This document shows positions 1 to 61,062 of a stretch of 61,062 nt of DNA, piece after piece. Position numbers and translations under genes: made by a program. This stretch comes from Lachnospiraceae bacterium (GTDB lineage: Bacteria; Bacillota; Clostridia; Lachnospirales; Lachnospiraceae), in assembly GCA_017470935.1 (NCBI GenBank), contig JAFUXG010000028.1:1-61062 (forward strand). Direction: 5' to 3'. The notes under the pieces were generated by a model. The model worked only from the letters and a program-made list of their open reading frames with translations. It ran no database searches and was not told the origin of the DNA. The number at the start of each line of letters is the position of its first letter. Within the stretch, counting starts at the first letter, position 1.

Positions 1-55
1 AGTTGATAGCATCCAACTTAAATTGTTTGGTGTGATGTGGTTTTTTTCTTGACAT
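1..55 (-). CDS. Transposase OrfA-like protein, N-terminal 18 codons only
   Basis: On the minus strand an ATG at 53-55 follows a clear AGGAGG site (about 63-68) and opens a frame beginning MSRKKPHHTKQFKLDAIN. That start, with a Lys-rich HTKQFK stretch, resembles the first residues of IS3-family OrfA proteins, which carry a helix-turn-helix that binds the IS ends. Only 18 codons lie inside the window, so the family is a best guess. Confidence 0.55.
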   Translation of the reverse strand, partial: MSRKKPHHTKQFKLDAIN

Positions 56-123
56 AATGAGTTCCTCCTATACTTGTTTATTATACAATATTTTAGGGGA
101 ATGTCTCATTTTATTTTGTACTA
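1..123 (-). mobile_element. End of an IS3-like insertion sequence (cut by window edge)
   Basis: The first 123 bases look like the left end of an insertion sequence whose transposase reads leftward out of the window. The outer part near 102-123 has a TGTCTCATTTTATTTTGTAC tract that could be the terminal inverted repeat. The IS appears to have landed in the start of the excisionase-like fragment that follows. The family is inferred from the transposase N-terminus; the other end is not visible. Confidence 0.55.
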
Positions 124-143
124 ATTAGATGCTAACATTATAA

Positions 144-320
144 TTATCAGCAACGGATGTTGCAAATATTTTAGTTGTATCAAAGGGATATGCCTACAGA
201 GTTATCAGAGAGCTTAACACTAGTCTTAAGGAAAAAGGATTTATTGTTGTGGCAGGTAAGATTCCTACAAAGTATTTCGAAAAGAGATTCTATGGATTTG
301 AAATAGGAAAGGAGGAGTAA
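144..320 (+). pseudogene. Excisionase-like helix-turn-helix fragment, 5' end lost
   Basis: The reading frame ending at the TAA at 318-320 encodes DVANILVVSKGYAYRVIREL and further on KIPTKYFEKRFYGFE, the pattern of small helix-turn-helix proteins that sit directly before the integrase in Tn916/ICE-like elements and assist excision. There is no ATG in frame and a stop codon lies at 141-143, so the N-terminus is missing, probably removed by the IS at 1-123. It ends one base before the integrase ATG at 322, as expected for an intact xis-int pair. Non-functional as it stands. Confidence 0.6.
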
Positions 321-321
321 G

Positions 322-1317
322 ATGTCGGCAACTAAAGACGGAAAAATGTGGAGATGTCAATTCTACTACACAGACTGGCAGGGAACAAGGCGAAAGAAGA
401 ATAAAAGGGGATTTAAGACTAAGGGCGAAGCTGAAGAATGGGAGAGAGTATTTTTACTAAAAAAAGCCGGCAATATGGATATGCCTTTTAAGAAGTTTTG
501 GGAGTTATATAAAGAAGATATGTCTAGCAGGCTTAGAAAAACAACTATGAAGAATAAGGAATATATTGTGAATGATAAAATATTGCCTTATTTTGGAGAA
601 ATACCATTGAGTGAAATATCAGCTCCCATGATTCGCAGATGGCAAAATGAGCTTATATCAAAGGGATATGAGCCAACTTATCTTAAAACTATCAACAACT
701 AATTAAGTGCCATGATGAATTATGCAGTTAAGTATTATGATCTTAAAAGTAATCCATGCCATAAAGCTGGCAATATGGGGAAGAATAAAGCAGCAGCTAT
801 GCCTTATTGGACATTGGAAGAATTTAATGAGTTTGCAGATGCCATAATTGACAAGCGTGCTTCATGGACAATGTTCAATGTATTGTTTTGGACAGGAATG
901 AGATTGGGAGAGATGTTGGCTCTGACGGTTAAGGATATTAATGTAAATGATATGTCAATTGATATCAACAAATCCTTAACACGTGTTGATGGAGAGCTGT
1001 TGATCACACCGCCTAAAACAGAAGCGTCTGTTAGAACGATAACTATAGGAGAGATTCCCAAAGAGCTTAATTTGTTATTTACGAAGTGGAAAGATTATGC
1101 AGAGAAGAATAAAGAGGATTATTACAAAAACGCATTTTATTGTCCGGTGAAGGGAGCATGTGAAGTGTTCAGATATGAGGGTGTAAGTTACAGAATATAT
1201 CCGGCGTTCTTCGATATAGATGGGGAATATTTTGAATACTTGATGTTAAGGCAGATAGAGAATGAGCTAGTTGAGCTGGGAGCAGAGGAAGTGTTCTGTA
1301 CTGCGGTGATGGATTAG
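322..1317 (+). pseudogene. Tyrosine recombinase (ICE/phage integrase) remnant with internal stop
   Basis: The N-terminal part (322-699) has the Arm/SAM-like region of Tn916-family integrases. At 700-702 a TAA interrupts the frame in the context TINN-stop-LSAMMNYAVKYYDL; the same frame continues to 1317. A CAA-to-TAA change would explain it. The second half holds the first catalytic arginine (TGMRLGE) and the Lys region (PPKTEASVRTI), but after about codon 270 the sequence turns into an unrelated acidic tail; the HxxR and catalytic Tyr motifs are absent. So this gene is doubly dead: a nonsense codon and a replaced C-terminus. It marks a decayed integrative element whose attachment site cannot be placed. 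Confidence 0.75.
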
Positions 1318-1479
1318 TAAACTTTTATGTAATAAATTATTATGACAATGATGTTGTCACACTTCTTTATTATATTTTGTTATGATAAACAAGAGTGTTG
1401 CCATGTAAATTATTAATAAACTATGATATAATATTTTTAGTTATAATTTTATAATAGTATTACAGAAATGAGGTATAAG

Positions 1480-2661
1480 ATGAAAAAATATGAATTACTA
1501 ATCAAATCTCGTGAGGCTATGATGTCGGCGGTACAAGTTTATAATAACCCACATATTACTTTCAAATCAGAAACATTTATTACTTTATCAGTTATAGCTT
1601 GGACGTATCTCTTACATACATATTATGCTAATAAAAAAATCGATTACAGATACTATGAGTTTAAGGGTAAAAGAAAACGTTATCATAGAACAAAATATGG
1701 CGCATATAAACATTGGGAGCTAGAACGTTGTTTGGATGAAGAGGAGTGCCCTCTTGATTCGAACACTAAAAAAAATCTAAAATTTCTTATTGGCATAAGA
1801 CATGAGATTGAACATCAAATGACACAAAGGATTGATAGATCTATAAGCGCAAAATTATTAGCGTGTTCAATTAATTATAATTACTATATAAAGAAATTGT
1901 TTGGAAATGTTTTTGGAGTAGATCAAGAGCTTGGAATGGCAATTCAATTTTCTCCAATCGAAGCTGAGCAAAAATCCATACTGTTTAATAATGAAAAAAT
2001 GTCAACTAATATAAAAAAATTTATAACTGATTTTGAGGATACGTTGTCACCTGATGAAATAGGTAATACTCATTATGCATACAGAGTTGTATTTGTTCGA
2101 GTTGACGGGAAACGTGTAAACTCAGAGACCGATCAGGTGATAAGTTTTCTTCCAACGAATAGTCCTGAAGCCTCCCAAATAAATGCAACATACACATTAA
2201 TTAAAGAAACTGAAAAGAAAAAATATTTGTCAAAAGAAATAGTGGAATTAATGCATCAAAAAGGTTTTACTTGGTTATCTGTTCCTGAAATGACGAATTT
2301 TTGGAAAAATGAATTGAGAACGCGAGAAGAATATGGATTATATATTACTAAATCACAATGGATGTGGTATCAGAACTGGATACCTGTTATAGAAAAATAC
2401 TGCAATGAAAAGCAAAAAAAAATATGTTCAAAAATTGAAAAAGGATATCTTCCGAGTGAAATAGTAAATATAATGCAACAAAGAGGTTATTCTCGTTTTT
2501 CAAGATGGTGGTTTGTGAATTTTTGGCGGAATGATTTAAAAATTGATAGAAACAATACTGAATACGGATTTTATGGAAAATATAACAGATTTTATTGGAG
2601 AAAAACATTCATTCCGTTAGTTGAAAAATATTGTCAAGAAAATTCATCTGAATTCAAATAG
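1480..2661 (+). CDS. DUF3644-like protein with HEPN-type RxxxxH motif
   Basis: A 393-residue protein; the ATG at 1480 is preferred over 1468 because GAGG at 1470-1473 sits just before it. The N-terminal third is helical and contains FLIGIRHEIEHQM, an R-x4-H motif typical of HEPN ribonuclease-like domains, and the overall layout resembles DUF3644 proteins often seen in restriction and defence loci. The C-terminal third has two copies of a motif of the type YLSKEIVELMHQKGF/YLPSEIVNIMQQRGY followed by FWKNEL/FWRNDL, which looks like duplicated DNA-binding helix-turn-helix units. It is AT-rich like the restriction genes downstream. Function inferred: an accessory toxin or sensor of the restriction island. 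Confidence 0.5.
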   Translation: MKKYELLIKSREAMMSAVQVYNNPHITFKSETFITLSVIAWTYLLHTYYANKKIDYRYYEFKGKRKRYHRTKYGAYKHWELERCLDEEECPLDSNTKKNLKFLIGIRHEIEHQMTQRIDRSISAKLLACSINYNYYIKKLFGNVFGVDQELGMAIQFSPIEAEQKSILFNNEKMSTNIKKFITDFEDTLSPDEIGNTHYAYRVVFVRVDGKRVNSETDQVISFLPTNSPEASQINATYTLIKETEKKKYLSKEIVELMHQKGFTWLSVPEMTNFWKNELRTREEYGLYITKSQWMWYQNWIPVIEKYCNEKQKKICSKIEKGYLPSEIVNIMQQRGYSRFSRWWFVNFWRNDLKIDRNNTEYGFYGKYNRFYWRKTFIPLVEKYCQENSSEFK

Positions 2662-2856
2662 AAATATTATATTTAAAGCTGATATATATTATTAAATAAA
2701 CAATTTAAAAGATATCTAAACAATTCTAAATAATATTTCGCTTATGGTGAAATTATAATTATAAAATAGTAAAAGATGAGAAAAAAGTTACTCTTTTAGT
2801 TGACAATGTTATGAAAAAAAACTATAATGGAACAAATGTTCGAGGAGGCGAAGCGG

Positions 2857-5226
2857 ATGGATACAGTAGATACAATTAAGCTAAAAATGAAAATAGATAG
2901 GATACATGCGATTGTCTCGGATTATTGTACTCAGGATGACTTAAAAGATATAGAAAATGATGGTGTTGAAGCAAATGTTGATGTAAGAGTATTTAATTTA
3001 ATGGAGGCATTATATCCTGGGGAAACAATAGTTACACAGATCAAAAAAAATCAAGAAGTATATAAATATTTGAAGTCAAAAAAAGGTACCGGAAATAAGG
3101 GGAAAAGTGATATTACATTATTTAATTACTTTGGTAATGAAAGTATAGATGTATTAATTGAAAATAAGTATGATAAAGAGAAAGGTAATCCTATTGATGA
3201 AGCAATAGGGTATTGTAATGATATTAATTCATCAGGAAAATATATTTGCAGAATTGCAATAGGATTTAATCCATATGATTCTAATTCAATTATTACAAAA
3301 GTACTATCGAGAAATGGAAAATGGGAAGATTTAAATATTAATGGGAAAAGTATTAATGGATTTATAGGGCAAGAAATTTTACAGCTTGTGTATAATCATG
3401 CTGGAGTGACCAATTTTGAACTAATTAAAGAGGATGAAGAAAGATTTACGCGTGCAGAATTTAAAAGAATTTTAGATTCTGATTTACCAGTTATATTTAG
3501 AAATATGACAGATATTGCAAATAATCATGCGTTAAAAATTAGTTTCACTGTTGCGTTTATATCCTTAAAGGTAATATTAGAAAAAGAAGAAAGTAAAGGT
3601 AAGCCTGTTACAGATGAATCGGGTAAGATAGTTGTATGGAGAAATAATGATATTAGCGTAGACACAAGTATCAACGCTTTAAGAAATGTTAATGATATTA
3701 AGGCGGCAGTAAATGCAATTACAGGGGCTACAGCAGACGTTGAGCTTCAGGAAAAATATAAATATATTTTTCAGTTAGATGAGAATCTAAGTTTTAACGA
3801 TTTGCTAGATAAAATAAGAGCGACAGAAAATAAAAATAAAGTAAGTCAAGAAAATTCATCAATAAATAAAATGAAAGCCGTACTAGATAAAGTAAAATCG
3901 CAGACAGAATATCATTATGAATTTGATTTGTTTGGTGAAGTATATGAATCACTGGCTGATAATAAAACAAAATCATCATTAGGGGCATATTTTACGAAGC
4001 GACACATTATAAGACCTTTAGTGAATATGTTGCTTAAACCTTCGGACCTAGATGAATTGATTAATAATGGAAAGACATTATGTGATCCATTTTGTGGAAC
4101 AGGAGGGATGTTAACTGAAAGCTTTAAGCTAATAAAATCATATTGTAATGATAAATATCCGGATAAAGATACCACAGAAGTAGCTTCTAAAATTATTTAT
4201 GGATATGATATTATTGATCTTAATGTTAGCAAAACAAAAATAAATATGACATTGGCGGAAGATGGTTATTCCATTATAGATTGTAGAAATTCTTTGACTA
4301 CATTAGGATTGTGTAACCAAAGTGTAAATAAAGTGCCAATACCAACACATTATGATTATATTATAACTAATGTTCCGTATGGAGATGGAGAAAAAGAAGG
4401 TATTGTTAAAAATCTTAAAGATGTAAATATTGTTGAAGGAACTGATGACAGAAGTCAAATAGTTAATAGGATTAGATTATTTGAAAAAAACAATAATACA
4501 CAGAAATTAGAGTACAATGCTTTGATAAAAGTGGTACAATTGTTGAAGGAGAAAGGCAAGGCTATTGTTATTATACCTGATGGTATTTTAGAAAATCCTA
4601 CCTATTCGCGTATGAGAGAATGGCTATTGGTGCAATGTAAAATAGATATGATTATCAGTTTGCCTAAGTTTGCATTTGCACCATATACAAAAGAAAAGAC
4701 ATATGCTATGTTTATTCAAAAGCGTAGTACAATTGATGACGAACAGAAAGTGGAAATCTTAGATGATATTGACAAAGATGAAAAAATATATGTTTATATT
4801 GTTGATAATGACGGTTATGCGAATTCTGATAAACAGTATGAAACAAGTTTGACTGATGAACAAGGAAAACCGTTACATAATGAATTAAGAACATACATTG
4901 ATAAGTATGGAAATTATAATTTGTCTATTATGGAACAAATATGTAAGTCTCATAAAGAGGATACAATCGAGCATTTTAATGAATGGGGAGAAAAGATACC
5001 AGGAAAAAAATATGGGTACATATATGTACGAGATATTTTAAAAGATTTTTACTATAAAACTGAAGAAGAGAGAGAAATAGACAAAGTTTATCGAGTTAAT
5101 TTGTTGCCTGAGAGATATTTTAGACAGACTGAATTTGAGGAAATAACACTTTCAGATTTAAAAAAATTTAGGGAAACACTTGAGAAAGATCTTAATAAAA
5201 TGTTTGGAGGCGGGGAAAATGCTTAA
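2857..5226 (+). CDS. Fused nuclease-N6-adenine methyltransferase, BcgI-like RM subunit
   Basis: About 789 residues when started at ATG 2857, which follows GAGGAGG at 2842-2848; the in-frame ATG at 2827 has no ribosome site. The N-terminal 150 residues carry SDITLF followed by DVLIENK, a PD-(D/E)xK nuclease signature also seen at the start of type I HsdR. The middle has SAM-binding motif I CDPFCGTGGM (about residue 408) and a catalytic motif NVPYG (about 504), a variant of NPPY/F. Nuclease plus methylase in one chain with a separate specificity protein next door matches the BcgI (type IIB) design, in which the complex cuts and methylates. The next gene overlaps its stop. A plain HsdM with no HsdR in the window is the alternative. 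Confidence 0.7.
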   Translation: MDTVDTIKLKMKIDRIHAIVSDYCTQDDLKDIENDGVEANVDVRVFNLMEALYPGETIVTQIKKNQEVYKYLKSKKGTGNKGKSDITLFNYFGNESIDVLIENKYDKEKGNPIDEAIGYCNDINSSGKYICRIAIGFNPYDSNSIITKVLSRNGKWEDLNINGKSINGFIGQEILQLVYNHAGVTNFELIKEDEERFTRAEFKRILDSDLPVIFRNMTDIANNHALKISFTVAFISLKVILEKEESKGKPVTDESGKIVVWRNNDISVDTSINALRNVNDIKAAVNAITGATADVELQEKYKYIFQLDENLSFNDLLDKIRATENKNKVSQENSSINKMKAVLDKVKSQTEYHYEFDLFGEVYESLADNKTKSSLGAYFTKRHIIRPLVNMLLKPSDLDELINNGKTLCDPFCGTGGMLTESFKLIKSYCNDKYPDKDTTEVASKIIYGYDIIDLNVSKTKINMTLAEDGYSIIDCRNSLTTLGLCNQSVNKVPIPTHYDYIITNVPYGDGEKEGIVKNLKDVNIVEGTDDRSQIVNRIRLFEKNNNTQKLEYNALIKVVQLLKEKGKAIVIIPDGILENPTYSRMREWLLVQCKIDMIISLPKFAFAPYTKEKTYAMFIQKRSTIDDEQKVEILDDIDKDEKIYVYIVDNDGYANSDKQYETSLTDEQGKPLHNELRTYIDKYGNYNLSIMEQICKSHKEDTIEHFNEWGEKIPGKKYGYIYVRDILKDFYYKTEEEREIDKVYRVNLLPERYFRQTEFEEITLSDLKKFRETLEKDLNKMFGGGENA

Positions 5227-6331
5227 TGGCAAAATAGAAGACTTTTTTGAGATTGGTTCTGGAAATAGTGGATTGACGGAAAATATAATATATTTAAATC
5301 AGCCTAAAAGCAAAGATACTGCGGTAAAGGTTTTTTCATCATCAACACAAGAAAAAACATCAATGTCATTTATTGATGAGGGAACATATATTAAAAAAAA
5401 TAGTAAAATGGTTAATATTAAAATATATCAAAGCGAAGGAATAATCATTGCGCGTAATGGAAAAGCAGGGAATATGATATACGTTAATGAAGATAAATAC
5501 ACAATGAATGACCATGCGTATGTCTTATATGTTAAAGATAAGTATAAAAAAGATATAAATATAAAATATGTGTTATATAAAATGCGTGCTATATGCGAAT
5601 TATGTGTTACATCAGATAAAGGGGGAAATCGCACTTTTAATAAAACGCTATTTGAAAAAATGGAGGTAGTTATACCAACGATTAAAGAACAAAATAAAAT
5701 AGTCGATGAGTATATAAGAATTGAAGAATTATATAAATTGTTATTACAAAAAAAAGAAGAATTACAAAACACAATGTTTAAAATAGTAAAAGTAAATGGA
5801 GCAATTTATAAAGTTGGTGATGTATTTAAAGTATTAGCTGGAAAGAGAATTAAAGAAGAAGATGTATATTACCATAAAGGTTGTTTCCCCTGTGCAACTG
5901 CCCAGACAACAAATTCTGGTATAACTTGGTATGCGGATAGAAAATGGTTGGAAAGTATAAGTAGTAAAAGTATTATAACAGAAGAATGCATTACTTGGAC
6001 AAAAGATGGTGCAAAAACGGGAACTATGTTTTATAGGGATTATCCTTTTTATGCTAATGATCATTGCGGGGTATTAATACCTAAATCAGAGTTTAAAAAT
6101 AAGATTTATATGAAATGGTTTGTTTTTTCACAAGTTCATAACATTCGTCAAGCTGTAACTGCTAGAACAGGACAAACCATGCTTTATATTGAACAAATGA
6201 AAGGGGTTACATTCCGATTGCCATCATATAAAAAGCAAATTGAAATTGCAGAAGAATATGAAAAGCTTGATGTTTTAAATAAAAAGATTGAAAATGCAAT
6301 AAATAAAATTGAACAGGTTCTTTATGTATAA
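5219..6331 (+). CDS. Restriction specificity subunit (HsdS/BcgIB-like)
   Basis: The start at 5219 uses GGAGGCGG (5206-5213) and overlaps the methylase stop by 8 bases, so the two are translationally coupled. The 370-residue product has two target-recognition halves, each ending in a conserved helical spacer: the first with LPTIKEQNKIVDEYIRIEEL-type residues near 150-180, the second with RLPSYKKQIEIAEEYEKLD near the C-terminus. Within the recognition domains are NGKAGNM and GAKTGTMF, typical of type I S proteins. It sets which bipartite sequence the complex binds. Length near 340-380 fits both BcgIB and small HsdS proteins. Confidence 0.75.
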   Translation: MLNGKIEDFFEIGSGNSGLTENIIYLNQPKSKDTAVKVFSSSTQEKTSMSFIDEGTYIKKNSKMVNIKIYQSEGIIIARNGKAGNMIYVNEDKYTMNDHAYVLYVKDKYKKDINIKYVLYKMRAICELCVTSDKGGNRTFNKTLFEKMEVVIPTIKEQNKIVDEYIRIEELYKLLLQKKEELQNTMFKIVKVNGAIYKVGDVFKVLAGKRIKEEDVYYHKGCFPCATAQTTNSGITWYADRKWLESISSKSIITEECITWTKDGAKTGTMFYRDYPFYANDHCGVLIPKSEFKNKIYMKWFVFSQVHNIRQAVTARTGQTMLYIEQMKGVTFRLPSYKKQIEIAEEYEKLDVLNKKIENAINKIEQVLYV

Positions 6332-6384
6332 AAAATATATGACGCATTTATAGTGAATGCAAACAGAAAATGATGATGCGGAAT

Positions 6385-6464
6385 GATGTCTAGATTTTTT
6401 GATTTTATAAATGGCTTAAAATAAAGGATTGGCTGTTTTTTGGAAAGTATTGTCTAGATTTTTT
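6385..6464 (+). repeat. Pair of 15-bp direct repeats downstream of the restriction genes
   Basis: TGTCTAGATTTTTTG occurs at about 6386-6400 and again at about 6450-6464. The stretch 6332-7004 has no gene I can support; it holds these repeats, an 11-bp tandem array, a terminator and two palindromic elements listed separately. Confidence 0.7.
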
Positions 6465-6531
6465 GCTTATAGCATTTTATAGGAATCTGAGAGAAGAATT
6501 GAATAAAGTCGATAATAACTCTCTTGATAGT

Positions 6532-6597
6532 ACTACCAAGAGACTACCAAGAAACTACCAAGAGACTACCAAGAAACTACCAAGAAACTACCAAGAC
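6532..6597 (+). repeat. Six tandem copies of an 11-bp unit, ACTACCAAGAR
   Basis: Six back-to-back 11-mers run without a gap: units ending GAG, GAA, GAG, GAA, GAA and GAC. The period equals about one helical turn, so any protein binding the unit would line up on one DNA face. The array is not inside a supported gene. It could be iteron-like or simple slippage. Confidence 0.85.
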
Positions 6598-6637
6598 CAA
6601 AAAGGAAATGATTAAAGATATTATAAGAGATTAAAGC

Positions 6638-6662
6638 TAGAGCCGTACTGGCTCTATTTTGG
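6638..6662 (+). terminator. Rho-independent terminator
   Basis: TAGAGCC (6638-6644) pairs with GGCTCTA (6650-6656) across a 5-base loop, followed by TTTT. It is the first good terminator after the specificity gene and probably ends that operon. Confidence 0.65.
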
Positions 6663-6690
6663 CTCTGATAATTTCAAAAACAACAAAACA

Positions 6691-6771
6691 CGATTGCTAT
6701 CAAAAGTGAAAAATGCTACAATATAGACGCTCCGAGATTTCAGAGAATACATAAAATGATGATAGCAATCG
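6691..6771. repeat. 12-bp perfect inverted repeat enclosing 57 bases
   Basis: CGATTGCTATCA (6691-6702) and TGATAGCAATCG (6760-6771) are perfect complements. The enclosed sequence has no open frame. It may be a folded RNA or the ends of a tiny non-autonomous element. Confidence 0.6.
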
Positions 6772-6794
6772 AGCTGGAATAATATTTTTAAAGA

Positions 6795-6898
6795 AATCAT
6801 CCGTTCAAAGCGAGTGCAGCTTCGGCTGTATTGTCCACGACTCTTTTTTCTTATGCGCAGGCTATGTGGAGCTATCGTCGGACAGCGGATGATTTTTT
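6795..6898 (+). ncRNA. Candidate structured RNA closed by a terminator-like stem
   Basis: AATCATCCG (6795-6803) pairs with CGGATGATT (6886-6894), which runs into TTTTTTA. Inside lie a CAGC-TTCG-GCTG hairpin, a GAGT/ACTC pairing and TGTC..CGAC opposite GTCG..GACA. This nested, multi-branch folding with a U-tract exit is what an independent small RNA or a leader for the nuclease genes at 7005 would show. No known RNA family recognised. Confidence 0.4.
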
Positions 6899-7004
6899 AT
6901 ATAAATATTTTATGTATGACATAGAGGCATAGATGGCTGATTTGGACAATGGGCAACAGACTATTGTGCAGTGGATTAATATGGCTTAGGAGGACAAGCA
7001 GGGT

Positions 7005-10000
7005 ATGAGGTTACAGGAATGGTGCAGAAGTTATCCGAAGGAGAGGAAGATAATACTTACGGATAACCGCAGTAATGTTGAAAGGATTAAAAGAAGAGTC
7101 AACCATGAAGAGAATGACAGATTTCAGATTATCAATCTGGAGGGGCTTAGGCTTGAGGAGCTGGCTAAGCGTCTTTATATTGGTTATGCTGCTTCTGAGG
7201 GAATATGTAAGAAGGTTGAGTATGTAGAAAAAAATTACTGCAGCATGCTCATTTATAACATAATCAGCGATAAGTCGGAGATATATACATTTATTCCCAA
7301 AGAAAGTATTTGTATGGATACAATGGGGGAGATATTAAGAGTTATCAATATTATAAGGTCGGGAAAGCTTGTATCAGAGGATGCGCTTAGCAGCGGTTCT
7401 TTAAAGGAGCAGCAGCTGAAAGCTCTGATAAAGGACTTTGAAGAGAAGCTGCTGGAACTTGACCAGTATGATGAGATCAGACTCATGGATGAGCTCTTGA
7501 AGAATGAGGAAGCATCCCGATATGTTCGTGATGAGATAAAGAAATACAAGGTCGCCTGTTTTTCATACATGAAGGAAAAGCTTACATTTATTGAGAAGAA
7601 GTTTATTGGACTTTTGGGAGAAGAGATTGTGGAGATCGATCCATTTGCTGATGGCTGTGAGAAGAGAACTAATATAGCGGACAGCTTATTTGTGAAAGCT
7701 TATGGACAGAATAATGAAATCCAGAAGGTGATAGATGAAATTGCCGTGAAAGGATATGCATTGGGGGAGATTAATATTATCTATTCCTCTGATGAGTATG
7801 AAACTCTGCTTCGGTCCATTCTTTGTGAGAGGGGAATTCCATATTTCTTTGAAACAGATTATTCTGTCCAGGATAAAAGCTATATTAAGCTTATGATGAG
7901 TATATTAGACTGGGCTTCGGATGACTATTCTTATGAAAAATACAGATATATTACTAATAATCCCCTGATCCGCCAGGGCCGGGATTATAATTTTGGTGTT
8001 AAGGCCGGAATAGGCTGGGGCCTGAATAGATATAAAATGTTCCTTGACAACATGAGCGAGGAGAGACGTGACGATTATACTAAGCTTTTGATCAAGCATT
8101 CAAGGGTGAAGGAAAGAAAGGATGAAGATGGGCAAGGAGATTCTGAAAAATTACAATTATGTTCTGAGGAATATATTTCACTAATGGATGAACTTGTCAG
8201 GATATTTGACAATGACAGCGGTGCTATAGCAGTTGGAGAGTTATATAATGGAATTACCAGCATTATATTGAGAGCGGCTGAGGCTGCGGAAGAAAAGAGC
8301 AGGATGATTGCCGAAGAAAAGAAGATTGAGAAAAAGGGCTCTATTAAGAATAGGGATAAGGCATATTATACAGCCATGACCAGCCTCCATGATTATTTTG
8401 ATGATTTTAGATCAGCAGTAACTCTTGAAGAAGCAATACGGTTAATAAAGGACAGGGTTCAAAAAATTGTATGGCAAGATGAAAATGATACTTCTAAGGT
8501 CAGCCTGATGAAAATGGGAGGACTCAACGTATTAGAAAGGAAGCATCAGTTCGTGGTTGGCATGTCCCATGATTCATTTGAACCTAAGCTGATTGATTCA
8601 CCTGTAATAAATGATGGCAGAATTATGGAGCTGCTTGACCCTTCTGAGGGATATATACAGTTAATAACCATGAGTGGAAGGGAGAAGAGTGAGGATCTTA
8701 ATAAGAGTGTGCAGACAATAGATGGCGGAAGCCTGTGCGTCATTGCGTCATCTTATAATACCCGAGAATTCAGGGAGATAGCTTTATCAACCACATTTCT
8801 TGAGATGTATGATGCTTATGGAAAGAGCGAGCTATTGGAGTTTGGATATCCTAACGTTAAAGACTTTGAGAACAGTTACTTCATAGATAAGACCAGACTG
8901 TTCGAGGGCTTGCAGCAGGAAAGTGATAAGCCTGATGATGTGCCGGAAGATGATGAGGATGCAGATAAAAAGGCTGTGGACAGTGATGCGGATGAGACAA
9001 AGGATGACATGCAGGAAACTAAGAAAAGGTATGGATATATAGAGAAGGAAGATGTTAATGGATATGAATTTATAAAGCTTCCTGAAATAAGTGTGTCCAG
9101 ACTCCAGAAATTATTGGAATGTCCATGGAAGTTTGATTATCAGATGAAAATATACTGTAATAATAATATTGAAAGGAATCCGGTGACATGGCTTCCTATA
9201 AATGAGAGGGGAACATTTTTCCATCAGATATTTGAGGAGTACTGCAATCAAAAACTCATAGATGTTGATGCTGCAGGACAGAGTCTGGACAAAGATGTGT
9301 TTGAGGCCATTTATAATAATGCCGTTTCCGAGTTCAGAATCCTCATTCCCGAAGGCTCAGAGGTGGAGCGCAATATTGAAGAGTGGAAAATGAAGCAGCT
9401 GGCAGAAAGATACTTAAATGAGCTTTACGAAGAGCTGGCAGAGAGCGGTTACAGGGTATCTGAATGTGAGAAGAAGTTTATTACAAAGGATAAGTATATA
9501 TATAAGGATCCTGATACAGATGAATTTGTTGAGACAGAAAATCCTGATGAAGTCAGGAATAAGGGAATTCATTTGTCTTTCTATGGTTATATGGACAGGG
9601 TGGATGAGAAGACTGATGTAAATGGAGAGAAGATATATAGAATAATTGATTATAAATCAGGAAGACGTAATACTCTGCTGAAAAAAATAACAGGTGATGA
9701 TGATCATGATATAACCCAGATTCAGCATTATATTTATATGAAAGCATTAGAAGAAGAGAAGTCTGTGGATAGAGTAGATTTTATATATGAATTTACAAGC
9801 TCTGAAAATGATAAAATATATTATATAAATGACATTACAGACGAGAGGATGATGGCACAGGATGCTGTTCCTGACAGAGAGACAATGTTTCACCGATTAT
9901 ATGAGATTATGTTCAATGTTCTTATAGATAATAAAGCTTTTACCCCTAAAGAGGATGCCTGCAAATATTGCGATTATACCGATATTTGTATGCGTAGAAT

Positions 10001-10013
10001 GAACTTTGAATAG
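7005..10013 (+). CDS. AddB-like PD-(D/E)XK nuclease / helicase-fold subunit
   Basis: A 1002-residue protein starting at ATG 7005 behind AGGAGGACAAGC. The C-terminal nuclease domain has FHQIFEEYC, then GYMDRVDE and IIDYKSG, the RecB-type nuclease motifs. Four cysteines (LECPW near residue 706 and CKYCDYTDIC near 985-994) match the iron-sulfur staple of AddB. Unlike Bacillus AddB I see no Walker A loop at the N-terminus, so the helicase half is probably structural. A very acidic linker (about residues 645-670) precedes the nuclease domain. It is directly followed, after 13 bases, by the AddA-like helicase, so the two would form a double-strand-break resecting complex. Shorter than the usual 1150-1200 residues. 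Confidence 0.75.
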   Translation: MRLQEWCRSYPKERKIILTDNRSNVERIKRRVNHEENDRFQIINLEGLRLEELAKRLYIGYAASEGICKKVEYVEKNYCSMLIYNIISDKSEIYTFIPKESICMDTMGEILRVINIIRSGKLVSEDALSSGSLKEQQLKALIKDFEEKLLELDQYDEIRLMDELLKNEEASRYVRDEIKKYKVACFSYMKEKLTFIEKKFIGLLGEEIVEIDPFADGCEKRTNIADSLFVKAYGQNNEIQKVIDEIAVKGYALGEINIIYSSDEYETLLRSILCERGIPYFFETDYSVQDKSYIKLMMSILDWASDDYSYEKYRYITNNPLIRQGRDYNFGVKAGIGWGLNRYKMFLDNMSEERRDDYTKLLIKHSRVKERKDEDGQGDSEKLQLCSEEYISLMDELVRIFDNDSGAIAVGELYNGITSIILRAAEAAEEKSRMIAEEKKIEKKGSIKNRDKAYYTAMTSLHDYFDDFRSAVTLEEAIRLIKDRVQKIVWQDENDTSKVSLMKMGGLNVLERKHQFVVGMSHDSFEPKLIDSPVINDGRIMELLDPSEGYIQLITMSGREKSEDLNKSVQTIDGGSLCVIASSYNTREFREIALSTTFLEMYDAYGKSELLEFGYPNVKDFENSYFIDKTRLFEGLQQESDKPDDVPEDDEDADKKAVDSDADETKDDMQETKKRYGYIEKEDVNGYEFIKLPEISVSRLQKLLECPWKFDYQMKIYCNNNIERNPVTWLPINERGTFFHQIFEEYCNQKLIDVDAAGQSLDKDVFEAIYNNAVSEFRILIPEGSEVERNIEEWKMKQLAERYLNELYEELAESGYRVSECEKKFITKDKYIYKDPDTDEFVETENPDEVRNKGIHLSFYGYMDRVDEKTDVNGEKIYRIIDYKSGRRNTLLKKITGDDDHDITQIQHYIYMKALEEEKSVDRVDFIYEFTSSENDKIYYINDITDERMMAQDAVPDRETMFHRLYEIMFNVLIDNKAFTPKEDACKYCDYTDICMRRMNFE

Positions 10014-10026
10014 GAGGATTTGAACT

Positions 10027-13000
10027 GTGGTAATCAATAAAACAGAGGATGAGAAGAGAAATCAAATAGTTGAAAATATTAATAATAACAGTATGTCTGT
10101 GGAAGCAGGAGCGGGAGCAGGAAAGACTACTATCATTATCAGCAGGATTATGGAGCAGATAAGAAAGGGACTGGTCAAGGCTGAGAATATAGTTGTTATT
10201 ACCTTTACCAATGCTGCCGCAGAGGATCTCAGAGGAAGGATTCTGGATGAGTTGCGCAGAGCATGCAGCATGAAAGATCAGGATGAGGGCGAGCTTACAA
10301 ACCTTAAAGAGGCGCTCAGGGATCAGAGCAAAATGCATATATCCACCATACACAGTTTTTGTTTTAGGCTATTAGAGGAGCAGAGCTTTGAAGCCAGGAT
10401 TCCTGCCGATGTAAAGCTTCTTGAAAAAAAGGAGACAGTGGAGCTTCAAAGAGAATTCTTTAGAAACTGGTATAGAAAACAGAAATATGATGAGCTTAGA
10501 GAAAAAGAACAGGAATTTTACCGGGGAGGCATTAGTGAATATATCTTAAATGCTTTTTTATCTGTCTGCGAGCTTCCTGAGGATACGGATTTCAGATATG
10601 ACAAAGCTCTTTTGACTGGGAAAAAGTTACAGGACTATATCAGGGATATGGAAAAACAGCTTAATGAGCTGGTAGATGGCATAGTTAATGTAACAATGAA
10701 GGAAAGCTGTTTCAGTAGTCTTAGCATTACCTGTATTGATGATGTATTAGCTGCAATGGGTGCTAATAAACAAGGAAATCCAGAGACATTGTTATCGGCA
10801 GATTTTAACAGGTTATACGGCAAGATCAAAGATTTTATTCCTATTAATATTTTTAAAGATGGTATATTGAATTATAACGATATAGATTCTCTGATGGAAA
10901 TATATGAAACTATTAGTGATAAGAACAAAAATGCTATTAAAGGTATTTTTAACAGAAAACACCCCCTTGTTGGCACAGTGGCAGTGAATGATCTGAATGA
11001 GAAGGTGCTGAATGGTTTAACCAATAGAGAAAATCTTAAAAATGTTTTAGATACATATCAGAATGCTCTGGTTATAGACACGGTATTGAAAGCACGTGAT
11101 GCTTACAGAGAATTCTGTAAAAAACCTGAGAACAGAATGACTATCAGTAATGATATGCTTTTGCAGGAGGCACTCCATCTGGTCAAGGCAAGTGAAGATG
11201 CACTGGACTTCTTTAGAAATAAGTTTACCTGCATTTATGTTGACGAATTTCAGGATACGGATCTGGTCCAGAGAGATTTGATCCTTGAGCTTTGCAGGGA
11301 CAAGGATCATCCTGAAAAGCTTAGAAAGAACTCACTGTTTTTTGTGGGCGATCCAAAGCAGTCTATATATGCCTTTAGAGGGGCTGATGTAGACGTTTAT
11401 GAGGATACAAGAAATAGATATATCCCTGATGAAGAGGATGAGGCAGAGGTCTATTCACTCAATAATAATTACAGGACAGAAGAAGAGGTTGTTAAATGGA
11501 TCAACAATGAGTTTAAGGATAGGGATGATGGCAAGGGAAGATTTCAGAATATTCTTGCCGGCGGATATGAAGAGATGGCAGCTGTCAATAATAACCCAAA
11601 GGCGGATAATGTTCTTTTGGGTGTATATACCTTAAATTATCCTGTATGGAAGTCAGAGGATAATTTTGTTAAGGACGAGAAAGAAAGATTAAAAAAAGCA
11701 TTAGAAGATAAGAAAGGCCAAATAATAAAAAATATTAAGCAGGCTGGGAAGGATGCAGCAGCTGCTGCTGAAAAAGCTGAGAAGGAGCTGATAAAGGCAG
11801 AAGGGAAGAAGATAAAAGATGAGAAGGAACGGATAGACGAAGCAAAGGACAGGGCAAAGGAGACTGCCATGGCTGAAGCCATGCGGGCTGAAGGTCTTAC
11901 TGTGCTTGATAAGAAGGCAATAACGGATGAGGAACAGGCATCAATAGACAGCGGGGCAGACCAGGTAAGAAAAAACTGTGCTGCCAGTGATAAGGTATAT
12001 GCTGACAAACAATCTGCTTTGGATACTGAGGCTGATATTATTGTGGAAATAGTTAAGAGGCTTGTTTCTTCAGATCTGAAGATCTATAAGGAAGAAAAAA
12101 ACGGGCAGGACGGTCAAGTGAAAAAATTCACTCTTAAGCCTATCGAATATAAGGATTTTCTGATCCTTTGCAGAAGAAAGGCAGACATTAACCTGTATGC
12201 TGACAGGCTGAAAAAATCCGGGATTCCTGTGAATCTTTATGGTGCATTAGATATGGAGAACGAGGATGTTCTGATAAGATTCAGACAGCTTTATCATTAT
12301 CTTGCATGGCCAGGTGATAATATGGCAAGGTATGGTGCTTATGAGGTTCTGATCGGTGGAAGGGTTACAGCAGATAATGCTGATGAATGTAAGGGTCTTG
12401 CTGATAAGTTATTTGAGACTACAAAATATATGGATTCTGTGGAGATGCTTCAGTATCTTACACACCATCTGGAAATAATATTAGAGCCAAATGTAAATGG
12501 TGCAAAAATGACAAGAACCCAGGCAAGGCTGCAGCAGCTGTATGAGTATATAGCCAGTATGCCCTTTGGGGATAAAAAGGATGTGGATAAATATATACAG
12601 GAGTATATGGAATCAGAGGTTGATAAGGAGCTTTCCATGATAAAGGACCAAAATGCGGTGCGGTTCATGAATCTGCATAAAGCAAAGGGGCTTGAGGGAA
12701 ATATTGTAATAGCAGCTGCAAGGACGTACAGACAATCAATGTGTGCCAATAACACATATAGGAATATGAATGTGGTCTATCCCACAGCTACAAATGGTTA
12801 TTATAAAATCCCCAGCTATTTAAACAGCACAGATAAAAATGGCGTGCCAATATCAGAGCTTCTCAAACAGCAGGAGGAGGCAGAGTGGACGAGACAGGAT
12901 TATGTTGAGGTCACGAGGGCAAAGGAAGCTCTTATATTTATGGATGCGCTTGCTTCAGGGGACAGGTTCAAGAATTATAATTTTGCTGACACCCAAAATC

Positions 13001-13866
13001 TTTTGGAGGTGAAAGGACTTTCAGATCTGAAAAAGAAAGTGGAGGATATATACTCTGGGAATTATTCGCCTGATAATACAAGTGATGGTGATAAGCTGGA
13101 GTATGATATAAATGAGTGGAAGGTGGATATTGGAAAGGAGAAGCAATATCATCAATATAGACACATATCACCCAGTGGACTGGAACATAATGATAGAAAT
13201 GAATGGAATCCGGGCGAAGAAAGCACTGACAGACCTGTGGGGAATATTTTTGGAACAGTAATGCACAGAGCCTTTGAGCTTCTTGTGAATGCCATTCGTG
13301 AAACTGACAGGGAAGAGGTCAGCAGTATTGATGTATCAATCCCCGTCAGCCGCGCAGTAATGGAAAGCTACATGGAAATTATTTATTCTATTGATGAAAG
13401 CAGTAGGAACGTCAGAGAAGCAGAAATAAAGAGATATGATGACTATCTGACTGGAAAGCTTAAAGCATTCATTGCTGATGGCGAAATGATCGATAGGATC
13501 AAAGCAGCAAAAGAGGTATATACAGAGATGGCATTTTCTGAGTACGCTGATGCTTGTGAATTATATTTTGAAGAAAGCCTGAAGGAAACACTGGAGAAGA
13601 AGCACCTTATTCCAGACGATAATGAAAAATACTGGCTTAACGGCCAAGCCGATCTTGTATTGATCAACAATGACGGTGTCTTAGAAACAGCAGATGTCAT
13701 TGACTATAAGTCGGATAAAATAGGCGGGGAATCTATGGAAAATTTTGAAAAACACCTTCATGCTTCATATGATGACCAGCAAAAGCTCTATAAGTATATT
13801 GTTTCAAGAGTCTTTAATATTCCCATTGAGAATGTAAGCTTTGAGTATTACCATATGTATAAATAA
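10027..13866 (+). CDS. AddA-like UvrD-type helicase-nuclease
   Basis: A 1279-residue superfamily 1 helicase starting at GTG 10027 (AGGAGG at 10012-10017). Motifs in order: Walker A AGAGAGKTT (about 27-35), Walker B VDEFQDTD (about 404), GDPKQSIYAFRGAD, NNNYRTE, NLHKAKGLEG, and VEVTRAKEAL; the C-terminus has the nuclease motif DYKSDK (about 1225). It would unwind DNA ends and cut one strand in partnership with the upstream AddB-like protein. Odd feature: between motifs IV and V there is a Lys/Glu/Ala-rich coiled-coil insert of roughly 110 residues (about 545-660) not expected in standard AddA. Assignment to AddAB rather than another UvrD/nuclease pair is likely from the gene order and lengths. 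Confidence 0.8.
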   Translation: MVINKTEDEKRNQIVENINNNSMSVEAGAGAGKTTIIISRIMEQIRKGLVKAENIVVITFTNAAAEDLRGRILDELRRACSMKDQDEGELTNLKEALRDQSKMHISTIHSFCFRLLEEQSFEARIPADVKLLEKKETVELQREFFRNWYRKQKYDELREKEQEFYRGGISEYILNAFLSVCELPEDTDFRYDKALLTGKKLQDYIRDMEKQLNELVDGIVNVTMKESCFSSLSITCIDDVLAAMGANKQGNPETLLSADFNRLYGKIKDFIPINIFKDGILNYNDIDSLMEIYETISDKNKNAIKGIFNRKHPLVGTVAVNDLNEKVLNGLTNRENLKNVLDTYQNALVIDTVLKARDAYREFCKKPENRMTISNDMLLQEALHLVKASEDALDFFRNKFTCIYVDEFQDTDLVQRDLILELCRDKDHPEKLRKNSLFFVGDPKQSIYAFRGADVDVYEDTRNRYIPDEEDEAEVYSLNNNYRTEEEVVKWINNEFKDRDDGKGRFQNILAGGYEEMAAVNNNPKADNVLLGVYTLNYPVWKSEDNFVKDEKERLKKALEDKKGQIIKNIKQAGKDAAAAAEKAEKELIKAEGKKIKDEKERIDEAKDRAKETAMAEAMRAEGLTVLDKKAITDEEQASIDSGADQVRKNCAASDKVYADKQSALDTEADIIVEIVKRLVSSDLKIYKEEKNGQDGQVKKFTLKPIEYKDFLILCRRKADINLYADRLKKSGIPVNLYGALDMENEDVLIRFRQLYHYLAWPGDNMARYGAYEVLIGGRVTADNADECKGLADKLFETTKYMDSVEMLQYLTHHLEIILEPNVNGAKMTRTQARLQQLYEYIASMPFGDKKDVDKYIQEYMESEVDKELSMIKDQNAVRFMNLHKAKGLEGNIVIAAARTYRQSMCANNTYRNMNVVYPTATNGYYKIPSYLNSTDKNGVPISELLKQQEEAEWTRQDYVEVTRAKEALIFMDALASGDRFKNYNFADTQNLLEVKGLSDLKKKVEDIYSGNYSPDNTSDGDKLEYDINEWKVDIGKEKQYHQYRHISPSGLEHNDRNEWNPGEESTDRPVGNIFGTVMHRAFELLVNAIRETDREEVSSIDVSIPVSRAVMESYMEIIYSIDESSRNVREAEIKRYDDYLTGKLKAFIADGEMIDRIKAAKEVYTEMAFSEYADACELYFEESLKETLEKKHLIPDDNEKYWLNGQADLVLINNDGVLETADVIDYKSDKIGGESMENFEKHLHASYDDQQKLYKYIVSRVFNIPIENVSFEYYHMYK

Positions 13867-13889
13867 TTAGTATTAGGAGATTATGGGAT

Positions 13890-14930
13890 TTGTCATTCAG
13901 TGATGTTGTCAGAAAAGAATTTAAGATAAGTGACGAGGTAAGAGATGCAGGCCTTACTACTCCCGGGGGCGTGGTGAGGTTTGATAATATTTGTTATGTG
14001 CATAAGGATGCTACTGTGGTGTCGGAAGCAAATATCGAAAATGCTGCAGATGCGGGCCCTCAGGCTTCGGATAAATGGCATCTTTTAGATGTATACCGTC
14101 CAAGGTCTGCTAGTGATACAAAGCTCCCTGTGATAGTAAATGTTCACGGAGGCGGCTGGGTTTATGGGGATAAGGATGTATATCAATACTACTGCATGGA
14201 TATGTGCTTGCGCGGATTTGCGGTTGTCAATTTTTCCTACCGCCTTGCACCTGAATACAAATATCCTGCGCAGCTAGAGGATACATGCACGGCTTTTCGA
14301 TGGGTAATGGAGAACGCCGAAGAATATGGATTTGATACGGACAGCATATATGCAGTTGGCGATTCGGCAGGAGCTAATATTCTCGCACTGTATTGTCTAA
14401 TGGGAACTAATGAGGAGTATGCTGAAAAGTATAGGTTTGATGTATTACGAAATGCACCGCATGTTCTAGGTGATAAAAAGAATGCTGATAGTGATATGAA
14501 TGGTAATGTTGATGGTGGTATAAGTTATAATGTCGATGAAGATATTACCCGAAAGTTATGTGTGCCTAAGGCAGTAGCCCTTAACTGTGGTGCGTATGAT
14601 CTAAATTCAAGCAGACGTGAGATGAAGGGCTTTATGTCGGAGCTCATGCAGAATCATGGCACACCAGAAGAAATAGAAATGTTAAATGTTACTAAGTACA
14701 TCAACAAAAACTTTCCGCCCACATTTCTTATGACCTGTTATGGAGATTTTCTCAAAGACCAGGCTCCGCTTCTGGAGGAGAAGCTTAAAGGACTTGGAAT
14801 CATTTATACAAGCAGGCTGTATGGGAGTGAGGAAGAACCGCTAAAGCATGTATTCCACTGTGATATCAGGATGGATGCGGCGAAGCTGTGCAATGATGAG
14901 ACCTGTGAGTTTTTCGGGAGTATAAGATGA
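13890..14930 (+). CDS. Alpha/beta hydrolase, HSL-type esterase
   Basis: 346 residues. The oxyanion motif NVHGGGW (about residue 85-91) and the nucleophile motif GDSAGAN (about 158) place it in the hormone-sensitive-lipase group of carboxylesterases; a C-terminal LKHVFH region supplies the probable catalytic His and DFLKD the acid. The start is taken as TTG 13890, since TAGGAG lies about 10 bases upstream and the nearby ATG 13883 is out of frame with an early stop. It lacks a signal peptide, so it is cytoplasmic. A 40-residue Asp/Asn/Gly-rich insert follows the nucleophile region. Substrate unknown. Confidence 0.75.
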   Translation: MSFSDVVRKEFKISDEVRDAGLTTPGGVVRFDNICYVHKDATVVSEANIENAADAGPQASDKWHLLDVYRPRSASDTKLPVIVNVHGGGWVYGDKDVYQYYCMDMCLRGFAVVNFSYRLAPEYKYPAQLEDTCTAFRWVMENAEEYGFDTDSIYAVGDSAGANILALYCLMGTNEEYAEKYRFDVLRNAPHVLGDKKNADSDMNGNVDGGISYNVDEDITRKLCVPKAVALNCGAYDLNSSRREMKGFMSELMQNHGTPEEIEMLNVTKYINKNFPPTFLMTCYGDFLKDQAPLLEEKLKGLGIIYTSRLYGSEEEPLKHVFHCDIRMDAAKLCNDETCEFFGSIR

Positions 14931-15039
14931 GTATGCGTTGGTAAAAACATATTTTTTTAAATAATTATTTAGATAATTTATGTGTAGTAACTCGTGAACA
15001 AAGAGCTGTAAAAGCCGATGGTATGGAAGGAGTGTATGT

Positions 15040-15933
15040 ATGGGTTCAGTATCAAAAGTGTATTTTACAAAGGAAATGACGCCTGAGAAGGTTATCGAGG
15101 TGTATGATAAGCTGGGTAAGAAGCTTACCGGCAATGTTGCGATCAAGGTTCATTCCGGCGAGGAGGGCAATCAGAATTATCTTAAGCCCGAGTTCTGGAG
15201 ACCTATTGTGGAGCATGTGGGCGGCACCATAGTGGAGTGCAATACTGCATATGAGGGAGAGAGAAATTCTACGGAGAAGCATGTGAAGCTTATTGAGGCT
15301 CACGGATGGAACAGGTACTTTAAGGTGGATCTTATGGATAAGACAGGACCGGATATTGAGATACCAGTGCGTGACGGAAAGCATCTTTCATCGGACATAA
15401 TGGGAAAGAATTTTCTTAATTATGATTCCATGCTGGTGCTCTCTCATTTCAAGGGCCATCCCATGGGAGGATATGGCGGAGCGTTGAAGCAGCTTTCCAT
15501 TGGATGCGCATCTACGGCGGGCAAGGTCAATATCCACTCTGCGGGCAAATATCGCAAGGCGGAGGAGCAGAATGTTGTGTGGGATGACCATTCGGAGCAG
15601 AATGCATTTCTTGAATCCATGGCTGAGGCGGCATCGGCTGTGACGGATCATTTTGCCGGCAACATTGTATATATCAATGTTATGGCAAATATGTCTGTGG
15701 ACTGTGACTGCTGTGCAGTTGCGGAGGATCCGTGTCTTAAGGACATCGGAATCCTTGCTTCCACTGACCCTGTTGCAATAGACAGAGCCTGCATCGACTT
15801 AGTAAAGAAGAGCGGCGATGTGGGAGTGGAGCATTTCATGGAGAGAGTGACCTCAAGAAATGGTGAACATACCATAGAAGCTGCGGCAGCTAGAGGAATC
15901 GGCGTGGAGGAGTATGAGCTGATAGAGGTGTAA
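15040..15933 (+). CDS. DUF362 domain protein
   Basis: 297 residues, start ATG 15040 after GGAAGGAG. The sequence follows the DUF362 family: VAIKVHSGEEGN near residue 35, SHFKGHPMGGYGGALKQLSIGC near 150-170, and a cysteine group DCDCCAVAEDPCLKDIGI that may bind a metal or Fe-S cluster; the usual C-terminal ferredoxin domain is absent. Members are found in anaerobes, often with redox enzymes, but the reaction is not established. It stands alone between the esterase and the ASCH gene. Confidence 0.8.
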   Translation: MGSVSKVYFTKEMTPEKVIEVYDKLGKKLTGNVAIKVHSGEEGNQNYLKPEFWRPIVEHVGGTIVECNTAYEGERNSTEKHVKLIEAHGWNRYFKVDLMDKTGPDIEIPVRDGKHLSSDIMGKNFLNYDSMLVLSHFKGHPMGGYGGALKQLSIGCASTAGKVNIHSAGKYRKAEEQNVVWDDHSEQNAFLESMAEAASAVTDHFAGNIVYINVMANMSVDCDCCAVAEDPCLKDIGILASTDPVAIDRACIDLVKKSGDVGVEHFMERVTSRNGEHTIEAAAARGIGVEEYELIEV

Positions 15934-16020
15934 AAATACTGCCTGATGGTTATAATTGAGGTTGATATAATTTTATGGTAGAATATAATACATATATCAA
16001 GTTGAAACGGAGTGAGTATA

Positions 16021-16398
16021 ATGTGTGCGATACTACTATCAATTAATCCAAATCATGTTGAAAATATAATGAATGGAACCAAAGAATATGAATTTAGAAA
16101 GAAAGCATGCAAAAGACAAGTGGATAAGATACTGATATATTCTACTACCTCGATCATGAGGGTGGTCGGAGAAGCAGATGTTGAAGATGTATTGATTGAT
16201 ACCCCGGAAGTTATATGGGAGAAAACAGAGGAGAAATCTGGTATTGATAAAGCTTTCTTTGATCAGTATTATGAAGATAGAGAGCAGGCAGTCGCTTATA
16301 AATTGATAAATGTTAAACAATATGAAGAACCTAAGGAATTGGAAGAGTTTGGTGTATCAAATGCTCCACAATCTTTTCAATATGTTGATGGTATATAA
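16021..16398 (+). CDS. ASCH-domain protein (possible RNA-binding)
   Basis: 125 residues from ATG 16021 (the in-frame GTG at 16012 overlaps the GGAGTGAG ribosome site). The beginning, ILLSINPNHVENIMNGTKEYEFRKK, is the ASCH signature, in which a conserved GxKxxEfR segment lines a cleft likely to bind RNA or a nucleotide. VGEADVEDVL and YKLINVKQYEEP follow as in compact ASCH proteins. ASCH proteins are linked to translation control or RNA processing; specific role unknown. Confidence 0.7.
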   Translation: MCAILLSINPNHVENIMNGTKEYEFRKKACKRQVDKILIYSTTSIMRVVGEADVEDVLIDTPEVIWEKTEEKSGIDKAFFDQYYEDREQAVAYKLINVKQYEEPKELEEFGVSNAPQSFQYVDGI

Positions 16399-16599
16399 AG
16401 TTATAATTATTTGGAACTGCCAATCGTAAATTTTATGCTGCACTTGAAGACACCGGTGCTTGAAGATTTGTATGAGTATTTGAGGAGCTGAAGAAGACTT
16501 TGGTTCCTCATTTTTCATTTTTATTAAAATTATTAATTATTGGTCAAAACATATAGATATTTATTGAGAATTTGAATATAATGAATTTGTATTATTTAG

Positions 16600-16860
16600 A
16601 CACCGCAGCAAGCTTTGAAGCGTGAGATCATGGAGGAACTGGATACGGAGATTGAGGTGGGTGAATTGCTTGATGTGATCGAGTATGACTACCCCACATT
16701 TCATTTATCCATGGACTGTTTTTGGTGTAATGTAGTTTCAGGCAGTCTGGTGTTAAAGGAGCATGAGGCTGCGAGATGGCTTTCAAAGGAAGAGCTTGAC
16801 AGTGTGGAGTGGCTGCCTGCGGATGTTACATTGATAGATAAGATAGGAAGCTGTCTATAA
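16600..16860 (+). pseudogene. Nudix hydrolase remnant, N-terminal third missing
   Basis: The frame after a TAG at 16597-16599 encodes TPQQALKREIMEELDTEIEVGE and continues to the stop at 16860. This is the second half of a Nudix box (REIMEEL) followed by a normal MutT-like C-terminus ending in WLPADVTLIDKI. The upstream half, including the first Nudix glycine and beta strands, is absent, so this is a 5'-truncated 8-oxo-dGTP-type pyrophosphatase. The interval 16399-16597 holds a short gene-tail fragment (KTPVLEDLYEYLRS) and a terminator-like GAGGA/TCCTC stem, but no gene. Confidence 0.65.
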
Positions 16861-16885
16861 TAGATCAGATCAAAGGAGATATTAT

Positions 16886-17941
16886 ATGAGTGCATTAGAG
16901 GAACGAATACGTGATCGTATTGTCAGGGTAATAAGATCATTTGTTTTTATATGTATTGGATTGGATACGCTTTTCTTTCTATATTATTTTGCGACTGATG
17001 GACTTACAATAAGTCCGGGCAAATATATTCTAGTGAGGCTGGTGCTGCCATTTACCATCAATCTTATTGTGTGGCGGGTGGCGGCATATGTTAATAACAA
17101 TGCAAAATGCAGCACGGAGGTCAAGAAGTATGTTGTGTCATTCATGCTATGCTCGATTGGAGGAGTGATGGGAATCTGCCACAGCTATTTTACCCCGCTG
17201 TGGTGTACGCCGATTCTGGCGGCGATGTTCAGTGTTGTGTTCTACGATCGGAGATTGCTGCGATGGCTGGTGACATACAGCTGCATACTGTCATTTCTTG
17301 CAATGTGTGAGATAATATGGGAACACCCGGATGAGGCAGGTTACTATGTGCAGCATGAGGCGGTAGTCATTGGAATTAATGTGCTTATAGCCGTGATAGC
17401 ATTTACCATGCTGCGATACACGAATGAAATGGTGGATATGATCAAGGAATCATCTAAACAGTTGGAGACAGACGCACTTACGGGACTGCATTCAAGACCT
17501 TACATATACAGGCGTGCCAATGAGCTGTTACAGGGAGCTTCTGATGACAGGCCTGTCAGCGTTGCGATTGTGGATCTCGATCATTTTAAGAGAGTAAATG
17601 ATACCTATGGGCATGAAAATGGTGATGTGGTGCTTAGAGCCTTTGGAAAGCTGGTGGGCGATATGGAGTCCGATAACCTGACGGCTGGACGCTATGGCGG
17701 AGAGGAGTTTGTGTTGCTGTTTAGGTATGGAAGTGCGGAAGATGATATAGAGATTCTGGAACAGCTCCGCCGTAGGTTTTCGGAGATACATTATGATTTC
17801 TCAGAGGATAGCGTTACATTTAGTGCGGGAATAAGAACAGTTAATGAGGCGGCTGATTTTGAAGATATATTCACATTGATCGATCAGGCGTTATACCGTG
17901 CAAAATCACAGGGAAGAAACAGGATAACGGTTGATAGATAG
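16886..17941 (+). CDS. Membrane-bound diguanylate cyclase (GGDEF)
   Basis: 351 residues. The first 185 residues contain six or so hydrophobic helices forming a membrane sensor; then LETDALTGLHSR opens a GGDEF domain with DLDHFKRVNDTYGHENGD and the active-site RYGGEEFVLLF. The GGEEF loop is intact, so it should make cyclic di-GMP from two GTP. No RxxD inhibitory site stands out upstream of GGEEF (the region reads MESDNLTAGRYGGEEF). ATG 16886 follows AAAGGAGATATT. What the membrane part senses is unknown. Confidence 0.9.
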   Translation: MSALEERIRDRIVRVIRSFVFICIGLDTLFFLYYFATDGLTISPGKYILVRLVLPFTINLIVWRVAAYVNNNAKCSTEVKKYVVSFMLCSIGGVMGICHSYFTPLWCTPILAAMFSVVFYDRRLLRWLVTYSCILSFLAMCEIIWEHPDEAGYYVQHEAVVIGINVLIAVIAFTMLRYTNEMVDMIKESSKQLETDALTGLHSRPYIYRRANELLQGASDDRPVSVAIVDLDHFKRVNDTYGHENGDVVLRAFGKLVGDMESDNLTAGRYGGEEFVLLFRYGSAEDDIEILEQLRRRFSEIHYDFSEDSVTFSAGIRTVNEAADFEDIFTLIDQALYRAKSQGRNRITVDR

Positions 17942-17959
17942 AGGTATACAGGTGGGTGA

Positions 17960-18217
17960 CGCAGAAAGGGGAATATATGGGACGACATTCTATTACAGAA
18001 GGGGAATGTGACTGCTAATGACCTGACGCCGATTATAGAAACGGCAGATATAAGACAGATATATGTTAATGGAAAGACTGCGGAGAAAATGTATATAAAG
18101 TACACGGAGAAGCTTATCGGAAGACCGTGTATCTGTCTGCCTTCCACAAGTCCCGCCAACGCAGCGTGGAGTCTTGAACGGCTGATTGAAGCATGGAGAG
18201 TTAACTTGATGCATTAA
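17960..18217 (+). pseudogene. Uracil/deoxyinosine-DNA glycosylase C-terminal fragment
   Basis: An open frame beginning after the TGA at 17957-17959 encodes NDLTPIIETADIRQIYVNGKTAEKMY and then LPSTSPANAAWSLERLIEAW, the last third of the Mug/deoxyinosine-glycosylase family (NG..A and LPSTSPAN motifs). The N-terminal catalytic part is gone and no proper start exists. It is a remnant of a base-excision repair gene. Confidence 0.65.
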
Positions 18218-18269
18218 TCAAACATGATTAAGATATTGGATGAAAAGAAGATAAGAGTATTCTGATACG

Positions 18270-18327
18270 AAATGTCAACCCGATGAATGAAATTTGGGTT
18301 GACATTTGTTGTTCTATAATATATACT
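18270..18327 (+). promoter_or_regulatory. BirA-type biotin operator overlapping the bioB promoter
   Basis: AAATGTCAACCC (18270-18281) and GGGTTGACATTT (18296-18307) form a perfect 12-bp inverted repeat with a 14-base spacer; counted from the ACC/GGT core it is the two-half-site spacing of BirA boxes. The right arm contains TTGACA (18299-18304), which is 17 bases from TATACT (18322-18327): a good sigma-70 promoter pointing at bioB 74 bases on. Biotinyl-AMP-bound BirA would cover the -35 box and shut off biotin synthesis and uptake. No birA gene lies in the window. Confidence 0.75.
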
Positions 18328-18400
18328 GATATCCATTCATAAAATACGGATGGTTAATTTGTATTTTATAATTCTTATATAAGTTCAGGAGAGATAAGAT

Positions 18401-19357
18401 ATGGATGTTATTAAGCTTGCAAAGGAGATAATTGACGGGAAGCGTCTGACAAGAGCCGATGATCTTTCCTTTTTTGAGACAGCGGATCTGGAGGAGCTGG
18501 CTAAGGGTGCCGATGAGATCCGTGAGGCGCTGTGCAAAAATCATGTGGATCTGTGTACGATAATCAACGGTCGTGCCGGAGGGTGCAGCGAGAACTGTAA
18601 GTTCTGTGCACAGTCAGCCCACAGTCAGACGGGCTGTGACAGGCATGGAATTGTTGATCCGCTTGTGGTGCTTGAGGATTGTAAGAAGCGTGAGGCGGCA
18701 GGGGTGCACGCCTACTCGATTGTCACCGCAGGAAGAACTGTTGAGGGCAGGGATTTGGATACACTTGTGGAGGCATATAATTTATTAAATGAGAACTGTA
18801 ATCTTCGGCTGTGTGCGTCCCATGGTCTGATTACCGCTGAGGCAATGCAGCGTCTGCGTGATGCGGGTGTTACCATGTATCACGAGAATATAGAGACATC
18901 GAAGCGTAATTTCCCTAATATATGTACCACCCATACATACGAGGATAAGATAAAGGAGATTCAGATTGCCAAGGATGCGGGGATGAGTGTCTGCTCCGGC
19001 GGGATCATAGGTATGGGGGAGACCTTTGAGGATAGAATTGACATGGCGGTTTCCCTTGCGGAGCTGGAGATTGATTCGATTCCGATCAATGCGCTGATTC
19101 CGGTTCCCGGAACACCCTTTGCAGAGTTGACACCGCTTACGGAGGATGACATCATACGCACGATCGCCATGTTCCGATATATCAATCCTACGGCTTATAT
19201 CCGTATGGCAGCGGGACGGAATTATTTCAGTGATGGCGGAAGAAGGGTATTTTCCTCCGGGGCAAATGCCACCATTACAGGCGATATGCTGACTACTGTG
19301 GGTAACAACACGAAGCAGGACAAGGATATGCTGACGGAGATGGGATTTGAGATTTAA
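18401..19357 (+). CDS. bioB: Biotin synthase
   Basis: 318 residues. The radical-SAM motif GCSENCKFCAQSAHS (about 60-75) is the BioB form of CxxxCxxC; YHENIETSKRNFPNICTTHTYEDK and the C-terminal AGRNYFSDGGRRVFSSGANATITGDMLTT are diagnostic. It inserts sulfur into dethiobiotin using SAM and iron-sulfur clusters. ATG 18401 follows AGGAGAGAT. It lies behind the BirA-type operator and upstream of bioY; no bioA, bioD or bioF is nearby, so the precursor may be made elsewhere or imported. Confidence 0.95.
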   Translation: MDVIKLAKEIIDGKRLTRADDLSFFETADLEELAKGADEIREALCKNHVDLCTIINGRAGGCSENCKFCAQSAHSQTGCDRHGIVDPLVVLEDCKKREAAGVHAYSIVTAGRTVEGRDLDTLVEAYNLLNENCNLRLCASHGLITAEAMQRLRDAGVTMYHENIETSKRNFPNICTTHTYEDKIKEIQIAKDAGMSVCSGGIIGMGETFEDRIDMAVSLAELEIDSIPINALIPVPGTPFAELTPLTEDDIIRTIAMFRYINPTAYIRMAAGRNYFSDGGRRVFSSGANATITGDMLTTVGNNTKQDKDMLTEMGFEI

Positions 19358-19453
19358 CAGATAATATATATTTTATACATAGCCGTTGGAAGGAGAATAT
19401 ATCGGAGTTTCGTAATTATCCATGAAATATAATTAAGAGAGGAAATAAATAAC

Positions 19454-20122
19454 ATGAGCAGGAAGAAAAAACAGATGGAAACCATGAATGAGCAGGAACA
19501 GAATACAAGGGATACAGGAAAGACAATGGAAAAGACTATCGGGAAATCCGTGGGAAAGGTGGATGGTGCTGTGGCAAGGACTTCGGCATCTCAGCGTATC
19601 TCCACTAAGACAATGGCACTTATCGCAGTTATGACTGCTGTGACCTGTGTGCTGGCACCTTTTTCCATTCCGATAGGACCTGTGCCAATCTCACTTACCA
19701 ACCTTGCAATTTACTTCGGATTATACATACTTGGTACTAAGAAGGAGACTGTCAGCTATATCATATATCTTCTGATTGGTTTTGTGGGTGTGCCCGTGTT
19801 TTCAGGATTTTCAGGCGGAGCAGCTAAGCTTCTCGGACCTACGGGCGGATATCTGATCGGCTTCATCCCTCTTGCGATCATTTCAGGTATATTCATTGAT
19901 AAGTTTGACGGAAAGGTAGTTCCGAGCGTGATAGGTATGATACTTGGAACTGCAAGCTGCTATACACTTGGAACCATATGGTTCTGTATTCAGGCAGATT
20001 ATGAGGTGATGCCTGCCCTTGCTCTTTGTGTGATACCGTTTCTTCCGGGGGATGCTGTAAAGATTGCTATCGCAGCATTTTTCGGACCGCAGATCAGACG
20101 GGCACTCAAGAGGATGAACTGA
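19454..20122 (+). CDS. bioY: Biotin transporter BioY
   Basis: 222 residues with about six membrane helices. After a polar 45-residue N-terminal extension rich in Lys and Thr, TMALIAVMTAVTCVLAPFSIPIGPVPISLTNLAIYFGLYILG and GVPVFSGFSGGAAKLLGPTGGYLIGF match BioY, the substrate-binding component of biotin ECF transporters. It sits 96 bases after bioB, so salvage and last-step synthesis share the BirA-type control. The long hydrophilic N-terminus is unusual; a later start at the second Met of TKTMALIAV would give the usual size. Confidence 0.9.
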   Translation: MSRKKKQMETMNEQEQNTRDTGKTMEKTIGKSVGKVDGAVARTSASQRISTKTMALIAVMTAVTCVLAPFSIPIGPVPISLTNLAIYFGLYILGTKKETVSYIIYLLIGFVGVPVFSGFSGGAAKLLGPTGGYLIGFIPLAIISGIFIDKFDGKVVPSVIGMILGTASCYTLGTIWFCIQADYEVMPALALCVIPFLPGDAVKIAIAAFFGPQIRRALKRMN

Positions 20123-20184
20123 AAGAAAAACAAAGGCTTCTAATTCTTTAAGAACTATAACATCATGAATTGTATAGAGTTATC

Positions 20185-20212
20185 AAAAAAGACCGCTTAG
20201 TCGGTCTTTTTT
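20185..20212. terminator. Bidirectional terminator between bioY and the XRE gene
   Basis: AAAAAAGACCG, a 6-base loop and CGGTCTTTTTT form a symmetric hairpin with T-runs on both strands. It ends the bio operon on the plus strand and the XRE gene on the minus strand; the last codons of the XRE gene lie inside the stem. Confidence 0.85.
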
Positions 20213-20508
20213 GCATTATCAGATGAATTAACCCTTCTAAGATCATCTATTATATTCTGAACGTGAACTAATTGAATGTCATTTAATCCGTTGACCTCGA
20301 TGTAGTTTTTGTCATCCTCCAGTCCCAGAAGATAATCAGTGCGGCACGAGAAAAATTCAGCGAGCTGTTTTACTACCTCGACAGAGGGGAGAATATTATC
20401 ATTTTCCCAATTACTGACACTTTGCTTAGAAACATTGAGTTTTTTTGCCAATTCAACCTGACTTAAATTGCGTAATGTACGTAAAGTCTTAATTCTATCA
20501 CCAATCAT
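20197..20508 (-). CDS. XRE-family transcriptional regulator
   Basis: 103 residues. The N-terminal 65 residues form a Cro/CI-type helix-turn-helix: RIKTLRTLRNLSQVELAKKLNVSKQSVSNWENDNILPSVEVVKQLAEFF. The C-terminal 35 residues are polar and may be a dimerisation tail. The ATG at 20508 follows AAGGAGCATAGT. It reads toward bioY and away from the small gene at 20683. Targets unknown; it could control that neighbour or itself. Confidence 0.85.
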   Translation of the reverse strand: MIGDRIKTLRTLRNLSQVELAKKLNVSKQSVSNWENDNILPSVEVVKQLAEFFSCRTDYLLGLEDDKNYIEVNGLNDIQLVHVQNIIDDLRRVNSSDNAKKTD

Positions 20509-20682
20509 AACTATGCTCCTTCTTAGATAAGGTATATGATTTTAAGTCCATTGACAAAATACTAAAGTATTGATATAATTGACGAAATAGTATTATTATC
20601 ATATTATCAGCTTTTTATTCAGTATAAGTCATAATCCGGAACATGAGAGCATATAATATTAAGATGTGAAAGGCGGTTCGTT

Positions 20683-20868
20683 ATGAAGTATTATGCAGTG
20701 CGGAAGGGTGTCAAGACAGGAATATTTACAAATGCCAAGGAATTTAAGGAAAGTATTAAGGACTGTAGTGAGCCGGAATATGCTGTTTTTAAGTCAGAAA
20801 AGGAAGCAGAGAGTTATATTGCAAGATATAGGAGAAGAAATGCTTATGAGGATGAGCAATATGATTAG
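20683..20868 (+). CDS. RNase H1 N-terminal (viroplasmin-type) domain protein
   Basis: 61 residues beginning MKYYAVRKGVKTGIFTNAKEFKESIKD with YAVFKSEKEAESYIA: the small RNA/DNA hybrid-binding domain usually found before RNase H1. Here it stands alone, with no catalytic RNase H domain following. It would bind hybrids or double-stranded RNA. Start ATG 20683 after AAAGGCGG. Confidence 0.75.
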   Translation: MKYYAVRKGVKTGIFTNAKEFKESIKDCSEPEYAVFKSEKEAESYIARYRRRNAYEDEQYD

Positions 20869-21186
20869 GATGTACTGCTGCAACCTGTCAGTATCATGAA
20901 GTAGTTTTGACAATACATATTGTACAAGAAAAAATGAAAATAATACATATATAATATAAATGTGGAAGACTGATTTGAATTTATACGGTTGGTCTTTTTT
21001 TTTGCGTGCAAAAAGATAAGTTTTGTCATATAATATAACACATGTATATTCCTGGTTATGTCAGCATGGATTTTGTAATTATTGAAAAGAGTTCATGACA
21101 ATAACGAGAGGGCTGTGCAAAAGGCTGTGTAAGGAATTAATACATTTATCAAAAAAGAGTATAGAAAATGACAGGGAAGTGTGAGT

Positions 21187-22551
21187 ATGGACAAAGACGA
21201 AAAGCAGGAATCAAGGCGTAAGCTGATGACGGAAACTCCGGTTCCGCAGCTTATTATCAAATTATCGATTCCGACAATTATCAGCATGCTGGTGACGGCA
21301 TTTTACAATTCGGCAGATACATATTTTGTGGGAAGGATTTCAACGGAGGCAACTGCTGCCGTAGGGCTTGTGTTTTCAGTGATGGCTATGATACAGGCAC
21401 TTGGATTCTTCTGCGGTCACGGTTCGGGCAATTACCTGTCAAGAATGCTGGGGGCAGGTGAGGTCAAGAAGGCTAATGAGATGGCTTCTACCGGATTTGC
21501 AATGGCGCTGATCATTGGAGTTGCCTTGGCAGTGATAGGTAATATATTTCTTCATCCGCTGGCGCTGTGGCTTGGTGCAACGGATGCCACCATTACCGAC
21601 ACTGAGAATTATATGCGGATCATATTGCTGGGAACTCCGTTTATGACCGGTCAGTTCGTTATTAACAATCAGCTCAGATTTCAGGGAAGCGCCATGTATG
21701 CCATGGTCGGGCTTATGTGCGGTGCGGTGATCAATGTTATATTGGATCCGGTTCTCATTCTTGGTCTTGGATGGGGCGTTACGGGTGCAGCAATCGCCAC
21801 TGTATCAGGGCAGATTACCAGCTTTATCGTGCTGCTTATCGGAAGCACGAAGGGCGAGAACATTCATCTGCGCCTTAGCAATGTTCACATCAATGGTTTC
21901 TATATCAAGGAGATCACTAACGGCGGAGCGCCGTCACTGTTCCGTCAGGGACTTGCCTCTGTTGCAACGCTGCTGCTCAACAATTTTGCAGGGCGGTACG
22001 GCGGTGATGCTGCGATTGCAGGAATGTCTATCGTTACCAGAGTTATGATGATGCTTGGTGCGGCTCTTATCGGCTTCGGACAGGGCTATCAGCCTGTGTG
22101 CTCCTATAATTATGGCGCGGGACTTAAGGTAAGAGTTAAGGAGGGCTATTACTTCTGTGTTAAATGGGGCACGATATTCTTATTCTTTGTGGGAGCATTG
22201 TGCTTCACATTTGCTCCTGAGATAGTGAGATGGTTCCGTAATGATGATGCGGTGGTCGAGGTGGGAAGGGTGGCACTTAGGTGTCAGGCGGCAGTGCTCC
22301 CGCTTACGGCAGTCATTGTAATTACCAATATGATGCTGCAGTCCATGGGAAGGGGATTAAAGGCATCCATTACATCATCTGCGAGAAATGGTATATGCTT
22401 CATTCCTCTGATTCTCATTTTACCCAACATTTTCGGACTGCTCGGAGTGCAGATCACCCAGACCTGTGCGGATGTGCTGTCGCTGATGATTTCGATACCG
22501 TTTGCTTATACGGAGCTGAAGCAGCTTGGGGAGGATAGCGTGGCGTGGTGA
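21187..22551 (+). CDS. MATE-family multidrug/Na+ exporter
   Basis: About 454 residues with twelve predicted membrane helices. ETPVPQLIIKLSIPTIISMLVTAFYNSADTYFVGRIS at the start and the internal repeat GGAPSLFRQGLASVATLLLNNFAG plus FGQGYQPVCSYNYGAG are typical of the DinF/NorM-like MATE branch in clostridia. It would export cationic compounds against a Na+ or H+ gradient. ATG 21187 is chosen over the in-frame GTG 21181 because of AGGGAAGTG upstream. Confidence 0.9.
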   Translation: MDKDEKQESRRKLMTETPVPQLIIKLSIPTIISMLVTAFYNSADTYFVGRISTEATAAVGLVFSVMAMIQALGFFCGHGSGNYLSRMLGAGEVKKANEMASTGFAMALIIGVALAVIGNIFLHPLALWLGATDATITDTENYMRIILLGTPFMTGQFVINNQLRFQGSAMYAMVGLMCGAVINVILDPVLILGLGWGVTGAAIATVSGQITSFIVLLIGSTKGENIHLRLSNVHINGFYIKEITNGGAPSLFRQGLASVATLLLNNFAGRYGGDAAIAGMSIVTRVMMMLGAALIGFGQGYQPVCSYNYGAGLKVRVKEGYYFCVKWGTIFLFFVGALCFTFAPEIVRWFRNDDAVVEVGRVALRCQAAVLPLTAVIVITNMMLQSMGRGLKASITSSARNGICFIPLILILPNIFGLLGVQITQTCADVLSLMISIPFAYTELKQLGEDSVAW

Positions 22552-22717
22552 TGCCTATCGCAAAGACGGAATCCCTCAGCTGGAAGGATATATGGATGAC
22601 AGGAATGCCAAAGTAGGGTATCTGGTAAGCTTCTCGTTCTTGAAGGAGAAAGAGTATAAGAGTGGGTGGATAGATGATGTGAGTGATGGGAAGAGAGTGT
22701 TTGAGGTTGTGGTGTAG
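22550..22717 (+). pseudogene. C-terminal remnant of an AAA-ATPase/PD-(D/E)XK (DUF1703-type) protein
   Basis: The frame encodes DAYRKDGIPQLEGYMDDRNAKVGYLVSFSFLKEKEY and ends DGKRVFEVVV. This is how the nuclease-like C-terminus of DUF1703 ATPases ends. It begins inside the MATE stop region with no start codon of its own. The parent protein would be about 500 residues; only the last 55 remain. Confidence 0.5.
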
Positions 22718-22864
22718 ATAAGAAATTGTTTAATGAAGAAAACGATAATGAGAAAAAATAATATGGAAAACAAGGAGAGGGATTTGTAAGTGGTGTATCA
22801 ATATATTGTAAATTAATAATATAAAATGATATGGTATAGTTGTGGTATATTTAATATAGTGAAA

Positions 22865-23533
22865 TTAAGGTTTTACCTCCGTATATGTAGTCTCTCCTGT
22901 CTCGCAATCATAGTGCTCAAGTAGCCGCACATACTTTTGTGGTCCGGGGGCAGGATAGATGCCATTATAATAATCATAACCCAAATCCCACAAATCATCA
23001 TATGTTGTTGTTTCCCAGCTTCTGTTTTTGATATTATTTTGAAGCATATCTGTCAAATCTGTACAAACCATGATTTCATTGAATTCTTTTGAATCAAGCG
23101 ACATATCGTCCGTTGGATTCCCGTTTTCATCTAAATGAATAATTTCATCACCCTCGCACCACACAAGGTATTGATTAACACTTTCAAGCAGATAGGGAAG
23201 CAGTATGTGGTCAAGACTCTCGAAAAAGGGAAATTGACCAATTCCGGAATGAATGATGTTTACAGCAGTTTTGAATGAAAACTCTCCGGATTCCTTATTG
23301 TAATTAAAATCATGATGCGATGGCTGCTGGTAGGTTTGGAATATCAAAGAACCACACTCGTTTTCTTTCAAAAAATCTAATATAATTCTATCTTTGGTGG
23401 AGAGTTTTCTCTTTGGAGGATGACTTTCTAATTCTCTGTGATATAATGCATATTCATTTCTTATTGATGCAAATTCTTTGCGCATATCTTTTCGTACAAT
23501 AGCATCAAGCATTGCAAATTTAGTATGACTCAT
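22865..23533 (-). CDS. Unknown 222-residue protein
   Basis: A complete gene with AAGGAGAT before ATG 23533 and no recognised domain. The N-terminus is basic and helical; the middle has repeated acidic stretches (DDMSLDSKEFNEIM) and the end is rich in Tyr, Asp and Pro (YDYYNGIYPAPGP, TGETTYTEVKP). No signal peptide or membrane segment. Its upstream side carries the spaced TTTTGTCTATT repeats. Probably an accessory gene. Confidence 0.6.
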   Translation of the reverse strand: MSHTKFAMLDAIVRKDMRKEFASIRNEYALYHRELESHPPKRKLSTKDRIILDFLKENECGSLIFQTYQQPSHHDFNYNKESGEFSFKTAVNIIHSGIGQFPFFESLDHILLPYLLESVNQYLVWCEGDEIIHLDENGNPTDDMSLDSKEFNEIMVCTDLTDMLQNNIKNRSWETTTYDDLWDLGYDYYNGIYPAPGPQKYVRLLEHYDCETGETTYTEVKP

Positions 23534-23689
23534 ATTTATTTTATCTCCTTAAGTTATTATTCTTATCATAGCCATGTGTATATAGTCTATGGGTATAGTG
23601 TTTTTGGGTTATTATATTCTGCGAGTAAGTGAAAAGCAAATAATCTACGCTTATGATTCGCTCTGCTTACCCATGTTTTCTTATGCTGG

Positions 23690-23838
23690 TTTTGTCTATT
23701 TAAACCACATCACTTTTCTTCCTTTATGTTATCTTTTGTCTATTGGGTAGAAAATCATATGTTCTTTTTATCTTAATTTTGTCTATTAGAACGAAAGCAT
23801 TTAAACGCTTCTAAACCACGTTTTGTCTATTGGGTAGA
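23690..23838. repeat. Four copies of TTTTGTCTATT at 43-44-bp spacing
   Basis: The 11-mer TTTTGTCTATT starts at 23690, 23734, 23777 and 23821, giving steps of 44, 43 and 44. Copies 2 and 4 extend to GGGTAGAA. The sequence between copies is not conserved apart from AT-rich character and two AAACCAC tracts. The 23534-24321 gap otherwise holds a gene remnant at 23896 and no intact gene. Possible meanings are operator sites on one DNA face, or repeats of an antitoxin-type RNA read on the minus strand. Confidence 0.75.
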
Positions 23839-23895
23839 ACTTAATAAACCACCTGAAAACATATTGCTTTTTTTGATATAAATGTTGTAACGTTT

Positions 23896-24021
23896 ATGAT
23901 GATATTGGTGTTGAAACGAGTAGTTACTACTTTCACCTGTTATTATCGCGGGACTGTTAAGATGTTTGAGACGATTAAAGAGCAGATTCTCGGATTAGGG
24001 AACATATTTTTCTCTGCTTGA
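23896..24021 (+). pseudogene. Remnant of a paralogue of the downstream unknown gene
   Basis: The frame encodes LVLKRVVTTFTCYYRGTV and stops at 24021. DNA GGTGTTGAAACGAG-AGTTACT is shared almost base for base with codons in the intact gene at 24322 (LMVLKRAVTAYC). It suggests an extra, degraded copy upstream. Confidence 0.4.
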
Positions 24022-24321
24022 AGAATAGCAATAGTGGTAATGAGTGAGAACGTTATTATTTGTATCATTTAAACAAATAAAGTTATAGAAACATGTGTCC
24101 CTTCAGTTTAAGTACACAAATGCTGTTCAGGATACAGAATCTTTCACTGTCCCAATAGATAAATCCATATGGTAGAAACATATATCCGATTATAGAAAGT
24201 AAATGAAAATCTAGAAGCATATTCACTTATTTTTGGGTCTTGTGTATGCTTACTGACATCAGGCAAAGGACTGTGTATTAAGTCAAAGCCTAAATAATAT
24301 TTTAATAAGGAGGATATGCTT

Positions 24322-25656
24322 ATGCCATTAATGAAAAGCACAAAGAGAACTAAGTATTTGAACAATTATCTTGAATCGGGAGATGTGTCAGATGTGATCG
24401 AGTGGGGTAAGGATAAGTACCCGGTGGATGCACTTTGCAGCGATCATCGTTTTGTTGATGCGTTGAATTTTGTAAGACGGGGCTATAGGATGATGCATGA
24501 TGGATGCTTTGTAAAGGAGTTTTATAACATATTGTATAGTCTTGAAGTGGAAAGCAGAATATTATCGTCAGGACAGAATAGCAGAACTGCCAAGGAACAG
24601 TTGAAACAGTGCCTGATTGATGAGTTTGAGCAGTTTCATGACTATGAGCCGTATATTCTTGGGGAAGAGTTTGCCTTCAGACTCCACGATGATACAGAAA
24701 GATACATGAAGCTGATCAATTCTGTCAGGAAGGATTTCCCATTAGTGTATAGTGAGCTGCTAAAATGTAATACAATGTCGGATTATTTTATTCCCATATT
24801 ATTGCTTTGTAATGATATGACACTTGCCAGGGATTTTGCAAAGGGAATTGTTAAGCCTGAGGTTTATAAGGAATCAGTTTCTGAGTTTGGCGATGGCTTC
24901 AACCGTGGGTGTTTATGTAGTGATGCCACGGAGATGGAATTGACGCGTGGACTGGACGTGTTCCGCATATTTGAATTTGCAGATGACAATACATGGCAGG
25001 CCCTTAGCATAATCATGAGATATCAGCCTGCATTGCTTCCACACGAGCTGTATTGGAAGCTGGCAGTCTTAATTACAGTCAGAAGAATGAGAGAGCTTGT
25101 GGATGCAGGTGATACACTTTTGGAGGGAGCTGAATGTGTTAAGTGGGATGAAGATACAGTGGGAAAATTGTGCCCTGCTGCTGAGAATATTCTTGAAGAT
25201 ATGGAATTAATGCTGCGGACCTATATTCCGAAAATAAATGCTTTCAATTTGTTTGCGGGAGAAGGTGGGATAATGCAAGCATTAATTAATCTGTGTGGAT
25301 ATCATAATCTTGAAATGGATTCGGAGGATTTCACTTTTGATTCTTGGGAATCCCCTCATGAATGTGACCTTATGGTGTTGAAACGAGCAGTTACTGCCTA
25401 CTGTAAGGGTAATGAATTAATGCTTCATGATTATATGATTGCAGCCTCAGATAATATAAGGGGATTTGTAAAGAAATGGAGAGATTGGTACAGTAGGATG
25501 GATCCGGAACATAGTGAGCCGAATGTTGATGATTTCTATAAGGATAAATATCAGATGTTCCTCAAGTATGCGGATCTTTTTTCAGATTATGATCGTTCTT
25601 GGGAAGATGATGCATCTTCGGCTGGTAATGAGACCGGCTATCGTGTTATCGGTTGA
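24322..25656 (+). CDS. Unknown protein, first of two distant paralogues
   Basis: 444 residues from ATG 24322; AAGGAGG at 24307-24313 suits this start better than ATG 24316. The protein is soluble and mainly helical. The start region KYPVDALCSDHRFVDALNFVRRGYRMMHDG matches the layout VYPVAALIEHNYFQEAGMLIDKGYDILHAG in the next gene, as does the helical repeat style throughout, so the two are probably paralogues. A cluster LPHELYWKLAVLITVRRMRELVDAG in the second half also aligns with IPKKLIWDMTAILTVFGIRKCY downstream. Helical-repeat (ankyrin-like) folding is possible. No catalytic motif seen. Confidence 0.55.
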   Translation: MPLMKSTKRTKYLNNYLESGDVSDVIEWGKDKYPVDALCSDHRFVDALNFVRRGYRMMHDGCFVKEFYNILYSLEVESRILSSGQNSRTAKEQLKQCLIDEFEQFHDYEPYILGEEFAFRLHDDTERYMKLINSVRKDFPLVYSELLKCNTMSDYFIPILLLCNDMTLARDFAKGIVKPEVYKESVSEFGDGFNRGCLCSDATEMELTRGLDVFRIFEFADDNTWQALSIIMRYQPALLPHELYWKLAVLITVRRMRELVDAGDTLLEGAECVKWDEDTVGKLCPAAENILEDMELMLRTYIPKINAFNLFAGEGGIMQALINLCGYHNLEMDSEDFTFDSWESPHECDLMVLKRAVTAYCKGNELMLHDYMIAASDNIRGFVKKWRDWYSRMDPEHSEPNVDDFYKDKYQMFLKYADLFSDYDRSWEDDASSAGNETGYRVIG

Positions 25657-25675
25657 TGAAGGAGGCATAGCAGTA

Positions 25676-26872
25676 ATGTTTGGGAAACCCAGGGATGAAG
25701 CACTTAAAGCAGCAAAGAAGGCTGTATTTTCCCGAAAAGTCCGTGATGTGAGTGTGGACGGCGTGTATCCGGTTGCTGCCCTGATTGAACATAATTATTT
25801 TCAAGAGGCAGGAATGCTGATTGATAAGGGATATGATATATTGCATGCAGGTAATCCGGATTACGAACTATTTTGTGTGATTAGAGCTATTTCTCAAAAA
25901 AGAGACGATCCGTTCATAGATAAGATTATTGTTCGATTACGCGAAGAATATTTGCATTTTAACATCGAATCCGATAAGTTGATAACAATAACCATGGTAA
26001 AGCACTATATGTATGGGTATCAGATGAATGCCGGCTATGATGTTAATTCATTGATAATGAATAATATGGCAGAATTTCTTGTTGCAAAAGGTGCGTTTCG
26101 TGATATTTATGGTGAGATGCTTCATGAATTGAGTTTTGTTGATAATCCTATTAAAGCCTTGTTTGCAATCAAAAGCCCAAGCTTGACACATGATTTTATG
26201 GATGGGCTTTACGGAAGATCTCGGAAGGCGTTCGTGGCACTGCTTACTAATATGAATAATGATGATATATTTGGATATAGCGTGTATGCCGTGTTCAATG
26301 ATATCGGTAATGCCAATGTGGATATTATCATAAAGCTGCAGGAGATATTGCGTATTATTGTAACTGAGATTAAAGACGATATTCCAAAGAAGCTTATATG
26401 GGATATGACCGCGATTCTCACGGTGTTTGGAATTCGAAAATGTTATATAAAGCGCAAGATATGTATTACCAAAGAGGGAAGCGCAGAATTTGATGATCAG
26501 GTGGAAGCCTTGTTATCATCATTAAAAGATTTTCTTAAAGATAATATGCTTGATGATGACACATATTATGATTTTTCAAGGCTGTTTGATACTCTGCTCG
26601 CATATGCTTATTTTACCGGCATTGATAGAGATAGATATGAATATAGCTGGCAGCTTGAAGCTGATGCGAAGGTGGGAGAGCAGGATTTGCTTGTATTCGA
26701 TGAATTATACATATTGACAGAGGGTAGGATCAGCTGCATGGAATGTGAAAGCATAGCTGTTAGATGGTATTCGGAGGGAAAGCTTGTAGGTGCAAGAGAT
26801 GCTGATGTATTTGCTCAAAATCCAAATCATTATACCGCTTGGTTCAAGAAACATGATGTCTGCAATAGATAA
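25676..26872 (+). CDS. Unknown protein, second of two distant paralogues
   Basis: 398 residues starting at ATG 25676, which has AAGGAGG at 25659-25665; it begins 19 bases after the previous stop, so the two are one operon. The N-terminal region SVDGVYPVAALIEHNYFQEAGMLIDKGYDILHAG looks like an ankyrin-type helix pair. The rest is helical with IPKKLIWDMTAILTVFGIRKC aligned to the first gene. The C-terminus has ISCMECESIAVRWYSEGKLVG. No enzyme motif is recognised. Confidence 0.55.
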   Translation: MFGKPRDEALKAAKKAVFSRKVRDVSVDGVYPVAALIEHNYFQEAGMLIDKGYDILHAGNPDYELFCVIRAISQKRDDPFIDKIIVRLREEYLHFNIESDKLITITMVKHYMYGYQMNAGYDVNSLIMNNMAEFLVAKGAFRDIYGEMLHELSFVDNPIKALFAIKSPSLTHDFMDGLYGRSRKAFVALLTNMNNDDIFGYSVYAVFNDIGNANVDIIIKLQEILRIIVTEIKDDIPKKLIWDMTAILTVFGIRKCYIKRKICITKEGSAEFDDQVEALLSSLKDFLKDNMLDDDTYYDFSRLFDTLLAYAYFTGIDRDRYEYSWQLEADAKVGEQDLLVFDELYILTEGRISCMECESIAVRWYSEGKLVGARDADVFAQNPNHYTAWFKKHDVCNR

Positions 26873-27017
26873 TAATGAAATAGGTGTTGGTTTTTAAACC
26901 ACAGGTTTAGTGATTAGACAATGAGAATGTGGTATGATTATGTATATAATTGAGGTTTTCGTGTGTTTATCATCAGAGTGAAATATGTATCGAATTATAA
27001 GTTGAAGGGGGATGCTT

Positions 27018-27770
27018 ATGTCAAGAATATTTGTAACCGGAGATACTCACGGTGATTATGATATCGCAAAGCTTAATACTCATAATTTTCCAGTGCAAAG
27101 GGAGCTTACAAAAGAGGATTATCTTATAATAGCAGGTGACTTTGGCTGTGTGTGGTATGGCGGTAAGAATATTGAAAAGACCAATCCCGGTTATGAGCTT
27201 CCTCCGAGACATAGAGCAGAAGTGGGTAAAGATGACTATCTGTTAAAATGGTACAATGATAAGAACTTCACAACCTTATTTGTGGATGGCAATCATGAGA
27301 ACCATGCACTTTTAGATACATTTCCTGTAGAGGAGTGGCATGGTGGAAAGATACACAGAATTAAACCATCAGTCATTCATTTGATGCGGGGGCAGGTGTA
27401 CGAAATTGCAGGAAAGACCTTTTTCACTATGGGAGGAGCATCGAGTACAGACAAGGAGTACAGAACAGAGAATGTATCCTGGTGGGCGAGAGAGCTTCCG
27501 GGTGCGGAGGAATATGAGGAGGCACGCCATAATCTGCAGCTTCATAATAATAGTGTAGATTACATCATCACACATTGTATAAGTACGAAAGTGATGTATC
27601 AATTAGGCAGAATGCGAGCTATAGATACATTAACTGATTTTCTGACAGAAATTGATATGACGGTTGATTACAAGCAATGGTATTTCGGACATTTTCACGA
27701 TGATATGGAAGTGGATGACAGACATACTCTGTTGTATCAGGATGTGGTGGAGCTTCGGGATATTAACTAA
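27018..27770 (+). CDS. Calcineurin-type metallophosphoesterase
   Basis: 250 residues from ATG 27018 (AAGGGGG upstream; the in-frame ATG 27012 is too close). Motifs in order: FVTGDTHGDYD, IIAGDFGCVWYGG, FVDGNHENH, IITHCIST and WYFGHFHDD, giving all metal ligands of a binuclear phosphoesterase (D, H, D, N, H, H, H). It would cleave phosphomono- or diesters; the substrate is not evident. Similar stand-alone enzymes are common in Lachnospiraceae accessory regions. A second, shorter family member lies at 29707. Confidence 0.85.
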   Translation: MSRIFVTGDTHGDYDIAKLNTHNFPVQRELTKEDYLIIAGDFGCVWYGGKNIEKTNPGYELPPRHRAEVGKDDYLLKWYNDKNFTTLFVDGNHENHALLDTFPVEEWHGGKIHRIKPSVIHLMRGQVYEIAGKTFFTMGGASSTDKEYRTENVSWWARELPGAEEYEEARHNLQLHNNSVDYIITHCISTKVMYQLGRMRAIDTLTDFLTEIDMTVDYKQWYFGHFHDDMEVDDRHTLLYQDVVELRDIN

Positions 27771-27880
27771 GTATAGAAGAATCTATTGAGAAAAATGCAA
27801 AAAACTCATGCATGAACATTTTTTGAGTCCGCTATCGGTATAATAAGAATAGATATAGCAGATAGCAAGGAGGATGATGT

Positions 27881-28063
27881 ATGAGTCTGATATGTGTTAG
27901 AAATAATGAAAATATCTCTGAATAATATAATGAAAGAATTAAAGGAGACAGTTTTTATCGTTATCTTTTTATGGAAGAATATTTTCCCAAATATATTTCC
28001 AGAGAACTGGATGCAAAGGTGTTTGATGCATATTCGGTGGATTTCTGTAAAGACGCATGGTGA
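27881..28063 (+). pseudogene. Small gene broken by an in-frame TAA
   Basis: After AAGGAGGATGATGT an ATG at 27881 opens MSLICVRNNENISE, then TAA at 27923-27925, and the same frame continues YNERIKGDSFYRYLFMEEYF to TGA at 28061-28063. A CAA-to-TAA change would restore a 60-residue product. The strong ribosome site and protein-like continuation argue for a recently broken gene. Family unknown. The rest of 27771-28093 shows no gene. Confidence 0.5.
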
Positions 28064-28093
28064 GAAAAGGGATATGAATATAGGGGTGGTTTG

Positions 28094-29143
28094 ATGGAGA
28101 GATATTATATATTCAGGTATTATTCTAATTGGGGAATGGGATCTGATTCGGAGACGGCACTTCTTTCGGAGGAATATTTAAGAAGGATAATTGAACTTGA
28201 GCTTATCAAGAAAGAATCCGGAAGTGACAGATATGATGACAGAATGACCGGAACGTGGTCTGATGAAGTATTCTGCGACAGTAAGGACAAGGATGAGGTG
28301 ATAGCAGATGTTATTAAGAAACGCCTTAATACCTGTTCAACCTATGCAGGAGTCAATGATCTTATAGCGCTTTCGGAAGATATGGTTATTGAGACAAGAA
28401 AAGAAGCTTTAGAGAAGGTGATTTTCAGGCTTTTCAACCAGTTTGGATTTCGTAGAGATGTTATTGCAGGATGTGCAGATTTCAAACATAATATAGTGGA
28501 CTTTAATGATGAATATGAACGCTATGGAATCAATATGAGATATGTGGATTTCGTAAGCTATTCTATGAAGAATGCAGCAGAGAATCCATACTTTTACGAT
28601 CTTGAGAGTTTTTTGACGGTCAACAGGGATAAGGCTATTAGAATGAGAAAGAAGCTTGAAAGTTTTAATGAAGGGAAAGCAGATGATACAGGTGATGTAT
28701 ATGAAGCTAATGGCAGATACTTTTATGAAATTGCCGGGATAGAGGATATAGAATATTATAAGCATCATCTTGAAAGTGCAGAACGAATGATAGAAAAGTT
28801 TTCTGATCTGCCAAGGCTTACGGATGAATATGCCCGGCACATATATAAAAATCAAGTGAAGAATCAATACTTGGAAGAGGTTTTTGAAGCCTATGACAAA
28901 AATGATGAAGAAGTAGATCATACAAAATGTGTGTATGATTATCCTTTGTTTCCGGATAAATTTGCCTGTGAAATATCGACTAAGACATGTGATGACAACC
29001 TGACATATAGCGAACTGTTCAATAAAGGTGCAGATTTCAAATATTTGATGGCAGATGTTTCTAACATGTCTGATACGAACTGTGATGAGCTTAGGTGCCT
29101 TGATTCCGTCAATGTGCTTAGAAATGTATTTGGGTATGATTGA
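28094..29143 (+). CDS. Unknown 349-residue protein
   Basis: A soluble, acidic, helix-rich protein starting at ATG 28094 after AGGGGTGG. The N-terminus YYIFRYYSNWGMGSDSETALLSEEYLRRIIEL and the section DVIAGCADFKHNIVDFNDEYERYG do not match a family I know. A Cys pair near the end (STKTCDDN, DTNCDELRC) is present but not in a zinc pattern. Its neighbours are phosphoesterases, a broken gene and another unknown gene. Confidence 0.5.
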   Translation: MERYYIFRYYSNWGMGSDSETALLSEEYLRRIIELELIKKESGSDRYDDRMTGTWSDEVFCDSKDKDEVIADVIKKRLNTCSTYAGVNDLIALSEDMVIETRKEALEKVIFRLFNQFGFRRDVIAGCADFKHNIVDFNDEYERYGINMRYVDFVSYSMKNAAENPYFYDLESFLTVNRDKAIRMRKKLESFNEGKADDTGDVYEANGRYFYEIAGIEDIEYYKHHLESAERMIEKFSDLPRLTDEYARHIYKNQVKNQYLEEVFEAYDKNDEEVDHTKCVYDYPLFPDKFACEISTKTCDDNLTYSELFNKGADFKYLMADVSNMSDTNCDELRCLDSVNVLRNVFGYD

Positions 29144-29199
29144 AAAGCTAATGGCATAATTTAGTCAGATAGACCATGACAGTAAGGAGTTGATGTTAT

Positions 29200-29547
29200 A
29201 TGCATGTTGACGATCGGCAATATTATAATGATATTATAGAAATGATACATAAATTAAAAAGTGATTATACAAAAAAGCAGTTGTTAGAGGATTGGAATTA
29301 TCCAAAAAGTTTATCATCAATGATGCTTATTGCAGGTCATTGCAGCACCTTTGAAGGCGATGAGGATGATATATTTTTTCAGGCCGGGAATATTATATTA
29401 CTGCAACATCACAGATATATGTTTAGTAAAATATCAAGATTGCATACATATGAAATTATGCAAAATATAGGAATGAAACTTGATAAAAAGGCAAGACGGG
29501 ATATGAATAAAATTAAAAGATATTTGAAAAGGTGTGGATTAGTTTGA
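29200..29547 (+). CDS. Unknown 115-residue protein
   Basis: Starts at ATG 29200 after AAGGAGTTGATGTT. Helical, with a basic C-terminal third (KLDKKARRDMNKIKRYLKRCG) that could contact nucleic acid. The stop overlaps the TTG start of the RNA-ligase fragment that follows (29544), suggesting they were once one operon. No family recognised. Confidence 0.5.
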   Translation: MHVDDRQYYNDIIEMIHKLKSDYTKKQLLEDWNYPKSLSSMMLIAGHCSTFEGDEDDIFFQAGNIILLQHHRYMFSKISRLHTYEIMQNIGMKLDKKARRDMNKIKRYLKRCGLV

Positions 29548-29693
29548 GAAAATTAGCAAGTACACAGAAAATATGGAAGATAGAGCCGATAGAGGGAGCT
29601 GACAGAATTGAGCTGGCACATGTTCTCGGATGGCAGTGTGTAGTTAACAAGGGACAGTTTAGAGAGATGGAGGATGCGGTTTATTTTGAATGA
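29544..29693 (+). pseudogene. RNA ligase N-terminal fragment
   Basis: TTG 29544 opens RKLASTQKIWKIEPIEGADRIELAHVLGWQCVVNKGQF, which matches the first 40 residues of a clostridial RNA ligase family (Rnl-like: PIEGADRIE and LGW.VVV.KGEF). The frame stops at 29693 after VYFE, well before the nucleotidyl-transfer KxDG motif. The gene is a 49-codon stump of a protein of over 300 residues. Confidence 0.6.
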
Positions 29694-29706
29694 GGGGTAA
29701 ATAACT

Positions 29707-30249
29707 ATGAATCTATATATAAGTGATCTGCATTTAGGTCATGCAAATGTTATTAAGTTTGATGGAAGACCCTTTGCAGATGTGGATGAGATGGACAGAA
29801 TGCTCATTGAAATGTGGAATGCAAAGGTGAGACCGGAGGATAATGTGTATATTATCGGTGATCTGTGCTACCGTAACGGGAAGCCTGCGGAATGGTATCT
29901 TAAGCAGCTTTCGGGAATCAAGCATTTGATAATCGGCAATCACGACAGAAAGATATTAAATGATGAGAAAGCAATGTCTTATTTTGAATCAGTAGATAAG
30001 ATGATGCATGTTTCAGATGAAGGCAACCAGCTATGTCTCTGTCATTTTCCCATTGCCGAGTGGAATGGCTATCGGAAGGGGCATTGGCATATATATGGTC
30101 ATATACACAACCGCTTAGATGATACCTATCATTTCATGAAGACAAGGGAGCGTGCTTTGAATGCAGGATGTATGATCAATAATTATATGCCGGCAACATT
30201 TAAGGAGCTGGTGAGGAATAATCAGATATTTCATGAGCAAAATAATTAA
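29707..30249 (+). CDS. Small metallophosphoesterase
   Basis: 180 residues starting at ATG 29707. Motifs: YISDLHLGHANVI, YIIGDLCYRNG, LIIGNHDRK, LCHFPIAEW and HIYGHIHNR, the complete ligand set of the compact MPE family. Many such proteins are single-domain phosphodiesterases of unknown substrate, sometimes phage-encoded. It lies directly after the broken RNA ligase, so a former RNA-repair operon (phosphatase plus ligase) is conceivable. Confidence 0.85.
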   Translation: MNLYISDLHLGHANVIKFDGRPFADVDEMDRMLIEMWNAKVRPEDNVYIIGDLCYRNGKPAEWYLKQLSGIKHLIIGNHDRKILNDEKAMSYFESVDKMMHVSDEGNQLCLCHFPIAEWNGYRKGHWHIYGHIHNRLDDTYHFMKTRERALNAGCMINNYMPATFKELVRNNQIFHEQNN

Positions 30250-30252
30250 TTT

Positions 30253-30315
30253 CACAAATCTCCGATTAAAAACCTCACAAACTTCCGATTAAAAACCTCA
30301 CAAACTTCCGATTTG
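30253..30315. repeat. 2.7 tandem copies of a 23-bp unit upstream of the ATPase gene
   Basis: CACAAAYYTCCGATTAAAAACCT occurs at 30253-30275 and 30276-30298, followed by a partial copy to 30315; CTTCCGATT is the constant part. They lie 80-140 bases before the ATPase start and may be operator sites. Confidence 0.85.
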
Positions 30316-30393
30316 TTGTTGAATTTTTTTCCGATTTTACATATAATAATCATTGAAAAAATAATCAATAATAATATATGAGGTGACAGTTTT

Positions 30394-31686
30394 ATGAGCG
30401 ATAAACAATATATTAAAAGATTATTTGACGATATAATCGAGTTTACATTGAAAAGCAAGGGAGCATTGGTGGTTGTCGGACCCAAGTGGTGTGGTAAATC
30501 CACAACTTCAAAAAGATATGCCAAAACAGTTATAGACCTGATGCCTATTGACACAAGGAGCGATTATGTAGATCTGGCGCATATTGCACCAAGTACCTTT
30601 TTGAATTATGGTGAAAAACCTATATTGATTGACGAATGGCAGCATGTATCATTTATCTGGGATCAGATAAAATACGAGGTCGATAAAACCGGAGATTTTG
30701 GACAATATATACTGACAGGAAGTGTTACAGATAAGAATAATAATGATCTAAATGATACCAATAAGCACACCGGTAATGGCAGAATTATTCGTAAAATGAT
30801 GAGGACTCTATCTCTTTACGAAACCGGAGAAAGTAATGGAAAGGTATCACTGCTTGATCTGAAAAACGGAATATTTACTCCATCAATGACGGATAAGAAC
30901 ATATATGATTATGCTTATTATATCTGTAGAGGAGGATGGCCGCTTGCTATCAATCAGGACAGGGATGTAGCTCTGGCACAGGCGGTTGATTATTATGAAG
31001 TAGTTGTTACGGATGATATTTTTTCACTTAAAGATATTCCTATAAGAAAAGATGAACAAAAAGCAAGAAAATTAATGCGTTCTTATGCCAGAAATGTTTC
31101 AATAGCCGCATCTGAACAGACACTCAGGGATGATTGTGCTTCAAGTGATGAAAGCTTTGATAAAGATGTTTTTTCCAAATATCTGAGAGCTTTAAGGAAT
31201 TTGTATGTTATAGAAGAACTTCCTGCATGGAATCCTAATCTGAGAAGCAAGACAGCGATCAGAACGAAAGAAACCAGACATTTTACAGATCCGTCTATAG
31301 GAGCAGCAGCGCTTGGTATTACACCGGATGGTATTTTCAAGGATATAACAACATTTGGTCTTTTGTTTGAATCTCTGGTTATACATGATCTCAGAATATA
31401 TGCGGATACAATAGGGGCGCATGTATATAAATATCGTGATTCAAAGAGAAGAGAAGCTGATGCAGTAATTCAATTTAATGATGGCTCATGGGCATTGATC
31501 GAGGTGAAATTAGGCGGTGAAGAGGATATTATTCAGGCTGCTAATAATTTGATCAAAATTGCTAATGATATAGATAATGAAAAGACAGGACAGCCTGCAT
31601 TTTTAATGGTTGTAACGAAGAATAAGGTCGCATATAGAACGGAAAATGGTGTTTATGTGGTACCTCTTAGTTGTTTGAAAAATTGA
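30394..31686 (+). CDS. AAA_14/DUF4143 ATPase
   Basis: 430 residues. N-terminal P-loop VVGPKWCGKSTTSKRYA (about 27-44), Walker B-like PILIDEWQHV (about 75), and sensor-like YILTGSVTD; the C-terminus carries the DUF4143 domain with a PD-(D/E)XK-like core (KYRDSKRREADAVIQF, WALIEVKLGG). Proteins of this family are STAND-like ATPases of unclear role, frequent in mobile or accessory DNA. ATG 30394 follows GAGGTGACAG. Repeats with regular spacing lie both before and after the gene. Confidence 0.85.
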   Translation: MSDKQYIKRLFDDIIEFTLKSKGALVVVGPKWCGKSTTSKRYAKTVIDLMPIDTRSDYVDLAHIAPSTFLNYGEKPILIDEWQHVSFIWDQIKYEVDKTGDFGQYILTGSVTDKNNNDLNDTNKHTGNGRIIRKMMRTLSLYETGESNGKVSLLDLKNGIFTPSMTDKNIYDYAYYICRGGWPLAINQDRDVALAQAVDYYEVVVTDDIFSLKDIPIRKDEQKARKLMRSYARNVSIAASEQTLRDDCASSDESFDKDVFSKYLRALRNLYVIEELPAWNPNLRSKTAIRTKETRHFTDPSIGAAALGITPDGIFKDITTFGLLFESLVIHDLRIYADTIGAHVYKYRDSKRREADAVIQFNDGSWALIEVKLGGEEDIIQAANNLIKIANDIDNEKTGQPAFLMVVTKNKVAYRTENGVYVVPLSCLKN

Positions 31687-31723
31687 CATTTTTGTGATTA
31701 CCTTTTCTGGTACAGAATAAATA

Positions 31724-31806
31724 TTCGTTCTGAAAAATGTTGCATATTAATAGGTGTTCGTTCTGAAAAATGTTATATATGATTTGGAATTCGTTCTAAA
31801 AAGTGT
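31724..31806. repeat. Three copies of TTCGTTCTGAAAAATGTT at 33-bp spacing
   Basis: Copies start at 31724, 31757 and 31790, exactly 33 bases apart; the third has two substitutions. They lie just after the ATPase gene and before the zinc-ribbon gene. Linkers are not conserved. Confidence 0.8.
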
Positions 31807-31901
31807 AAATGTATGTGATATGCCTTTCATTTAAAGAATGCAGAATTGGTTGACAAATATACGCTTTATTGTATTAGGAAATTATAATAGGATAAAATCA
31901 T

Positions 31902-32339
31902 ATGGATAATAAAGATAATTGCACAAATTGTAAATATAGGCATACGCCAAGAATAATATGTCAAGAGTGTGGATCTAAGAATACAATTTCATATTATGAT
32001 GGACCGGTTTTGATAATAAAATGTAAAAATTGCAATTGGTCGGTTGCAGGAGCAAGTTTTTATTCGCCGTGTGAATTGGACAGGGAACCCAAATATCAGG
32101 TGAAGATAGCGAAAGAAATTACTGAAAAAAATGATATACTGGTTATTAGTCGTTCATGTGGAATTAATATTCTTGAAGTAAAAAGCTGCTTGGAAAAAGA
32201 TAAGGTATTGCCTAATAAATTTCCATTGGACAAAATAATAAAACTATATAAAACATTTAATGAAATGAATATTGATATAGAGGTATTGCCAGACTTAACA
32301 TATAGCAAAATAGGTGAATGTAAAAAGTGGATGGAATAG
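31902..32339 (+). CDS. Unknown protein with zinc-ribbon N-terminus
   Basis: 145 residues with Cys pairs CTNCKY, CQECGS and CKNCNW in the first 45 residues, enough for one or two zinc ribbons. The remaining 100 residues include AKEITEKNDILVISRSCGINILEVKSCLEKD, reminiscent of a short ribosomal L7/L12-C-terminal-like segment used as a protein-binding module. It starts at ATG 31902 with only a weak ribosome site. Function unknown. Confidence 0.55.
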   Translation: MDNKDNCTNCKYRHTPRIICQECGSKNTISYYDGPVLIIKCKNCNWSVAGASFYSPCELDREPKYQVKIAKEITEKNDILVISRSCGINILEVKSCLEKDKVLPNKFPLDKIIKLYKTFNEMNIDIEVLPDLTYSKIGECKKWME

Positions 32340-32524
32340 AAAAAAGTATACTACAAGTTTATTGCACAAGTAACATATCTGTGGTATTATACAGAAAATG
32401 AAAAAGCAAATATAACATTTAAGAAGATGTTTTGACGATATATGTTATAGAATTAAATGTATCTAATAAATTATCTGATAGTAAAAGAATTTATCAACTA
32501 GAATTATGAAAGGAAATAAGAGCA

Positions 32525-32641
32525 ATGAAGATTAACAGAGTATTGTCATATCTGAATAGTGAGTCATTAAGCCTCAGTTTATCATATGAACATTCGTATG
32601 AGCTTAGCTGCGGTCAATTTGATATGCACTTATTTGGATAG
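32525..32641 (+). CDS. Possible 38-residue peptide before the tRNA array
   Basis: ATG 32525 follows GAAAGGAAATAAGAGCA and encodes MKINRVLSYLNSESLSLSLS and further to a TAG at 32639. The Ser/Leu alternation and lone Cys are not diagnostic. A terminator at 32681 follows at once, which is consistent with a small transcript. The remainder of 32340-32779 is non-coding. Confidence 0.3.
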   Translation: MKINRVLSYLNSESLSLSLSYEHSYELSCGQFDMHLFG

Positions 32642-32680
32642 GGTGGTACTTAAGGATTGAACATAGAAATGATAGATAAT

Positions 32681-32714
32681 CCGCTTATCCAGATGGGTGA
32701 GCGGTATTCTTTTT
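32681..32714 (+). terminator. Strong terminator
   Basis: CCGCTTATCC (32681-32690), loop AGAT, GGGTGAGCGG (32695-32704), then a T-rich tract. Separates the upstream genes from the tRNA array. Confidence 0.7.
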
Positions 32715-32732
32715 ATAAGTATGTTTTGAATG

Positions 32733-32766
32733 AGGAATGCCGTAAATGATGGTGTTCCTTTTTTAT
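32733..32766 (+). terminator. Second terminator before the tRNA array
   Basis: AGGAATGCC (32733-32741) pairs with GGTGTTCCT (32751-32759) and runs into TTTTTT, 14 bases before the first tRNA. Confidence 0.65.
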
Positions 32767-32779
32767 ATGCCTGCATTAA

Positions 32780-32852
32780 GCCCTTGTAGCCCAATGGAAG
32801 AGGCAACCGGTTTAAGCCCGGTATAGTGTTGGTTCAAATCCAATCAAGGGTA
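32780..32852 (+). tRNA. tRNA-Leu(UAA), aberrant short variable arm
   Basis: Full cloverleaf: acceptor GCCCTTG/CAAGGGT, anticodon stem ACCGG/CCGGT with loop TTTAAGC (anticodon TAA), T-arm GTTGG/CCAAT. The variable loop is only five bases, whereas real tRNA-Leu has a long variable arm. No CCA is encoded. First gene of the plus-strand array. Confidence 0.75.
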
Positions 32853-32880
32853 TTAGATCAAAGGAAAGGAGGTGGAGGTA

Positions 32881-33102
32881 ATGCCAACGGTAGATATGAT
32901 AGCAACCGGTAGAAATATTAAGGATATCATGAAGGGAAAAGGGATGACAGCAAAAGATATCCAGGCAGTTTTCGGTTTCAATACACCACAGGCAATATTC
33001 AAATGGTTCCGGGGTGATACGATTCCGACGGTGGATAATCTTGTTATTCTTGCAAATATCTTTGATGTGAAAATGGATGATATTGTTGTGGTTAATAAAT
33101 GA
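32881..33102 (+). CDS. Small XRE-family regulator inside the tRNA array
   Basis: 73 residues from ATG 32881, which follows GGAAAGGAGGTGGAGG. It is a bare helix-turn-helix: ATGRNIKDIMKGKGMTAKDIQAVFGFNTPQAIFKWFRGDTIPTVDNL. It is clearly related to the minus-strand protein at 34036-34281 (IKWFRG.T.PT.DN in both). One such gene follows the first tRNA of the plus array and the other ends the minus array, so they may regulate the arrays. No partner domain is present. Confidence 0.85.
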   Translation: MPTVDMIATGRNIKDIMKGKGMTAKDIQAVFGFNTPQAIFKWFRGDTIPTVDNLVILANIFDVKMDDIVVVNK

Positions 33103-33207
33103 TAAGGAGAAGTGAAGAAAAAGGTATGCTTGAAAATGTATCAGATTCAAATTTCATTAACGATTAATAAGATAAAGTTCGTGAAATAAATGGAATTTGA
33201 ATCTTAT

Positions 33208-33280
33208 GGTCCCGTGGACAAATGGTTAAGTTGCTGCCCTTTCAAGGCAGAGTTGCTGGGTTCAATTCCCGCCGGGACTG
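33208..33280 (+). tRNA. tRNA-Glu(UUC)
   Basis: Acceptor GGTCCCG/CGGGACT, anticodon stem CTGCC/GGCAG with loop CTTTCAA (TTC). Discriminator G, no encoded CCA. Confidence 0.9.
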
Positions 33281-33285
33281 CTTAT

Positions 33286-33358
33286 GGCGGATTAGGATAA
33301 CGGTTAGTCTACCAGACTCTCAATCTGGATATGCAGGGTTCAACTCCCGCATCCGTCA
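33286..33358 (+). tRNA. tRNA-Glu(CUC)
   Basis: Acceptor GGCGGAT/ATCCGTC, anticodon stem CCAGA/TCTGG with loop CTCTCAA (CTC). The outer two T-stem pairs are mismatched (CAGGG against CCCGC). Confidence 0.85.
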
Positions 33359-33360
33359 CT

Positions 33361-33432
33361 GTGGCTGTCGTACAATGGCTAGTACCTCAGACTGTGAATC
33401 TGATGATGCGAGTTCAATCCTCGCCGGTCACA
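33361..33432 (+). tRNA. tRNA-His(GUG), without encoded G-1 or C73
   Basis: Acceptor GTGGCTG/CGGTCAC, loop CTGTGAA (GTG), T-arm GCGAG/CTCGC. The base before position 1 is T and the discriminator is A, so the usual bacterial G-1:C73 identity pair is not encoded. Confidence 0.85.
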
Positions 33433-33456
33433 TTAACTTATTAATAGAATTATTAT

Positions 33457-33539
33457 GCCATGTGTCCGGGTTGGTGAGGAAGCTGTCTTGAAAACAGTTG
33501 GTCCGAAAGGACTTGCAGGTTCGAATCCTGTGCATGGCG
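33457..33539 (+). tRNA. tRNA-Ser(UGA), first copy
   Basis: Acceptor GCCATGT/GCATGGC, anticodon loop CTTGAAA (TGA), long variable arm with GTCC-GAAA-GGAC, T-arm GCAGG/CCTGT. Confidence 0.9.
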
Positions 33540-33543
33540 CTGG

Positions 33544-33626
33544 GGGCGGGTGTGCCTAATGGTGAAGGCGGCGGTCTGTAAAACCGTTACATAGAAACGT
33601 TGTTGGTTCGAATCCAACCCCGCCCA
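33544..33626 (+). tRNA. tRNA-Tyr(GUA)
   Basis: Acceptor GGGCGGG/CCCGCCC, anticodon loop CTGTAAA (GTA), long variable arm, T-arm GTTGG/CCAAC. Confidence 0.9.
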
Positions 33627-33635
33627 CTATAATAT

Positions 33636-33728
33636 GCGGATATAAGCCTAATTGGCAAGGCAGCAGTTTGCTAAACTGTGAGTAATCACTTCTTCAGTGG
33701 TGTCCCGGTTCAAGTCCGGGTGTCCGCG
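33636..33728 (+). tRNA. tRNA-Ser(GCU)
   Basis: Acceptor GCGGATA/TGTCCGC, anticodon stem GCAGT/ACTGT with loop TTGCTAA (GCT), long variable arm, T-arm CCCGG/CCGGG. Confidence 0.9.
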
Positions 33729-33732
33729 TTAA

Positions 33733-33868
33733 GCCGTGATGCCTCAACTGGTACAGGATCGTTCCAGAAAACCGACATTCCGAAAGGGCGCTACGTGCTA
33801 GTGGTACGTGTTCAGCGCCGACCGAGCCGGCAGGCGAGACCTTGGGAGTTCGAATCTCCCTCACGGCG
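33733..33868 (+). tRNA. Interrupted tRNA-like gene, isotype undetermined
   Basis: The ends are good: acceptor GCCGTGA/TCACGGC and T-arm GGGAG/CTCCC with TTCGAAT. The D-arm CCTCAACTGGTACAGG is normal. Between them lie about 60 extra bases. If the anticodon stem is TCGTT/GGCGA (two G-U pairs), the loop is about 68 bases and holds a hairpin GGCGCT/AGCGCC. A simpler reading as Ser(AGA), loop CCAGAAA with a huge variable arm, needs a mismatch and C33. The 3' part of the insert (GACCGAGC, GGCGAGACC) resembles that in the tRNA at 36803. Confidence 0.6.
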
Positions 33869-33875
33869 CTTATAT

Positions 33876-33962
33876 GGCGAGGTCGCATAGTCTGGCTTAG
33901 TGCACTGGTCTTGAAAACCAGCAGTCCGAATGGGCTCGTGGGTTCAAATCCCACCCTCGTCG
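33876..33962 (+). tRNA. tRNA-Ser(UGA), second copy
   Basis: Acceptor GGCGAGG/CCTCGTC, anticodon stem CTGGT/ACCAG with loop CTTGAAA (TGA), long variable arm, T-arm GTGGG/CCCAC. Different body from the first Ser(UGA), so not a recent duplicate. Confidence 0.9.
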
Positions 33963-33982
33963 CTTATAAAATTTACTTGAAT

Positions 33983-34034
33983 AACAAAAACAAGCATGAA
34001 AAGATGGATTCCAGTCTTATCTGCTTGTTTTTGT
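33983..34034. terminator. Bidirectional terminator between the convergent arrays
   Basis: ACAAAAACAAGCA (near 33984-33996) and TGCTTGTTTTTGT (34022-34034) pair perfectly and give T-runs on both strands. It ends the plus-strand tRNA array and the minus-strand array with its XRE gene. Confidence 0.8.
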
Positions 34035-34035
34035 A

Positions 34036-34281
34036 TTACGCACTCATCTTTTCGCAATTGAGTGAAATGATCAGATCGTTGATAGTAACTCCTAATAATA
34101 GAGAGAGTGCGTACATATTATCCAAGGTCGGGAGTGTTTCGCCACGAAACCACCGATAGATAGATGTAGGATTGTTGAATCCCAGATACTCTGTCATCTC
34201 CCTTACTGTAATATTCCGACTCTTTCTTAATTCATTAATTCTTATGCCGGTTGCTTCAATGTTGATTACCGGATATTCCAT
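34036..34281 (-). CDS. Small XRE-family regulator at the end of the minus tRNA array
   Basis: 81 residues; ATG 34281 follows GGGGAGGTGTATCAAA. Sequence IRINELRKSRNITVREMTEYLGFNNPTSIYRWFRGETLPTLDNMYALS is a single helix-turn-helix domain and a clear paralogue of the plus-strand protein at 32881. It is the last gene of the minus-strand array before the shared terminator. Likely a small dimeric DNA-binding protein; target unknown. Confidence 0.85.
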   Translation of the reverse strand: MEYPVINIEATGIRINELRKSRNITVREMTEYLGFNNPTSIYRWFRGETLPTLDNMYALSLLLGVTINDLIISLNCEKMSA

Positions 34282-34324
34282 TTTGATACACCTCCCCTGT
34301 GTTCATATTTTGATTGGTAATCAG

Positions 34325-34393
34325 AGCACCGTGAAGGAGTTGAACCTTCCCCTGGGATTTTGCAGACCCCATGCCCGCCGCAGACTACGGTGC
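34325..34393 (-). tRNA. tRNA-Cys(GCA), shortened D-arm
   Basis: Acceptor GCACCGT/ACGGTGC, anticodon stem GGGGT/ATCCC with loop CTGCAAA (GCA), T-arm GAAGG/CCTTC. Only 69 bases; the D-arm is reduced to TGC-GGCGG-GCA. Confidence 0.8.
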
Positions 34394-34479
34394 GTAAATG
34401 TTGTAATTGCATTTCTTATTTCTGATTGAGAATCCAACAATTAAGCATGCATAACTAAATGTAATAAACTTAGCATAAG

Positions 34480-34550
34480 CTACCGAGCAGGGATTTGAAC
34501 CCCGAACTGCAGAGTCAGAATCTGCCGTGTTACCATTACACCACTCGGCA
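34480..34550 (-). tRNA. tRNA-Gln(CUG)
   Basis: Acceptor TGCCGAG/CTCGGTA with the T1-A72 pair usual for Gln, anticodon stem GCAGA/TCTGC with loop TTCTGAC (CTG). Confidence 0.9.
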
Positions 34551-34556
34551 TTGAAA

Positions 34557-34628
34557 CAGATAGTATAAGGTTTGAACTCATACCTCTGGTTTTGGAGACC
34601 AGCGTGCTGCCTGTTACACCAACTATCT
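34557..34628 (-). tRNA. tRNA-Trp(CCA)
   Basis: Acceptor AGATAGT/ACTATCT, anticodon stem CTGGT/ACCAG with loop CTCCAAA (CCA), discriminator G. Confidence 0.9.
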
Positions 34629-34690
34629 ATATAACAATAAGGCTGCAAAGCAAAGTGATTTGCAATCACATATTTGTTGTTTACCGAAAA

Positions 34691-34762
34691 CAGGGGTAAT
34701 GAGATTCGAACTCATAATCTTCGGCGTCAAAGACCGCTATGTTACCATTACACCATACCCCT
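34691..34762 (-). tRNA. tRNA-Gln(UUG)
   Basis: Acceptor AGGGGTA/TACCCCT, loop CTTTGAC (TTG), T-arm ATGAG/CTCAT. The anticodon stem GCGGT/GCCGA has a G-U and a mismatch. Confidence 0.85.
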
Positions 34763-34839
34763 AGGAATCGTTTTTGAATTGTTGTTGCCATTGATACTGT
34801 TGTTGCTTTTGCATATTTTTTCTCCTTTTATAGTCATAA

Positions 34840-34912
34840 TGGGCTTGAAGAGAATCGAACTCTCAACCTTCCGCTTAAGAGGCGGTTGCTCTGCCAATTG
34901 AGCTACAAACCC
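34840..34912 (-). tRNA. tRNA-Lys(CUU)
   Basis: Acceptor GGGTTTG/CAAGCCC, anticodon stem ACCGC/GCGGA with loop CTCTTAA (CTT), discriminator A. Confidence 0.9.
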
Positions 34913-34916
34913 ATGG

Positions 34917-34988
34917 TGGATGTGATGAGATTTGAACTCATAACTTACCGCTTAAAGGGCGGTTACGCTGCCATTGCGTCACACATCC
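34917..34988 (-). tRNA. tRNA-Lys(UUU) with C33
   Basis: Acceptor GGATGTG/CACATCC, anticodon stem ACCGC/GCGGT with loop CCTTTAA (TTT). Position 33 is C instead of the near-universal T. Confidence 0.85.
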
Positions 34989-34993
34989 ATGAA

Positions 34994-35065
34994 TACTAGC
35001 GGATGGAATTGAACCACCATAATCTGCTTATCAGACAGATACCCTAACCATTGGATCACGCTAGT
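34994..35065 (-). tRNA. tRNA-Ile(GAU)
   Basis: Acceptor ACTAGCG/CGCTAGT, anticodon stem TCTGT/GCAGA with loop CTGATAA (GAT), discriminator A. Confidence 0.9.
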
Positions 35066-35135
35066 AGAGTGATGATTTGCATTACGCAAATTGTATTTGT
35101 GTAAGTATTTGTAATATCAAAGAATTACTAATTAA

Positions 35136-35207
35136 TCGAGGTGAGGAGAGTTGAACTCCTGTCACTGGTTTATAAGACCAGCGCACTAACCGTTGTGCTA
35201 CACCTCA
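35136..35207 (-). tRNA. tRNA-Ile(UAU)
   Basis: Acceptor TGAGGTG/CACCTCG (1-72 is T-G), anticodon stem CTGGT/ACCAG with loop CTTATAA (TAT). Most bacteria read AUA with a lysidine-modified CAU anticodon, so an encoded UAU is uncommon. Confidence 0.85.
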
Positions 35208-35208
35208 G

Positions 35209-35280
35209 CCCTCAAGGCTGGATTCGAACCAGCAACCTTCTCATTAACAGTGAGCTGAACTACCATTGTTCTACCTGAGG
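35209..35280 (-). tRNA. tRNA-Asn(GUU)
   Basis: Acceptor CCTCAGG/CTTGAGG, anticodon stem GCTCA/TGAGA with loop CTGTTAA (GTT), T-arm GCTGG/CCAGC, discriminator G. Confidence 0.9.
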
Positions 35281-35286
35281 ATAAAG

Positions 35287-35359
35287 TGGAAAGTAGAGGA
35301 ATTGAACCTCTGCAGCATAGGGCTTCAACCTATCGCTCTACCATCTGAGCTAACTTTCC
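35287..35359 (-). tRNA. tRNA-Phe(GAA)
   Basis: Acceptor GGAAAGT/ACTTTCC, anticodon stem ATAGG/CCTAT with loop TTGAAGC (GAA), T-arm AGAGG/CCTCT. Confidence 0.9.
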
Positions 35360-35361
35360 AT

Positions 35362-35397
35362 AAAAAATACCGCCTGCCCATATTAGACAAACGGTAT
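35362..35397 (-). terminator. Hairpin with U-run between the 43-codon gene and tRNA-Phe
   Basis: On the minus strand ATACCG and CGGTAT pair across 19 bases and run into TTTTTTA. It could attenuate transcription before the Phe-to-Cys tRNA block or act as a processing site. Confidence 0.5.
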
Positions 35398-35427
35398 CTG
35401 AAATCATGTTCTATCATTTGACATTTA

Positions 35428-35559
35428 TCATGTACTTCGCATAGAATACCGGTCTAATATTGGCACCACAAAAGACTCTGTCTGCTTTTTAATATTAGCA
35501 AACTGAGCATCTTTGATCTGGCATATATTATTAAACCATTGTCCTCGTACTGCATACAT
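35428..35559 (-). CDS. 43-residue protein in the minus tRNA array
   Basis: ATG 35559 follows AGAAAGGAGAACAAATATC, an excellent ribosome site. The product begins MYAVRGQWFNNICQIKDAQF and ends near YSMRST; no family known. Its leader (AGAAAGGAGAACA-ATATC) is nearly the same as that of the 55-residue gene at 37319-37486. Both precede a hairpin and then tRNA genes. The AT-rich stretch 35560-35828 upstream holds nothing else I can support. Confidence 0.5.
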   Translation of the reverse strand: MYAVRGQWFNNICQIKDAQFANIKKQTESFVVPILDRYSMRST

Positions 35560-35828
35560 GATATTTGTTCTCCTTTCTAAGTAATTTGCTAAATGTTTGT
35601 TTCATATCGCTTGTGGCTTTATGTTTTTATTATTGCGACAATCAATTGTTTAAAATCGGTTAAACTATTTGTCTTGATTTTGCAATATTAATTATTGTTT
35701 ATGTAGCATTTTCTTTTATATGCATTATATATCGACTATAACGATCTAACAAGTAACCCTGTGAGTTAATAGTAGTTATAATTGTTCAGAATAAATGTTG
35801 TTTATTTGTTGTATGTATAATGCTGTGT

Positions 35829-36611
35829 CTATGTGATACAATCGTCAAGTCGTGCCGCCAACTCAAAGGCAAGCAATGCGATTTTTTCTTTGTAATCAAG
35901 TCTTATATTTCCCATGACACTTCTTGGCTCCCAGGCGGAGTGATCCAGATTATCACCTGCGTATAGATATTGGAAAAATTCAACTCCTCTGAAATCACAC
36001 ATAGCCTGCATGGCTGCACATTCCATTTCCACACAGACAGCTCCCATAGCTTTTCTCGATGCGATTTTCTTGGGTGTTTCTCTGTAAAAGGCGTCTGTTG
36101 TCCATGTTGTACCTTCCGTATAGGAATAGCCAAATTCATCACATATTGATTTGAACAGATCGGTGTGATGTTTATTCACCCTGATCATGTCAGATGCGGG
36201 AGCGTAGTGATAGCTTGTTCCCTCATCACGAATCGCTTTGGTTGGGATTATGATTCCGCAATCCTCAATGCTCTTATTGAGGACACCACAGTTTCCAAGC
36301 AGTATAATACGTTTTCCACCCAGTGCCAGCACATCCTCGAAAGTACCCACACAAGCGGGAGCACCTAGCCTTCCCTTGGTTAATGCGATACGCTTTCCCT
36401 TATAGGTAACCTCATATACCGGCCAGCTTCCATCCACATCATGGGTTTCGGCTATGATGCTTCCATTGAAAAACTCCGTAAGCCTGGCAAATAACTGGTG
36501 GGAAAATACTGCGACGATATTGTCCGGAAAATGTTCTATTTTCCCATACAACATACTTGGATTGATGATTTCATTTTTCGTGGAATCAAATTCTTCTAAA
36601 ATCATAAGCAT
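35829..36611 (-). CDS. Nucleoside phosphorylase (PNP/UDP family)
   Basis: About 260 residues. GKRIALTKGRLGAPACVGTFEDVLALGGKRIILLGNCGVL gives the phosphate and base-binding region, and VCVEMECAAMQAMC the ribose-binding MExE-type motif of purine/uridine phosphorylases. It would split a nucleoside with phosphate into base and ribose-1-phosphate. GGGGAGG at 36616-36622 lies before ATG 36611 (spacing 4) and ATG 36605 (spacing 10); the latter may be the true start. It sits inside the minus tRNA operon, between the interrupted Arg-like tRNA and the Phe block, which is an odd place for a salvage enzyme. Confidence 0.85.
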   Translation of the reverse strand: MLMILEEFDSTKNEIINPSMLYGKIEHFPDNIVAVFSHQLFARLTEFFNGSIIAETHDVDGSWPVYEVTYKGKRIALTKGRLGAPACVGTFEDVLALGGKRIILLGNCGVLNKSIEDCGIIIPTKAIRDEGTSYHYAPASDMIRVNKHHTDLFKSICDEFGYSYTEGTTWTTDAFYRETPKKIASRKAMGAVCVEMECAAMQAMCDFRGVEFFQYLYAGDNLDHSAWEPRSVMGNIRLDYKEKIALLAFELAARLDDCIT

Positions 36612-36698
36612 TCCTCCCCAAAGTAATTTCTCCATATCCTGATATTATGAGAAGCATTTTGTACATATCATAATATCGAAAACTTCGTTTTCTCATTA

Positions 36699-36760
36699 TC
36701 TTATCAGGTGGAAGTAAAGTCTTCGCTTTGCTCGACCTTCCTTTCCTGACCATAAGATAT
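36699..36760 (-). repeat. Dispersed palindromic repeat, copy B
   Basis: Read on the minus strand, TATCTTATGGTCAGGAAAGG continues through GGTCGAGCAAAGCGAAGAC to CTTCCACCTGATAAGA. Nearly the same 60 bases occur in the plus orientation at 44106-44166. The ends (TATCTTATGGTCAG and CTGATAAGATA) are partly complementary, so it folds into a long hairpin with a GAGCAAAGCGAA loop. Confidence 0.8.
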
Positions 36761-36785
36761 ATTATGGGGTGCCTGTTCCCATAAT
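36761..36785 (-). other. Hairpin with loop AACAGGCAC, first copy
   Basis: ATTATGGG (36761-36768) pairs with CCCATAAT (36778-36785); the 9-base loop reads AACAGGCAC on the minus strand. A second hairpin with the same loop and a different stem lies at 37219. Confidence 0.7.
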
Positions 36786-36802
36786 ATTATAAAATAGGAG
36801 AG

Positions 36803-36926
36803 TGGGCAATATAGGAATCGAACCTATAGTTCCCGGGTCTACGCTCCGCTCCGGTCCGCCGATAACAAGCATCCATCGGATGCTTTCGGCTGTAGCCGGG
36901 TGTTTTATCCATTAAACTAATCGCCC
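36803..36926 (-). tRNA. tRNA-Arg-like gene interrupted in the anticodon loop
   Basis: Acceptor GGGCGAT/ATTGCCC, D-arm GTTTAATGGATAAAAC (shared with the Arg(UCU) gene nearby, with A20), anticodon stem CCCGG/CCGGG and T-arm ATAGG/CCTAT are all intact. The anticodon loop is 59 bases instead of 7. The insert folds: CTAC/GTAG extends the stem, and AGCATCC-GAT-GGATGCT forms a hairpin. Removing about 52 bases could leave CTAC+GAC, an Arg(ACG) loop, but the exact junction cannot be decided by eye. Confidence 0.65.
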
Positions 36927-36979
36927 GTTGATTTGATGAACCATTCTAACTGACAGATATATTGATTCATCTACAATAG

Positions 36980-37051
36980 TTGCAGCAGCAGGATTTGAAC
37001 CTGCGGCTTTTTCCGTATGAAGGAACTACTCTGCCACTGAGTTATGCTGCA
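36980..37051 (-). tRNA. tRNA-Met(CAU)
   Basis: Acceptor TGCAGCA/TGCTGCA, anticodon stem GTTCC/GGAAA with loop TTCATAC (CAT), T-arm GCAGG/CCTGC. The anticodon stem lacks the three G-C pairs of an initiator, so elongator Met (or lysidine Ile) is more likely. Confidence 0.85.
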
Positions 37052-37056
37052 ATGAG

Positions 37057-37128
37057 TAGGCATAGAAGGAATTAAACCTTCATTGGCGGTTTAGAAGACC
37101 ACTGTTCTATCCATTAAACTATATGCCT
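37057..37128 (-). tRNA. tRNA-Arg(UCU)
   Basis: Acceptor AGGCATA/TATGCCT, anticodon stem GTGGT/ACCGC with loop CTTCTAA (TCT). The T-loop reads TTTAATT, so position 56 is T instead of the near-invariant C. Confidence 0.85.
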
Positions 37129-37138
37129 GTAATATGAG

Positions 37139-37210
37139 CGGCTCCAACGAGAATCGAACTCGTATCTCTGCTGTGACAGAGCAGTGTCCTAACCATTAAA
37201 CGATAGAGCC
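37139..37210 (-). tRNA. tRNA-Asp(GUC)
   Basis: Acceptor GGCTCTA/TGGAGCC, anticodon stem CTGCT/AGCAG with loop CTGTCAC (GTC), discriminator G. First tRNA of the minus-strand array. Confidence 0.9.
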
Positions 37211-37218
37211 TTAATATC

Positions 37219-37241
37219 CCCCGGGGTGCCTGTTCCCGGGG
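37219..37241 (-). other. Hairpin with loop AACAGGCAC, second copy
   Basis: CCCCGGG (37219-37225) pairs with CCCGGGG (37235-37241) around the same 9-base loop as the hairpin at 36761. It sits 8 bases before the 5' end of tRNA-Asp on the minus strand. Confidence 0.7.
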
Positions 37242-37244
37242 AAA

Positions 37245-37286
37245 TAAAAAATCGCCTGTGAAGTTTTCATACTTTCACAAGCGATT
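37245..37286 (-). terminator. Hairpin with U-run after the 55-codon gene
   Basis: On the minus strand AATCGCTTGTGAA and TTCACAGGCGATT pair with one G-U and run into TTTTTATTT. It lies between the small gene and tRNA-Asp, as the 35362 hairpin lies between the 43-codon gene and tRNA-Phe. Confidence 0.65.
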
Positions 37287-37318
37287 CATTCCACTGATAT
37301 AATCTATTATGGATTCAA

Positions 37319-37486
37319 TCAACATCGCTTGTGAATGCAGTTATCTCTCTTTATGTTGGCAGAAATGACCTGGACCATGGCATCTTTATCAGAGCGCATG
37401 AAATCAAGCCCGTCATTTCCACGGACAGAAGTCGCTATATCAAAAATTGACATATTAATGCTTTCTGTAGTACATAACTGCTTCAT
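37319..37486 (-). CDS. 55-residue protein heading the minus tRNA array
   Basis: ATG 37486 has AAGAAAGGAGAACACATC directly upstream. The product begins MKQLCTTESINMSIFDIATS and has three Cys and a basic end (IHKRC). No family recognised. Promoter-like boxes at 37657-37685 and a long palindromic leader precede it, so it is probably the first translated gene of the minus-strand array. Confidence 0.5.
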   Translation of the reverse strand: MKQLCTTESINMSIFDIATSVRGNDGLDFMRSDKDAMVQVISANIKRDNCIHKRC

Positions 37487-37541
37487 GATGTGTTCTCCTT
37501 TCTTGTTATATTGCTTGCTTTAGCTTATCCGGAGGTGTTTT

Positions 37542-37659
37542 GGTTTGCCCTGGATAAAACAAATGCCCATTTCTTATCAGACACGAATACAAATAATGAA
37601 ATACATTATTGATGTAAATGTCGGATAAGAAACAGGCACTTTTCTCATCTGGACAAACC
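37542..37659 (-). promoter_or_regulatory. Long imperfect palindrome in the leader of the minus tRNA array
   Basis: The arms GGTTTGCCCTGGA...GCCCATTTCTTATC (37542-37580) and GATAAGAAACAGGC...TCTGGACAAACC (about 37623-37659) are complementary over most of their length. As RNA it would be a tall hairpin right after the predicted transcription start; as DNA it could be a small non-autonomous element. The plus strand 37487-37865 holds no other gene. Confidence 0.5.
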
Positions 37660-37685
37660 TTATCACAAGTCGAAATAATTGTCAA
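37657..37685 (-). promoter_or_regulatory. Probable promoter of the minus-strand tRNA array
   Basis: On the minus strand TTGACA (37685-37680) is followed after 17 bases by TAAGGT, with an overlapping GATAAG. The -35 box is perfect and the -10 box weak. It points at the 55-codon gene and the tRNAs. Confidence 0.45.
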
Positions 37686-37865
37686 CCCCTTTTTTGAAAA
37701 AAGATATTATGTGTGTTGCAATAATTATTTTATGAAAAGAAAGTAAAAATAAAAAATTGTTCATGTATGAATTATTTCTGGCAATTGGCTGTGTATAATG
37801 AATTAAATCAGATTAAGTTTTTTACAAATGATATAACAATTATATGGAAAGCAAGGAGGAGTATT

Positions 37866-39269
37866 ATGAGCTTAATTATTATCAGAGATCAGGGTGATTT
37901 TGTGGATGTCAGGCGTAGTCATAGCAATAGCAGCCTGAGAGAGGACATTGACAGCACTGTTTCGGAAACATCTATAATATTTTCATCAGAAAAAGAGGTT
38001 AGAAGTACTTTTTGTGAGTTGATAGAAAGAGAGCAGAGAGAAGATGGCTTCTGCTTTCTTAATAATGATATTATAAGGGATTATTTGAAAAAATTTGGGT
38101 ATGTATATGGTGGGGACTATTTGGTTCGGAATGAAAGTGGTGATGGAGCCGGTGAGCTTTTGTTTGTTACTGCCATTTCTTACAAGCTACAGCTTTCCTG
38201 TATTGCGCTAGCTGTTGATAATATAATATGCATACATGAGATCAATATGATAGATCAGACATATCTGAAGTACTTGTTTGAGATTGATAATAGGGATATC
38301 TGTTGGCTCATAAAGTATGGGGAGCTTGGGGCAGCGCGTGGGGTGATTGAAGAATGCATCAATTCAGGTTTGGCTTTAATGATGCCAAAGGGTTTTTTTG
38401 GAGATGAAAGGATAATAGATAACGATTGGCTTGAAGAAAATATTAGCAGGGATAAGGAGCATAGCGACCATGTGTATGATAATATATTAATGCCTTCTGA
38501 TAGTGTTCCGTCTGTATTTGAACCGAAAAATAGCCTGGATTGCGGAGAGGTCTTTACGCCTCTAATAGTATCCAGAATGATTGACAGTTTTTTTGACAAA
38601 TATATACTTAACAAAAGCAACGAACGGGAGTGGAGTGATAAAGAATTATTAACTGTTACAGCTTCTAATATTAATAAGGTTTTTCCGATAGAATCCATAA
38701 GTGGTGAGGAGCGTAGGGATGCAGGGATTATCAAAGAATATTCGGTGACGAGTTATGAATCCGAATTTCCTGTACTTTATGAGAGAGAGGCTCATTACGT
38801 GATTTTCTTTGTGGATGATAATGACGTTGTGTTCTCATTGGATAATACATATAAATATCAGGGATGGGATGAACTGATTGCAGAAATGGCCGGGTCATCA
38901 GAAACAATCTGCCACCGCAGAGGGATTCATAAAGCATTTGTGCTATATACCGATATGTCGGATTATAGCCCGATAGATGAGATATTCGAGGGTACTGTGG
39001 GTGGCTTCGTGGTGGATACTAAGAATAAGACTTTGACTGCCTTTGGCAGGTATGCTGCCGTTATCATTTTCTATGAGCTGTTTTCACTAGCATCTAAACA
39101 ATATGACTGCTTTTATGGTGTTGAGAGCAGAAGCAGCAGCTTTCATATAAATGATGATTCCAATATGGAAAACAATCAGGATAGCTATGTGAAGCTTTTC
39201 AATGAAAGATTGGAGCGATACAAGACAGATTTTAAGATTGAGGAGCATATTTCATCATTAATGAATTAA
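37866..39269 (+). CDS. Unknown 467-residue protein
   Basis: Start ATG 37866 follows GCAAGGAGGAGTATT; a further upstream frame without a ribosome site is not used, and a TATAAT-like box near 37793 lies just ahead. The protein is acidic and soluble. It begins MSLIIIRDQGDFVDVRRS and has a central GLALMMPKGFFGDERIID and a C-terminal FGRYAAVIIFYELFSLASKQYDCFYG. No known domain found. It is divergent from the minus tRNA array and convergent with the Dus gene. Confidence 0.5.
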   Translation: MSLIIIRDQGDFVDVRRSHSNSSLREDIDSTVSETSIIFSSEKEVRSTFCELIEREQREDGFCFLNNDIIRDYLKKFGYVYGGDYLVRNESGDGAGELLFVTAISYKLQLSCIALAVDNIICIHEINMIDQTYLKYLFEIDNRDICWLIKYGELGAARGVIEECINSGLALMMPKGFFGDERIIDNDWLEENISRDKEHSDHVYDNILMPSDSVPSVFEPKNSLDCGEVFTPLIVSRMIDSFFDKYILNKSNEREWSDKELLTVTASNINKVFPIESISGEERRDAGIIKEYSVTSYESEFPVLYEREAHYVIFFVDDNDVVFSLDNTYKYQGWDELIAEMAGSSETICHRRGIHKAFVLYTDMSDYSPIDEIFEGTVGGFVVDTKNKTLTAFGRYAAVIIFYELFSLASKQYDCFYGVESRSSSFHINDDSNMENNQDSYVKLFNERLERYKTDFKIEEHISSLMN

Positions 39270-39279
39270 TTCTTAACTG

Positions 39280-40284
39280 TTATAAACCATTGAAATAAAT
39301 TTGTTTTACAATGCTTTGGTATGCACTTATGCTCTGCGCCTTTCGTATTTTCTTGAGAATTTTTTTGTCAACGTTACGATGCTGGCTCCAGAGGGTCCAA
39401 AGCTCCTTCATTTTGTATAGTACAGGCTGTTCGCCTGACATATAGTCTCGGTAGCCTGTGAGGATTTCATCATGGAAGGAGAGAAATTTGCTATAATCCA
39501 TAAAATTATTTCTCCATTCCGAAATGTTATTGTTGAAGATTTTTTCATTATTGTCAGTGGAAGAGGTGCAAAATTGATTGAAATTAAAATTTGAGTGCTT
39601 TAGTATCACAGGCAGCTCCGGGTCGGCAATGGCACCCCGGCCAATCATTACAGCAGTGGTATCGGGACATTCCTTGAGCAGCTTGCCATAAGTGTCCGTA
39701 TCAGTAATATCCCCATTGTAACAAAGGGGACATGATAGCATATCCTGTGCCATCTTAAAGGCTTCCATATGTGGTGTGCCGCCATACTGTTGGCTTAGTG
39801 TTCTTGCATGGACAATCAGTTCTTTGATGGGAAACTTGGCATACATTTTAAGAAGATCTTCCCATTCATAGAGAGACTCAATTCCCAGTCTTGTCTTGAT
39901 TGAGATGGGAAGAGGACTTTTGTCATATATGATATCAAGAAATTTCTCTAATTCTGTAGGATCATCCAGAAAGCCTGCGCCGCGTCCCTTGGCGACAACA
40001 GTTCCAGATGGGCATCCTAAGTTAAAGTTGACCTCGTTATAGCCCATGTCTTTAAGCTGCTCTATGATCTCTAAAAACACATCTGTTTTGTTGGTGAGGA
40101 TCTGGGGCACAAGGGGTAGGGCAGTATTATTTTCAGGAAGCACATCCCTAAGCTCACGGCTCTTCAATGTGCGGTTGGCAACGAAGGGAGTATAGTAGGT
40201 ATCAATACCGCCATAGTATTTGTGATATGCATTTCTGTATATGTATGTGGTTATCCCCTCCATGGGGGCAAGGTATATTTTCAT
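39280..40284 (-). CDS. dus: tRNA-dihydrouridine synthase
   Basis: 334 residues of the FMN-dependent Dus family: IYLAPMEGITTYIYRNAYH at the start, NFNLGCPSGTVVAKGRGAGFLDDP with the catalytic Cys, ISIKTRLGIE, LIVHARTLSQQYGG, YNGDITD and MIGRGAIADP for FMN phosphate binding. It reduces uridines in tRNA D-loops to dihydrouridine. ATG 40284 lies after an AACCGGAGAT sequence. It is placed only 2 kb from the tRNA array, which may be chance. The protein ends 11 bases from the convergent neighbour. Confidence 0.9.
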   Translation of the reverse strand: MKIYLAPMEGITTYIYRNAYHKYYGGIDTYYTPFVANRTLKSRELRDVLPENNTALPLVPQILTNKTDVFLEIIEQLKDMGYNEVNFNLGCPSGTVVAKGRGAGFLDDPTELEKFLDIIYDKSPLPISIKTRLGIESLYEWEDLLKMYAKFPIKELIVHARTLSQQYGGTPHMEAFKMAQDMLSCPLCYNGDITDTDTYGKLLKECPDTTAVMIGRGAIADPELPVILKHSNFNFNQFCTSSTDNNEKIFNNNISEWRNNFMDYSKFLSFHDEILTGYRDYMSGEQPVLYKMKELWTLWSQHRNVDKKILKKIRKAQSISAYQSIVKQIYFNGL

Positions 40285-40342
40285 TTTTATCTCCGGTTAA
40301 ATTTGTTCGTTAATAATACAAAATTTTGTGCAGGGTCTGAGT

Positions 40343-40404
40343 GCAGTCGATATAATTTTGCGACAGCATTAGGAACGTTAGCAGAGCAAAATTGTATTGA
40401 CTGC
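40343..40404. repeat. 19-bp inverted repeat upstream of dus
   Basis: GCAGTCGATATAATTTTGC (40343-40361) and GCAAAATTGTATTGACTGC (40386-40404) match at 17 of 19 positions as an inverted repeat. It could be a transcript hairpin or an operator in the 40285-40716 gap, which otherwise holds only the remnant at 40457. Confidence 0.7.
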
Positions 40405-40456
40405 ATTAAGATTTTGAAAAATTGCAGCTTCTAATCAAAAACAATATGAAAATTAA

Positions 40457-40585
40457 TCAGCTTTTTTTCGGTTCCGCAGGCTTTACATCATCATAGTTGG
40501 TGTACCATGTGTTGGTATCAATATCCAGAAAATCGCAGATGAAAAATTCTGTACTATTTACATTAAGGTAATAAAATGTTACGGG
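40457..40585 (-). pseudogene. C-terminal remnant of an unknown gene
   Basis: On the minus strand a frame opened by a stop at 40586-40588 encodes VTFYYLNVNSTEFFICDFLD and continues to VKPAEPKKS, then TGA. It reads like a real protein tail but has no start codon. The source family is not recognised. Confidence 0.35.
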
Positions 40586-40716
40586 TCAGACATCTTTTCA
40601 GGAAAATCCCTTCTTTGTATAAATTAGTAATTATTATAGCACCTAAATGCAGTCTGTTCAAATAAGGTTTTTTATGGTATTATTCTAATATCTGTGAAAG
40701 TTTTTTGGGGGTTGTT

Positions 40717-43700
40717 ATGATGACTGAAGATAATAATGGTAATGGGATTTTTAATAATGCCGAAATGTACATTATCGAACAGCTTTTGACATATAGAAAA
40801 CAGTATATTAATTCCATATTGGGCAATGAGAAGGACAAGAAAAATGAGCTCTTGAAGCAAAAGGGCGAGTGGGATCATAAGCTCAATGGTTTCAAAAATG
40901 AAAGGGATGTCCGTGAAAGGATAAGACTTGAGGATATTAATGCCCAGATCGATCATTACAATAAGCAGAAGGAAAACGGCAGAAAAGACTATGTTAATGC
41001 CATGAGGGAGATTGACAACCGCATTGACCAGATCAAGAAGAAGATTGATGTGCTCGACAAGCTGAAGAGATTTGGCGGGGATGATCCGGTAAACATGCTG
41101 AAGGCAAAGAGATGTTTTCTTGATGCGGTTTCTCTGCTTGAGGAGGAGAAGAAGAAGCTTACCTCCGAATATGAGGGCTCTAATAATGAGCTTATGACGG
41201 AATATGAGAAAAGCATCAGTGATATAGAGAGTGCAACCAAGGGAAAGCTTCAGGGAATTGATGAAAGAAAACAGGCTGACAGCAGTGAATATGATGAGAT
41301 ATGCAAAGAGATTGAGAAAAAGCATGCGGAGATCACTTTAGACATTAACAGACAGTTTGAGAAGCTATTGAAGGAGAGTTCTGAAAAGCACAGTCTTACA
41401 GAATATCTTGAAGATGCAAAGAGTTATATGATATCAGGGAATAACTATGTATGCCCGTCTGATATGCCGAGTCATATCCATTTTGGCAGTATTTTTGTAA
41501 ATGTCAAAAAGACCTTTGAGACAGCAAAGGGCTTTGACAGGCTGTTTCTTAATTATGCTGGAGAGATAGTTTCAGATGATGAAAAAAGGATGTCTATTAA
41601 GGTGCCTTATATGCAAAGCTTTAAGGATGGGGTTTCACTGATAATCAAGCATAATGGCAGCAATCCTACAAAGGATATCCTTAAGGATATAGTGCTTAAG
41701 ACCTTGATGTATTTTCCTGCCGGCAAGGTGGTGACTACCATGATAGATCCCAAGGGCCTTGGTGGAAGCTTTGCTGGTCTTGGAAGACTGGGCGGAGATA
41801 AGAACATATGGCTCCGTGACACAAAGATATGGAGTGAGGAGACTGAGATTGAGGCTGCCATAGACAGATTCAGAGAGACTGCTGAGAATTGGATACAGAT
41901 ATATGGCGGGGATAAAGAAGCCCTTTTTGACAAGGAGCAGCTCAAGCTTCTTGCCATAATGGATTTCCCTCAGCATTTCAGCAGCAGGGCATTGGATGGC
42001 CTTTCTGCAGTGATACGCAACTGCCATGATACAGGTACTATTGTATATATAATGACGTCAAAGGAAGAGCTTGACAGGCTTCTTGCAGAAGCTCCGGAAA
42101 GATATGAGGATTTCAGGAACTGTGTTGTGATCGAGCAGCAGGCGGACAGAAATGATTTTGTCATAAAGGGGCATGAGCATTTTCATGTTACATTGGAAGG
42201 TCTTGGCGATATCAGGAGGAATGCAGGTGATATTGTTTCCGTTATTTCCAAGGGCGCCGATTCATACCAGCCTCCGATTATTCCATTTTCGTCTTTATAT
42301 GAAAATGATATGCTGGATTCAAATAACTGGTTTACTGGTAATCCAAGGAGCTTTTCTGTGCCTATCGGCTATCATTCATTTAATGCGCCAATGTCCTTAT
42401 CCTTTGGTGCGGTCAATGATACCAAACAGAATGTGCTTATAGAGGGAATGCCAAGGAGCGGTAAGACCAATCTGCTGCACAATATCATTTTGGGCGGTCT
42501 CATTAATTATAATCCCCAGTACCTTCAATTTTATCTGATCGACTTTAAGGATGGGGTTGAGTTCAGGGAGTATGCAGATTATTATCTTCCGGGGATTAAG
42601 GTGGTTGCAGTGGATGCCCAGAGAGAATTTGCACTTAACATTTTGGAAGAATTAGTCCTTGAAATGACAAGAAGAAATAATGAGTTTGGCAGGGTGGGAA
42701 CCAATGATATTGAGTCCTATAACAGGAGTGTGGGAGTAGCAGATATAATGCCGCGGATCGTTCTTATATTTGATGAGATAACAGCATTGTTTTCTAACAA
42801 TGATGCTGTTTCCGAGGCGTGCCTTGATCATTTGATCCGTATTCAGACCAAGGGCGGCAATGTGGGAGTCCACACCATACTTGCCACCCAGGATTATAAC
42901 CAGTGCAGCGGTGTTTCGGTGGAGCGTGACTTCTCTCTGGCAAAGGTGAGGATTGTGACCTTTGGAAGAGATGACACCAAATGCTCAATATTAAAGAGCA
43001 CTGACGGAATGGCTATCGGAAGGATAGGAAGTGCTCTGTTTAATGATAATGGAGGAGAGGCTTCTAATAACAGGTATCTCAGGGTTGCCACGAGCAAGCG
43101 GGAGGCACTGCCTGATGGGGAACCCACAAGACAAGATTATCTTGAAAGGCTTCACGAATATTACAGTCAGGCTGCTGATATATATTCAGAATATGAAACC
43201 CATGTGTGGACCCAGGACATGGAGAAGAATCCCAACATTTATTTTAACCGCGTGCTGTTGAATGCAGATGATGATCTTGCTTTAAGTGCAGTAACACTGG
43301 CGCCTGGGAATGATATTGGACTGCTTGTGGGTAATGGAATACGCAATAATTATCATACATTTGCACTTAAGAATGAAGACAAGGAAAATCTGCTGATTCT
43401 CGGTTTGGCAGAGGCTGGAAGCAGCCGGATGGTGGAGAGCGTTGTTATAAGCATGCTCCTTAGTATAGTCTGCGAGTCTGCAATCAAGGGCAAGACGGCA
43501 ACGCAGATATATATTCTTGACGGCTCTGTAAGGAGTGGCATAGGTCACAGGGATGATAAGAAGGTTAAGCTGTCGGATATGGCTGAGCTCTTTGATATTG
43601 TGAATTACTACAGGGTGCGTGACTTAAGCTTTATTGCACTTTTAAAGGATCTGTCTGCTGTTATCGATGAAAGGCTTGACAATGCTATGGAATACCAGCC

Positions 43701-44106
43701 CATTTATCTTTTCATCAATAAGATTGATGATATGGAGTTCTATTTCAGCAGCAGTGCTGATGTGGGAAAGGAAGACGGCAGAACACTGCTCAATAAGATA
43801 CTTTTCAGAGGAGCTTCGGTGGGAGTTCATGTGATAATAACAGGAGAGTATTATGATGTGGTTGTATCAAGGATACTTAATGACAGTGTAAATGAGTTCT
43901 TCAATAAGAGGATCGCAGTTCATTTAGAGGACAGTGCCGACCAGTTCCGGCTTGTGTATAAGAGGGAGCTTAGTACCACAGGTAATAATGACAGGATCGC
44001 GATCATGTATGACAGGATTTCAGAGGAGGCAGAGGTGGACATGTTCTCCGTATACGATATTCCTGACTATTCATGGGTGGAAGAGATAGCGGATGTGCTG
44101 ATGTGA
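40717..44106 (+). CDS. FtsK/SpoIIIE-type ATPase with coiled-coil N-terminus
   Basis: About 1129 residues from ATG 40717 (GGGGG nearby). Residues about 25-225 are a long Lys/Glu coiled coil. A linker domain follows, then an FtsK-type motor with Walker A GMPRSGKTN (about 577-585), Walker B VLIFDEITALF (about 685) and the ATQDYN sensor. A second RecA-like domain from about 880 has ILGLAEAGSSRMVES in place of a P-loop, so it is probably inactive, as in EssC-like proteins. No membrane segment is evident. It would move DNA or protein through a hexameric pore. It leads the cluster that continues to the AAA+ gene at 50387. Confidence 0.8.
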   Translation: MMTEDNNGNGIFNNAEMYIIEQLLTYRKQYINSILGNEKDKKNELLKQKGEWDHKLNGFKNERDVRERIRLEDINAQIDHYNKQKENGRKDYVNAMREIDNRIDQIKKKIDVLDKLKRFGGDDPVNMLKAKRCFLDAVSLLEEEKKKLTSEYEGSNNELMTEYEKSISDIESATKGKLQGIDERKQADSSEYDEICKEIEKKHAEITLDINRQFEKLLKESSEKHSLTEYLEDAKSYMISGNNYVCPSDMPSHIHFGSIFVNVKKTFETAKGFDRLFLNYAGEIVSDDEKRMSIKVPYMQSFKDGVSLIIKHNGSNPTKDILKDIVLKTLMYFPAGKVVTTMIDPKGLGGSFAGLGRLGGDKNIWLRDTKIWSEETEIEAAIDRFRETAENWIQIYGGDKEALFDKEQLKLLAIMDFPQHFSSRALDGLSAVIRNCHDTGTIVYIMTSKEELDRLLAEAPERYEDFRNCVVIEQQADRNDFVIKGHEHFHVTLEGLGDIRRNAGDIVSVISKGADSYQPPIIPFSSLYENDMLDSNNWFTGNPRSFSVPIGYHSFNAPMSLSFGAVNDTKQNVLIEGMPRSGKTNLLHNIILGGLINYNPQYLQFYLIDFKDGVEFREYADYYLPGIKVVAVDAQREFALNILEELVLEMTRRNNEFGRVGTNDIESYNRSVGVADIMPRIVLIFDEITALFSNNDAVSEACLDHLIRIQTKGGNVGVHTILATQDYNQCSGVSVERDFSLAKVRIVTFGRDDTKCSILKSTDGMAIGRIGSALFNDNGGEASNNRYLRVATSKREALPDGEPTRQDYLERLHEYYSQAADIYSEYETHVWTQDMEKNPNIYFNRVLLNADDDLALSAVTLAPGNDIGLLVGNGIRNNYHTFALKNEDKENLLILGLAEAGSSRMVESVVISMLLSIVCESAIKGKTATQIYILDGSVRSGIGHRDDKKVKLSDMAELFDIVNYYRVRDLSFIALLKDLSAVIDERLDNAMEYQPIYLFINKIDDMEFYFSSSADVGKEDGRTLLNKILFRGASVGVHVIITGEYYDVVVSRILNDSVNEFFNKRIAVHLEDSADQFRLVYKRELSTTGNNDRIAIMYDRISEEAEVDMFSVYDIPDYSWVEEIADVLM

Positions 44107-44166
44107 TATATCTTATGGTCAGGAAAGGAAGGTCGAGCGAAGCGAAGACTTTACTTTCACCCGATA
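44106..44166 (+). repeat. Dispersed palindromic repeat, copy A
   Basis: TATATCTTATGGTCAGGAAA through GGTCGAGCGAAGCGAAGAC to CTTTCACCCGATAATA lies right at the stop of the FtsK-like gene. It matches copy B (36699-36760, opposite orientation) with a few changes. Confidence 0.8.
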
Positions 44167-44184
44167 ATAATGGGGAGGTCTGAA

Positions 44185-44484
44185 ATGGCGTATAGTTTGG
44201 ATGAGGCTGAGAAGCTGGTAAAGGAAGGAATAGAATTGACATCTGATATTATGGATGGAATATATTCTTCGAAAAGGAAGAAGATAGTTGTTCTTCTGGT
44301 TGTTTTATTGGTAGTACTGGCTTTTGGGGCGGCAGGCATATGGATTGCTGGATACCCTAGTTATTCAGTTGCCATAGGTGTGGGAGGAGTTTTGATACTT
44401 ATTGTTCTTATGGTACATGGTATAAAGAAGCTGCAGGGACTGAAAAGAGAGCTGGATGCGCTCTATCATTATATGAGTTATTAG
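44185..44484 (+). CDS. Small membrane protein with two transmembrane helices
   Basis: 99 residues from ATG 44185, which follows GGGGAGGTCTGAA. Residues about 30-50 (KKIVVLLVVLLVVLAFGAA) and 55-80 (YSVAIGVGGVLILIVLMVHG) are membrane helices with a short loop; the N-terminal 27 residues are acidic and the tail basic, ending YHYMSY. It is the only obvious membrane protein of the cluster and might anchor the ATPases. Confidence 0.7.
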   Translation: MAYSLDEAEKLVKEGIELTSDIMDGIYSSKRKKIVVLLVVLLVVLAFGAAGIWIAGYPSYSVAIGVGGVLILIVLMVHGIKKLQGLKRELDALYHYMSY

Positions 44485-44498
44485 CGGGGGACAGATGT

Positions 44499-44972
44499 AT
44501 GCAGCGTGAAGAGAATATAAGTGAAAATAATATAAAGCTTATAGAGGGATACAGAAACGCGCTTTCTTCTATGCCGGATTCATTGATGGAGGCAAAGGAG
44601 TGTGTAAAGAGAAAGTATGCAGGGCTTGGGAAAAATTCAGACATACAGGCCTTGAACATGCCCGATGCTATTGGAAATTCCGAAATGCAGGCTTTGAGCA
44701 TGCCTGACAATGCCAGGAATTTTGGGTCACAGAATTTAGACAGATATGGCGGTGCTAAAGCTCCCACAGCAGCAGATTCAACAAAAGCAGGAAGGACAGA
44801 AGTGGATGATAATGCACCCTTTTACGAGGTGCTTTACAGATTAAAGCTGTCAGCGGATATAGAAAGCTGTAAGAAGGCAGCGACAATGCTTAGGGATTAT
44901 CTTACGGAAAAGCCAGGGTGTGTTATGGGTGAAACAATGCTTGAAGTGATCGGTGAACAGTTAGAGGATTGA
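44499..44972 (+). CDS. Unknown 157-residue cluster protein
   Basis: Starts at ATG 44499, 14 bases after the membrane-protein stop. A helical N-terminus (NNIKLIEGYRNALSSMPDSLMEAKECVKRKY) is followed by a low-complexity middle with two IQALNMPD/MQALSMPD copies, then a helical end. The 3' end is one base from the next start. No family recognised; operon position implies a role with the FtsK-like ATPase. Confidence 0.6.
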   Translation: MQREENISENNIKLIEGYRNALSSMPDSLMEAKECVKRKYAGLGKNSDIQALNMPDAIGNSEMQALSMPDNARNFGSQNLDRYGGAKAPTAADSTKAGRTEVDDNAPFYEVLYRLKLSADIESCKKAATMLRDYLTEKPGCVMGETMLEVIGEQLED

Positions 44973-44973
44973 T

Positions 44974-46029
44974 ATGGATTATTTGGGTGTAATGTATCTG
45001 GCTAATTTCATAAAAAATGAAGTGGATGACCGGCAGGAGGCCATTGACGGCATATATAAGAATGCTGTGCAGGAATCGGAATCATTTAAGGAATTAGAAG
45101 AGCTGAAAAACAGGATAATTTTTTTTGATAATGGAGCAGGCGGCACACTCTTTAAGGAATGTAATGAGCTTATGAGAGACATTTACGCATCGCCTGATAA
45201 TAACAGGGATATTCTTTACAGAATGAAAAATCTTGCAAAGGATATTAGGACTGAAGAGGCAAGATCCATGAAGGTGTTAGAGGAGCTTGGCGCAGATGGA
45301 CTTTGCCTGGTGGACAAGGAGACGGGGGATAGGTTTGGGAAAGCCCTTAATATTCTTGCATCCTCGCTTATATATATGCTGCTGATAACAGAAGGGGCGG
45401 CGGGGATCGATGGGCTTTCATGGAATGGCAATAATTCACTTAATGTTAAGCTTGCCGCGTTGAATAATGATATCCTGGGAAGATTATCAGGTAGTGCCAC
45501 AGATATTTTTTTCTGGAAAATGATGAGAGCGCAGGATGACAGGACAATAAGCTTTTGTGGGTACAGGTACCAGGTGGAGTATATTTCCTATGAGGAGTAC
45601 CTTGCCGGCAAGGAGGCAATGAAACCCATTGGCGATAATCTGTATATGGCGGGATTTGTAGCAGAGGAAGACGCGCTGCAGACGGTCTATGTGGGTATGG
45701 GGAATATTGTTCCCTGCAGGGCAAGGGAGTGTATAGAAAGGCTTAAGGATAACAGGCTTGTGAAAGATGATTATTTCGGACAGGTTACAGAGGAGGTGGC
45801 GGCTTATAATGACAAGGGACTTTTGAATCTGCTTGAAATTATGTCTGAAGGGAAAATGTATGTTGTCTCTCCAAGGAAGGCCTGTGACCTTATGAATCAG
45901 TTTGTAAATGCAAGGGAGATACACTATAGAAAAAGACGGGGACTGTGCCTTTTTTGCGGAAGGAAGCTTATCTCAGGGCTTGTGTGCAAGGGACATTTTG
46001 ATACTCACAAGAGAGTGTACTATCAATAG
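44974..46029 (+). CDS. Unknown 351-residue cluster protein with C-terminal zinc finger
   Basis: ATG 44974 comes right after the previous stop, so translation is coupled. The N-terminal half is helical (DDRQEAIDGIYKNAVQESESF). The middle has a beta-rich section YLAGKEAMKPIGDNLYMAGFVAEEDA. The end, LCLFCGRKLISGLVCKGHFDTH, is a Cys2-Cys-His zinc-binding motif. No named family is recognised. Confidence 0.6.
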   Translation: MDYLGVMYLANFIKNEVDDRQEAIDGIYKNAVQESESFKELEELKNRIIFFDNGAGGTLFKECNELMRDIYASPDNNRDILYRMKNLAKDIRTEEARSMKVLEELGADGLCLVDKETGDRFGKALNILASSLIYMLLITEGAAGIDGLSWNGNNSLNVKLAALNNDILGRLSGSATDIFFWKMMRAQDDRTISFCGYRYQVEYISYEEYLAGKEAMKPIGDNLYMAGFVAEEDALQTVYVGMGNIVPCRARECIERLKDNRLVKDDYFGQVTEEVAAYNDKGLLNLLEIMSEGKMYVVSPRKACDLMNQFVNAREIHYRKRRGLCLFCGRKLISGLVCKGHFDTHKRVYYQ

Positions 46030-46045
46030 TTGAAAGGATTGTGAA

Positions 46046-46624
46046 ATGACAGATGGGGGCATGGTCAATCTGGCAAGAATATATTATCCGGTTACTGTCT
46101 TAGGACCGGGAAAAAGGGTTGGAATATGGCTTGCCGGCTGTGATCGTAACTGTCCGGGCTGTATATCGCCGGAGCTTAAGACAAGCAGCAGCGGGACATA
46201 TGTTGAAGTGACTGAGATCATGAAGAATATTCAGAAGCTGTGTTCCGATGCAGAGGGCTTTACCATTTCGGGAGGAGAACCATTTACTTCGCCGGAGGGG
46301 CTTTGTGCCCTCGTAAGGGAGATTTCCAAAATGTCTGAGGACATTATTATTTTCACTGGCTATAGGCTTTCTGAGCTTATGGAAATGAGAGATGACAATG
46401 TGGATTATATTTTAGACAATATAAGCGTGCTGGTGGATGGACCATACATTGAAGCGCTTAATGATGGCAGGGGGCTTAGGGGCTCCTCAAACCAGAATAT
46501 ACATGTTTTCAAAAATGCAAAGCGGTACGTCAATCTAAGTGATTGTGAGCGGAGTCTTCAGGTTGTGGTGAATAATGACAGGGTAATGACCATAGGAATG
46601 CCGGTGGTGAATGAAGATGATTAA
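46046..46624 (+). CDS. Radical-SAM activase-like protein (4Fe-4S single cluster domain)
   Basis: 192 residues. GIWLAGCDRNCPGCISPEL carries the CxxxCxxC cluster motif, followed by FTISGGEPFTSPEGL and IIIFTGYRLSEL, as in NrdG/PflA-type activases; SAM-binding GGEP is intact. Small proteins of this kind generate a glycyl radical or a deoxyadenosyl radical for a partner. No glycyl-radical enzyme is in the window, so the partner may be a cluster protein. ATG 46046 follows AAAGGATTG. The end overlaps the kinase start by 14 bases. Confidence 0.85.
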   Translation: MTDGGMVNLARIYYPVTVLGPGKRVGIWLAGCDRNCPGCISPELKTSSSGTYVEVTEIMKNIQKLCSDAEGFTISGGEPFTSPEGLCALVREISKMSEDIIIFTGYRLSELMEMRDDNVDYILDNISVLVDGPYIEALNDGRGLRGSSNQNIHVFKNAKRYVNLSDCERSLQVVVNNDRVMTIGMPVVNEDD

Positions 46625-48290
46625 CAGTGATGAGACAATAATAGATCAAAACCGAATTAACAGTGATGAAACCATTATGGAGCAAAGGCGGATAAACGTT
46701 GATAAAGCGATGGCTGGGCAGAGCCGGATAAATAGTGACGCAACCGTACTGGATCAGGGTGATTTGCTGGAAGGCGGAGTGAAAGCTGTAGGCGGGACGC
46801 CGGGGACTCCTGATGACTTTATGCTTGAGGACTATCACGTGACGGGGAGGCTGTCAAGGGGAGCTCAGGCTGAAGTGTTTCTTGCGGAGAAGGATAAGAA
46901 AAAATATGTGGTCAAGCTTTATGGACGTGACTGGCAGCCTGTGAAGCTGCTCAGGGATTTTTTTAAGGAGAACCGGCACGATAATATTATGCCGGTTATA
47001 GTGTCAGGCAGGGAGCTTGGAAGATATTATGAGATCTATCCTTATTATGAATACGGAACATTGGAGCATTATGTGAGGGAGAATGGAACTCTTTCAGTTG
47101 AGTTTATCAAAAAATATGTGGTGCCCTCAGTTAATGAAGGGCTTCACTTTCTGCATACTAACCGCATTGTCCACTGTGATATCAAGCCTGTCAACTTGTA
47201 TCTTGATAAAAATGGTGACAATTGGAGAGTGGTAATAGGGGATCTTGGCTCCTGCAGAGTGATGGACAGTGACGGGCTGGTGAGGGCGTCTCTGGAGGGG
47301 ACGGTGAATTTCTCTGTGCCGGTGGAGGATTATTATGGAGTTAAAACCTTTCCAAAGGAGTATGATTATGCTTCGTTGGGAATCACCTTATACAGCCTTT
47401 ATACAAATGCGCGTCTTATGGAGGGAATGGAGCTTGATGAAAGAGCCCGGCTGTGGGACAGAAGTGTTGAGATACCCGTTGATGACATAAGACTTAAGTC
47501 ATTGCTTTCAGGACTTATAGACAAGGATTTTGAAAATGTATGGGGATATGAGGAGCTTAAGAGATGGAGTGGGACCGGCTGGAATTCCAGCAGGAAAAGA
47601 AGAACAGCAAGGCGGCAGGACAAGAAGCCTTCACCACTCATATTTGGTAATATAAATGGCAGCATGACAAGGGTGTCAACGCTCCATGAATTAACTGACA
47701 CATGCAAAAAAAACTGGGAGCTTGCCAGAACGGTTATTAAAAGATTTGATACCCTGCAATTTATCAGGCAGTTTGATTCAGGCCTTTATGACAGGGTGGA
47801 GAAGGAGCTTAAAAGCAGGAGCAGTAATGAAGATATCATATTGTTCAGGGCTTTATATACAATAGAAAAAGGTAACAGGATATGCTACAGGGGTGAGGAT
47901 ATGGGCACCCTCTCTGATTTCCTTGAAAGGCTGGAAAACAGGGATGAGTTAGCTATTGAATTTGTGATATACGATCTGTTCACATTTTATATGGAGATAA
48001 TGGGCGCTGAATCATCTGACATAGACAGGGTTGACGAGCTGGTAAAGCTTAACAGGCTTAACGCACTTGGAATGCATGGACTTATTGAGGGTATCTGCAG
48101 AGCCTTTAGGGATGACCAGCATTTGAAGCTGGAAGAGGCATGCATTGATAACATGAATGACTTTGTGGATTATATTGCAGATAAAAGCCCAAGGGATATT
48201 AATATGCTTTTGAAAAAGGAAAAGGTACAGGCATGGTTTATCGCCATGGGCTTTGCAAAGGAAGTTGAGGAATTAAAGACGCTGATATAA
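46611..48290 (+). CDS. Ser/Thr protein kinase with N-terminal phospho-repeat region
   Basis: 559 residues. Residues 4-51 are four 12-residue repeats (INSDETIIDQNR, INSDETIMEQRR, INVDKAMAGQSR, INSDATVLDQGD). The kinase domain follows: GRLSRGAQAEVF glycine loop (about 78), Lys in YVVKLY (about 101), IVHCDIKPVNLYLD catalytic loop and GDLGS replacing DFG. The APE segment is degenerate (SVPVE). The catalytic Lys, Asp and Asn are present, so it is probably active. The C-terminal 230 residues are helical and unknown. It would phosphorylate the cluster's proteins and perhaps its own repeats for binding by the FHA protein. Confidence 0.85.
   Translation: MKMINSDETIIDQNRINSDETIMEQRRINVDKAMAGQSRINSDATVLDQGDLLEGGVKAVGGTPGTPDDFMLEDYHVTGRLSRGAQAEVFLAEKDKKKYVVKLYGRDWQPVKLLRDFFKENRHDNIMPVIVSGRELGRYYEIYPYYEYGTLEHYVRENGTLSVEFIKKYVVPSVNEGLHFLHTNRIVHCDIKPVNLYLDKNGDNWRVVIGDLGSCRVMDSDGLVRASLEGTVNFSVPVEDYYGVKTFPKEYDYASLGITLYSLYTNARLMEGMELDERARLWDRSVEIPVDDIRLKSLLSGLIDKDFENVWGYEELKRWSGTGWNSSRKRRTARRQDKKPSPLIFGNINGSMTRVSTLHELTDTCKKNWELARTVIKRFDTLQFIRQFDSGLYDRVEKELKSRSSNEDIILFRALYTIEKGNRICYRGEDMGTLSDFLERLENRDELAIEFVIYDLFTFYMEIMGAESSDIDRVDELVKLNRLNALGMHGLIEGICRAFRDDQHLKLEEACIDNMNDFVDYIADKSPRDINMLLKKEKVQAWFIAMGFAKEVEELKTLI
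46620..46763 (+). repeat. Four 36-bp coding repeats in the kinase gene
   Basis: Each 36-bp unit encodes I-N-S/V-D-x-x-x-x-x-Q plus two residues. Three units place Thr three residues before an acidic residue (TIID, TIME, TVLD); the third unit has lost the Thr. Confidence 0.85.
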
Positions 48291-48343
48291 ACTATATGGT
48301 ATGCAGCAGCTTATATTACATGTGATATACGGAGGTTAGTGAA

Positions 48344-49549
48344 ATGAGCCAGTCTTTTTTTAAATATGAAACCCAGGAAGAAATATGCGAGCGTCTCAAG
48401 CGTTTGAGATTCAAAATGCTTAAGGATCAGCTGCGTAAGGCCAGATATCATATGGATAGACAGAAGGAGGCGCTTGATGATAGTCTTAAGAAAAATGTCA
48501 AGGGTGCCGAGACGGGCTTTGCATTTTCAGATTCGGCAGTGAGTGATGTCCTGACAGAGGATATGGGAACAGATATTGATAAGGATATGACGGACATTGC
48601 TGAAGTCAGTGGCCTTTACGGAAAGTTTAATGAAAACAACGATAAGATTGATGGATTGAAGGATGGGAGCGGAGCTTTATCTGCAGATGTAAAACGCAGA
48701 GAGAGGATGAATCTGTCCCATTACCTTGAAGCGGATAAGAGGTTTCAGGATGAAGCAGCAGCAAGACTTAAAGAAATACTTGCAAGGCTTAATGAGAGAG
48801 ATCCTGATTCAGACAAGGCAAGGGCAGAATATGAAAGGCTTAAGGATAATATAGACGCCATAATGTCTAATGCCTCATATTCCTCGGAACAGATTGTCAG
48901 TATGGTGGAGAAACGGGTCACCATTTACATTGAGAACCGTAATTATGATAATTCTGCACTGGATGAGGATCTGCTGCTGGATTACAAAACCCTGTGCATA
49001 CTCTTAGGCGAGGAGGAGCAGGAGCTTTCTGTGGAACAGCTAAAGAGCAGGGTTGACAATATGCTTGAGGAGTATCTGGCACGTAATGACAAAGAGGTGG
49101 TGGCAGAGCTTATAAATGAAGCCCTTGTCAATCTGGGAATGAAGGTAGACAGCTGCTGTGTCCTTGATGGAGAGACGGAGGGGGAACTGTACTCCTCAGG
49201 TGAGGGAGGAAAATGCAAGGTGTTTGTCTCCTGCAATGCTTCAGGGGTTATGATTGAGCCTGTTAATACTGATACAGGCGCTGCAGAGGAGGAAATCCTT
49301 GAATCACAGAGAAGCATATGTAAAGCGGAGCAAAGCATTGTGGAGGAGGCACTCAAAAGCGGTATTGTACTTAAAAAGGTATATTCCAACGAACATCCTG
49401 TGGAGATGATGGCAACGGAAAAGGATATACAGGTAAATGAAAGCGCGAAGGAAGCTTCAGATGACAGATTTGAGAGAATAAGAGATTACAATAGGATGAA
49501 AAGAAGCAGACGCAGACGTGAGAAGGCAAGGGAAATGAGAAATGAGTAA
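48344..49549 (+). CDS. Unknown coiled-coil cluster protein
   Basis: 401 residues from ATG 48344 (ACGGAGGTTAGTGAA). Largely helical with Lys/Glu/Arg-rich coiled coil at 15-50 and 130-190, and a basic C-terminus (MKRSRRRREKAREM). The middle has VSCNASGVMIEP. No domain recognised. The stop overlaps the FHA start by 8 bases. Confidence 0.65.
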   Translation: MSQSFFKYETQEEICERLKRLRFKMLKDQLRKARYHMDRQKEALDDSLKKNVKGAETGFAFSDSAVSDVLTEDMGTDIDKDMTDIAEVSGLYGKFNENNDKIDGLKDGSGALSADVKRRERMNLSHYLEADKRFQDEAAARLKEILARLNERDPDSDKARAEYERLKDNIDAIMSNASYSSEQIVSMVEKRVTIYIENRNYDNSALDEDLLLDYKTLCILLGEEEQELSVEQLKSRVDNMLEEYLARNDKEVVAELINEALVNLGMKVDSCCVLDGETEGELYSSGEGGKCKVFVSCNASGVMIEPVNTDTGAAEEEILESQRSICKAEQSIVEEALKSGIVLKKVYSNEHPVEMMATEKDIQVNESAKEASDDRFERIRDYNRMKRSRRRREKAREMRNE

Positions 49550-50288
49550 ATGTATTGTGTGTGAATGTGCAAGTATATTAACATACGAGCCTCCTAAGGA
49601 GAGACCGCCATTAAAATGTCCTAACTGCGGCAGGGATACGAGGCATTATGCCTCCATGAAGGAGGATGACCCCAGGGTCAGGATGCTGGTGGAGAAGTAT
49701 AAGACACGTCTTGGTGATACAGAGGCTGCAGCAGGCGTGGCAGACAGTGGCGTTACGCAGCCTGCAGCAGGTGTGGCAGACAGTGGCGTTACGCAGGCTG
49801 CAGCAGGCGTGGCAGACAGTGGCGTTACGCAGCCTGCAGCCGGCATGGAAGGCAGCAGCATTAGGCAGCCTGCAGCTGGTGTGGCAAGCTATGGCATTAC
49901 GCAGTCTGCAGACGATATGCCAGGCAGCGGCGGGAAGCAGCAAGAGGGGAAGCCACAGTATTGTCTTGTGAGCAAGGACGGAGAAGTGCAAATAAAAATC
50001 CCAGATGGGGGCGGAGTTATAGGCAGAACTGCAGTCGGAGGAGAGGAGCTTGCACACAACGGAAGGATAAGCAGAGAGCATGTTAAGCTTACTCCTGCAA
50101 AACGGGCCTTAGGAGTCATGGCAGAGGATCTCAGTGCCAATGGAACATTTGTTGACGGGAGAAGACTTACAAAGAATGATCGTGAGTTTGTGGTTATCGG
50201 AAGCGTAATCAAAATGGGCGGAGAAGAATTTGTCTTGGAGATGGTAGAGCCCAAGCAAGGATGCGGAACTGGAACAGTATCTTTGTGA
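49542..50288 (+). CDS. Zinc-ribbon and FHA-domain protein
   Basis: 248 residues. An N-terminal zinc ribbon (CECA and CPNCG) is followed by six 12-residue repeats (AAAGVADSGVTQ-like, residues about 62-133) and a C-terminal FHA domain with GGGVIGRTAVGGEEL, ISREHVKLTP and DLSANGTFVDGRRL; the Arg, Ser, His and Asn that bind phosphothreonine are present. It would read the phosphorylated Thr repeats of the kinase two genes upstream and carry them to partners. Confidence 0.85.
   Translation: MSKCIVCECASILTYEPPKERPPLKCPNCGRDTRHYASMKEDDPRVRMLVEKYKTRLGDTEAAAGVADSGVTQPAAGVADSGVTQAAAGVADSGVTQPAAGMEGSSIRQPAAGVASYGITQSADDMPGSGGKQQEGKPQYCLVSKDGEVQIKIPDGGGVIGRTAVGGEELAHNGRISREHVKLTPAKRALGVMAEDLSANGTFVDGRRLTKNDREFVVIGSVIKMGGEEFVLEMVEPKQGCGTGTVSL
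49725..49940 (+). repeat. Six 36-bp coding repeats in the FHA gene
   Basis: Units such as CCTGCAGCAGGTGTGGCAGA (continuing to GTTACGCAG) repeat six times. The first three are nearly identical, the last three diverged. They encode a flexible Ala/Gly/Val linker. Confidence 0.9.
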
Positions 50289-50387
50289 AGGGCGACCGGA
50301 GAGCAAGTTCTGAAGCAAAGCGTAAGAACGCTCTCAGCTGTCTAGGAGCCCAAGCAAGGATGCAGAACTGGAATAGGAGGTTTGTGA
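50247..50387 (+). repeat. 42-bp direct repeat around a 57-bp insert between FHA and AAA+ genes
   Basis: GAGCCCAAGCAAGGATGC... occurs at 50247-50288 (end of the FHA gene) and at 50346-50387 (leader of the AAA+ gene), about 85 percent alike. Between them 50289-50345 folds as GAGAGC/GCTCTC with inner GTTCT/AGAAC and a GAAGCAAAGCG loop. It looks like a small element whose entry duplicated its flank. Confidence 0.75.
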
Positions 50388-52189
50388 TGAATAATAATCT
50401 TGTGGAGAAATGGCAGAAGGACCTGGATGTCTATAAGGATATATGCACATATTTTATCGTTGAGGGGAACATATTCGATAAGCAGCCCTTTTATGACCAG
50501 GAGGAGATGGCATACCTGCCTGTGTCCTTGTCGGAATATCTGTACCGATATCTTATTGATATCGGCTATGATATGGTCATGTTTCATAACGTGGTTGAGG
50601 GATTTCACAACAGGTTTGATGATGGGGTGAAGGATAGATTTTTAAAGTGCTCCGGACAAAAATGTAATGAGCCGAGGTCTCTCGGTGAGGATATTACTAC
50701 TGCAATCAATGTGCTCAATCAGGGGGATATGGCAAGGGCAGTCATTTTTGAATTTGCAAACACTATTGCCCTTGAGCCGGATCGTCTTTCTGATGATGAA
50801 AATGCTAATTATATCAAGCTGATGCAGTCATCTCTTGAGCCGGTGACGGCAATGGGAACAGGTGGAAAATTTCTTCGGAACATTGTTTTTCTTATGGTGG
50901 AGAAGGCTAATGATATTCCTGCATGGTTTTATCTTAACAATCCACAGGTGAGGGTCCTTACAGTTACAAGGCCTGAGAAGAGTGTGAGGTGTGAGATAAT
51001 AAGATCACGATTATATATGATCGAGGGAGAGGAGTCATTGTCCGATGATGAACGGGAGAAGATAATTAATGAGTTCGCACTTCTTACTGATGGAATGCCC
51101 ATTGAAGATATTGACAGTATAATTAAGATCTGTGATACACAGCATATGGATGTGAGACATATCAAAAATGCTATCAAGCTTTTCAAATACGGTCAGGTGG
51201 AAAGCCACTGGGATAAGATTGACGGTAATATATTAAAGGATATTGACAAGAGGATTAATAAGAGAGTAAAGGGCCAGCCTGAGGCGATTAACCGTGCAGC
51301 TGCCATTGTACGAAGGGCGTGTCTGGGACTATCCGGGCTTCAGGGCGGAGCCCACAGCAGACCAAAGGGAATCCTGTTTCTTGCAGGCCCTACGGGTACA
51401 GGCAAGACAGAGCTTGCCAAAAGCCTTGCAGAAATAATATTTGGTGATGAGGATTTTCTCATAAGGTTTGATATGAGCGAGTATGGACAATCCCACTCTG
51501 ATCAGCGCCTTATAGGTGCTCCTCCGGGATATGTTGGTTACAGCACCGGCGGACAGCTTACCAATGCGGTAAAGCAAAAGCCCTTTTGCATTTTATTATT
51601 CGATGAGATAGATAAGGCGCACCCGTCGATCCTTGATAAGTTTCTGCAGATACTTGAGGATGGCAGGCTTACGGATTCCTCCGGGGAGACAGTATATTTT
51701 ACGGAGACCCTTATCATTTTTACCAGCAATATAGGTATCAATAAGACGGATGAATATGGTAACAGGGTTGCGAATGTATCCTATGGGGAGCCCTACGGGG
51801 ATGTTAAGAGAAAGATTAATGATGAGATAGAAAACTATTTTGCCAAGATCAACCGCGCTGAGCTTCTTAATCGAATCGGTGAGAATATAGTGGTGTTTGA
51901 CTACATAAGGGATGATGTTGCTTATGAGATCTTTGAGTTAAAGCTTAACTCGATCCTAGATTCAATATATGAGAATAAGAGGATACGCTTTACCCTGTCA
52001 GAAGAATTTAAGAGTACTCTTTTTGCTGAGGCAAAGGGGAATCTTAAGAACGGCGGACGGGGTATCGGCAATGTACTTGAAACTGTACTTCTAAATGGTA
52101 TCTCGGATATATTGGTGGAGGTTATTGGCAAGGAAATTGATGCAATAGAAATAACAGGAACAGATGGAGGAAGATTGTTATATGATTAA
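50387..52189 (+). CDS. ClpB-like AAA+ ATPase with degenerate first ATPase domain
   Basis: 600 residues from ATG 50387 (AATAGGAGGTTTGTG). Residues about 1-270 look like a first AAA domain without Walker A, with lid-like FALLTDGMPIEDIDSIIKIC. A full ClpB-D2-type domain follows: GPTGTGKTE (about 333-341), FDMSEYGQSHSDQRLIGAPPGYVGY with pore-loop GYVG, ILLFDEIDKAH, ILEDGRLTDSSG and FTSNIG. A Clp D2-type C-terminal lid ends it. It should be a hexameric protein-remodelling motor like ClpV or ClpB but lacks an N-terminal Clp domain. Last gene of the cluster; a terminator follows at 52277. Confidence 0.85.
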   Translation: MNNNLVEKWQKDLDVYKDICTYFIVEGNIFDKQPFYDQEEMAYLPVSLSEYLYRYLIDIGYDMVMFHNVVEGFHNRFDDGVKDRFLKCSGQKCNEPRSLGEDITTAINVLNQGDMARAVIFEFANTIALEPDRLSDDENANYIKLMQSSLEPVTAMGTGGKFLRNIVFLMVEKANDIPAWFYLNNPQVRVLTVTRPEKSVRCEIIRSRLYMIEGEESLSDDEREKIINEFALLTDGMPIEDIDSIIKICDTQHMDVRHIKNAIKLFKYGQVESHWDKIDGNILKDIDKRINKRVKGQPEAINRAAAIVRRACLGLSGLQGGAHSRPKGILFLAGPTGTGKTELAKSLAEIIFGDEDFLIRFDMSEYGQSHSDQRLIGAPPGYVGYSTGGQLTNAVKQKPFCILLFDEIDKAHPSILDKFLQILEDGRLTDSSGETVYFTETLIIFTSNIGINKTDEYGNRVANVSYGEPYGDVKRKINDEIENYFAKINRAELLNRIGENIVVFDYIRDDVAYEIFELKLNSILDSIYENKRIRFTLSEEFKSTLFAEAKGNLKNGGRGIGNVLETVLLNGISDILVEVIGKEIDAIEITGTDGGRLLYD

Positions 52190-52276
52190 GCGTTAATAAT
52201 CCAGTGAGTGTGATGTTACCGCTTAAGCTATAGCGTGAATGTACCTGGTCATGCTGATGTTAATGTTGGCATTATA

Positions 52277-52318
52277 AGCCCCGACAGAGAAATAGATCAC
52301 TATCGAGGCTGCCTTTTG
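52277..52318 (+). terminator. Terminator after the AAA+ gene
   Basis: AGCCCCGA (52277-52284) pairs imperfectly with TATCGAGGCT (52301-52310), followed by GCCTTTTGTT. It closes the FtsK-to-AAA+ cluster and faces the convergent DUF3892 gene. Confidence 0.55.
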
Positions 52319-52325
52319 TTATCAA

Positions 52326-52631
52326 TTAGCTGAATTCACCGGACTTAACCGTTGGAAGAGCAGACAGATTGTTGTTCTCTGTATCATCAGGTATTGATTT
52401 CAGATATTCTGTATCTCTTCTGTGGGCAATTCCCACTCCCTTGATCTCTCCAGCCTTAGCAAGACTTACACCCTCTTCTTTGCTTACGATCCTGTCGTCG
52501 GAAAGCTGATATCCTGTAATCTTGCCGCGCTGCTTTACAAGGCCTGTTATGGAAGCTGCATTTGCTTTTGGGGTTGGAATGTCATCGAGTGCAGCCTTTG
52601 GAAGCTCTGAGCTTGAAATGTTGTTACTCAT
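52326..52631 (-). CDS. DUF3892-family protein
   Basis: 101 residues. ITGYQLSDDRIVSKEEGVSLAKAGEIKGVGIAHRRDTEYLKSIPD is the DUF3892 signature, a small beta-rich fold of unknown function common in Lachnospiraceae. ATG 52631 follows GAGGAGGTGACACAAG. The end (ENNNLSALPTV) is the usual family tail. It converges on the cluster. Confidence 0.8.
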   Translation of the reverse strand: MSNNISSSELPKAALDDIPTPKANAASITGLVKQRGKITGYQLSDDRIVSKEEGVSLAKAGEIKGVGIAHRRDTEYLKSIPDDTENNNLSALPTVKSGEFS

Positions 52632-52803
52632 CTTGTGTCACCTCCTCATGCGATTAATAGTAATGATAGTATTTGATGTTAATGCTGGTTTTATACATTT
52701 TATTTTTGACATATCCCATGGAACAAAGATTATTGCCATTCCAGTAATGCTATGATAAAATCATATTACTTGTTCTGTAAGAAACATAAAGGAGGTTATA
52801 TTT

Positions 52804-53457
52804 ATGCTAGATATGGAAATGATTGAGGTTAATGAGCAGAGCAGCATACGTATTGCAGGCAGCAGTGTGCTGTATTTTGATCCGTTTCATATAGATAAGC
52901 TGATACTTGATGCAGATGTATTATTTTTGACACACGGACATTATGATCATTTTTCGCTAGAGGATATTAAAAAGGTTGCAGTAAGCAACACAAGATTTGT
53001 TGTTCCGGCAAAGCTTGCCAGAGAAATAAGTAACCTTGATGTGGATGCAGGACGTATTATTGTTATGAATCCAGGGGATGAGAAGGCGGTAAGGGACCGC
53101 AGGGATAATGTGATGAAGGTTAAGGCAGTTCCGGCATACAACAAGACAAAGCCCTTCCATCCAAAGTCAAGCAGGTGGTGTGGATATGTGGTTGAGATTG
53201 ATGATACAACTATATATGTTGCAGGGGATACAGATGGACTTAAGGAAAATGAGAGTATTGAATGTGATATCGCATTTATTCCCATTGGGGGCACCTATAC
53301 TATGAGTTACAAGGAGGCTGCAGAGTTTACCAACAGGTTGAAGCCAGGCACAGTCATTCCTATTCACTATGGCAGTATAGTTGGGGAGAAGAACTATGGT
53401 GAGCGTTTTGAAGAATTGGTCGATGATGGTATAACAGTTGTGAGAAAGCTTTTTTGA
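52804..53457 (+). CDS. MBL-fold metal-dependent hydrolase (UPF0173-like)
   Basis: 217 residues, ATG 52804 after AAAGGAGGTTATATTT. LFLTHGHYDHFS gives the HxHxDH zinc motif; further ligands are in YVAGDTDG and IPIHYGSIVG. Such proteins resemble UlaG/UPF0173 lactonase-type hydrolases acting in the cytoplasm. Substrate unknown. Confidence 0.85.
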   Translation: MLDMEMIEVNEQSSIRIAGSSVLYFDPFHIDKLILDADVLFLTHGHYDHFSLEDIKKVAVSNTRFVVPAKLAREISNLDVDAGRIIVMNPGDEKAVRDRRDNVMKVKAVPAYNKTKPFHPKSSRWCGYVVEIDDTTIYVAGDTDGLKENESIECDIAFIPIGGTYTMSYKEAAEFTNRLKPGTVIPIHYGSIVGEKNYGERFEELVDDGITVVRKLF

Positions 53458-53541
53458 TATTAACTGGAGTTTTAATTATTATACATAAGCTATGTTGGCA
53501 AGCAGTTCATTAATTTATGGAGATTGTTAGGAGATTTGAGT

Positions 53542-53922
53542 ATGGAACAGCAGCAGACACCAAGTGAAACTGAATGGCAGGTTATGGAAATAGTGTGGGC
53601 AAGCAGGGAAAGCATGACCTCCCAGGAAATTATAAAAAGCATGGAGCAGGGAGATAAGAGCTTGTCCCCTAAGACTATAAGAGTGCTGATCAACCGTCTC
53701 TGCCAGAAGGAGATATTAGCATATACAGTGGATGAGAAGGATTCAAGAGTATACCACTACTATGCTACAAAGACCAAGGAGGAGTGTCTTAAGGAGAAGA
53801 GCCGGCATTTTGTGGACAGCTACTTTGCAGGGAATCAGGCAAAGGCTTTGGCAACCCTTATTACAGGTGCACATCTTAATGATAAGCAGATGAAGGAATT
53901 AAGGAAGCTTCTAGGTATGTAA
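53542..53922 (+). CDS. BlaI/MecI-type transcriptional repressor
   Basis: 126 residues from ATG 53542 (TAGGAG upstream). PSETEWQVMEIVWASRESMTSQEIIKSM and LSPKTIRVLINRLCQKEILAYTVDEK form the winged helix of BlaI/MecI/CopY regulators. The C-terminal dimer helix includes FAGNQAKALATLI. There is no BlaR1-type sensor protease next to it, so its signal is unknown. Confidence 0.9.
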   Translation: MEQQQTPSETEWQVMEIVWASRESMTSQEIIKSMEQGDKSLSPKTIRVLINRLCQKEILAYTVDEKDSRVYHYYATKTKEECLKEKSRHFVDSYFAGNQAKALATLITGAHLNDKQMKELRKLLGM

Positions 53923-54150
53923 ATTGGATATAAAAAGCAATTCTGATTGGATATAGAGTAAGTGATGGGATTGCAGGCTGTGTGATTATGGAACACAATA
54001 TATAGAATAATAAATGGAGAAATACCTATAAATAGGTATTTACATTTGTTATCCCCTGGTGTATAATGTACTAAATAGTGGATAATTATACCACTATAGT
54101 AGCTATTGACGCGGTAACGGAATACAAATAATATCAAAGGAGGGATAAGT

Positions 54151-54708
54151 ATGGCAGGGCTTAATATCAGTCCTTATCAGGCGTATAACCAGACACATAA
54201 CTATTCGTCTCTGTTTGCAAGTATTAACAAATCAAATGCTGATAATGGCTGGGATTTGTCGGGACTTGCAGACTATGCGTCAATTAAGAATGGCAGCTAT
54301 GGAAAGCTGGTTCGTTCCAGTTATGCGAAGGCGAATTCTACTTCGTCAGATTCAAACTCCAATACTAAGTCAACTATTATGACTGCAGAGGAGAGACGTA
54401 AAGCAAGGGAAGCAGCTCAGGCTAATGCATCCTCAGCTGCTGGTAATGACAGCAATACAGAGCTTACAGGTGCAGCAGCAAGACGTGCAGCACGTGAGGC
54501 AAAAGCTAATAAGACTGCTACAACAGGTGAGGATGAGAAGGCACTTACAACAGCAGATGTTGATAAGGCTAATATCGGATCAACCACAGCGGATGCTGCC
54601 TCAGCAATAGCCAAAGAGGACAGTTCTAAGGCAATTTATAACAGTAATGCGGTTGCTTCACCATCGATGTCAGAGCTTATGGCAGCCACGTTTGACACTA
54701 ATGTTTGA
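54151..54708 (+). CDS. Ala/Ser/Thr-rich protein of unknown function
   Basis: 185 residues, ATG 54151 after AAAGGAGGGATAAGT. The first 60 residues are ordinary (YQAYNQTHNYSSLFASINKS) and the rest low complexity with EERRKAREAAQ and RRAAREAKAN repeats of charged helix, then a Ser/Ala tail. No signal peptide. It is paired with the next gene, which has a similar Ala/Ser-rich section. Confidence 0.65.
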   Translation: MAGLNISPYQAYNQTHNYSSLFASINKSNADNGWDLSGLADYASIKNGSYGKLVRSSYAKANSTSSDSNSNTKSTIMTAEERRKAREAAQANASSAAGNDSNTELTGAAARRAAREAKANKTATTGEDEKALTTADVDKANIGSTTADAASAIAKEDSSKAIYNSNAVASPSMSELMAATFDTNV

Positions 54709-54812
54709 CCTATCTGCTTCGATGACTGTTTAGCTTTATAATATGATAGGTATACATGGGTGTCGGTTATGTAACTTGAAGACAAGAACAATGATAGACA
54801 AGGAGGTTTATT

Positions 54813-55481
54813 ATGAGTTTAGGAAGTGTAGGAATAGATAGCGCAAGCAGCAGCGCATATACAGCAGCGACAAGCGCTGCCAATAACGCAGCAGAAAGCA
54901 CAGCTGCTAAGAGCACAGAGAGTACAGCATCTGCACCTGCTACAGAGGCAGTTGCATATGATAAGGGTGCTGCATCCGATAAGAAGGCTACATATTCTAT
55001 TAATAAGATGAGCAAGGAGGACAGAGCTTCCCTTGTTCAGCAGCTTAAGGATGACCAGTTAAGCCGTCAGCAGAGCCTGTTAGATATTGTTAACAAGACC
55101 TTGGGACAGCAGGCTAGCAAGTTCACACTTGCAAATCTTACAAGTGAGGATGATGATAGTATATGGAAGAAGTTTGCCAACGGTGACTTTAAGGTTGACG
55201 AGGAGACCAGAAAGCAGGCTGAGGAAGATATTTCCGAGGACGGATACTGGGGCGTTAAGCAGACATCACAGCGTTTGTTTGACTTCGCAAGTGCACTTGC
55301 TGGTGATGATGTGGATAAGATGAAGGAGATGCAGGCTGCCCTTGAGAAAGGCTTCCAGCAGGCAACAAAGGCTTGGGGTAAGGATCTTCCAAGTATTTCT
55401 AGTGACACATTGAATGCAGCTAACAAGCTCTTTGATGATTATTACAAGTCAAAGGAGCAGGCAAACGGTGTTGTTGGCTGA
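54813..55481 (+). CDS. Conserved clostridial protein with helical C-terminal domain
   Basis: 222 residues from ATG 54813 (CAAGGAGGTTTATT). A 50-residue Ala/Ser/Thr-rich N-terminus leads into KMSKEDRASLVQQLKDDQLSRQQSLLDIVNKTL and a C-terminal domain GYWGVKQTSQRLFDFASALAGDDVDKMKEMQAALEKGF...AWGKDLPSISSDTLNA. This tail resembles proteins often labelled hydrogenase-4 component G or DUF5610-like in Firmicutes. That label does not show function. Terminated by the hairpin at 55510. Confidence 0.65.
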   Translation: MSLGSVGIDSASSSAYTAATSAANNAAESTAAKSTESTASAPATEAVAYDKGAASDKKATYSINKMSKEDRASLVQQLKDDQLSRQQSLLDIVNKTLGQQASKFTLANLTSEDDDSIWKKFANGDFKVDEETRKQAEEDISEDGYWGVKQTSQRLFDFASALAGDDVDKMKEMQAALEKGFQQATKAWGKDLPSISSDTLNAANKLFDDYYKSKEQANGVVG

Positions 55482-55509
55482 TAGGTGAATAATAATTATT
55501 GATACGCAA

Positions 55510-55537
55510 AGCCTTGCATTTGTTGCAAGGCTTTTTG
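55510..55537 (+). terminator. Rho-independent terminator
   Basis: AGCCTTGCA (55510-55518) pairs with TGCAAGGCT (55523-55531), then TTTTT. Strong and well placed after the gene ending at 55481. Confidence 0.85.
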
Positions 55538-55590
55538 CAGTTTGGGCTGCCAGCCAGAGTGATATAAGTGATGTACAGGCATGGTGCAGA

Positions 55591-55670
55591 CTGCTATGCT
55601 GTAATAAAAGGATATACTCTATAGTAGCAAGCAGCTATTCTGTAATGAAAGATATGCCCTATGGCAGCAA
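55591..55670 (+). repeat. Two imperfect 40-bp tandem repeats before the YibE/F genes
   Basis: CTGCTATGCTGTAATAAAAG... (55591-55630) is followed by CAGCTATTCTGTAATGAAAG... (55632-55670); about three quarters of the bases agree. The second copy reaches almost to the ribosome site of the gene at 55700. Confidence 0.7.
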
Positions 55671-55699
55671 AGAGCTGCGGCAGAGACGAAGGATATTAT

Positions 55700-56836
55700 A
55701 TGAAGCTTAGAAGCAGATACATTGCATTGATCATAATCGTATTATTAGGAATTGCCGGTGTCATTTTTACATTAAATGATGCCTTTTTGTACGAGACCAC
55801 TGTGGGAAAGGTCATCGACGTGGAAAATTCATATTTATATATGGCGGAAGGCAATAACGGGGAAAGGGAGAAATACTATGACCAGGCTCTTACCTTGAAA
55901 ATACTAAATGGTGACTGGAAGGACAGCTTGATTACGCTTCACAATACATATACTTCTTCAGGGGTAAATGACGAGAGGTACTATAAGGGTTCCCAGCTAA
56001 TGGCGGCTATTAATGAGGAAGGTGTGGGCAGCAGCATACTGGGAAAGAAAAGAGATATGTATGTGGTGCTGTTTGCTGCAATATTTGTTTTTCTTCTTGT
56101 GGCAGTCAGCGGCAGACGTGGTGGAATAGTTCTTGTTTCATTTATGATCAATCTTATATTACTTCTTGCTGCACTTAGCCTCTATGACCAGTATGGAAAT
56201 CTGCTTAAAATAATAATGGGGTTGATGGTCTTATTTTCTGTGCTCACACTTATCTGCGCAGGGGGCTTTCACAAAAAGACATGGGTGGCCATCCTGTCCA
56301 CACTGATAACAATATTACTGTGCTTTGGAATATACATGGCCACAATGAAAACCTCAGAGAGGATTCCTTATGAAATGATGGATTATATTGTGAATCCTAC
56401 GGATCTGGCAGATCTGTTCCTTGCAGGAACCCTGATGGGGAGTCTGGGAGCTGTTATGGATGTGTGCATCAGCATTTCCGCAGGGGTCTCGGAGGTGACT
56501 GCAAAAACTCCGGACATAACCTTAAGAGCTCTTGTGTCCTCCATACGTGAAATGGGCTATGACATTATGGGAACTATGATAAATGTACTTTTTTTCACAT
56601 ACATGAGTGGGACAATCCCCATTCTTGTTATAAAAATTAAAAACGGATATACACTGTATCATCTGGTAAGCTTCCAGCTGTTTTTTGAGATTATCTGCTT
56701 CCTTGTAGGCGCCATTGGGATTGTGCTGGCAATTCCAGTATCAGGATTATTCTCTGTCATTTTTTTCGGGAAGATTTTGGGCGGTGTCAGAGAGCTGCAT
56801 GACGGACATGTGAGCGGCAGGGAGGTGGACGGATGA
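55700..56836 (+). CDS. YibE/F-family membrane protein
   Basis: 378 residues from ATG 55700 (CGAAGGATATTAT), with an N-terminal membrane anchor, a 100-residue extracytoplasmic domain and about seven membrane helices. The conserved YibE/F core is LGAVMDVCISISAGVSEVT followed by DIMGTMINVLFFTYMSGTIPIL. It overlaps the second YibE/F gene by 4 bases (ATGA). The family is widespread in Firmicutes; transport is suspected but not shown. Confidence 0.85.
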   Translation: MKLRSRYIALIIIVLLGIAGVIFTLNDAFLYETTVGKVIDVENSYLYMAEGNNGEREKYYDQALTLKILNGDWKDSLITLHNTYTSSGVNDERYYKGSQLMAAINEEGVGSSILGKKRDMYVVLFAAIFVFLLVAVSGRRGGIVLVSFMINLILLLAALSLYDQYGNLLKIIMGLMVLFSVLTLICAGGFHKKTWVAILSTLITILLCFGIYMATMKTSERIPYEMMDYIVNPTDLADLFLAGTLMGSLGAVMDVCISISAGVSEVTAKTPDITLRALVSSIREMGYDIMGTMINVLFFTYMSGTIPILVIKIKNGYTLYHLVSFQLFFEIICFLVGAIGIVLAIPVSGLFSVIFFGKILGGVRELHDGHVSGREVDG

Positions 56837-57600
56837 TAATAAAGCTGGTTATTATTCTCTTTGTGCTCATGCTTTTTGTTGGCGGAGACAGGGGGCTTAC
56901 CTCATTCTTCACTCTTGTGAGGACAGTACTTGCATTTATTGTAAATGTGTATCTTATAGCATGGGGACTGCCGGCGGTTCCGGTAACATTACTTGTGTGT
57001 GTATTTCTGGTTGTCACTGTAATATATGGACAGAATGGCTGGAATTCAAAGATGCATGGTGCCGCATTTTCTTCGGTGGCTGTTGTGGTCATTATTATGA
57101 TAGCAATCGGTCCAATACTAGTCAGAGCAGGAATAAGCGGATATAACGAGGTTGAACAGTATGAGGAGATCAGCATGTATCTGTCTGCAGATCTGGCGGT
57201 TCCCATGTCCGCAGTGGCGGTGTCCGCCACCGTTCTTGGAGTGCTGGGTGCAGTTATGGATACAGCAGTTGCAGTCTCCACGGCGGTGAATGAGGTTTAT
57301 GTCAATAACCCGCATTTTGATAAAAAGGTACTTGTGGATTCAGGCTTTGCAGTGGGGAAGGATATATTGGGAACAACGGTCAACACACTGCTTTTTGCAG
57401 GCTTTGGTGAGAGCATAATGCTGGCAAATCTGTTTGTAAAGAATGGAAATACCTTCTATGAGATTATTAACTCAAAGGCGCTTTTTCAGGAAATATCTGC
57501 CTTGTTTGTGGCTGTTATGGGATGTCTTCTGGTGATTCCCTTAGCAAGTCTAGTAACTCCCTGGTTTCTTACAAGGAATAATGGTAATAATTCCCAGTAA
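56833..57600 (+). CDS. YibE/F-family membrane protein, second subunit
   Basis: 255 residues, starting with the overlapping ATGA at 56833. About seven helices and the core LGAVMDTAVAVSTAVNEVY plus DILGTTVNTLLFAGFGESIML. It is shorter than its partner and lacks the extracytoplasmic domain. The pair probably forms a hetero-oligomer in the membrane. Confidence 0.85.
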   Translation: MIIKLVIILFVLMLFVGGDRGLTSFFTLVRTVLAFIVNVYLIAWGLPAVPVTLLVCVFLVVTVIYGQNGWNSKMHGAAFSSVAVVVIIMIAIGPILVRAGISGYNEVEQYEEISMYLSADLAVPMSAVAVSATVLGVLGAVMDTAVAVSTAVNEVYVNNPHFDKKVLVDSGFAVGKDILGTTVNTLLFAGFGESIMLANLFVKNGNTFYEIINSKALFQEISALFVAVMGCLLVIPLASLVTPWFLTRNNGNNSQ

Positions 57601-57730
57601 GATTTATTGACTTTAGTCTTGGGAAAAACTATACTTATTATGTCGAAATTAATCGAGCTTGCAGGGACTTGGTTTGAATATAGAGCTTTGCATAGAATAT
57701 ATCAGAAATATATAATACTAGAGAGGTAAT

Positions 57731-58744
57731 ATGAAAATGAAGAAAAGTATATGTTCTTTTTTAATATGCGCTGTCTTAACCTTGGGAATAATAGACAGCA
57801 TAACACCTGGGTCGGGATATTATGGCGGAAATGATATAAGCAGCGTGTCTGCAAAGACAAAGACTGATTACAGTAAATATAATAATACAAAAAGTGGCTT
57901 TGGGCTTAGTCTTAATAAGGAGCACAAGAAGCCTGGAGGAACTCTTGCAAAGGGAGTTAAGAAGCTTTCAAGCTATAATGCCTATTATGTTGATGAGAAG
58001 GCTGCAAAGAAGAAAAAGAAGGTTATATATCTTACCTTTGACTGCGGATATGAGAACGGCTATACCAAAACCATATTGAAGACCTTAAAGAAGAATAAAA
58101 TAAAGGCCATATTCTTTGTGACAGAGCCTTATATTAAAGCAAATCCGAAGCTTGTGAAGAGAATGAAGAAGGATGGACACCTTGTGGGCAACCATACATG
58201 TACCCATCCACAGCTCCCTACGAAATCTGTGTCTCAGATAAGGAAAGAGGTCAGCCAGTGTGAGAAGACAATGAAGAAGCTTACGGGTTATTCCATGGAC
58301 AAATACATCCGTCCGCCTGAGGGCTGCTATAGCCAGCGTACACTTAAGGTGCTTCAGGATATGGGATATTCTACCATCTTTTGGAGCCTTGCTTGGCATG
58401 ACTGGGATCCCTCAAATCAGCCCGGAAAGAGCTCGGTCGTCAACCAATTTAAGACTTATTACCATCCGGGAATGATGCCGCTGATTCATGTGGTTTCAAA
58501 GTCTAATACTGAGGCACTTCCTGAGGTTATAAGCTTTATGAAGAAGAAGGGGTATAAGTTTGGTCTGATTTCAGACTTTGCACTTAAGCCTGGGGAGAAG
58601 GCTAAGAAGACCACTAAGAAATCTGCAACGGAGAAAACGACGACCGAGAAAGCAACAACTGAGAATACGGCGACAGAGAAAGCAACGACCGAGAAAGCAA
58701 CAACTGAGAATACGACAACCGAGAATATAACGTCTGAGAAGTAA
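57731..58744 (+). CDS. Secreted polysaccharide deacetylase (PdaA-like)
   Basis: 337 residues with an N-terminal signal peptide (KKSICSFLICAVLTLGII). NodB homology domain: VIYLTFDCGYENG, GHLVGNHTCTHPQL with the metal-binding His pair, IRPPEGCYSQR, and WSLAWHDWDPSN, most like PdaA/PdaB muramic-lactam deacetylases. The C-terminal 45 residues are Thr/Glu/Lys repeats (TEKATTEN), a wall-spanning or low-complexity tail. It would remove N-acetyl groups from peptidoglycan. ATG 57731 after GAGAGGTAAT. Confidence 0.9.
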   Translation: MKMKKSICSFLICAVLTLGIIDSITPGSGYYGGNDISSVSAKTKTDYSKYNNTKSGFGLSLNKEHKKPGGTLAKGVKKLSSYNAYYVDEKAAKKKKKVIYLTFDCGYENGYTKTILKTLKKNKIKAIFFVTEPYIKANPKLVKRMKKDGHLVGNHTCTHPQLPTKSVSQIRKEVSQCEKTMKKLTGYSMDKYIRPPEGCYSQRTLKVLQDMGYSTIFWSLAWHDWDPSNQPGKSSVVNQFKTYYHPGMMPLIHVVSKSNTEALPEVISFMKKKGYKFGLISDFALKPGEKAKKTTKKSATEKTTTEKATTENTATEKATTEKATTENTTTENITSEK

Positions 58745-58834
58745 ACATCGGTGTAAGCACAACAGAAAAGATAAAGTTATGGCAATTGCGAAACGCAAAT
58801 ATACACTTTGTTTGTTGCGAATAAGGAGATTAGA

Positions 58835-59290
58835 ATGAGGTTTGTAATACAGCGGGTGACTGAGGCTTCAGTTACAATAGAAGGTGAGAAGAAATCAGCA
58901 ATAGGCAAAGGCTTTCTGGTGCTTATAGGAATTACGGATACAGACACTAGGGAAATAGCGGATAAGATGGTTAAGAAGCTTATTGGCATGCGTATTTTCG
59001 AGGACGAACAGGGCAAGACCAATCTGGCATTATCGGATGTGGAGGGCGAGCTTTTGCTTGTATCCCAGTTTACTCTTTATGCGGATTGCAAGAAGGGGAA
59101 TCGGCCATCATTTATCAAGGCGGGAAAACCTGACTTTGCAAATGAGATGTATGAGTATATTATTGAATGCTGCAGACAGCAGATTGATGTTGTGGGTACA
59201 GGTGAATTTGGTGCAGATATGAAGGTCTCCCTTTTGAACGATGGACCATTTACTATCGTGCTCGACAGTGATGAGCTGGGTATATCGTAA
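58835..59290 (+). CDS. dtd: D-aminoacyl-tRNA deacylase
   Basis: 151 residues from ATG 58835 (AATAAGGAGATTAGA). [16 protein letters not shown] at the start, [20 protein letters not shown] with the SQxT active-site motif, and [12 protein letters not shown] with the GP motif are complete. It removes D-amino acids mischarged on tRNA. Confidence 0.95.
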
Positions 59291-59428
59291 TTAATGGATG
59301 TGTGGCTGTGGGATTATCAGCGTTTTTAGAAGATTGCATATTATTGGGTGAGATTAATAATTATGTAGAAATAGTGTCAGATTATAATTATCTGAATAGT
59401 ATAATAATGACGGATAGGAAGTGATATC

Positions 59429-60211
59429 ATGCTGGGAATTGTTGCGGAGGGATTGTTGATCCCATTTTTGGGCACGTCGCTTGGGGCATTCTGCGTGTTT
59501 TTTATGAAGAAGGATTTGTCAGACCATGTTAAGAAAATATTGACAGGCTTTGCAGCGGGAGTCATGGTGGCAGCTTCTATATGGAGTCTTATTATGCCTG
59601 CTATGGAGCAGTCAGAGGATAAGGGTAAGTTATCCTTCATGCCTGCGCTTGTCGGCTTCTGGATTGGAATAGTGTTTCTGCTGGCGGTGGATTCATTTAC
59701 ACCTCATCTGCACATCTCAAGTGATGAGGTGGAGGGTGTTAAGACAAGGCTTAACCGGACCACCATGATGGTATTGGCAGTGGCGATACATAACATACCT
59801 GAGGGTATGGCGGTGGGAGTGGTATTTGCCGGCTGGATGGCGGGCAGCTCACACATTACCATGATGGGTGCACTGGCACTTTCAATTGGTATAGCGATTC
59901 AGAATTTTCCTGAGGGGGCGATAGTATCCATGCCACTTGCTCTTGAAGGACACAGCAAGAAGAAGTCCTTTGTGTACGGGGTGCTGTCGGGGGCAGTGGA
60001 GCCATTGGCTGCGGTGCTTACAATTCTTCTATCAAGCATTATAATTCCTGCGCTTCCCTATCTGCTATCCTTTGCGGCAGGAGCCATGATGTATGTGGTG
60101 GTGGAGGAGCTTATACCTGAGATGGCAGAGGGTGAACATTCTAATGTGGGAACTATTGCATTCTCTGTAGGATTCACTCTTATGATGGTGCTTGATGTGG
60201 CGCTTGGTTAA
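59429..60211 (+). CDS. ZIP-family divalent metal transporter
   Basis: 260 residues, about eight helices. Metal-binding helices HNIPEGMAVGVVFAGW and QNFPEGAIVSMPL are present as in ZupT-like ZIP proteins, and AVEPLAAV-type residues follow. It would import zinc or a related metal. ATG 59429 after AGGAAGTGATATC. A terminator follows at 60239. Confidence 0.9.
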   Translation: MLGIVAEGLLIPFLGTSLGAFCVFFMKKDLSDHVKKILTGFAAGVMVAASIWSLIMPAMEQSEDKGKLSFMPALVGFWIGIVFLLAVDSFTPHLHISSDEVEGVKTRLNRTTMMVLAVAIHNIPEGMAVGVVFAGWMAGSSHITMMGALALSIGIAIQNFPEGAIVSMPLALEGHSKKKSFVYGVLSGAVEPLAAVLTILLSSIIIPALPYLLSFAAGAMMYVVVEELIPEMAEGEHSNVGTIAFSVGFTLMMVLDVALG

Positions 60212-60238
60212 AGCGGATAGGAAAACAAGTAATAATAA

Positions 60239-60265
60239 AAGAGCAGATGATATTGTCTGCTCTTT
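60239..60265 (+). terminator. Rho-independent terminator after the ZIP gene
   Basis: AGAGCAGA and TCTGCTCT form an 8-bp stem around TGATATTG, followed by TTTT. Confidence 0.85.
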
Positions 60266-60337
60266 TTGCGTGTGTCATATGACCGCATTTGTAATAGACG
60301 AATGTATATAATAATAGTTTTCCTTTGTGTGCTTATG

Positions 60338-60580
60338 TTACATGCCCACTGCCTTCAGCTTTGGATTGCTTAATCTTACGGTCTCCGATTTGGAAAGCTC
60401 ATCATCGATCTTGTCGAAGGCCTCGATATGTGAGTTCAGTGTTCTGCATACTCTAAGCATGGCAGACAGATTAATCTTTTTGCCTGAGTATACTATGTTC
60501 TTGATATCTAGGCGGTACTTGGCAATCTCCTTGCCCTCAGCTTCAAGCTGTTGTAACAATGCTTCTTCGTGCTTTTCCAT
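60338..60580 (-). CDS. Unknown 80-residue helical protein
   Basis: ATG 60580 follows CAAGGAGGAGAAGACT, so the longer upstream frame is not used. The product is helical and charged: EEALLQQLEAEGKEIAKYRLDIKNIVYSGKKINLSAML. No family known. The interval 60581-60969 holds no gene but a promoter, two hairpins and the start of an IS. Confidence 0.6.
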   Translation of the reverse strand: MEKHEEALLQQLEAEGKEIAKYRLDIKNIVYSGKKINLSAMLRVCRTLNSHIEAFDKIDDELSKSETVRLSNPKLKAVGM

Positions 60581-60733
60581 AGTCTTCTCCTCCTTGGTCT
60601 GTATGGTCGGCAACTTGTGTCCTTCTTGTATGTCGACAAAAATATAATACCATATCTTGTGGATGAATAACGTAGAATAATGTCGCATGTTTTTGCTTAT
60701 TTCGACAATATATATCAGTTTGTATAAATTTTC

Positions 60734-60762
60734 TTGACATAATAATATATGGCTGGTATATA
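60734..60762 (+). promoter_or_regulatory. Sigma-70-type promoter
   Basis: TTGACA (60734-60739), 17 bases, TATATA (60757-60762). No gene starts close by; the transcript would begin with the two hairpins that follow. Confidence 0.6.
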
Positions 60763-60768
60763 ACAAAT

Positions 60769-60865
60769 TATACTCGCGAACAAAATTACCTGCCGATTAT
60801 AATTTGTTCCCGCGGTATATGCAGTTCAACTAATCAATTGCCTTCGGCAATTAATAAGGTGAACT
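60769..60865 (+). ncRNA. Candidate structured RNA: two hairpins behind a promoter
   Basis: TATACTCGCGAACAAAATTA (60769-60788) pairs with TATAATTTGTTCCCGCGGTATA (60798-60819), and AGTTCA...TGAACT (60823-60865) encloses AATTGCC-TTC-GGCAATT. Together they fill the space between the promoter at 60734 and the IS. Family not recognised. Confidence 0.4.
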
Positions 60866-60920
60866 AGTATAATTGGATCAATCCCTGAATTGAAAAAGTA
60901 AATTCCGTATGAAAAATTAA

Positions 60921-61062
60921 ATGGGGGTGCGGACATAATCCTGGACCAAATAAGGTTTTGGGAGGTTTATATGTATTCATACGAAGACCGCATTCGCGCT
61001 GTAAAATTTTATATTAACTGTGGCTATAATGCAGCTTACACTGTCCGGAAATTAGGGTATCC
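60921..61062 (+). mobile_element. Left end of an IS3-like insertion sequence (cut by window edge)
   Basis: TGGGGGTGCGGACATAATCC at about 60921 resembles an IS terminal repeat and lies 50 bases before a transposase start. The element runs out of the window. Confidence 0.5.
60970..61062 (+). CDS. Transposase OrfA-like protein, N-terminal 31 codons
   Basis: ATG 60970 follows TTGGGAGGTTTAT and opens MYSYEDRIRAVKFYINCGYN with a helix-turn-helix continuing AAYTVRKLGYP, the start of IS3/IS150-group OrfA proteins. The remainder lies outside the window. Confidence 0.75.

Follow-up and report, generated by a model that had tools for sequence, protein, structure and literature searches.

The described systems that come closest to the locus analysed here resemble it in parts. 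The threonine phosphorylation pathway of type VI secretion (PpkA, PppA, Fha and ClpV) combines a kinase, an FHA protein and a Clp-type AAA+ protein with a PP2C phosphatase, the type VII secretion ATPases EccC, EssC and YukB have an active ATPase domain, and NrdG and other glycyl-radical activases have a CX3CX2C radical-SAM core. ClpB and ClpC possess a second AAA+ ring domain with a pore loop, Walker motifs and sensors, of which sensor-2 reads GAR, and the ClpP-binding loop of unfoldases is [LIVMF]G[FL]. Among conflict systems, Kaur et al. (2020) described modular, NTPase-centred assemblies in which PIN domains are found with an SF1 helicase, as is a radical-SAM component; in the parts of that paper drawn on here these are vWA-MoxR and related systems, and no Clp-radical-SAM-kinase-FHA cassette is described (PMC7159879). 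HerA/FtsK-dependent defence has also been proposed (PMC10853773, in the parts drawn on). No described system in the defence and secretion libraries and literature that we searched matches the cassette reported below.

The window, a stretch of 61,062 nucleotides from a Lachnospiraceae bacterium with rumen species among its relatives (GenBank assembly GCA_017470935.1, contig JAFUXG010000028.1), carries nine co-directional ORFs between positions 40717 and 52189, designated A to I in gene order (Table 1). The original prediction took them for one unit with overlapping starts; nine genes and one unit stand, whereas only two pairs overlap, namely the radical-SAM and kinase genes (E/F) and those of the 401-residue and FHA proteins (G/H). 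An overlap of the FHA and Clp genes (H/I) was rejected, as the extra upstream ATG comes from the 42-nt repeat, and the Clp start is placed at 50387 because of the alignment to relatives and an AGGAGG site; the better-supported starts of the 104-residue protein (B) and the kinase are 44185 and 46617, respectively. Four proteins (of 104, 157, 351 and 401 residues) had been said to belong to no known family, and none of them has a Pfam or NCBIfam match over cut-off; their sole PADLOC match is a weak one of the 401-residue protein (0.0036), and the 351-residue protein D matched no solved structure up to E=10.

Table 1. Features of the nine-gene cassette, in positions of the window
Feature	Position	Strand	Remarks
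A: FtsK/EssC-like ATPase	40717..44106	+	1129 aa; N-terminal coiled coil by eye
B: small protein, two membrane-like helices	44185..44484	+	ORF open from 44170
C: 157 aa, no family	44499..44972	+	Pfam/NCBIfam
D: 351 aa, no family	44974..46029	+	C-terminal Cys/His cluster CLFC..VC..H
E: NrdG-like radical-SAM protein	46046..46624	+	CX3CX2C
F: Ser/Thr kinase with C-terminal tail	46617..48290	+	motifs VVKLYG, HCDIKPVN, GDLG
36-bp repeat in kinase N-tail	46620..46691	+	encodes threonine motifs INSDETIIDQ / INSDETIMEQ
G: 401 aa	48344..49549	+	C-terminal ~120 aa related to coiled-coil G proteins of kinase variants
H: zinc-ribbon (by eye) + FHA, repetitive linker	49542..50288	+	
I: ClpB/ClpC-D2-type AAA+, N-terminal half without P-loop	50387..52189	+	pore loop GAPPGYVGY, sensor-2 GGR
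42-nt direct repeat at H/I junction, spacing 99 bp	50247..50387	+	copies 50247-50288 and 50346-50387, 88% alike

The co-occurrence in other genomes that the original prediction proposed as a check was found: the same nine-gene order is present in four other genomes (loci L013, L014, L015 and L024), three of the window's genus and one of another genus, with the Clp gene of L015 cut by a contig end. Identity across these cassettes is 25-78% where aligned, and B has two membrane-like helices in the window and in its four counterparts. The order is kept while the flanks differ between cassette genomes, and thus the cassette behaves as a unit; the set also exceeds chance, given this shared order and a profile of D that matches, among 391 genomes of the class, only the window's own. 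A comparison of the genomes G013 and G014 gave no clean empty site; in these two, the two genes to the right of the cassette are kept (metallo-beta-lactamase-fold and BlaI-like, by eye) and the left genes differ.

The Clp-type protein I is ClpB-D2-like (Pfam AAA_2, 5.9e-50), and Walker A, Walker B, the pore loop and sensor-2 GGR are kept in 22 of 22 aligned Clp-like proteins. Unlike ClpB and ClpC, it has GGR at sensor-2, no Pfam match for the Clp N-terminal or middle domains and a first half without a P-loop (none in the first 270 residues of all 22), so that two active AAA+ domains are not present; the ClpP loop is likewise absent between the FTSN and R[PA]E motifs (0/22). The cut-offs of the ClpB, ClpV and ClpA models are missed (ClpV with 217 of 884.95 bits), ClpB scoring higher than ClpV, and an AlphaFold model of the protein is not usable, at a mean pLDDT of 43.2. 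The radical-SAM protein E belongs to the superfamily (Pfam Fer4_12, 1.2e-29; Radical_SAM, 1.2e-07, 32.6 against a cut-off of 29.5), and CX3CX2C is present in 23 of 23 radical-SAM proteins of the family. It had been called an activase, of which the NrdG likeness holds; E scores below the NrdG cut-off (96.1 versus 126.1 bits), and Pfam finds no glycyl-radical enzyme or NrdD partner among the nine proteins. In contrast to NrdG and glycyl-radical activases, its family gene sits in 22 of 25 Clp-like loci. A glycyl-radical site in the Clp-like protein was considered by eye, with no result.

The kinase F (Pfam Pkinase, 3.7e-20) has the catalytic Lys, HxD and DxG residues of an active kinase, and the FHA domain of H (2.8e-06; 28.1 against a cut-off of 20.7) belongs to an alignment in which the G-R and S-x-x-H phosphothreonine-binding residues are kept in 7 of 7 proteins. 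The threonine motifs repeated in the kinase N-tail are candidate FHA docking sites. In five kinase tails, which are related sequences with limits set by eye, T[IV]x[DE] occurs 8 times versus 0.40 in shuffles, with 0 of 5000 shuffles as high; the tails of L024, L049, L053 and L059 contain none, and the looser T..[DE] occurs 12 times versus 6.35 in seven distant tails (90 of 5000 shuffles as high). The predicted resemblance to type VI phospho-control through kinase, FHA and Clp-type AAA+ is upheld, and a PP2C phosphatase is encoded at 7 of 25 related loci. The cassette differs in adding a radical-SAM protein and in the N-terminal half of I, and the full type VI set of kinase, FHA, PP2C and ClpV is not found, there being no PP2C in the window cassette and the ClpV cut-off being missed. 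VipB/TssC sheath proteins were detected in 0 of 5 cassette genomes, three of them less than 90% complete, by a search whose control was positive in E. coli only (1/14). By the tests made, the locus belongs to neither of the two secretion types, VI and VII: there is no VipB or sheath match in the cassette genomes and no WXG100 in the cassette, and EssC/EccC scores are far below cut-off.

Searches with the Clp-like protein show the cassette to be a single variant within a wider family. The heart of this family, as judged from sequence, is the Clp-like AAA (I) with the radical-SAM protein (E), often with kinase and FHA; the core usually has a coiled-coil partner (G), often a kinase with the zinc-ribbon-FHA protein, and in other variants a PP2C phosphatase. 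Of 25 related loci, four were found by the FtsK-like protein and 21 by the Clp-like protein. By profiles partly built from these same loci, the radical-SAM gene is present in 22 (in L064 about 9 kb away), a kinase in 14, FHA in 13, and this FtsK in four, exactly those that the FtsK-like protein had found. G-type proteins are encoded at 22 loci, being of the window/kinase kind at 16 and of the helicase kind at six. L048 and L057 have no family radical-SAM gene in the 19.9 kb examined, and homology between G of the window/kinase and helicase variants is not established (hhalign 0.4% and 21.7%). FtsK was rejected as the organising gene, 21 of the 25 loci having the Clp-like gene without an FtsK match; the motor that had been predicted is present in the cassette, as one of several exchangeable modules and not as core. 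Helicase and FtsK variants each form a single group in both the Clp and radical-SAM trees, and kinase variants require two changes in either tree. The family is sparse in Bacillota (13/398 genomes, own included, and 6/138 in a second set, own included), with members also on plasmids of Pseudomonadota and Cyanobacteriota. Plasmids with integrase, ArdA and HsdR-like genes are among the carriers, and L063, of Photobacterium toruni type, represents a five-gene plasmid form. Three scans of viral contigs found no relative that would speak for a viral origin, and A had no blastn match in E. coli. For two plasmid relatives, the 20 E. coli matches listed in each case cover only 8-9% of the query and carry the label ClpB or Clp ATP-binding subunit throughout; against phage records, a plasmid-type Clp gave 61 matches, none over more than 80% of the query, with those listed covering about half.

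The modules adjoining the core vary. Helicase variants combine a helicase with a PIN nuclease (PIN_4 in 5 of 6 loci), a DUF4011 helicase with an MTES_1575 REase adjoins the core in two loci, PglZ with GmrSD in one (L059), and in L054 the core is preceded, on the same strand, by a type III CRISPR set (Cas10/Csm1, Csm4 and RAMPs). L050 and L055 have transposase-type neighbours among the few scanned, and inspection by eye revealed no attached module in L047, L048, L051, L053 and L057, where contig ends in part restricted the stretches available. No nuclease, toxin or PP2C can be recognised in the window cassette itself. A 738-residue protein of L060, without a Pfam match, has a HEPN-like motif by eye (RNEFQH). 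PADLOC 2023 gave no complete system and single-domain matches only for the window set and the L061/L062 proteins scanned. Single components resemble those of Mokosh, Hhe, BREX-type (PglZ), GmrSD and MADS systems, as with MkoA (7e-102, L062 helicase) and mad6 (4.2e-24, window kinase), whereas no PADLOC model covers the whole set.

We therefore consider the cassette, from its sequence, to be on balance probably a mobile, phospho-regulated unfoldase system most likely engaged in conflict with phages, mobile elements or competitors. It looks like a conflict or defence system because in distant bacteria the relatives of its core have genes for nucleases, CRISPR and plasmid mobility as neighbours, and the type III CRISPR neighbour of L054 raised our estimate of this reading and slightly lowered two of its rivals. 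Of the roles first envisaged, translocation, conflict or remodelling, the neighbours of the wider family thus favour conflict or defence, with translocation as one of several possibilities. What we infer for the function of the cassette, the substrate of its radical-SAM protein and the cargo of its motor is as follows. A trigger would activate the kinase F, which may phosphorylate T-I/V-x-D/E threonines in its N-terminal tail and, probably, threonines of partners. The FHA protein H would bind these phosphothreonines and recruit I, which may thread or remodel a protein via its GYVG pore without ClpP, and E would put a radical modification on a partner, licensing assembly or activity. The action of the core would in turn switch the attached module, which in the window may be an EssC-like motor that is tethered to the membrane and moves protein (or nucleic acid), and in other variants a nuclease or helicase.

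A type VII-like exporter under type VI-style threonine control, with A as motor, B as anchor, I as recycler and cargo encoded elsewhere, appears unlikely. The motor itself speaks for an exporter: A (Pfam FtsK_SpoIIIE, 1.9e-24) matches EccC/YukB-type chains best among solved structures (YukB 1.5e-25, EccC5 2.1e-18, FtsK 2ius 5.9e-10), the best match being 4nh0, whose entry reads 'Cell division FtsK/SpoIIIE' and which we take to be an EccC. It is, however, far below the type VII cut-offs (EccCb 73.1 of 346.55 bits, EssC 57.1 of 778.4, EccCa 52.9 of 509.15) and, unlike those ATPases, has a coiled coil (by eye) in place of the membrane domain and one P-loop (GMPRSGKT at residue 577). Pfam finds no WXG100 among the nine proteins; elsewhere in the genome one exceeds the cut-off in two of five cassette genomes (G001 and G420), which favours export, whereas G000, G004 and G022 have none over cut-off. 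More distant relatives of A, in L016 and L026, have WXG100-like, E1/ThiF-like and JAB-like genes by eye, and in G420 the cassette is preceded by a HerA-like ATPase (DUF87), a small protein with a coiled coil and a large one. Against this, the HerA and large proteins have no match in G000, G001, G004 and G022 (77.75%, 92%, 86% and 78% complete), the window's genome among them, no cargo gene appeared in linkage with the cassette within the window's genus, and the same core serves helicase/PIN variants without such a motor. By eye, the large G420 protein has a motif like that of metallopeptidases; it has no Pfam match, and its label as an ADP-ribosyltransferase or metallopeptidase, a guess by eye, was dropped.

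That A acts on invading DNA by pumping or gripping it, in the way proposed for the HerA/FtsK ATPases of DndH/Ssp-type systems, with I, E, F and H as regulators, is a reading to which we give little credence; the PADLOC matches of its ATPase domain to SspH (2.7e-23) and mad8 (3.7e-17) and the DNA/RNA enzymes of other variants agree with it, yet Pfam finds no nuclease or DNA-binding domain in the nine proteins and A matches YukB and EccC5 better than FtsK. The likeness of I to ClpB/ClpC D2 and the core loci in which no attached module was recognised (L050 and L055) would also suit a role in stress quality control, outside any conflict, for a disaggregase that is regulated by phosphorylation and has a radical-SAM or redox-sensing subunit; this is improbable in view of the sparse distribution, the differing flanks, the plasmids with mobile genes, the nuclease modules and the CRISPR neighbour. 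Chance clustering of unrelated genes is already contradicted by a gene order shared by five genomes whose flanks differ and by the similar Clp and radical-SAM trees, and its probability is negligible.

Beyond the reading as a phospho-regulated conflict system, we tentatively propose, as a possibility on the doubtful side, that these loci represent an undescribed and widespread class of conflict machine in which kinase/FHA and radical-SAM proteins jointly license a Clp unfoldase that arms exchangeable effectors, which would be the EssC-like motor in the window and helicase/PIN or restriction-type nucleases in other variants. In such a class the target of the radical enzyme would be one of the machine's own proteins, perhaps the unfoldase, and we know of no other system with a radical-licensed unfoldase. 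If the conflict reading holds, a modular system in three phyla, absent as a unit from the defence and secretion libraries searched, would connect a protein unfoldase with the chemistry of radical-SAM enzymes, and bacteria that lack a type VI sheath would be suggested to place a Clp ATPase under phospho-control of the type VI kind. Its recurring order and plasmid-borne five-gene form would make it amenable to test in E. coli.

The nine-gene cassette is one unit, as the original prediction had it. Its genes all run in one direction on contig 29 of a 3.06-Mb genome that is 77.75% complete. Pfam matches over the cut-off comprise FtsK_SpoIIIE, Fer4_12/Radical_SAM, Pkinase, FHA and AAA_2, and none is obtained for the 104, 157, 351 and 401 aa proteins, in agreement with the prediction that four products lack a known family; among the NCBIfam matches listed for the nine proteins, none reaches the cut-off. 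A start of the Clp-like gene at 50261 was rejected, as the alignment and a ribosome-binding site agree on 50387. A 42-nt repeat with a spacing of 99 bp spans the junction of the FHA and Clp-like genes.

Coordinates of the cassette and of other features in the window and in related loci
Locus	Position (strand)	Feature
Window	40717-52189 (+)	Nine-gene cassette
Window	49726-49941	36-bp tandem repeat, about 5 copies, in the FHA protein linker
Window	36803-36926 (-)	Rfam tRNA match, 124 nt; found by ARAGORN only as a tRNA whose anticodon loop is interrupted by 52 nt, unusual for a bacterium
Window	32780-37210	21 clustered tRNA genes (ARAGORN), + strand first, then - strand
Window	322-6331	At the contig start: two adjoining integrase-like ORFs (by eye), DUF3644 protein, type I-like N6-methylase and specificity genes (by eye)
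L054 (related locus)	13183-19825	Type III CRISPR set (RAMPs, Csm4, Cas10/Csm1), upstream of and on the same strand as the core
L060 (helicase variant)	10608-12824	Protein at the PIN position: HEPN-like motif (RX4H, by eye); no Pfam family
L053 (related locus)	6502-12106	Beside the core: TPR protein with CHAT-like end and opposite-strand sigma-factor-like gene (by eye)

The cassette proteins were sought together elsewhere and found in three congeners and in G420, a genome of another genus. The FtsK-like protein gave five matches among 144 relatives, namely its own genome, the congeners G001, G004 and G022 (61-66% identity) and the distant match G051. The congeners share the same nine-gene order, the contig of one locus (L015) ending within the Clp-like gene; the collection holds 26 genomes of the genus, and carriers amount to 4/26 if all 26 are among the relatives searched. 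A family-wide FtsK-like profile search of 397 genomes gave four matches: its own genome, G420 (5e-148), and G352 and G280, whose distant FtsK genes lie in settings unlike the cassette. G420 has all nine genes in order, of which seven align at 25-51% identity and the counterparts of the 104 and 157 aa proteins are assigned by position. The flanks differ. In the congeneric loci they are PriA (L015), a MATE exporter (L014) and a two-component/ABC set (L013), all named by eye; G420 has a HerA-like gene (Pfam match) and two others, and the window, again by eye, has Dus-like and metallo-beta-lactamase-fold genes. Of 391 genomes in the class, a profile of the 351 aa protein matched only that of the window.

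The window cassette is one variant of a larger family with a Clp-like and radical-SAM core. A profile built on the N-terminal portion of the Clp-like protein, where no P-loop is recognisable, matched 13/398 genomes across the phylum and 6/138 relatives, its own being counted in both. Using tblastn, plasmid relatives were found in Aristaeella, Moellerella, Photobacterium, Acinetobacter, Leisingera, Rhizobium, Geminocystis and others, and seven of these loci were examined for gene content. Across 25 loci besides the window (4 reached via the FtsK-like and 21 via the Clp-like protein), profiles partly built from the same loci found radical-SAM genes in 22, G-type genes (named after the 401 aa protein, G) in 22, kinase in 14, FHA in 13 (excluding a weak match in L058) and PP2C in 7; FtsK of the window type is present in 4/25, exactly those found by the FtsK-like query. 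The radical-SAM gene was not found in L048, L052 (contig end) and L057, nor the G-type gene in L047 (5.7-kb contig), L064 and L065. Six of the 22 G-type proteins are of the helicase kind, whose kinship to window-type G is only putative. Helicase variants and FtsK variants each form a single group in both the Clp-like tree (22 rows; L015, L052, L054 and L056 omitted) and the radical-SAM tree (20 rows; L054, L056 and L064 omitted), and kinase variants require two changes in each. FtsK variants join kinase variants with support under the starred level, and long branches lead to L060 and L064.

All 22 Clp-like proteins compared keep Walker A, Walker B, pore loop, FTSN and GGR, and none of the 22 has a ClpP loop, or a P-loop within residues 1-270. 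Their profile matches the second rings of ClpC (3e-97) and ClpB (9e-95). Its alignment to ClpA starts before the second ring, from profile position 196, a hint that the N-terminal half ends in an AAA-like lid. An AlphaFold model built from four sequences has a mean pLDDT of 43.2, too low to bear on this. Radical-SAM proteins carry CX3CX2C in 23/23 and a TISGGEP-like motif (our own pattern) in 18/23. The FtsK-like protein has a single P-loop, and among solved structures its profile matches YukB (1.5e-25) and EccC5 (2.1e-18) better than FtsK (2ius; 5.9e-10); the match to 4nh0 (4.6e-27) bears the database label cell division FtsK/SpoIIIE, and we take it to be an EccC. Another kind of EssC-like FtsK adjoins E1/ThiF-like genes in the loci L011, L016 and L026, with JAB-like and WXG100-like small proteins also beside it in L016 and L026 (all by eye). 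In L025 and in L024/L027, genes for a HerA-like ATPase, a coiled-coil protein with a metallopeptidase-like motif (by eye) and an EssC-like FtsK follow one another in that order, and the two HerA-like ATPases share 54% identity.

The window kinase has intact catalytic motifs, and GR and SxxH are present in 7/7 aligned FHA proteins. FHA domains prefer threonine motifs of the kind found in the kinase tails. In five FtsK-variant tails, T[IV]x[DE] occurs 8 times against 0.40 expected (0/5000 shuffles) and T..[DE] 11 times against 3.07 (0/5000), and in seven other tails 5 against 0.78 (2/5000) and 12 against 6.35 (90/5000), statistics that cover 12/15 kinases (L054, L056 and L065 omitted) and are weakened by kinship of the sequences and hand-set tail limits. 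By hhalign, the C-terminal 120 residues of window G match the G proteins of kinase variants (94.4%, E 9e-08) but not the G-type proteins of helicase variants.

The helicase variants L058, L060 and L066 encode AAA_11/AAA_12 helicase proteins (Pfam); in L062 the helicase is assigned by a PADLOC MkoA match, and in L063 and L067 the annotation, 'AAA domain-containing protein', is its sole basis. The protein that follows carries PIN_4 in L058, L062, L063, L066 and L067 and has no Pfam family in L060. Helicase proteins bearing DUF4011 and an MTES_1575 REase domain occur in L061 and L065, in the latter sharing a reading frame with a kinase part, and PglZ and GmrSD proteins lie downstream of the PP2C gene in L059. 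A protein without family, encoded like the CRISPR set on the strand of the core, also precedes the core of L054, and L056 has ORFs resembling these neighbours on a comparison of size alone. The one neighbour scanned in L050 is of transposase type, as is one of two in L055, the other being without family.

Composition and order are conserved, catalytic motifs are intact and neighbours are exchanged. We propose that the kinase would give a signal, the FHA protein would dock on phosphothreonine, the unfoldase would be recruited and then act, the radical-SAM protein would license the system, and the attached motor or nuclease would be switched as the outcome. The closest precedent worked out for the kinase-FHA step is the type VI system of Agrobacterium, where an Fha protein binds a phosphothreonine of TssL (PMC3953482). 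Open-licence PubMed Central papers, a set without preprints, subscription papers or supplements, yielded no recognised description of the gene set, and the portions available of PMC7159879, PMC10853773 and PMC13092281 do not describe it; the defence-catalogue comparison extends to PADLOC 2023. A role in conflict is favoured for the family, because its distribution is sparse and mobile and it has nuclease modules and a CRISPR neighbour.
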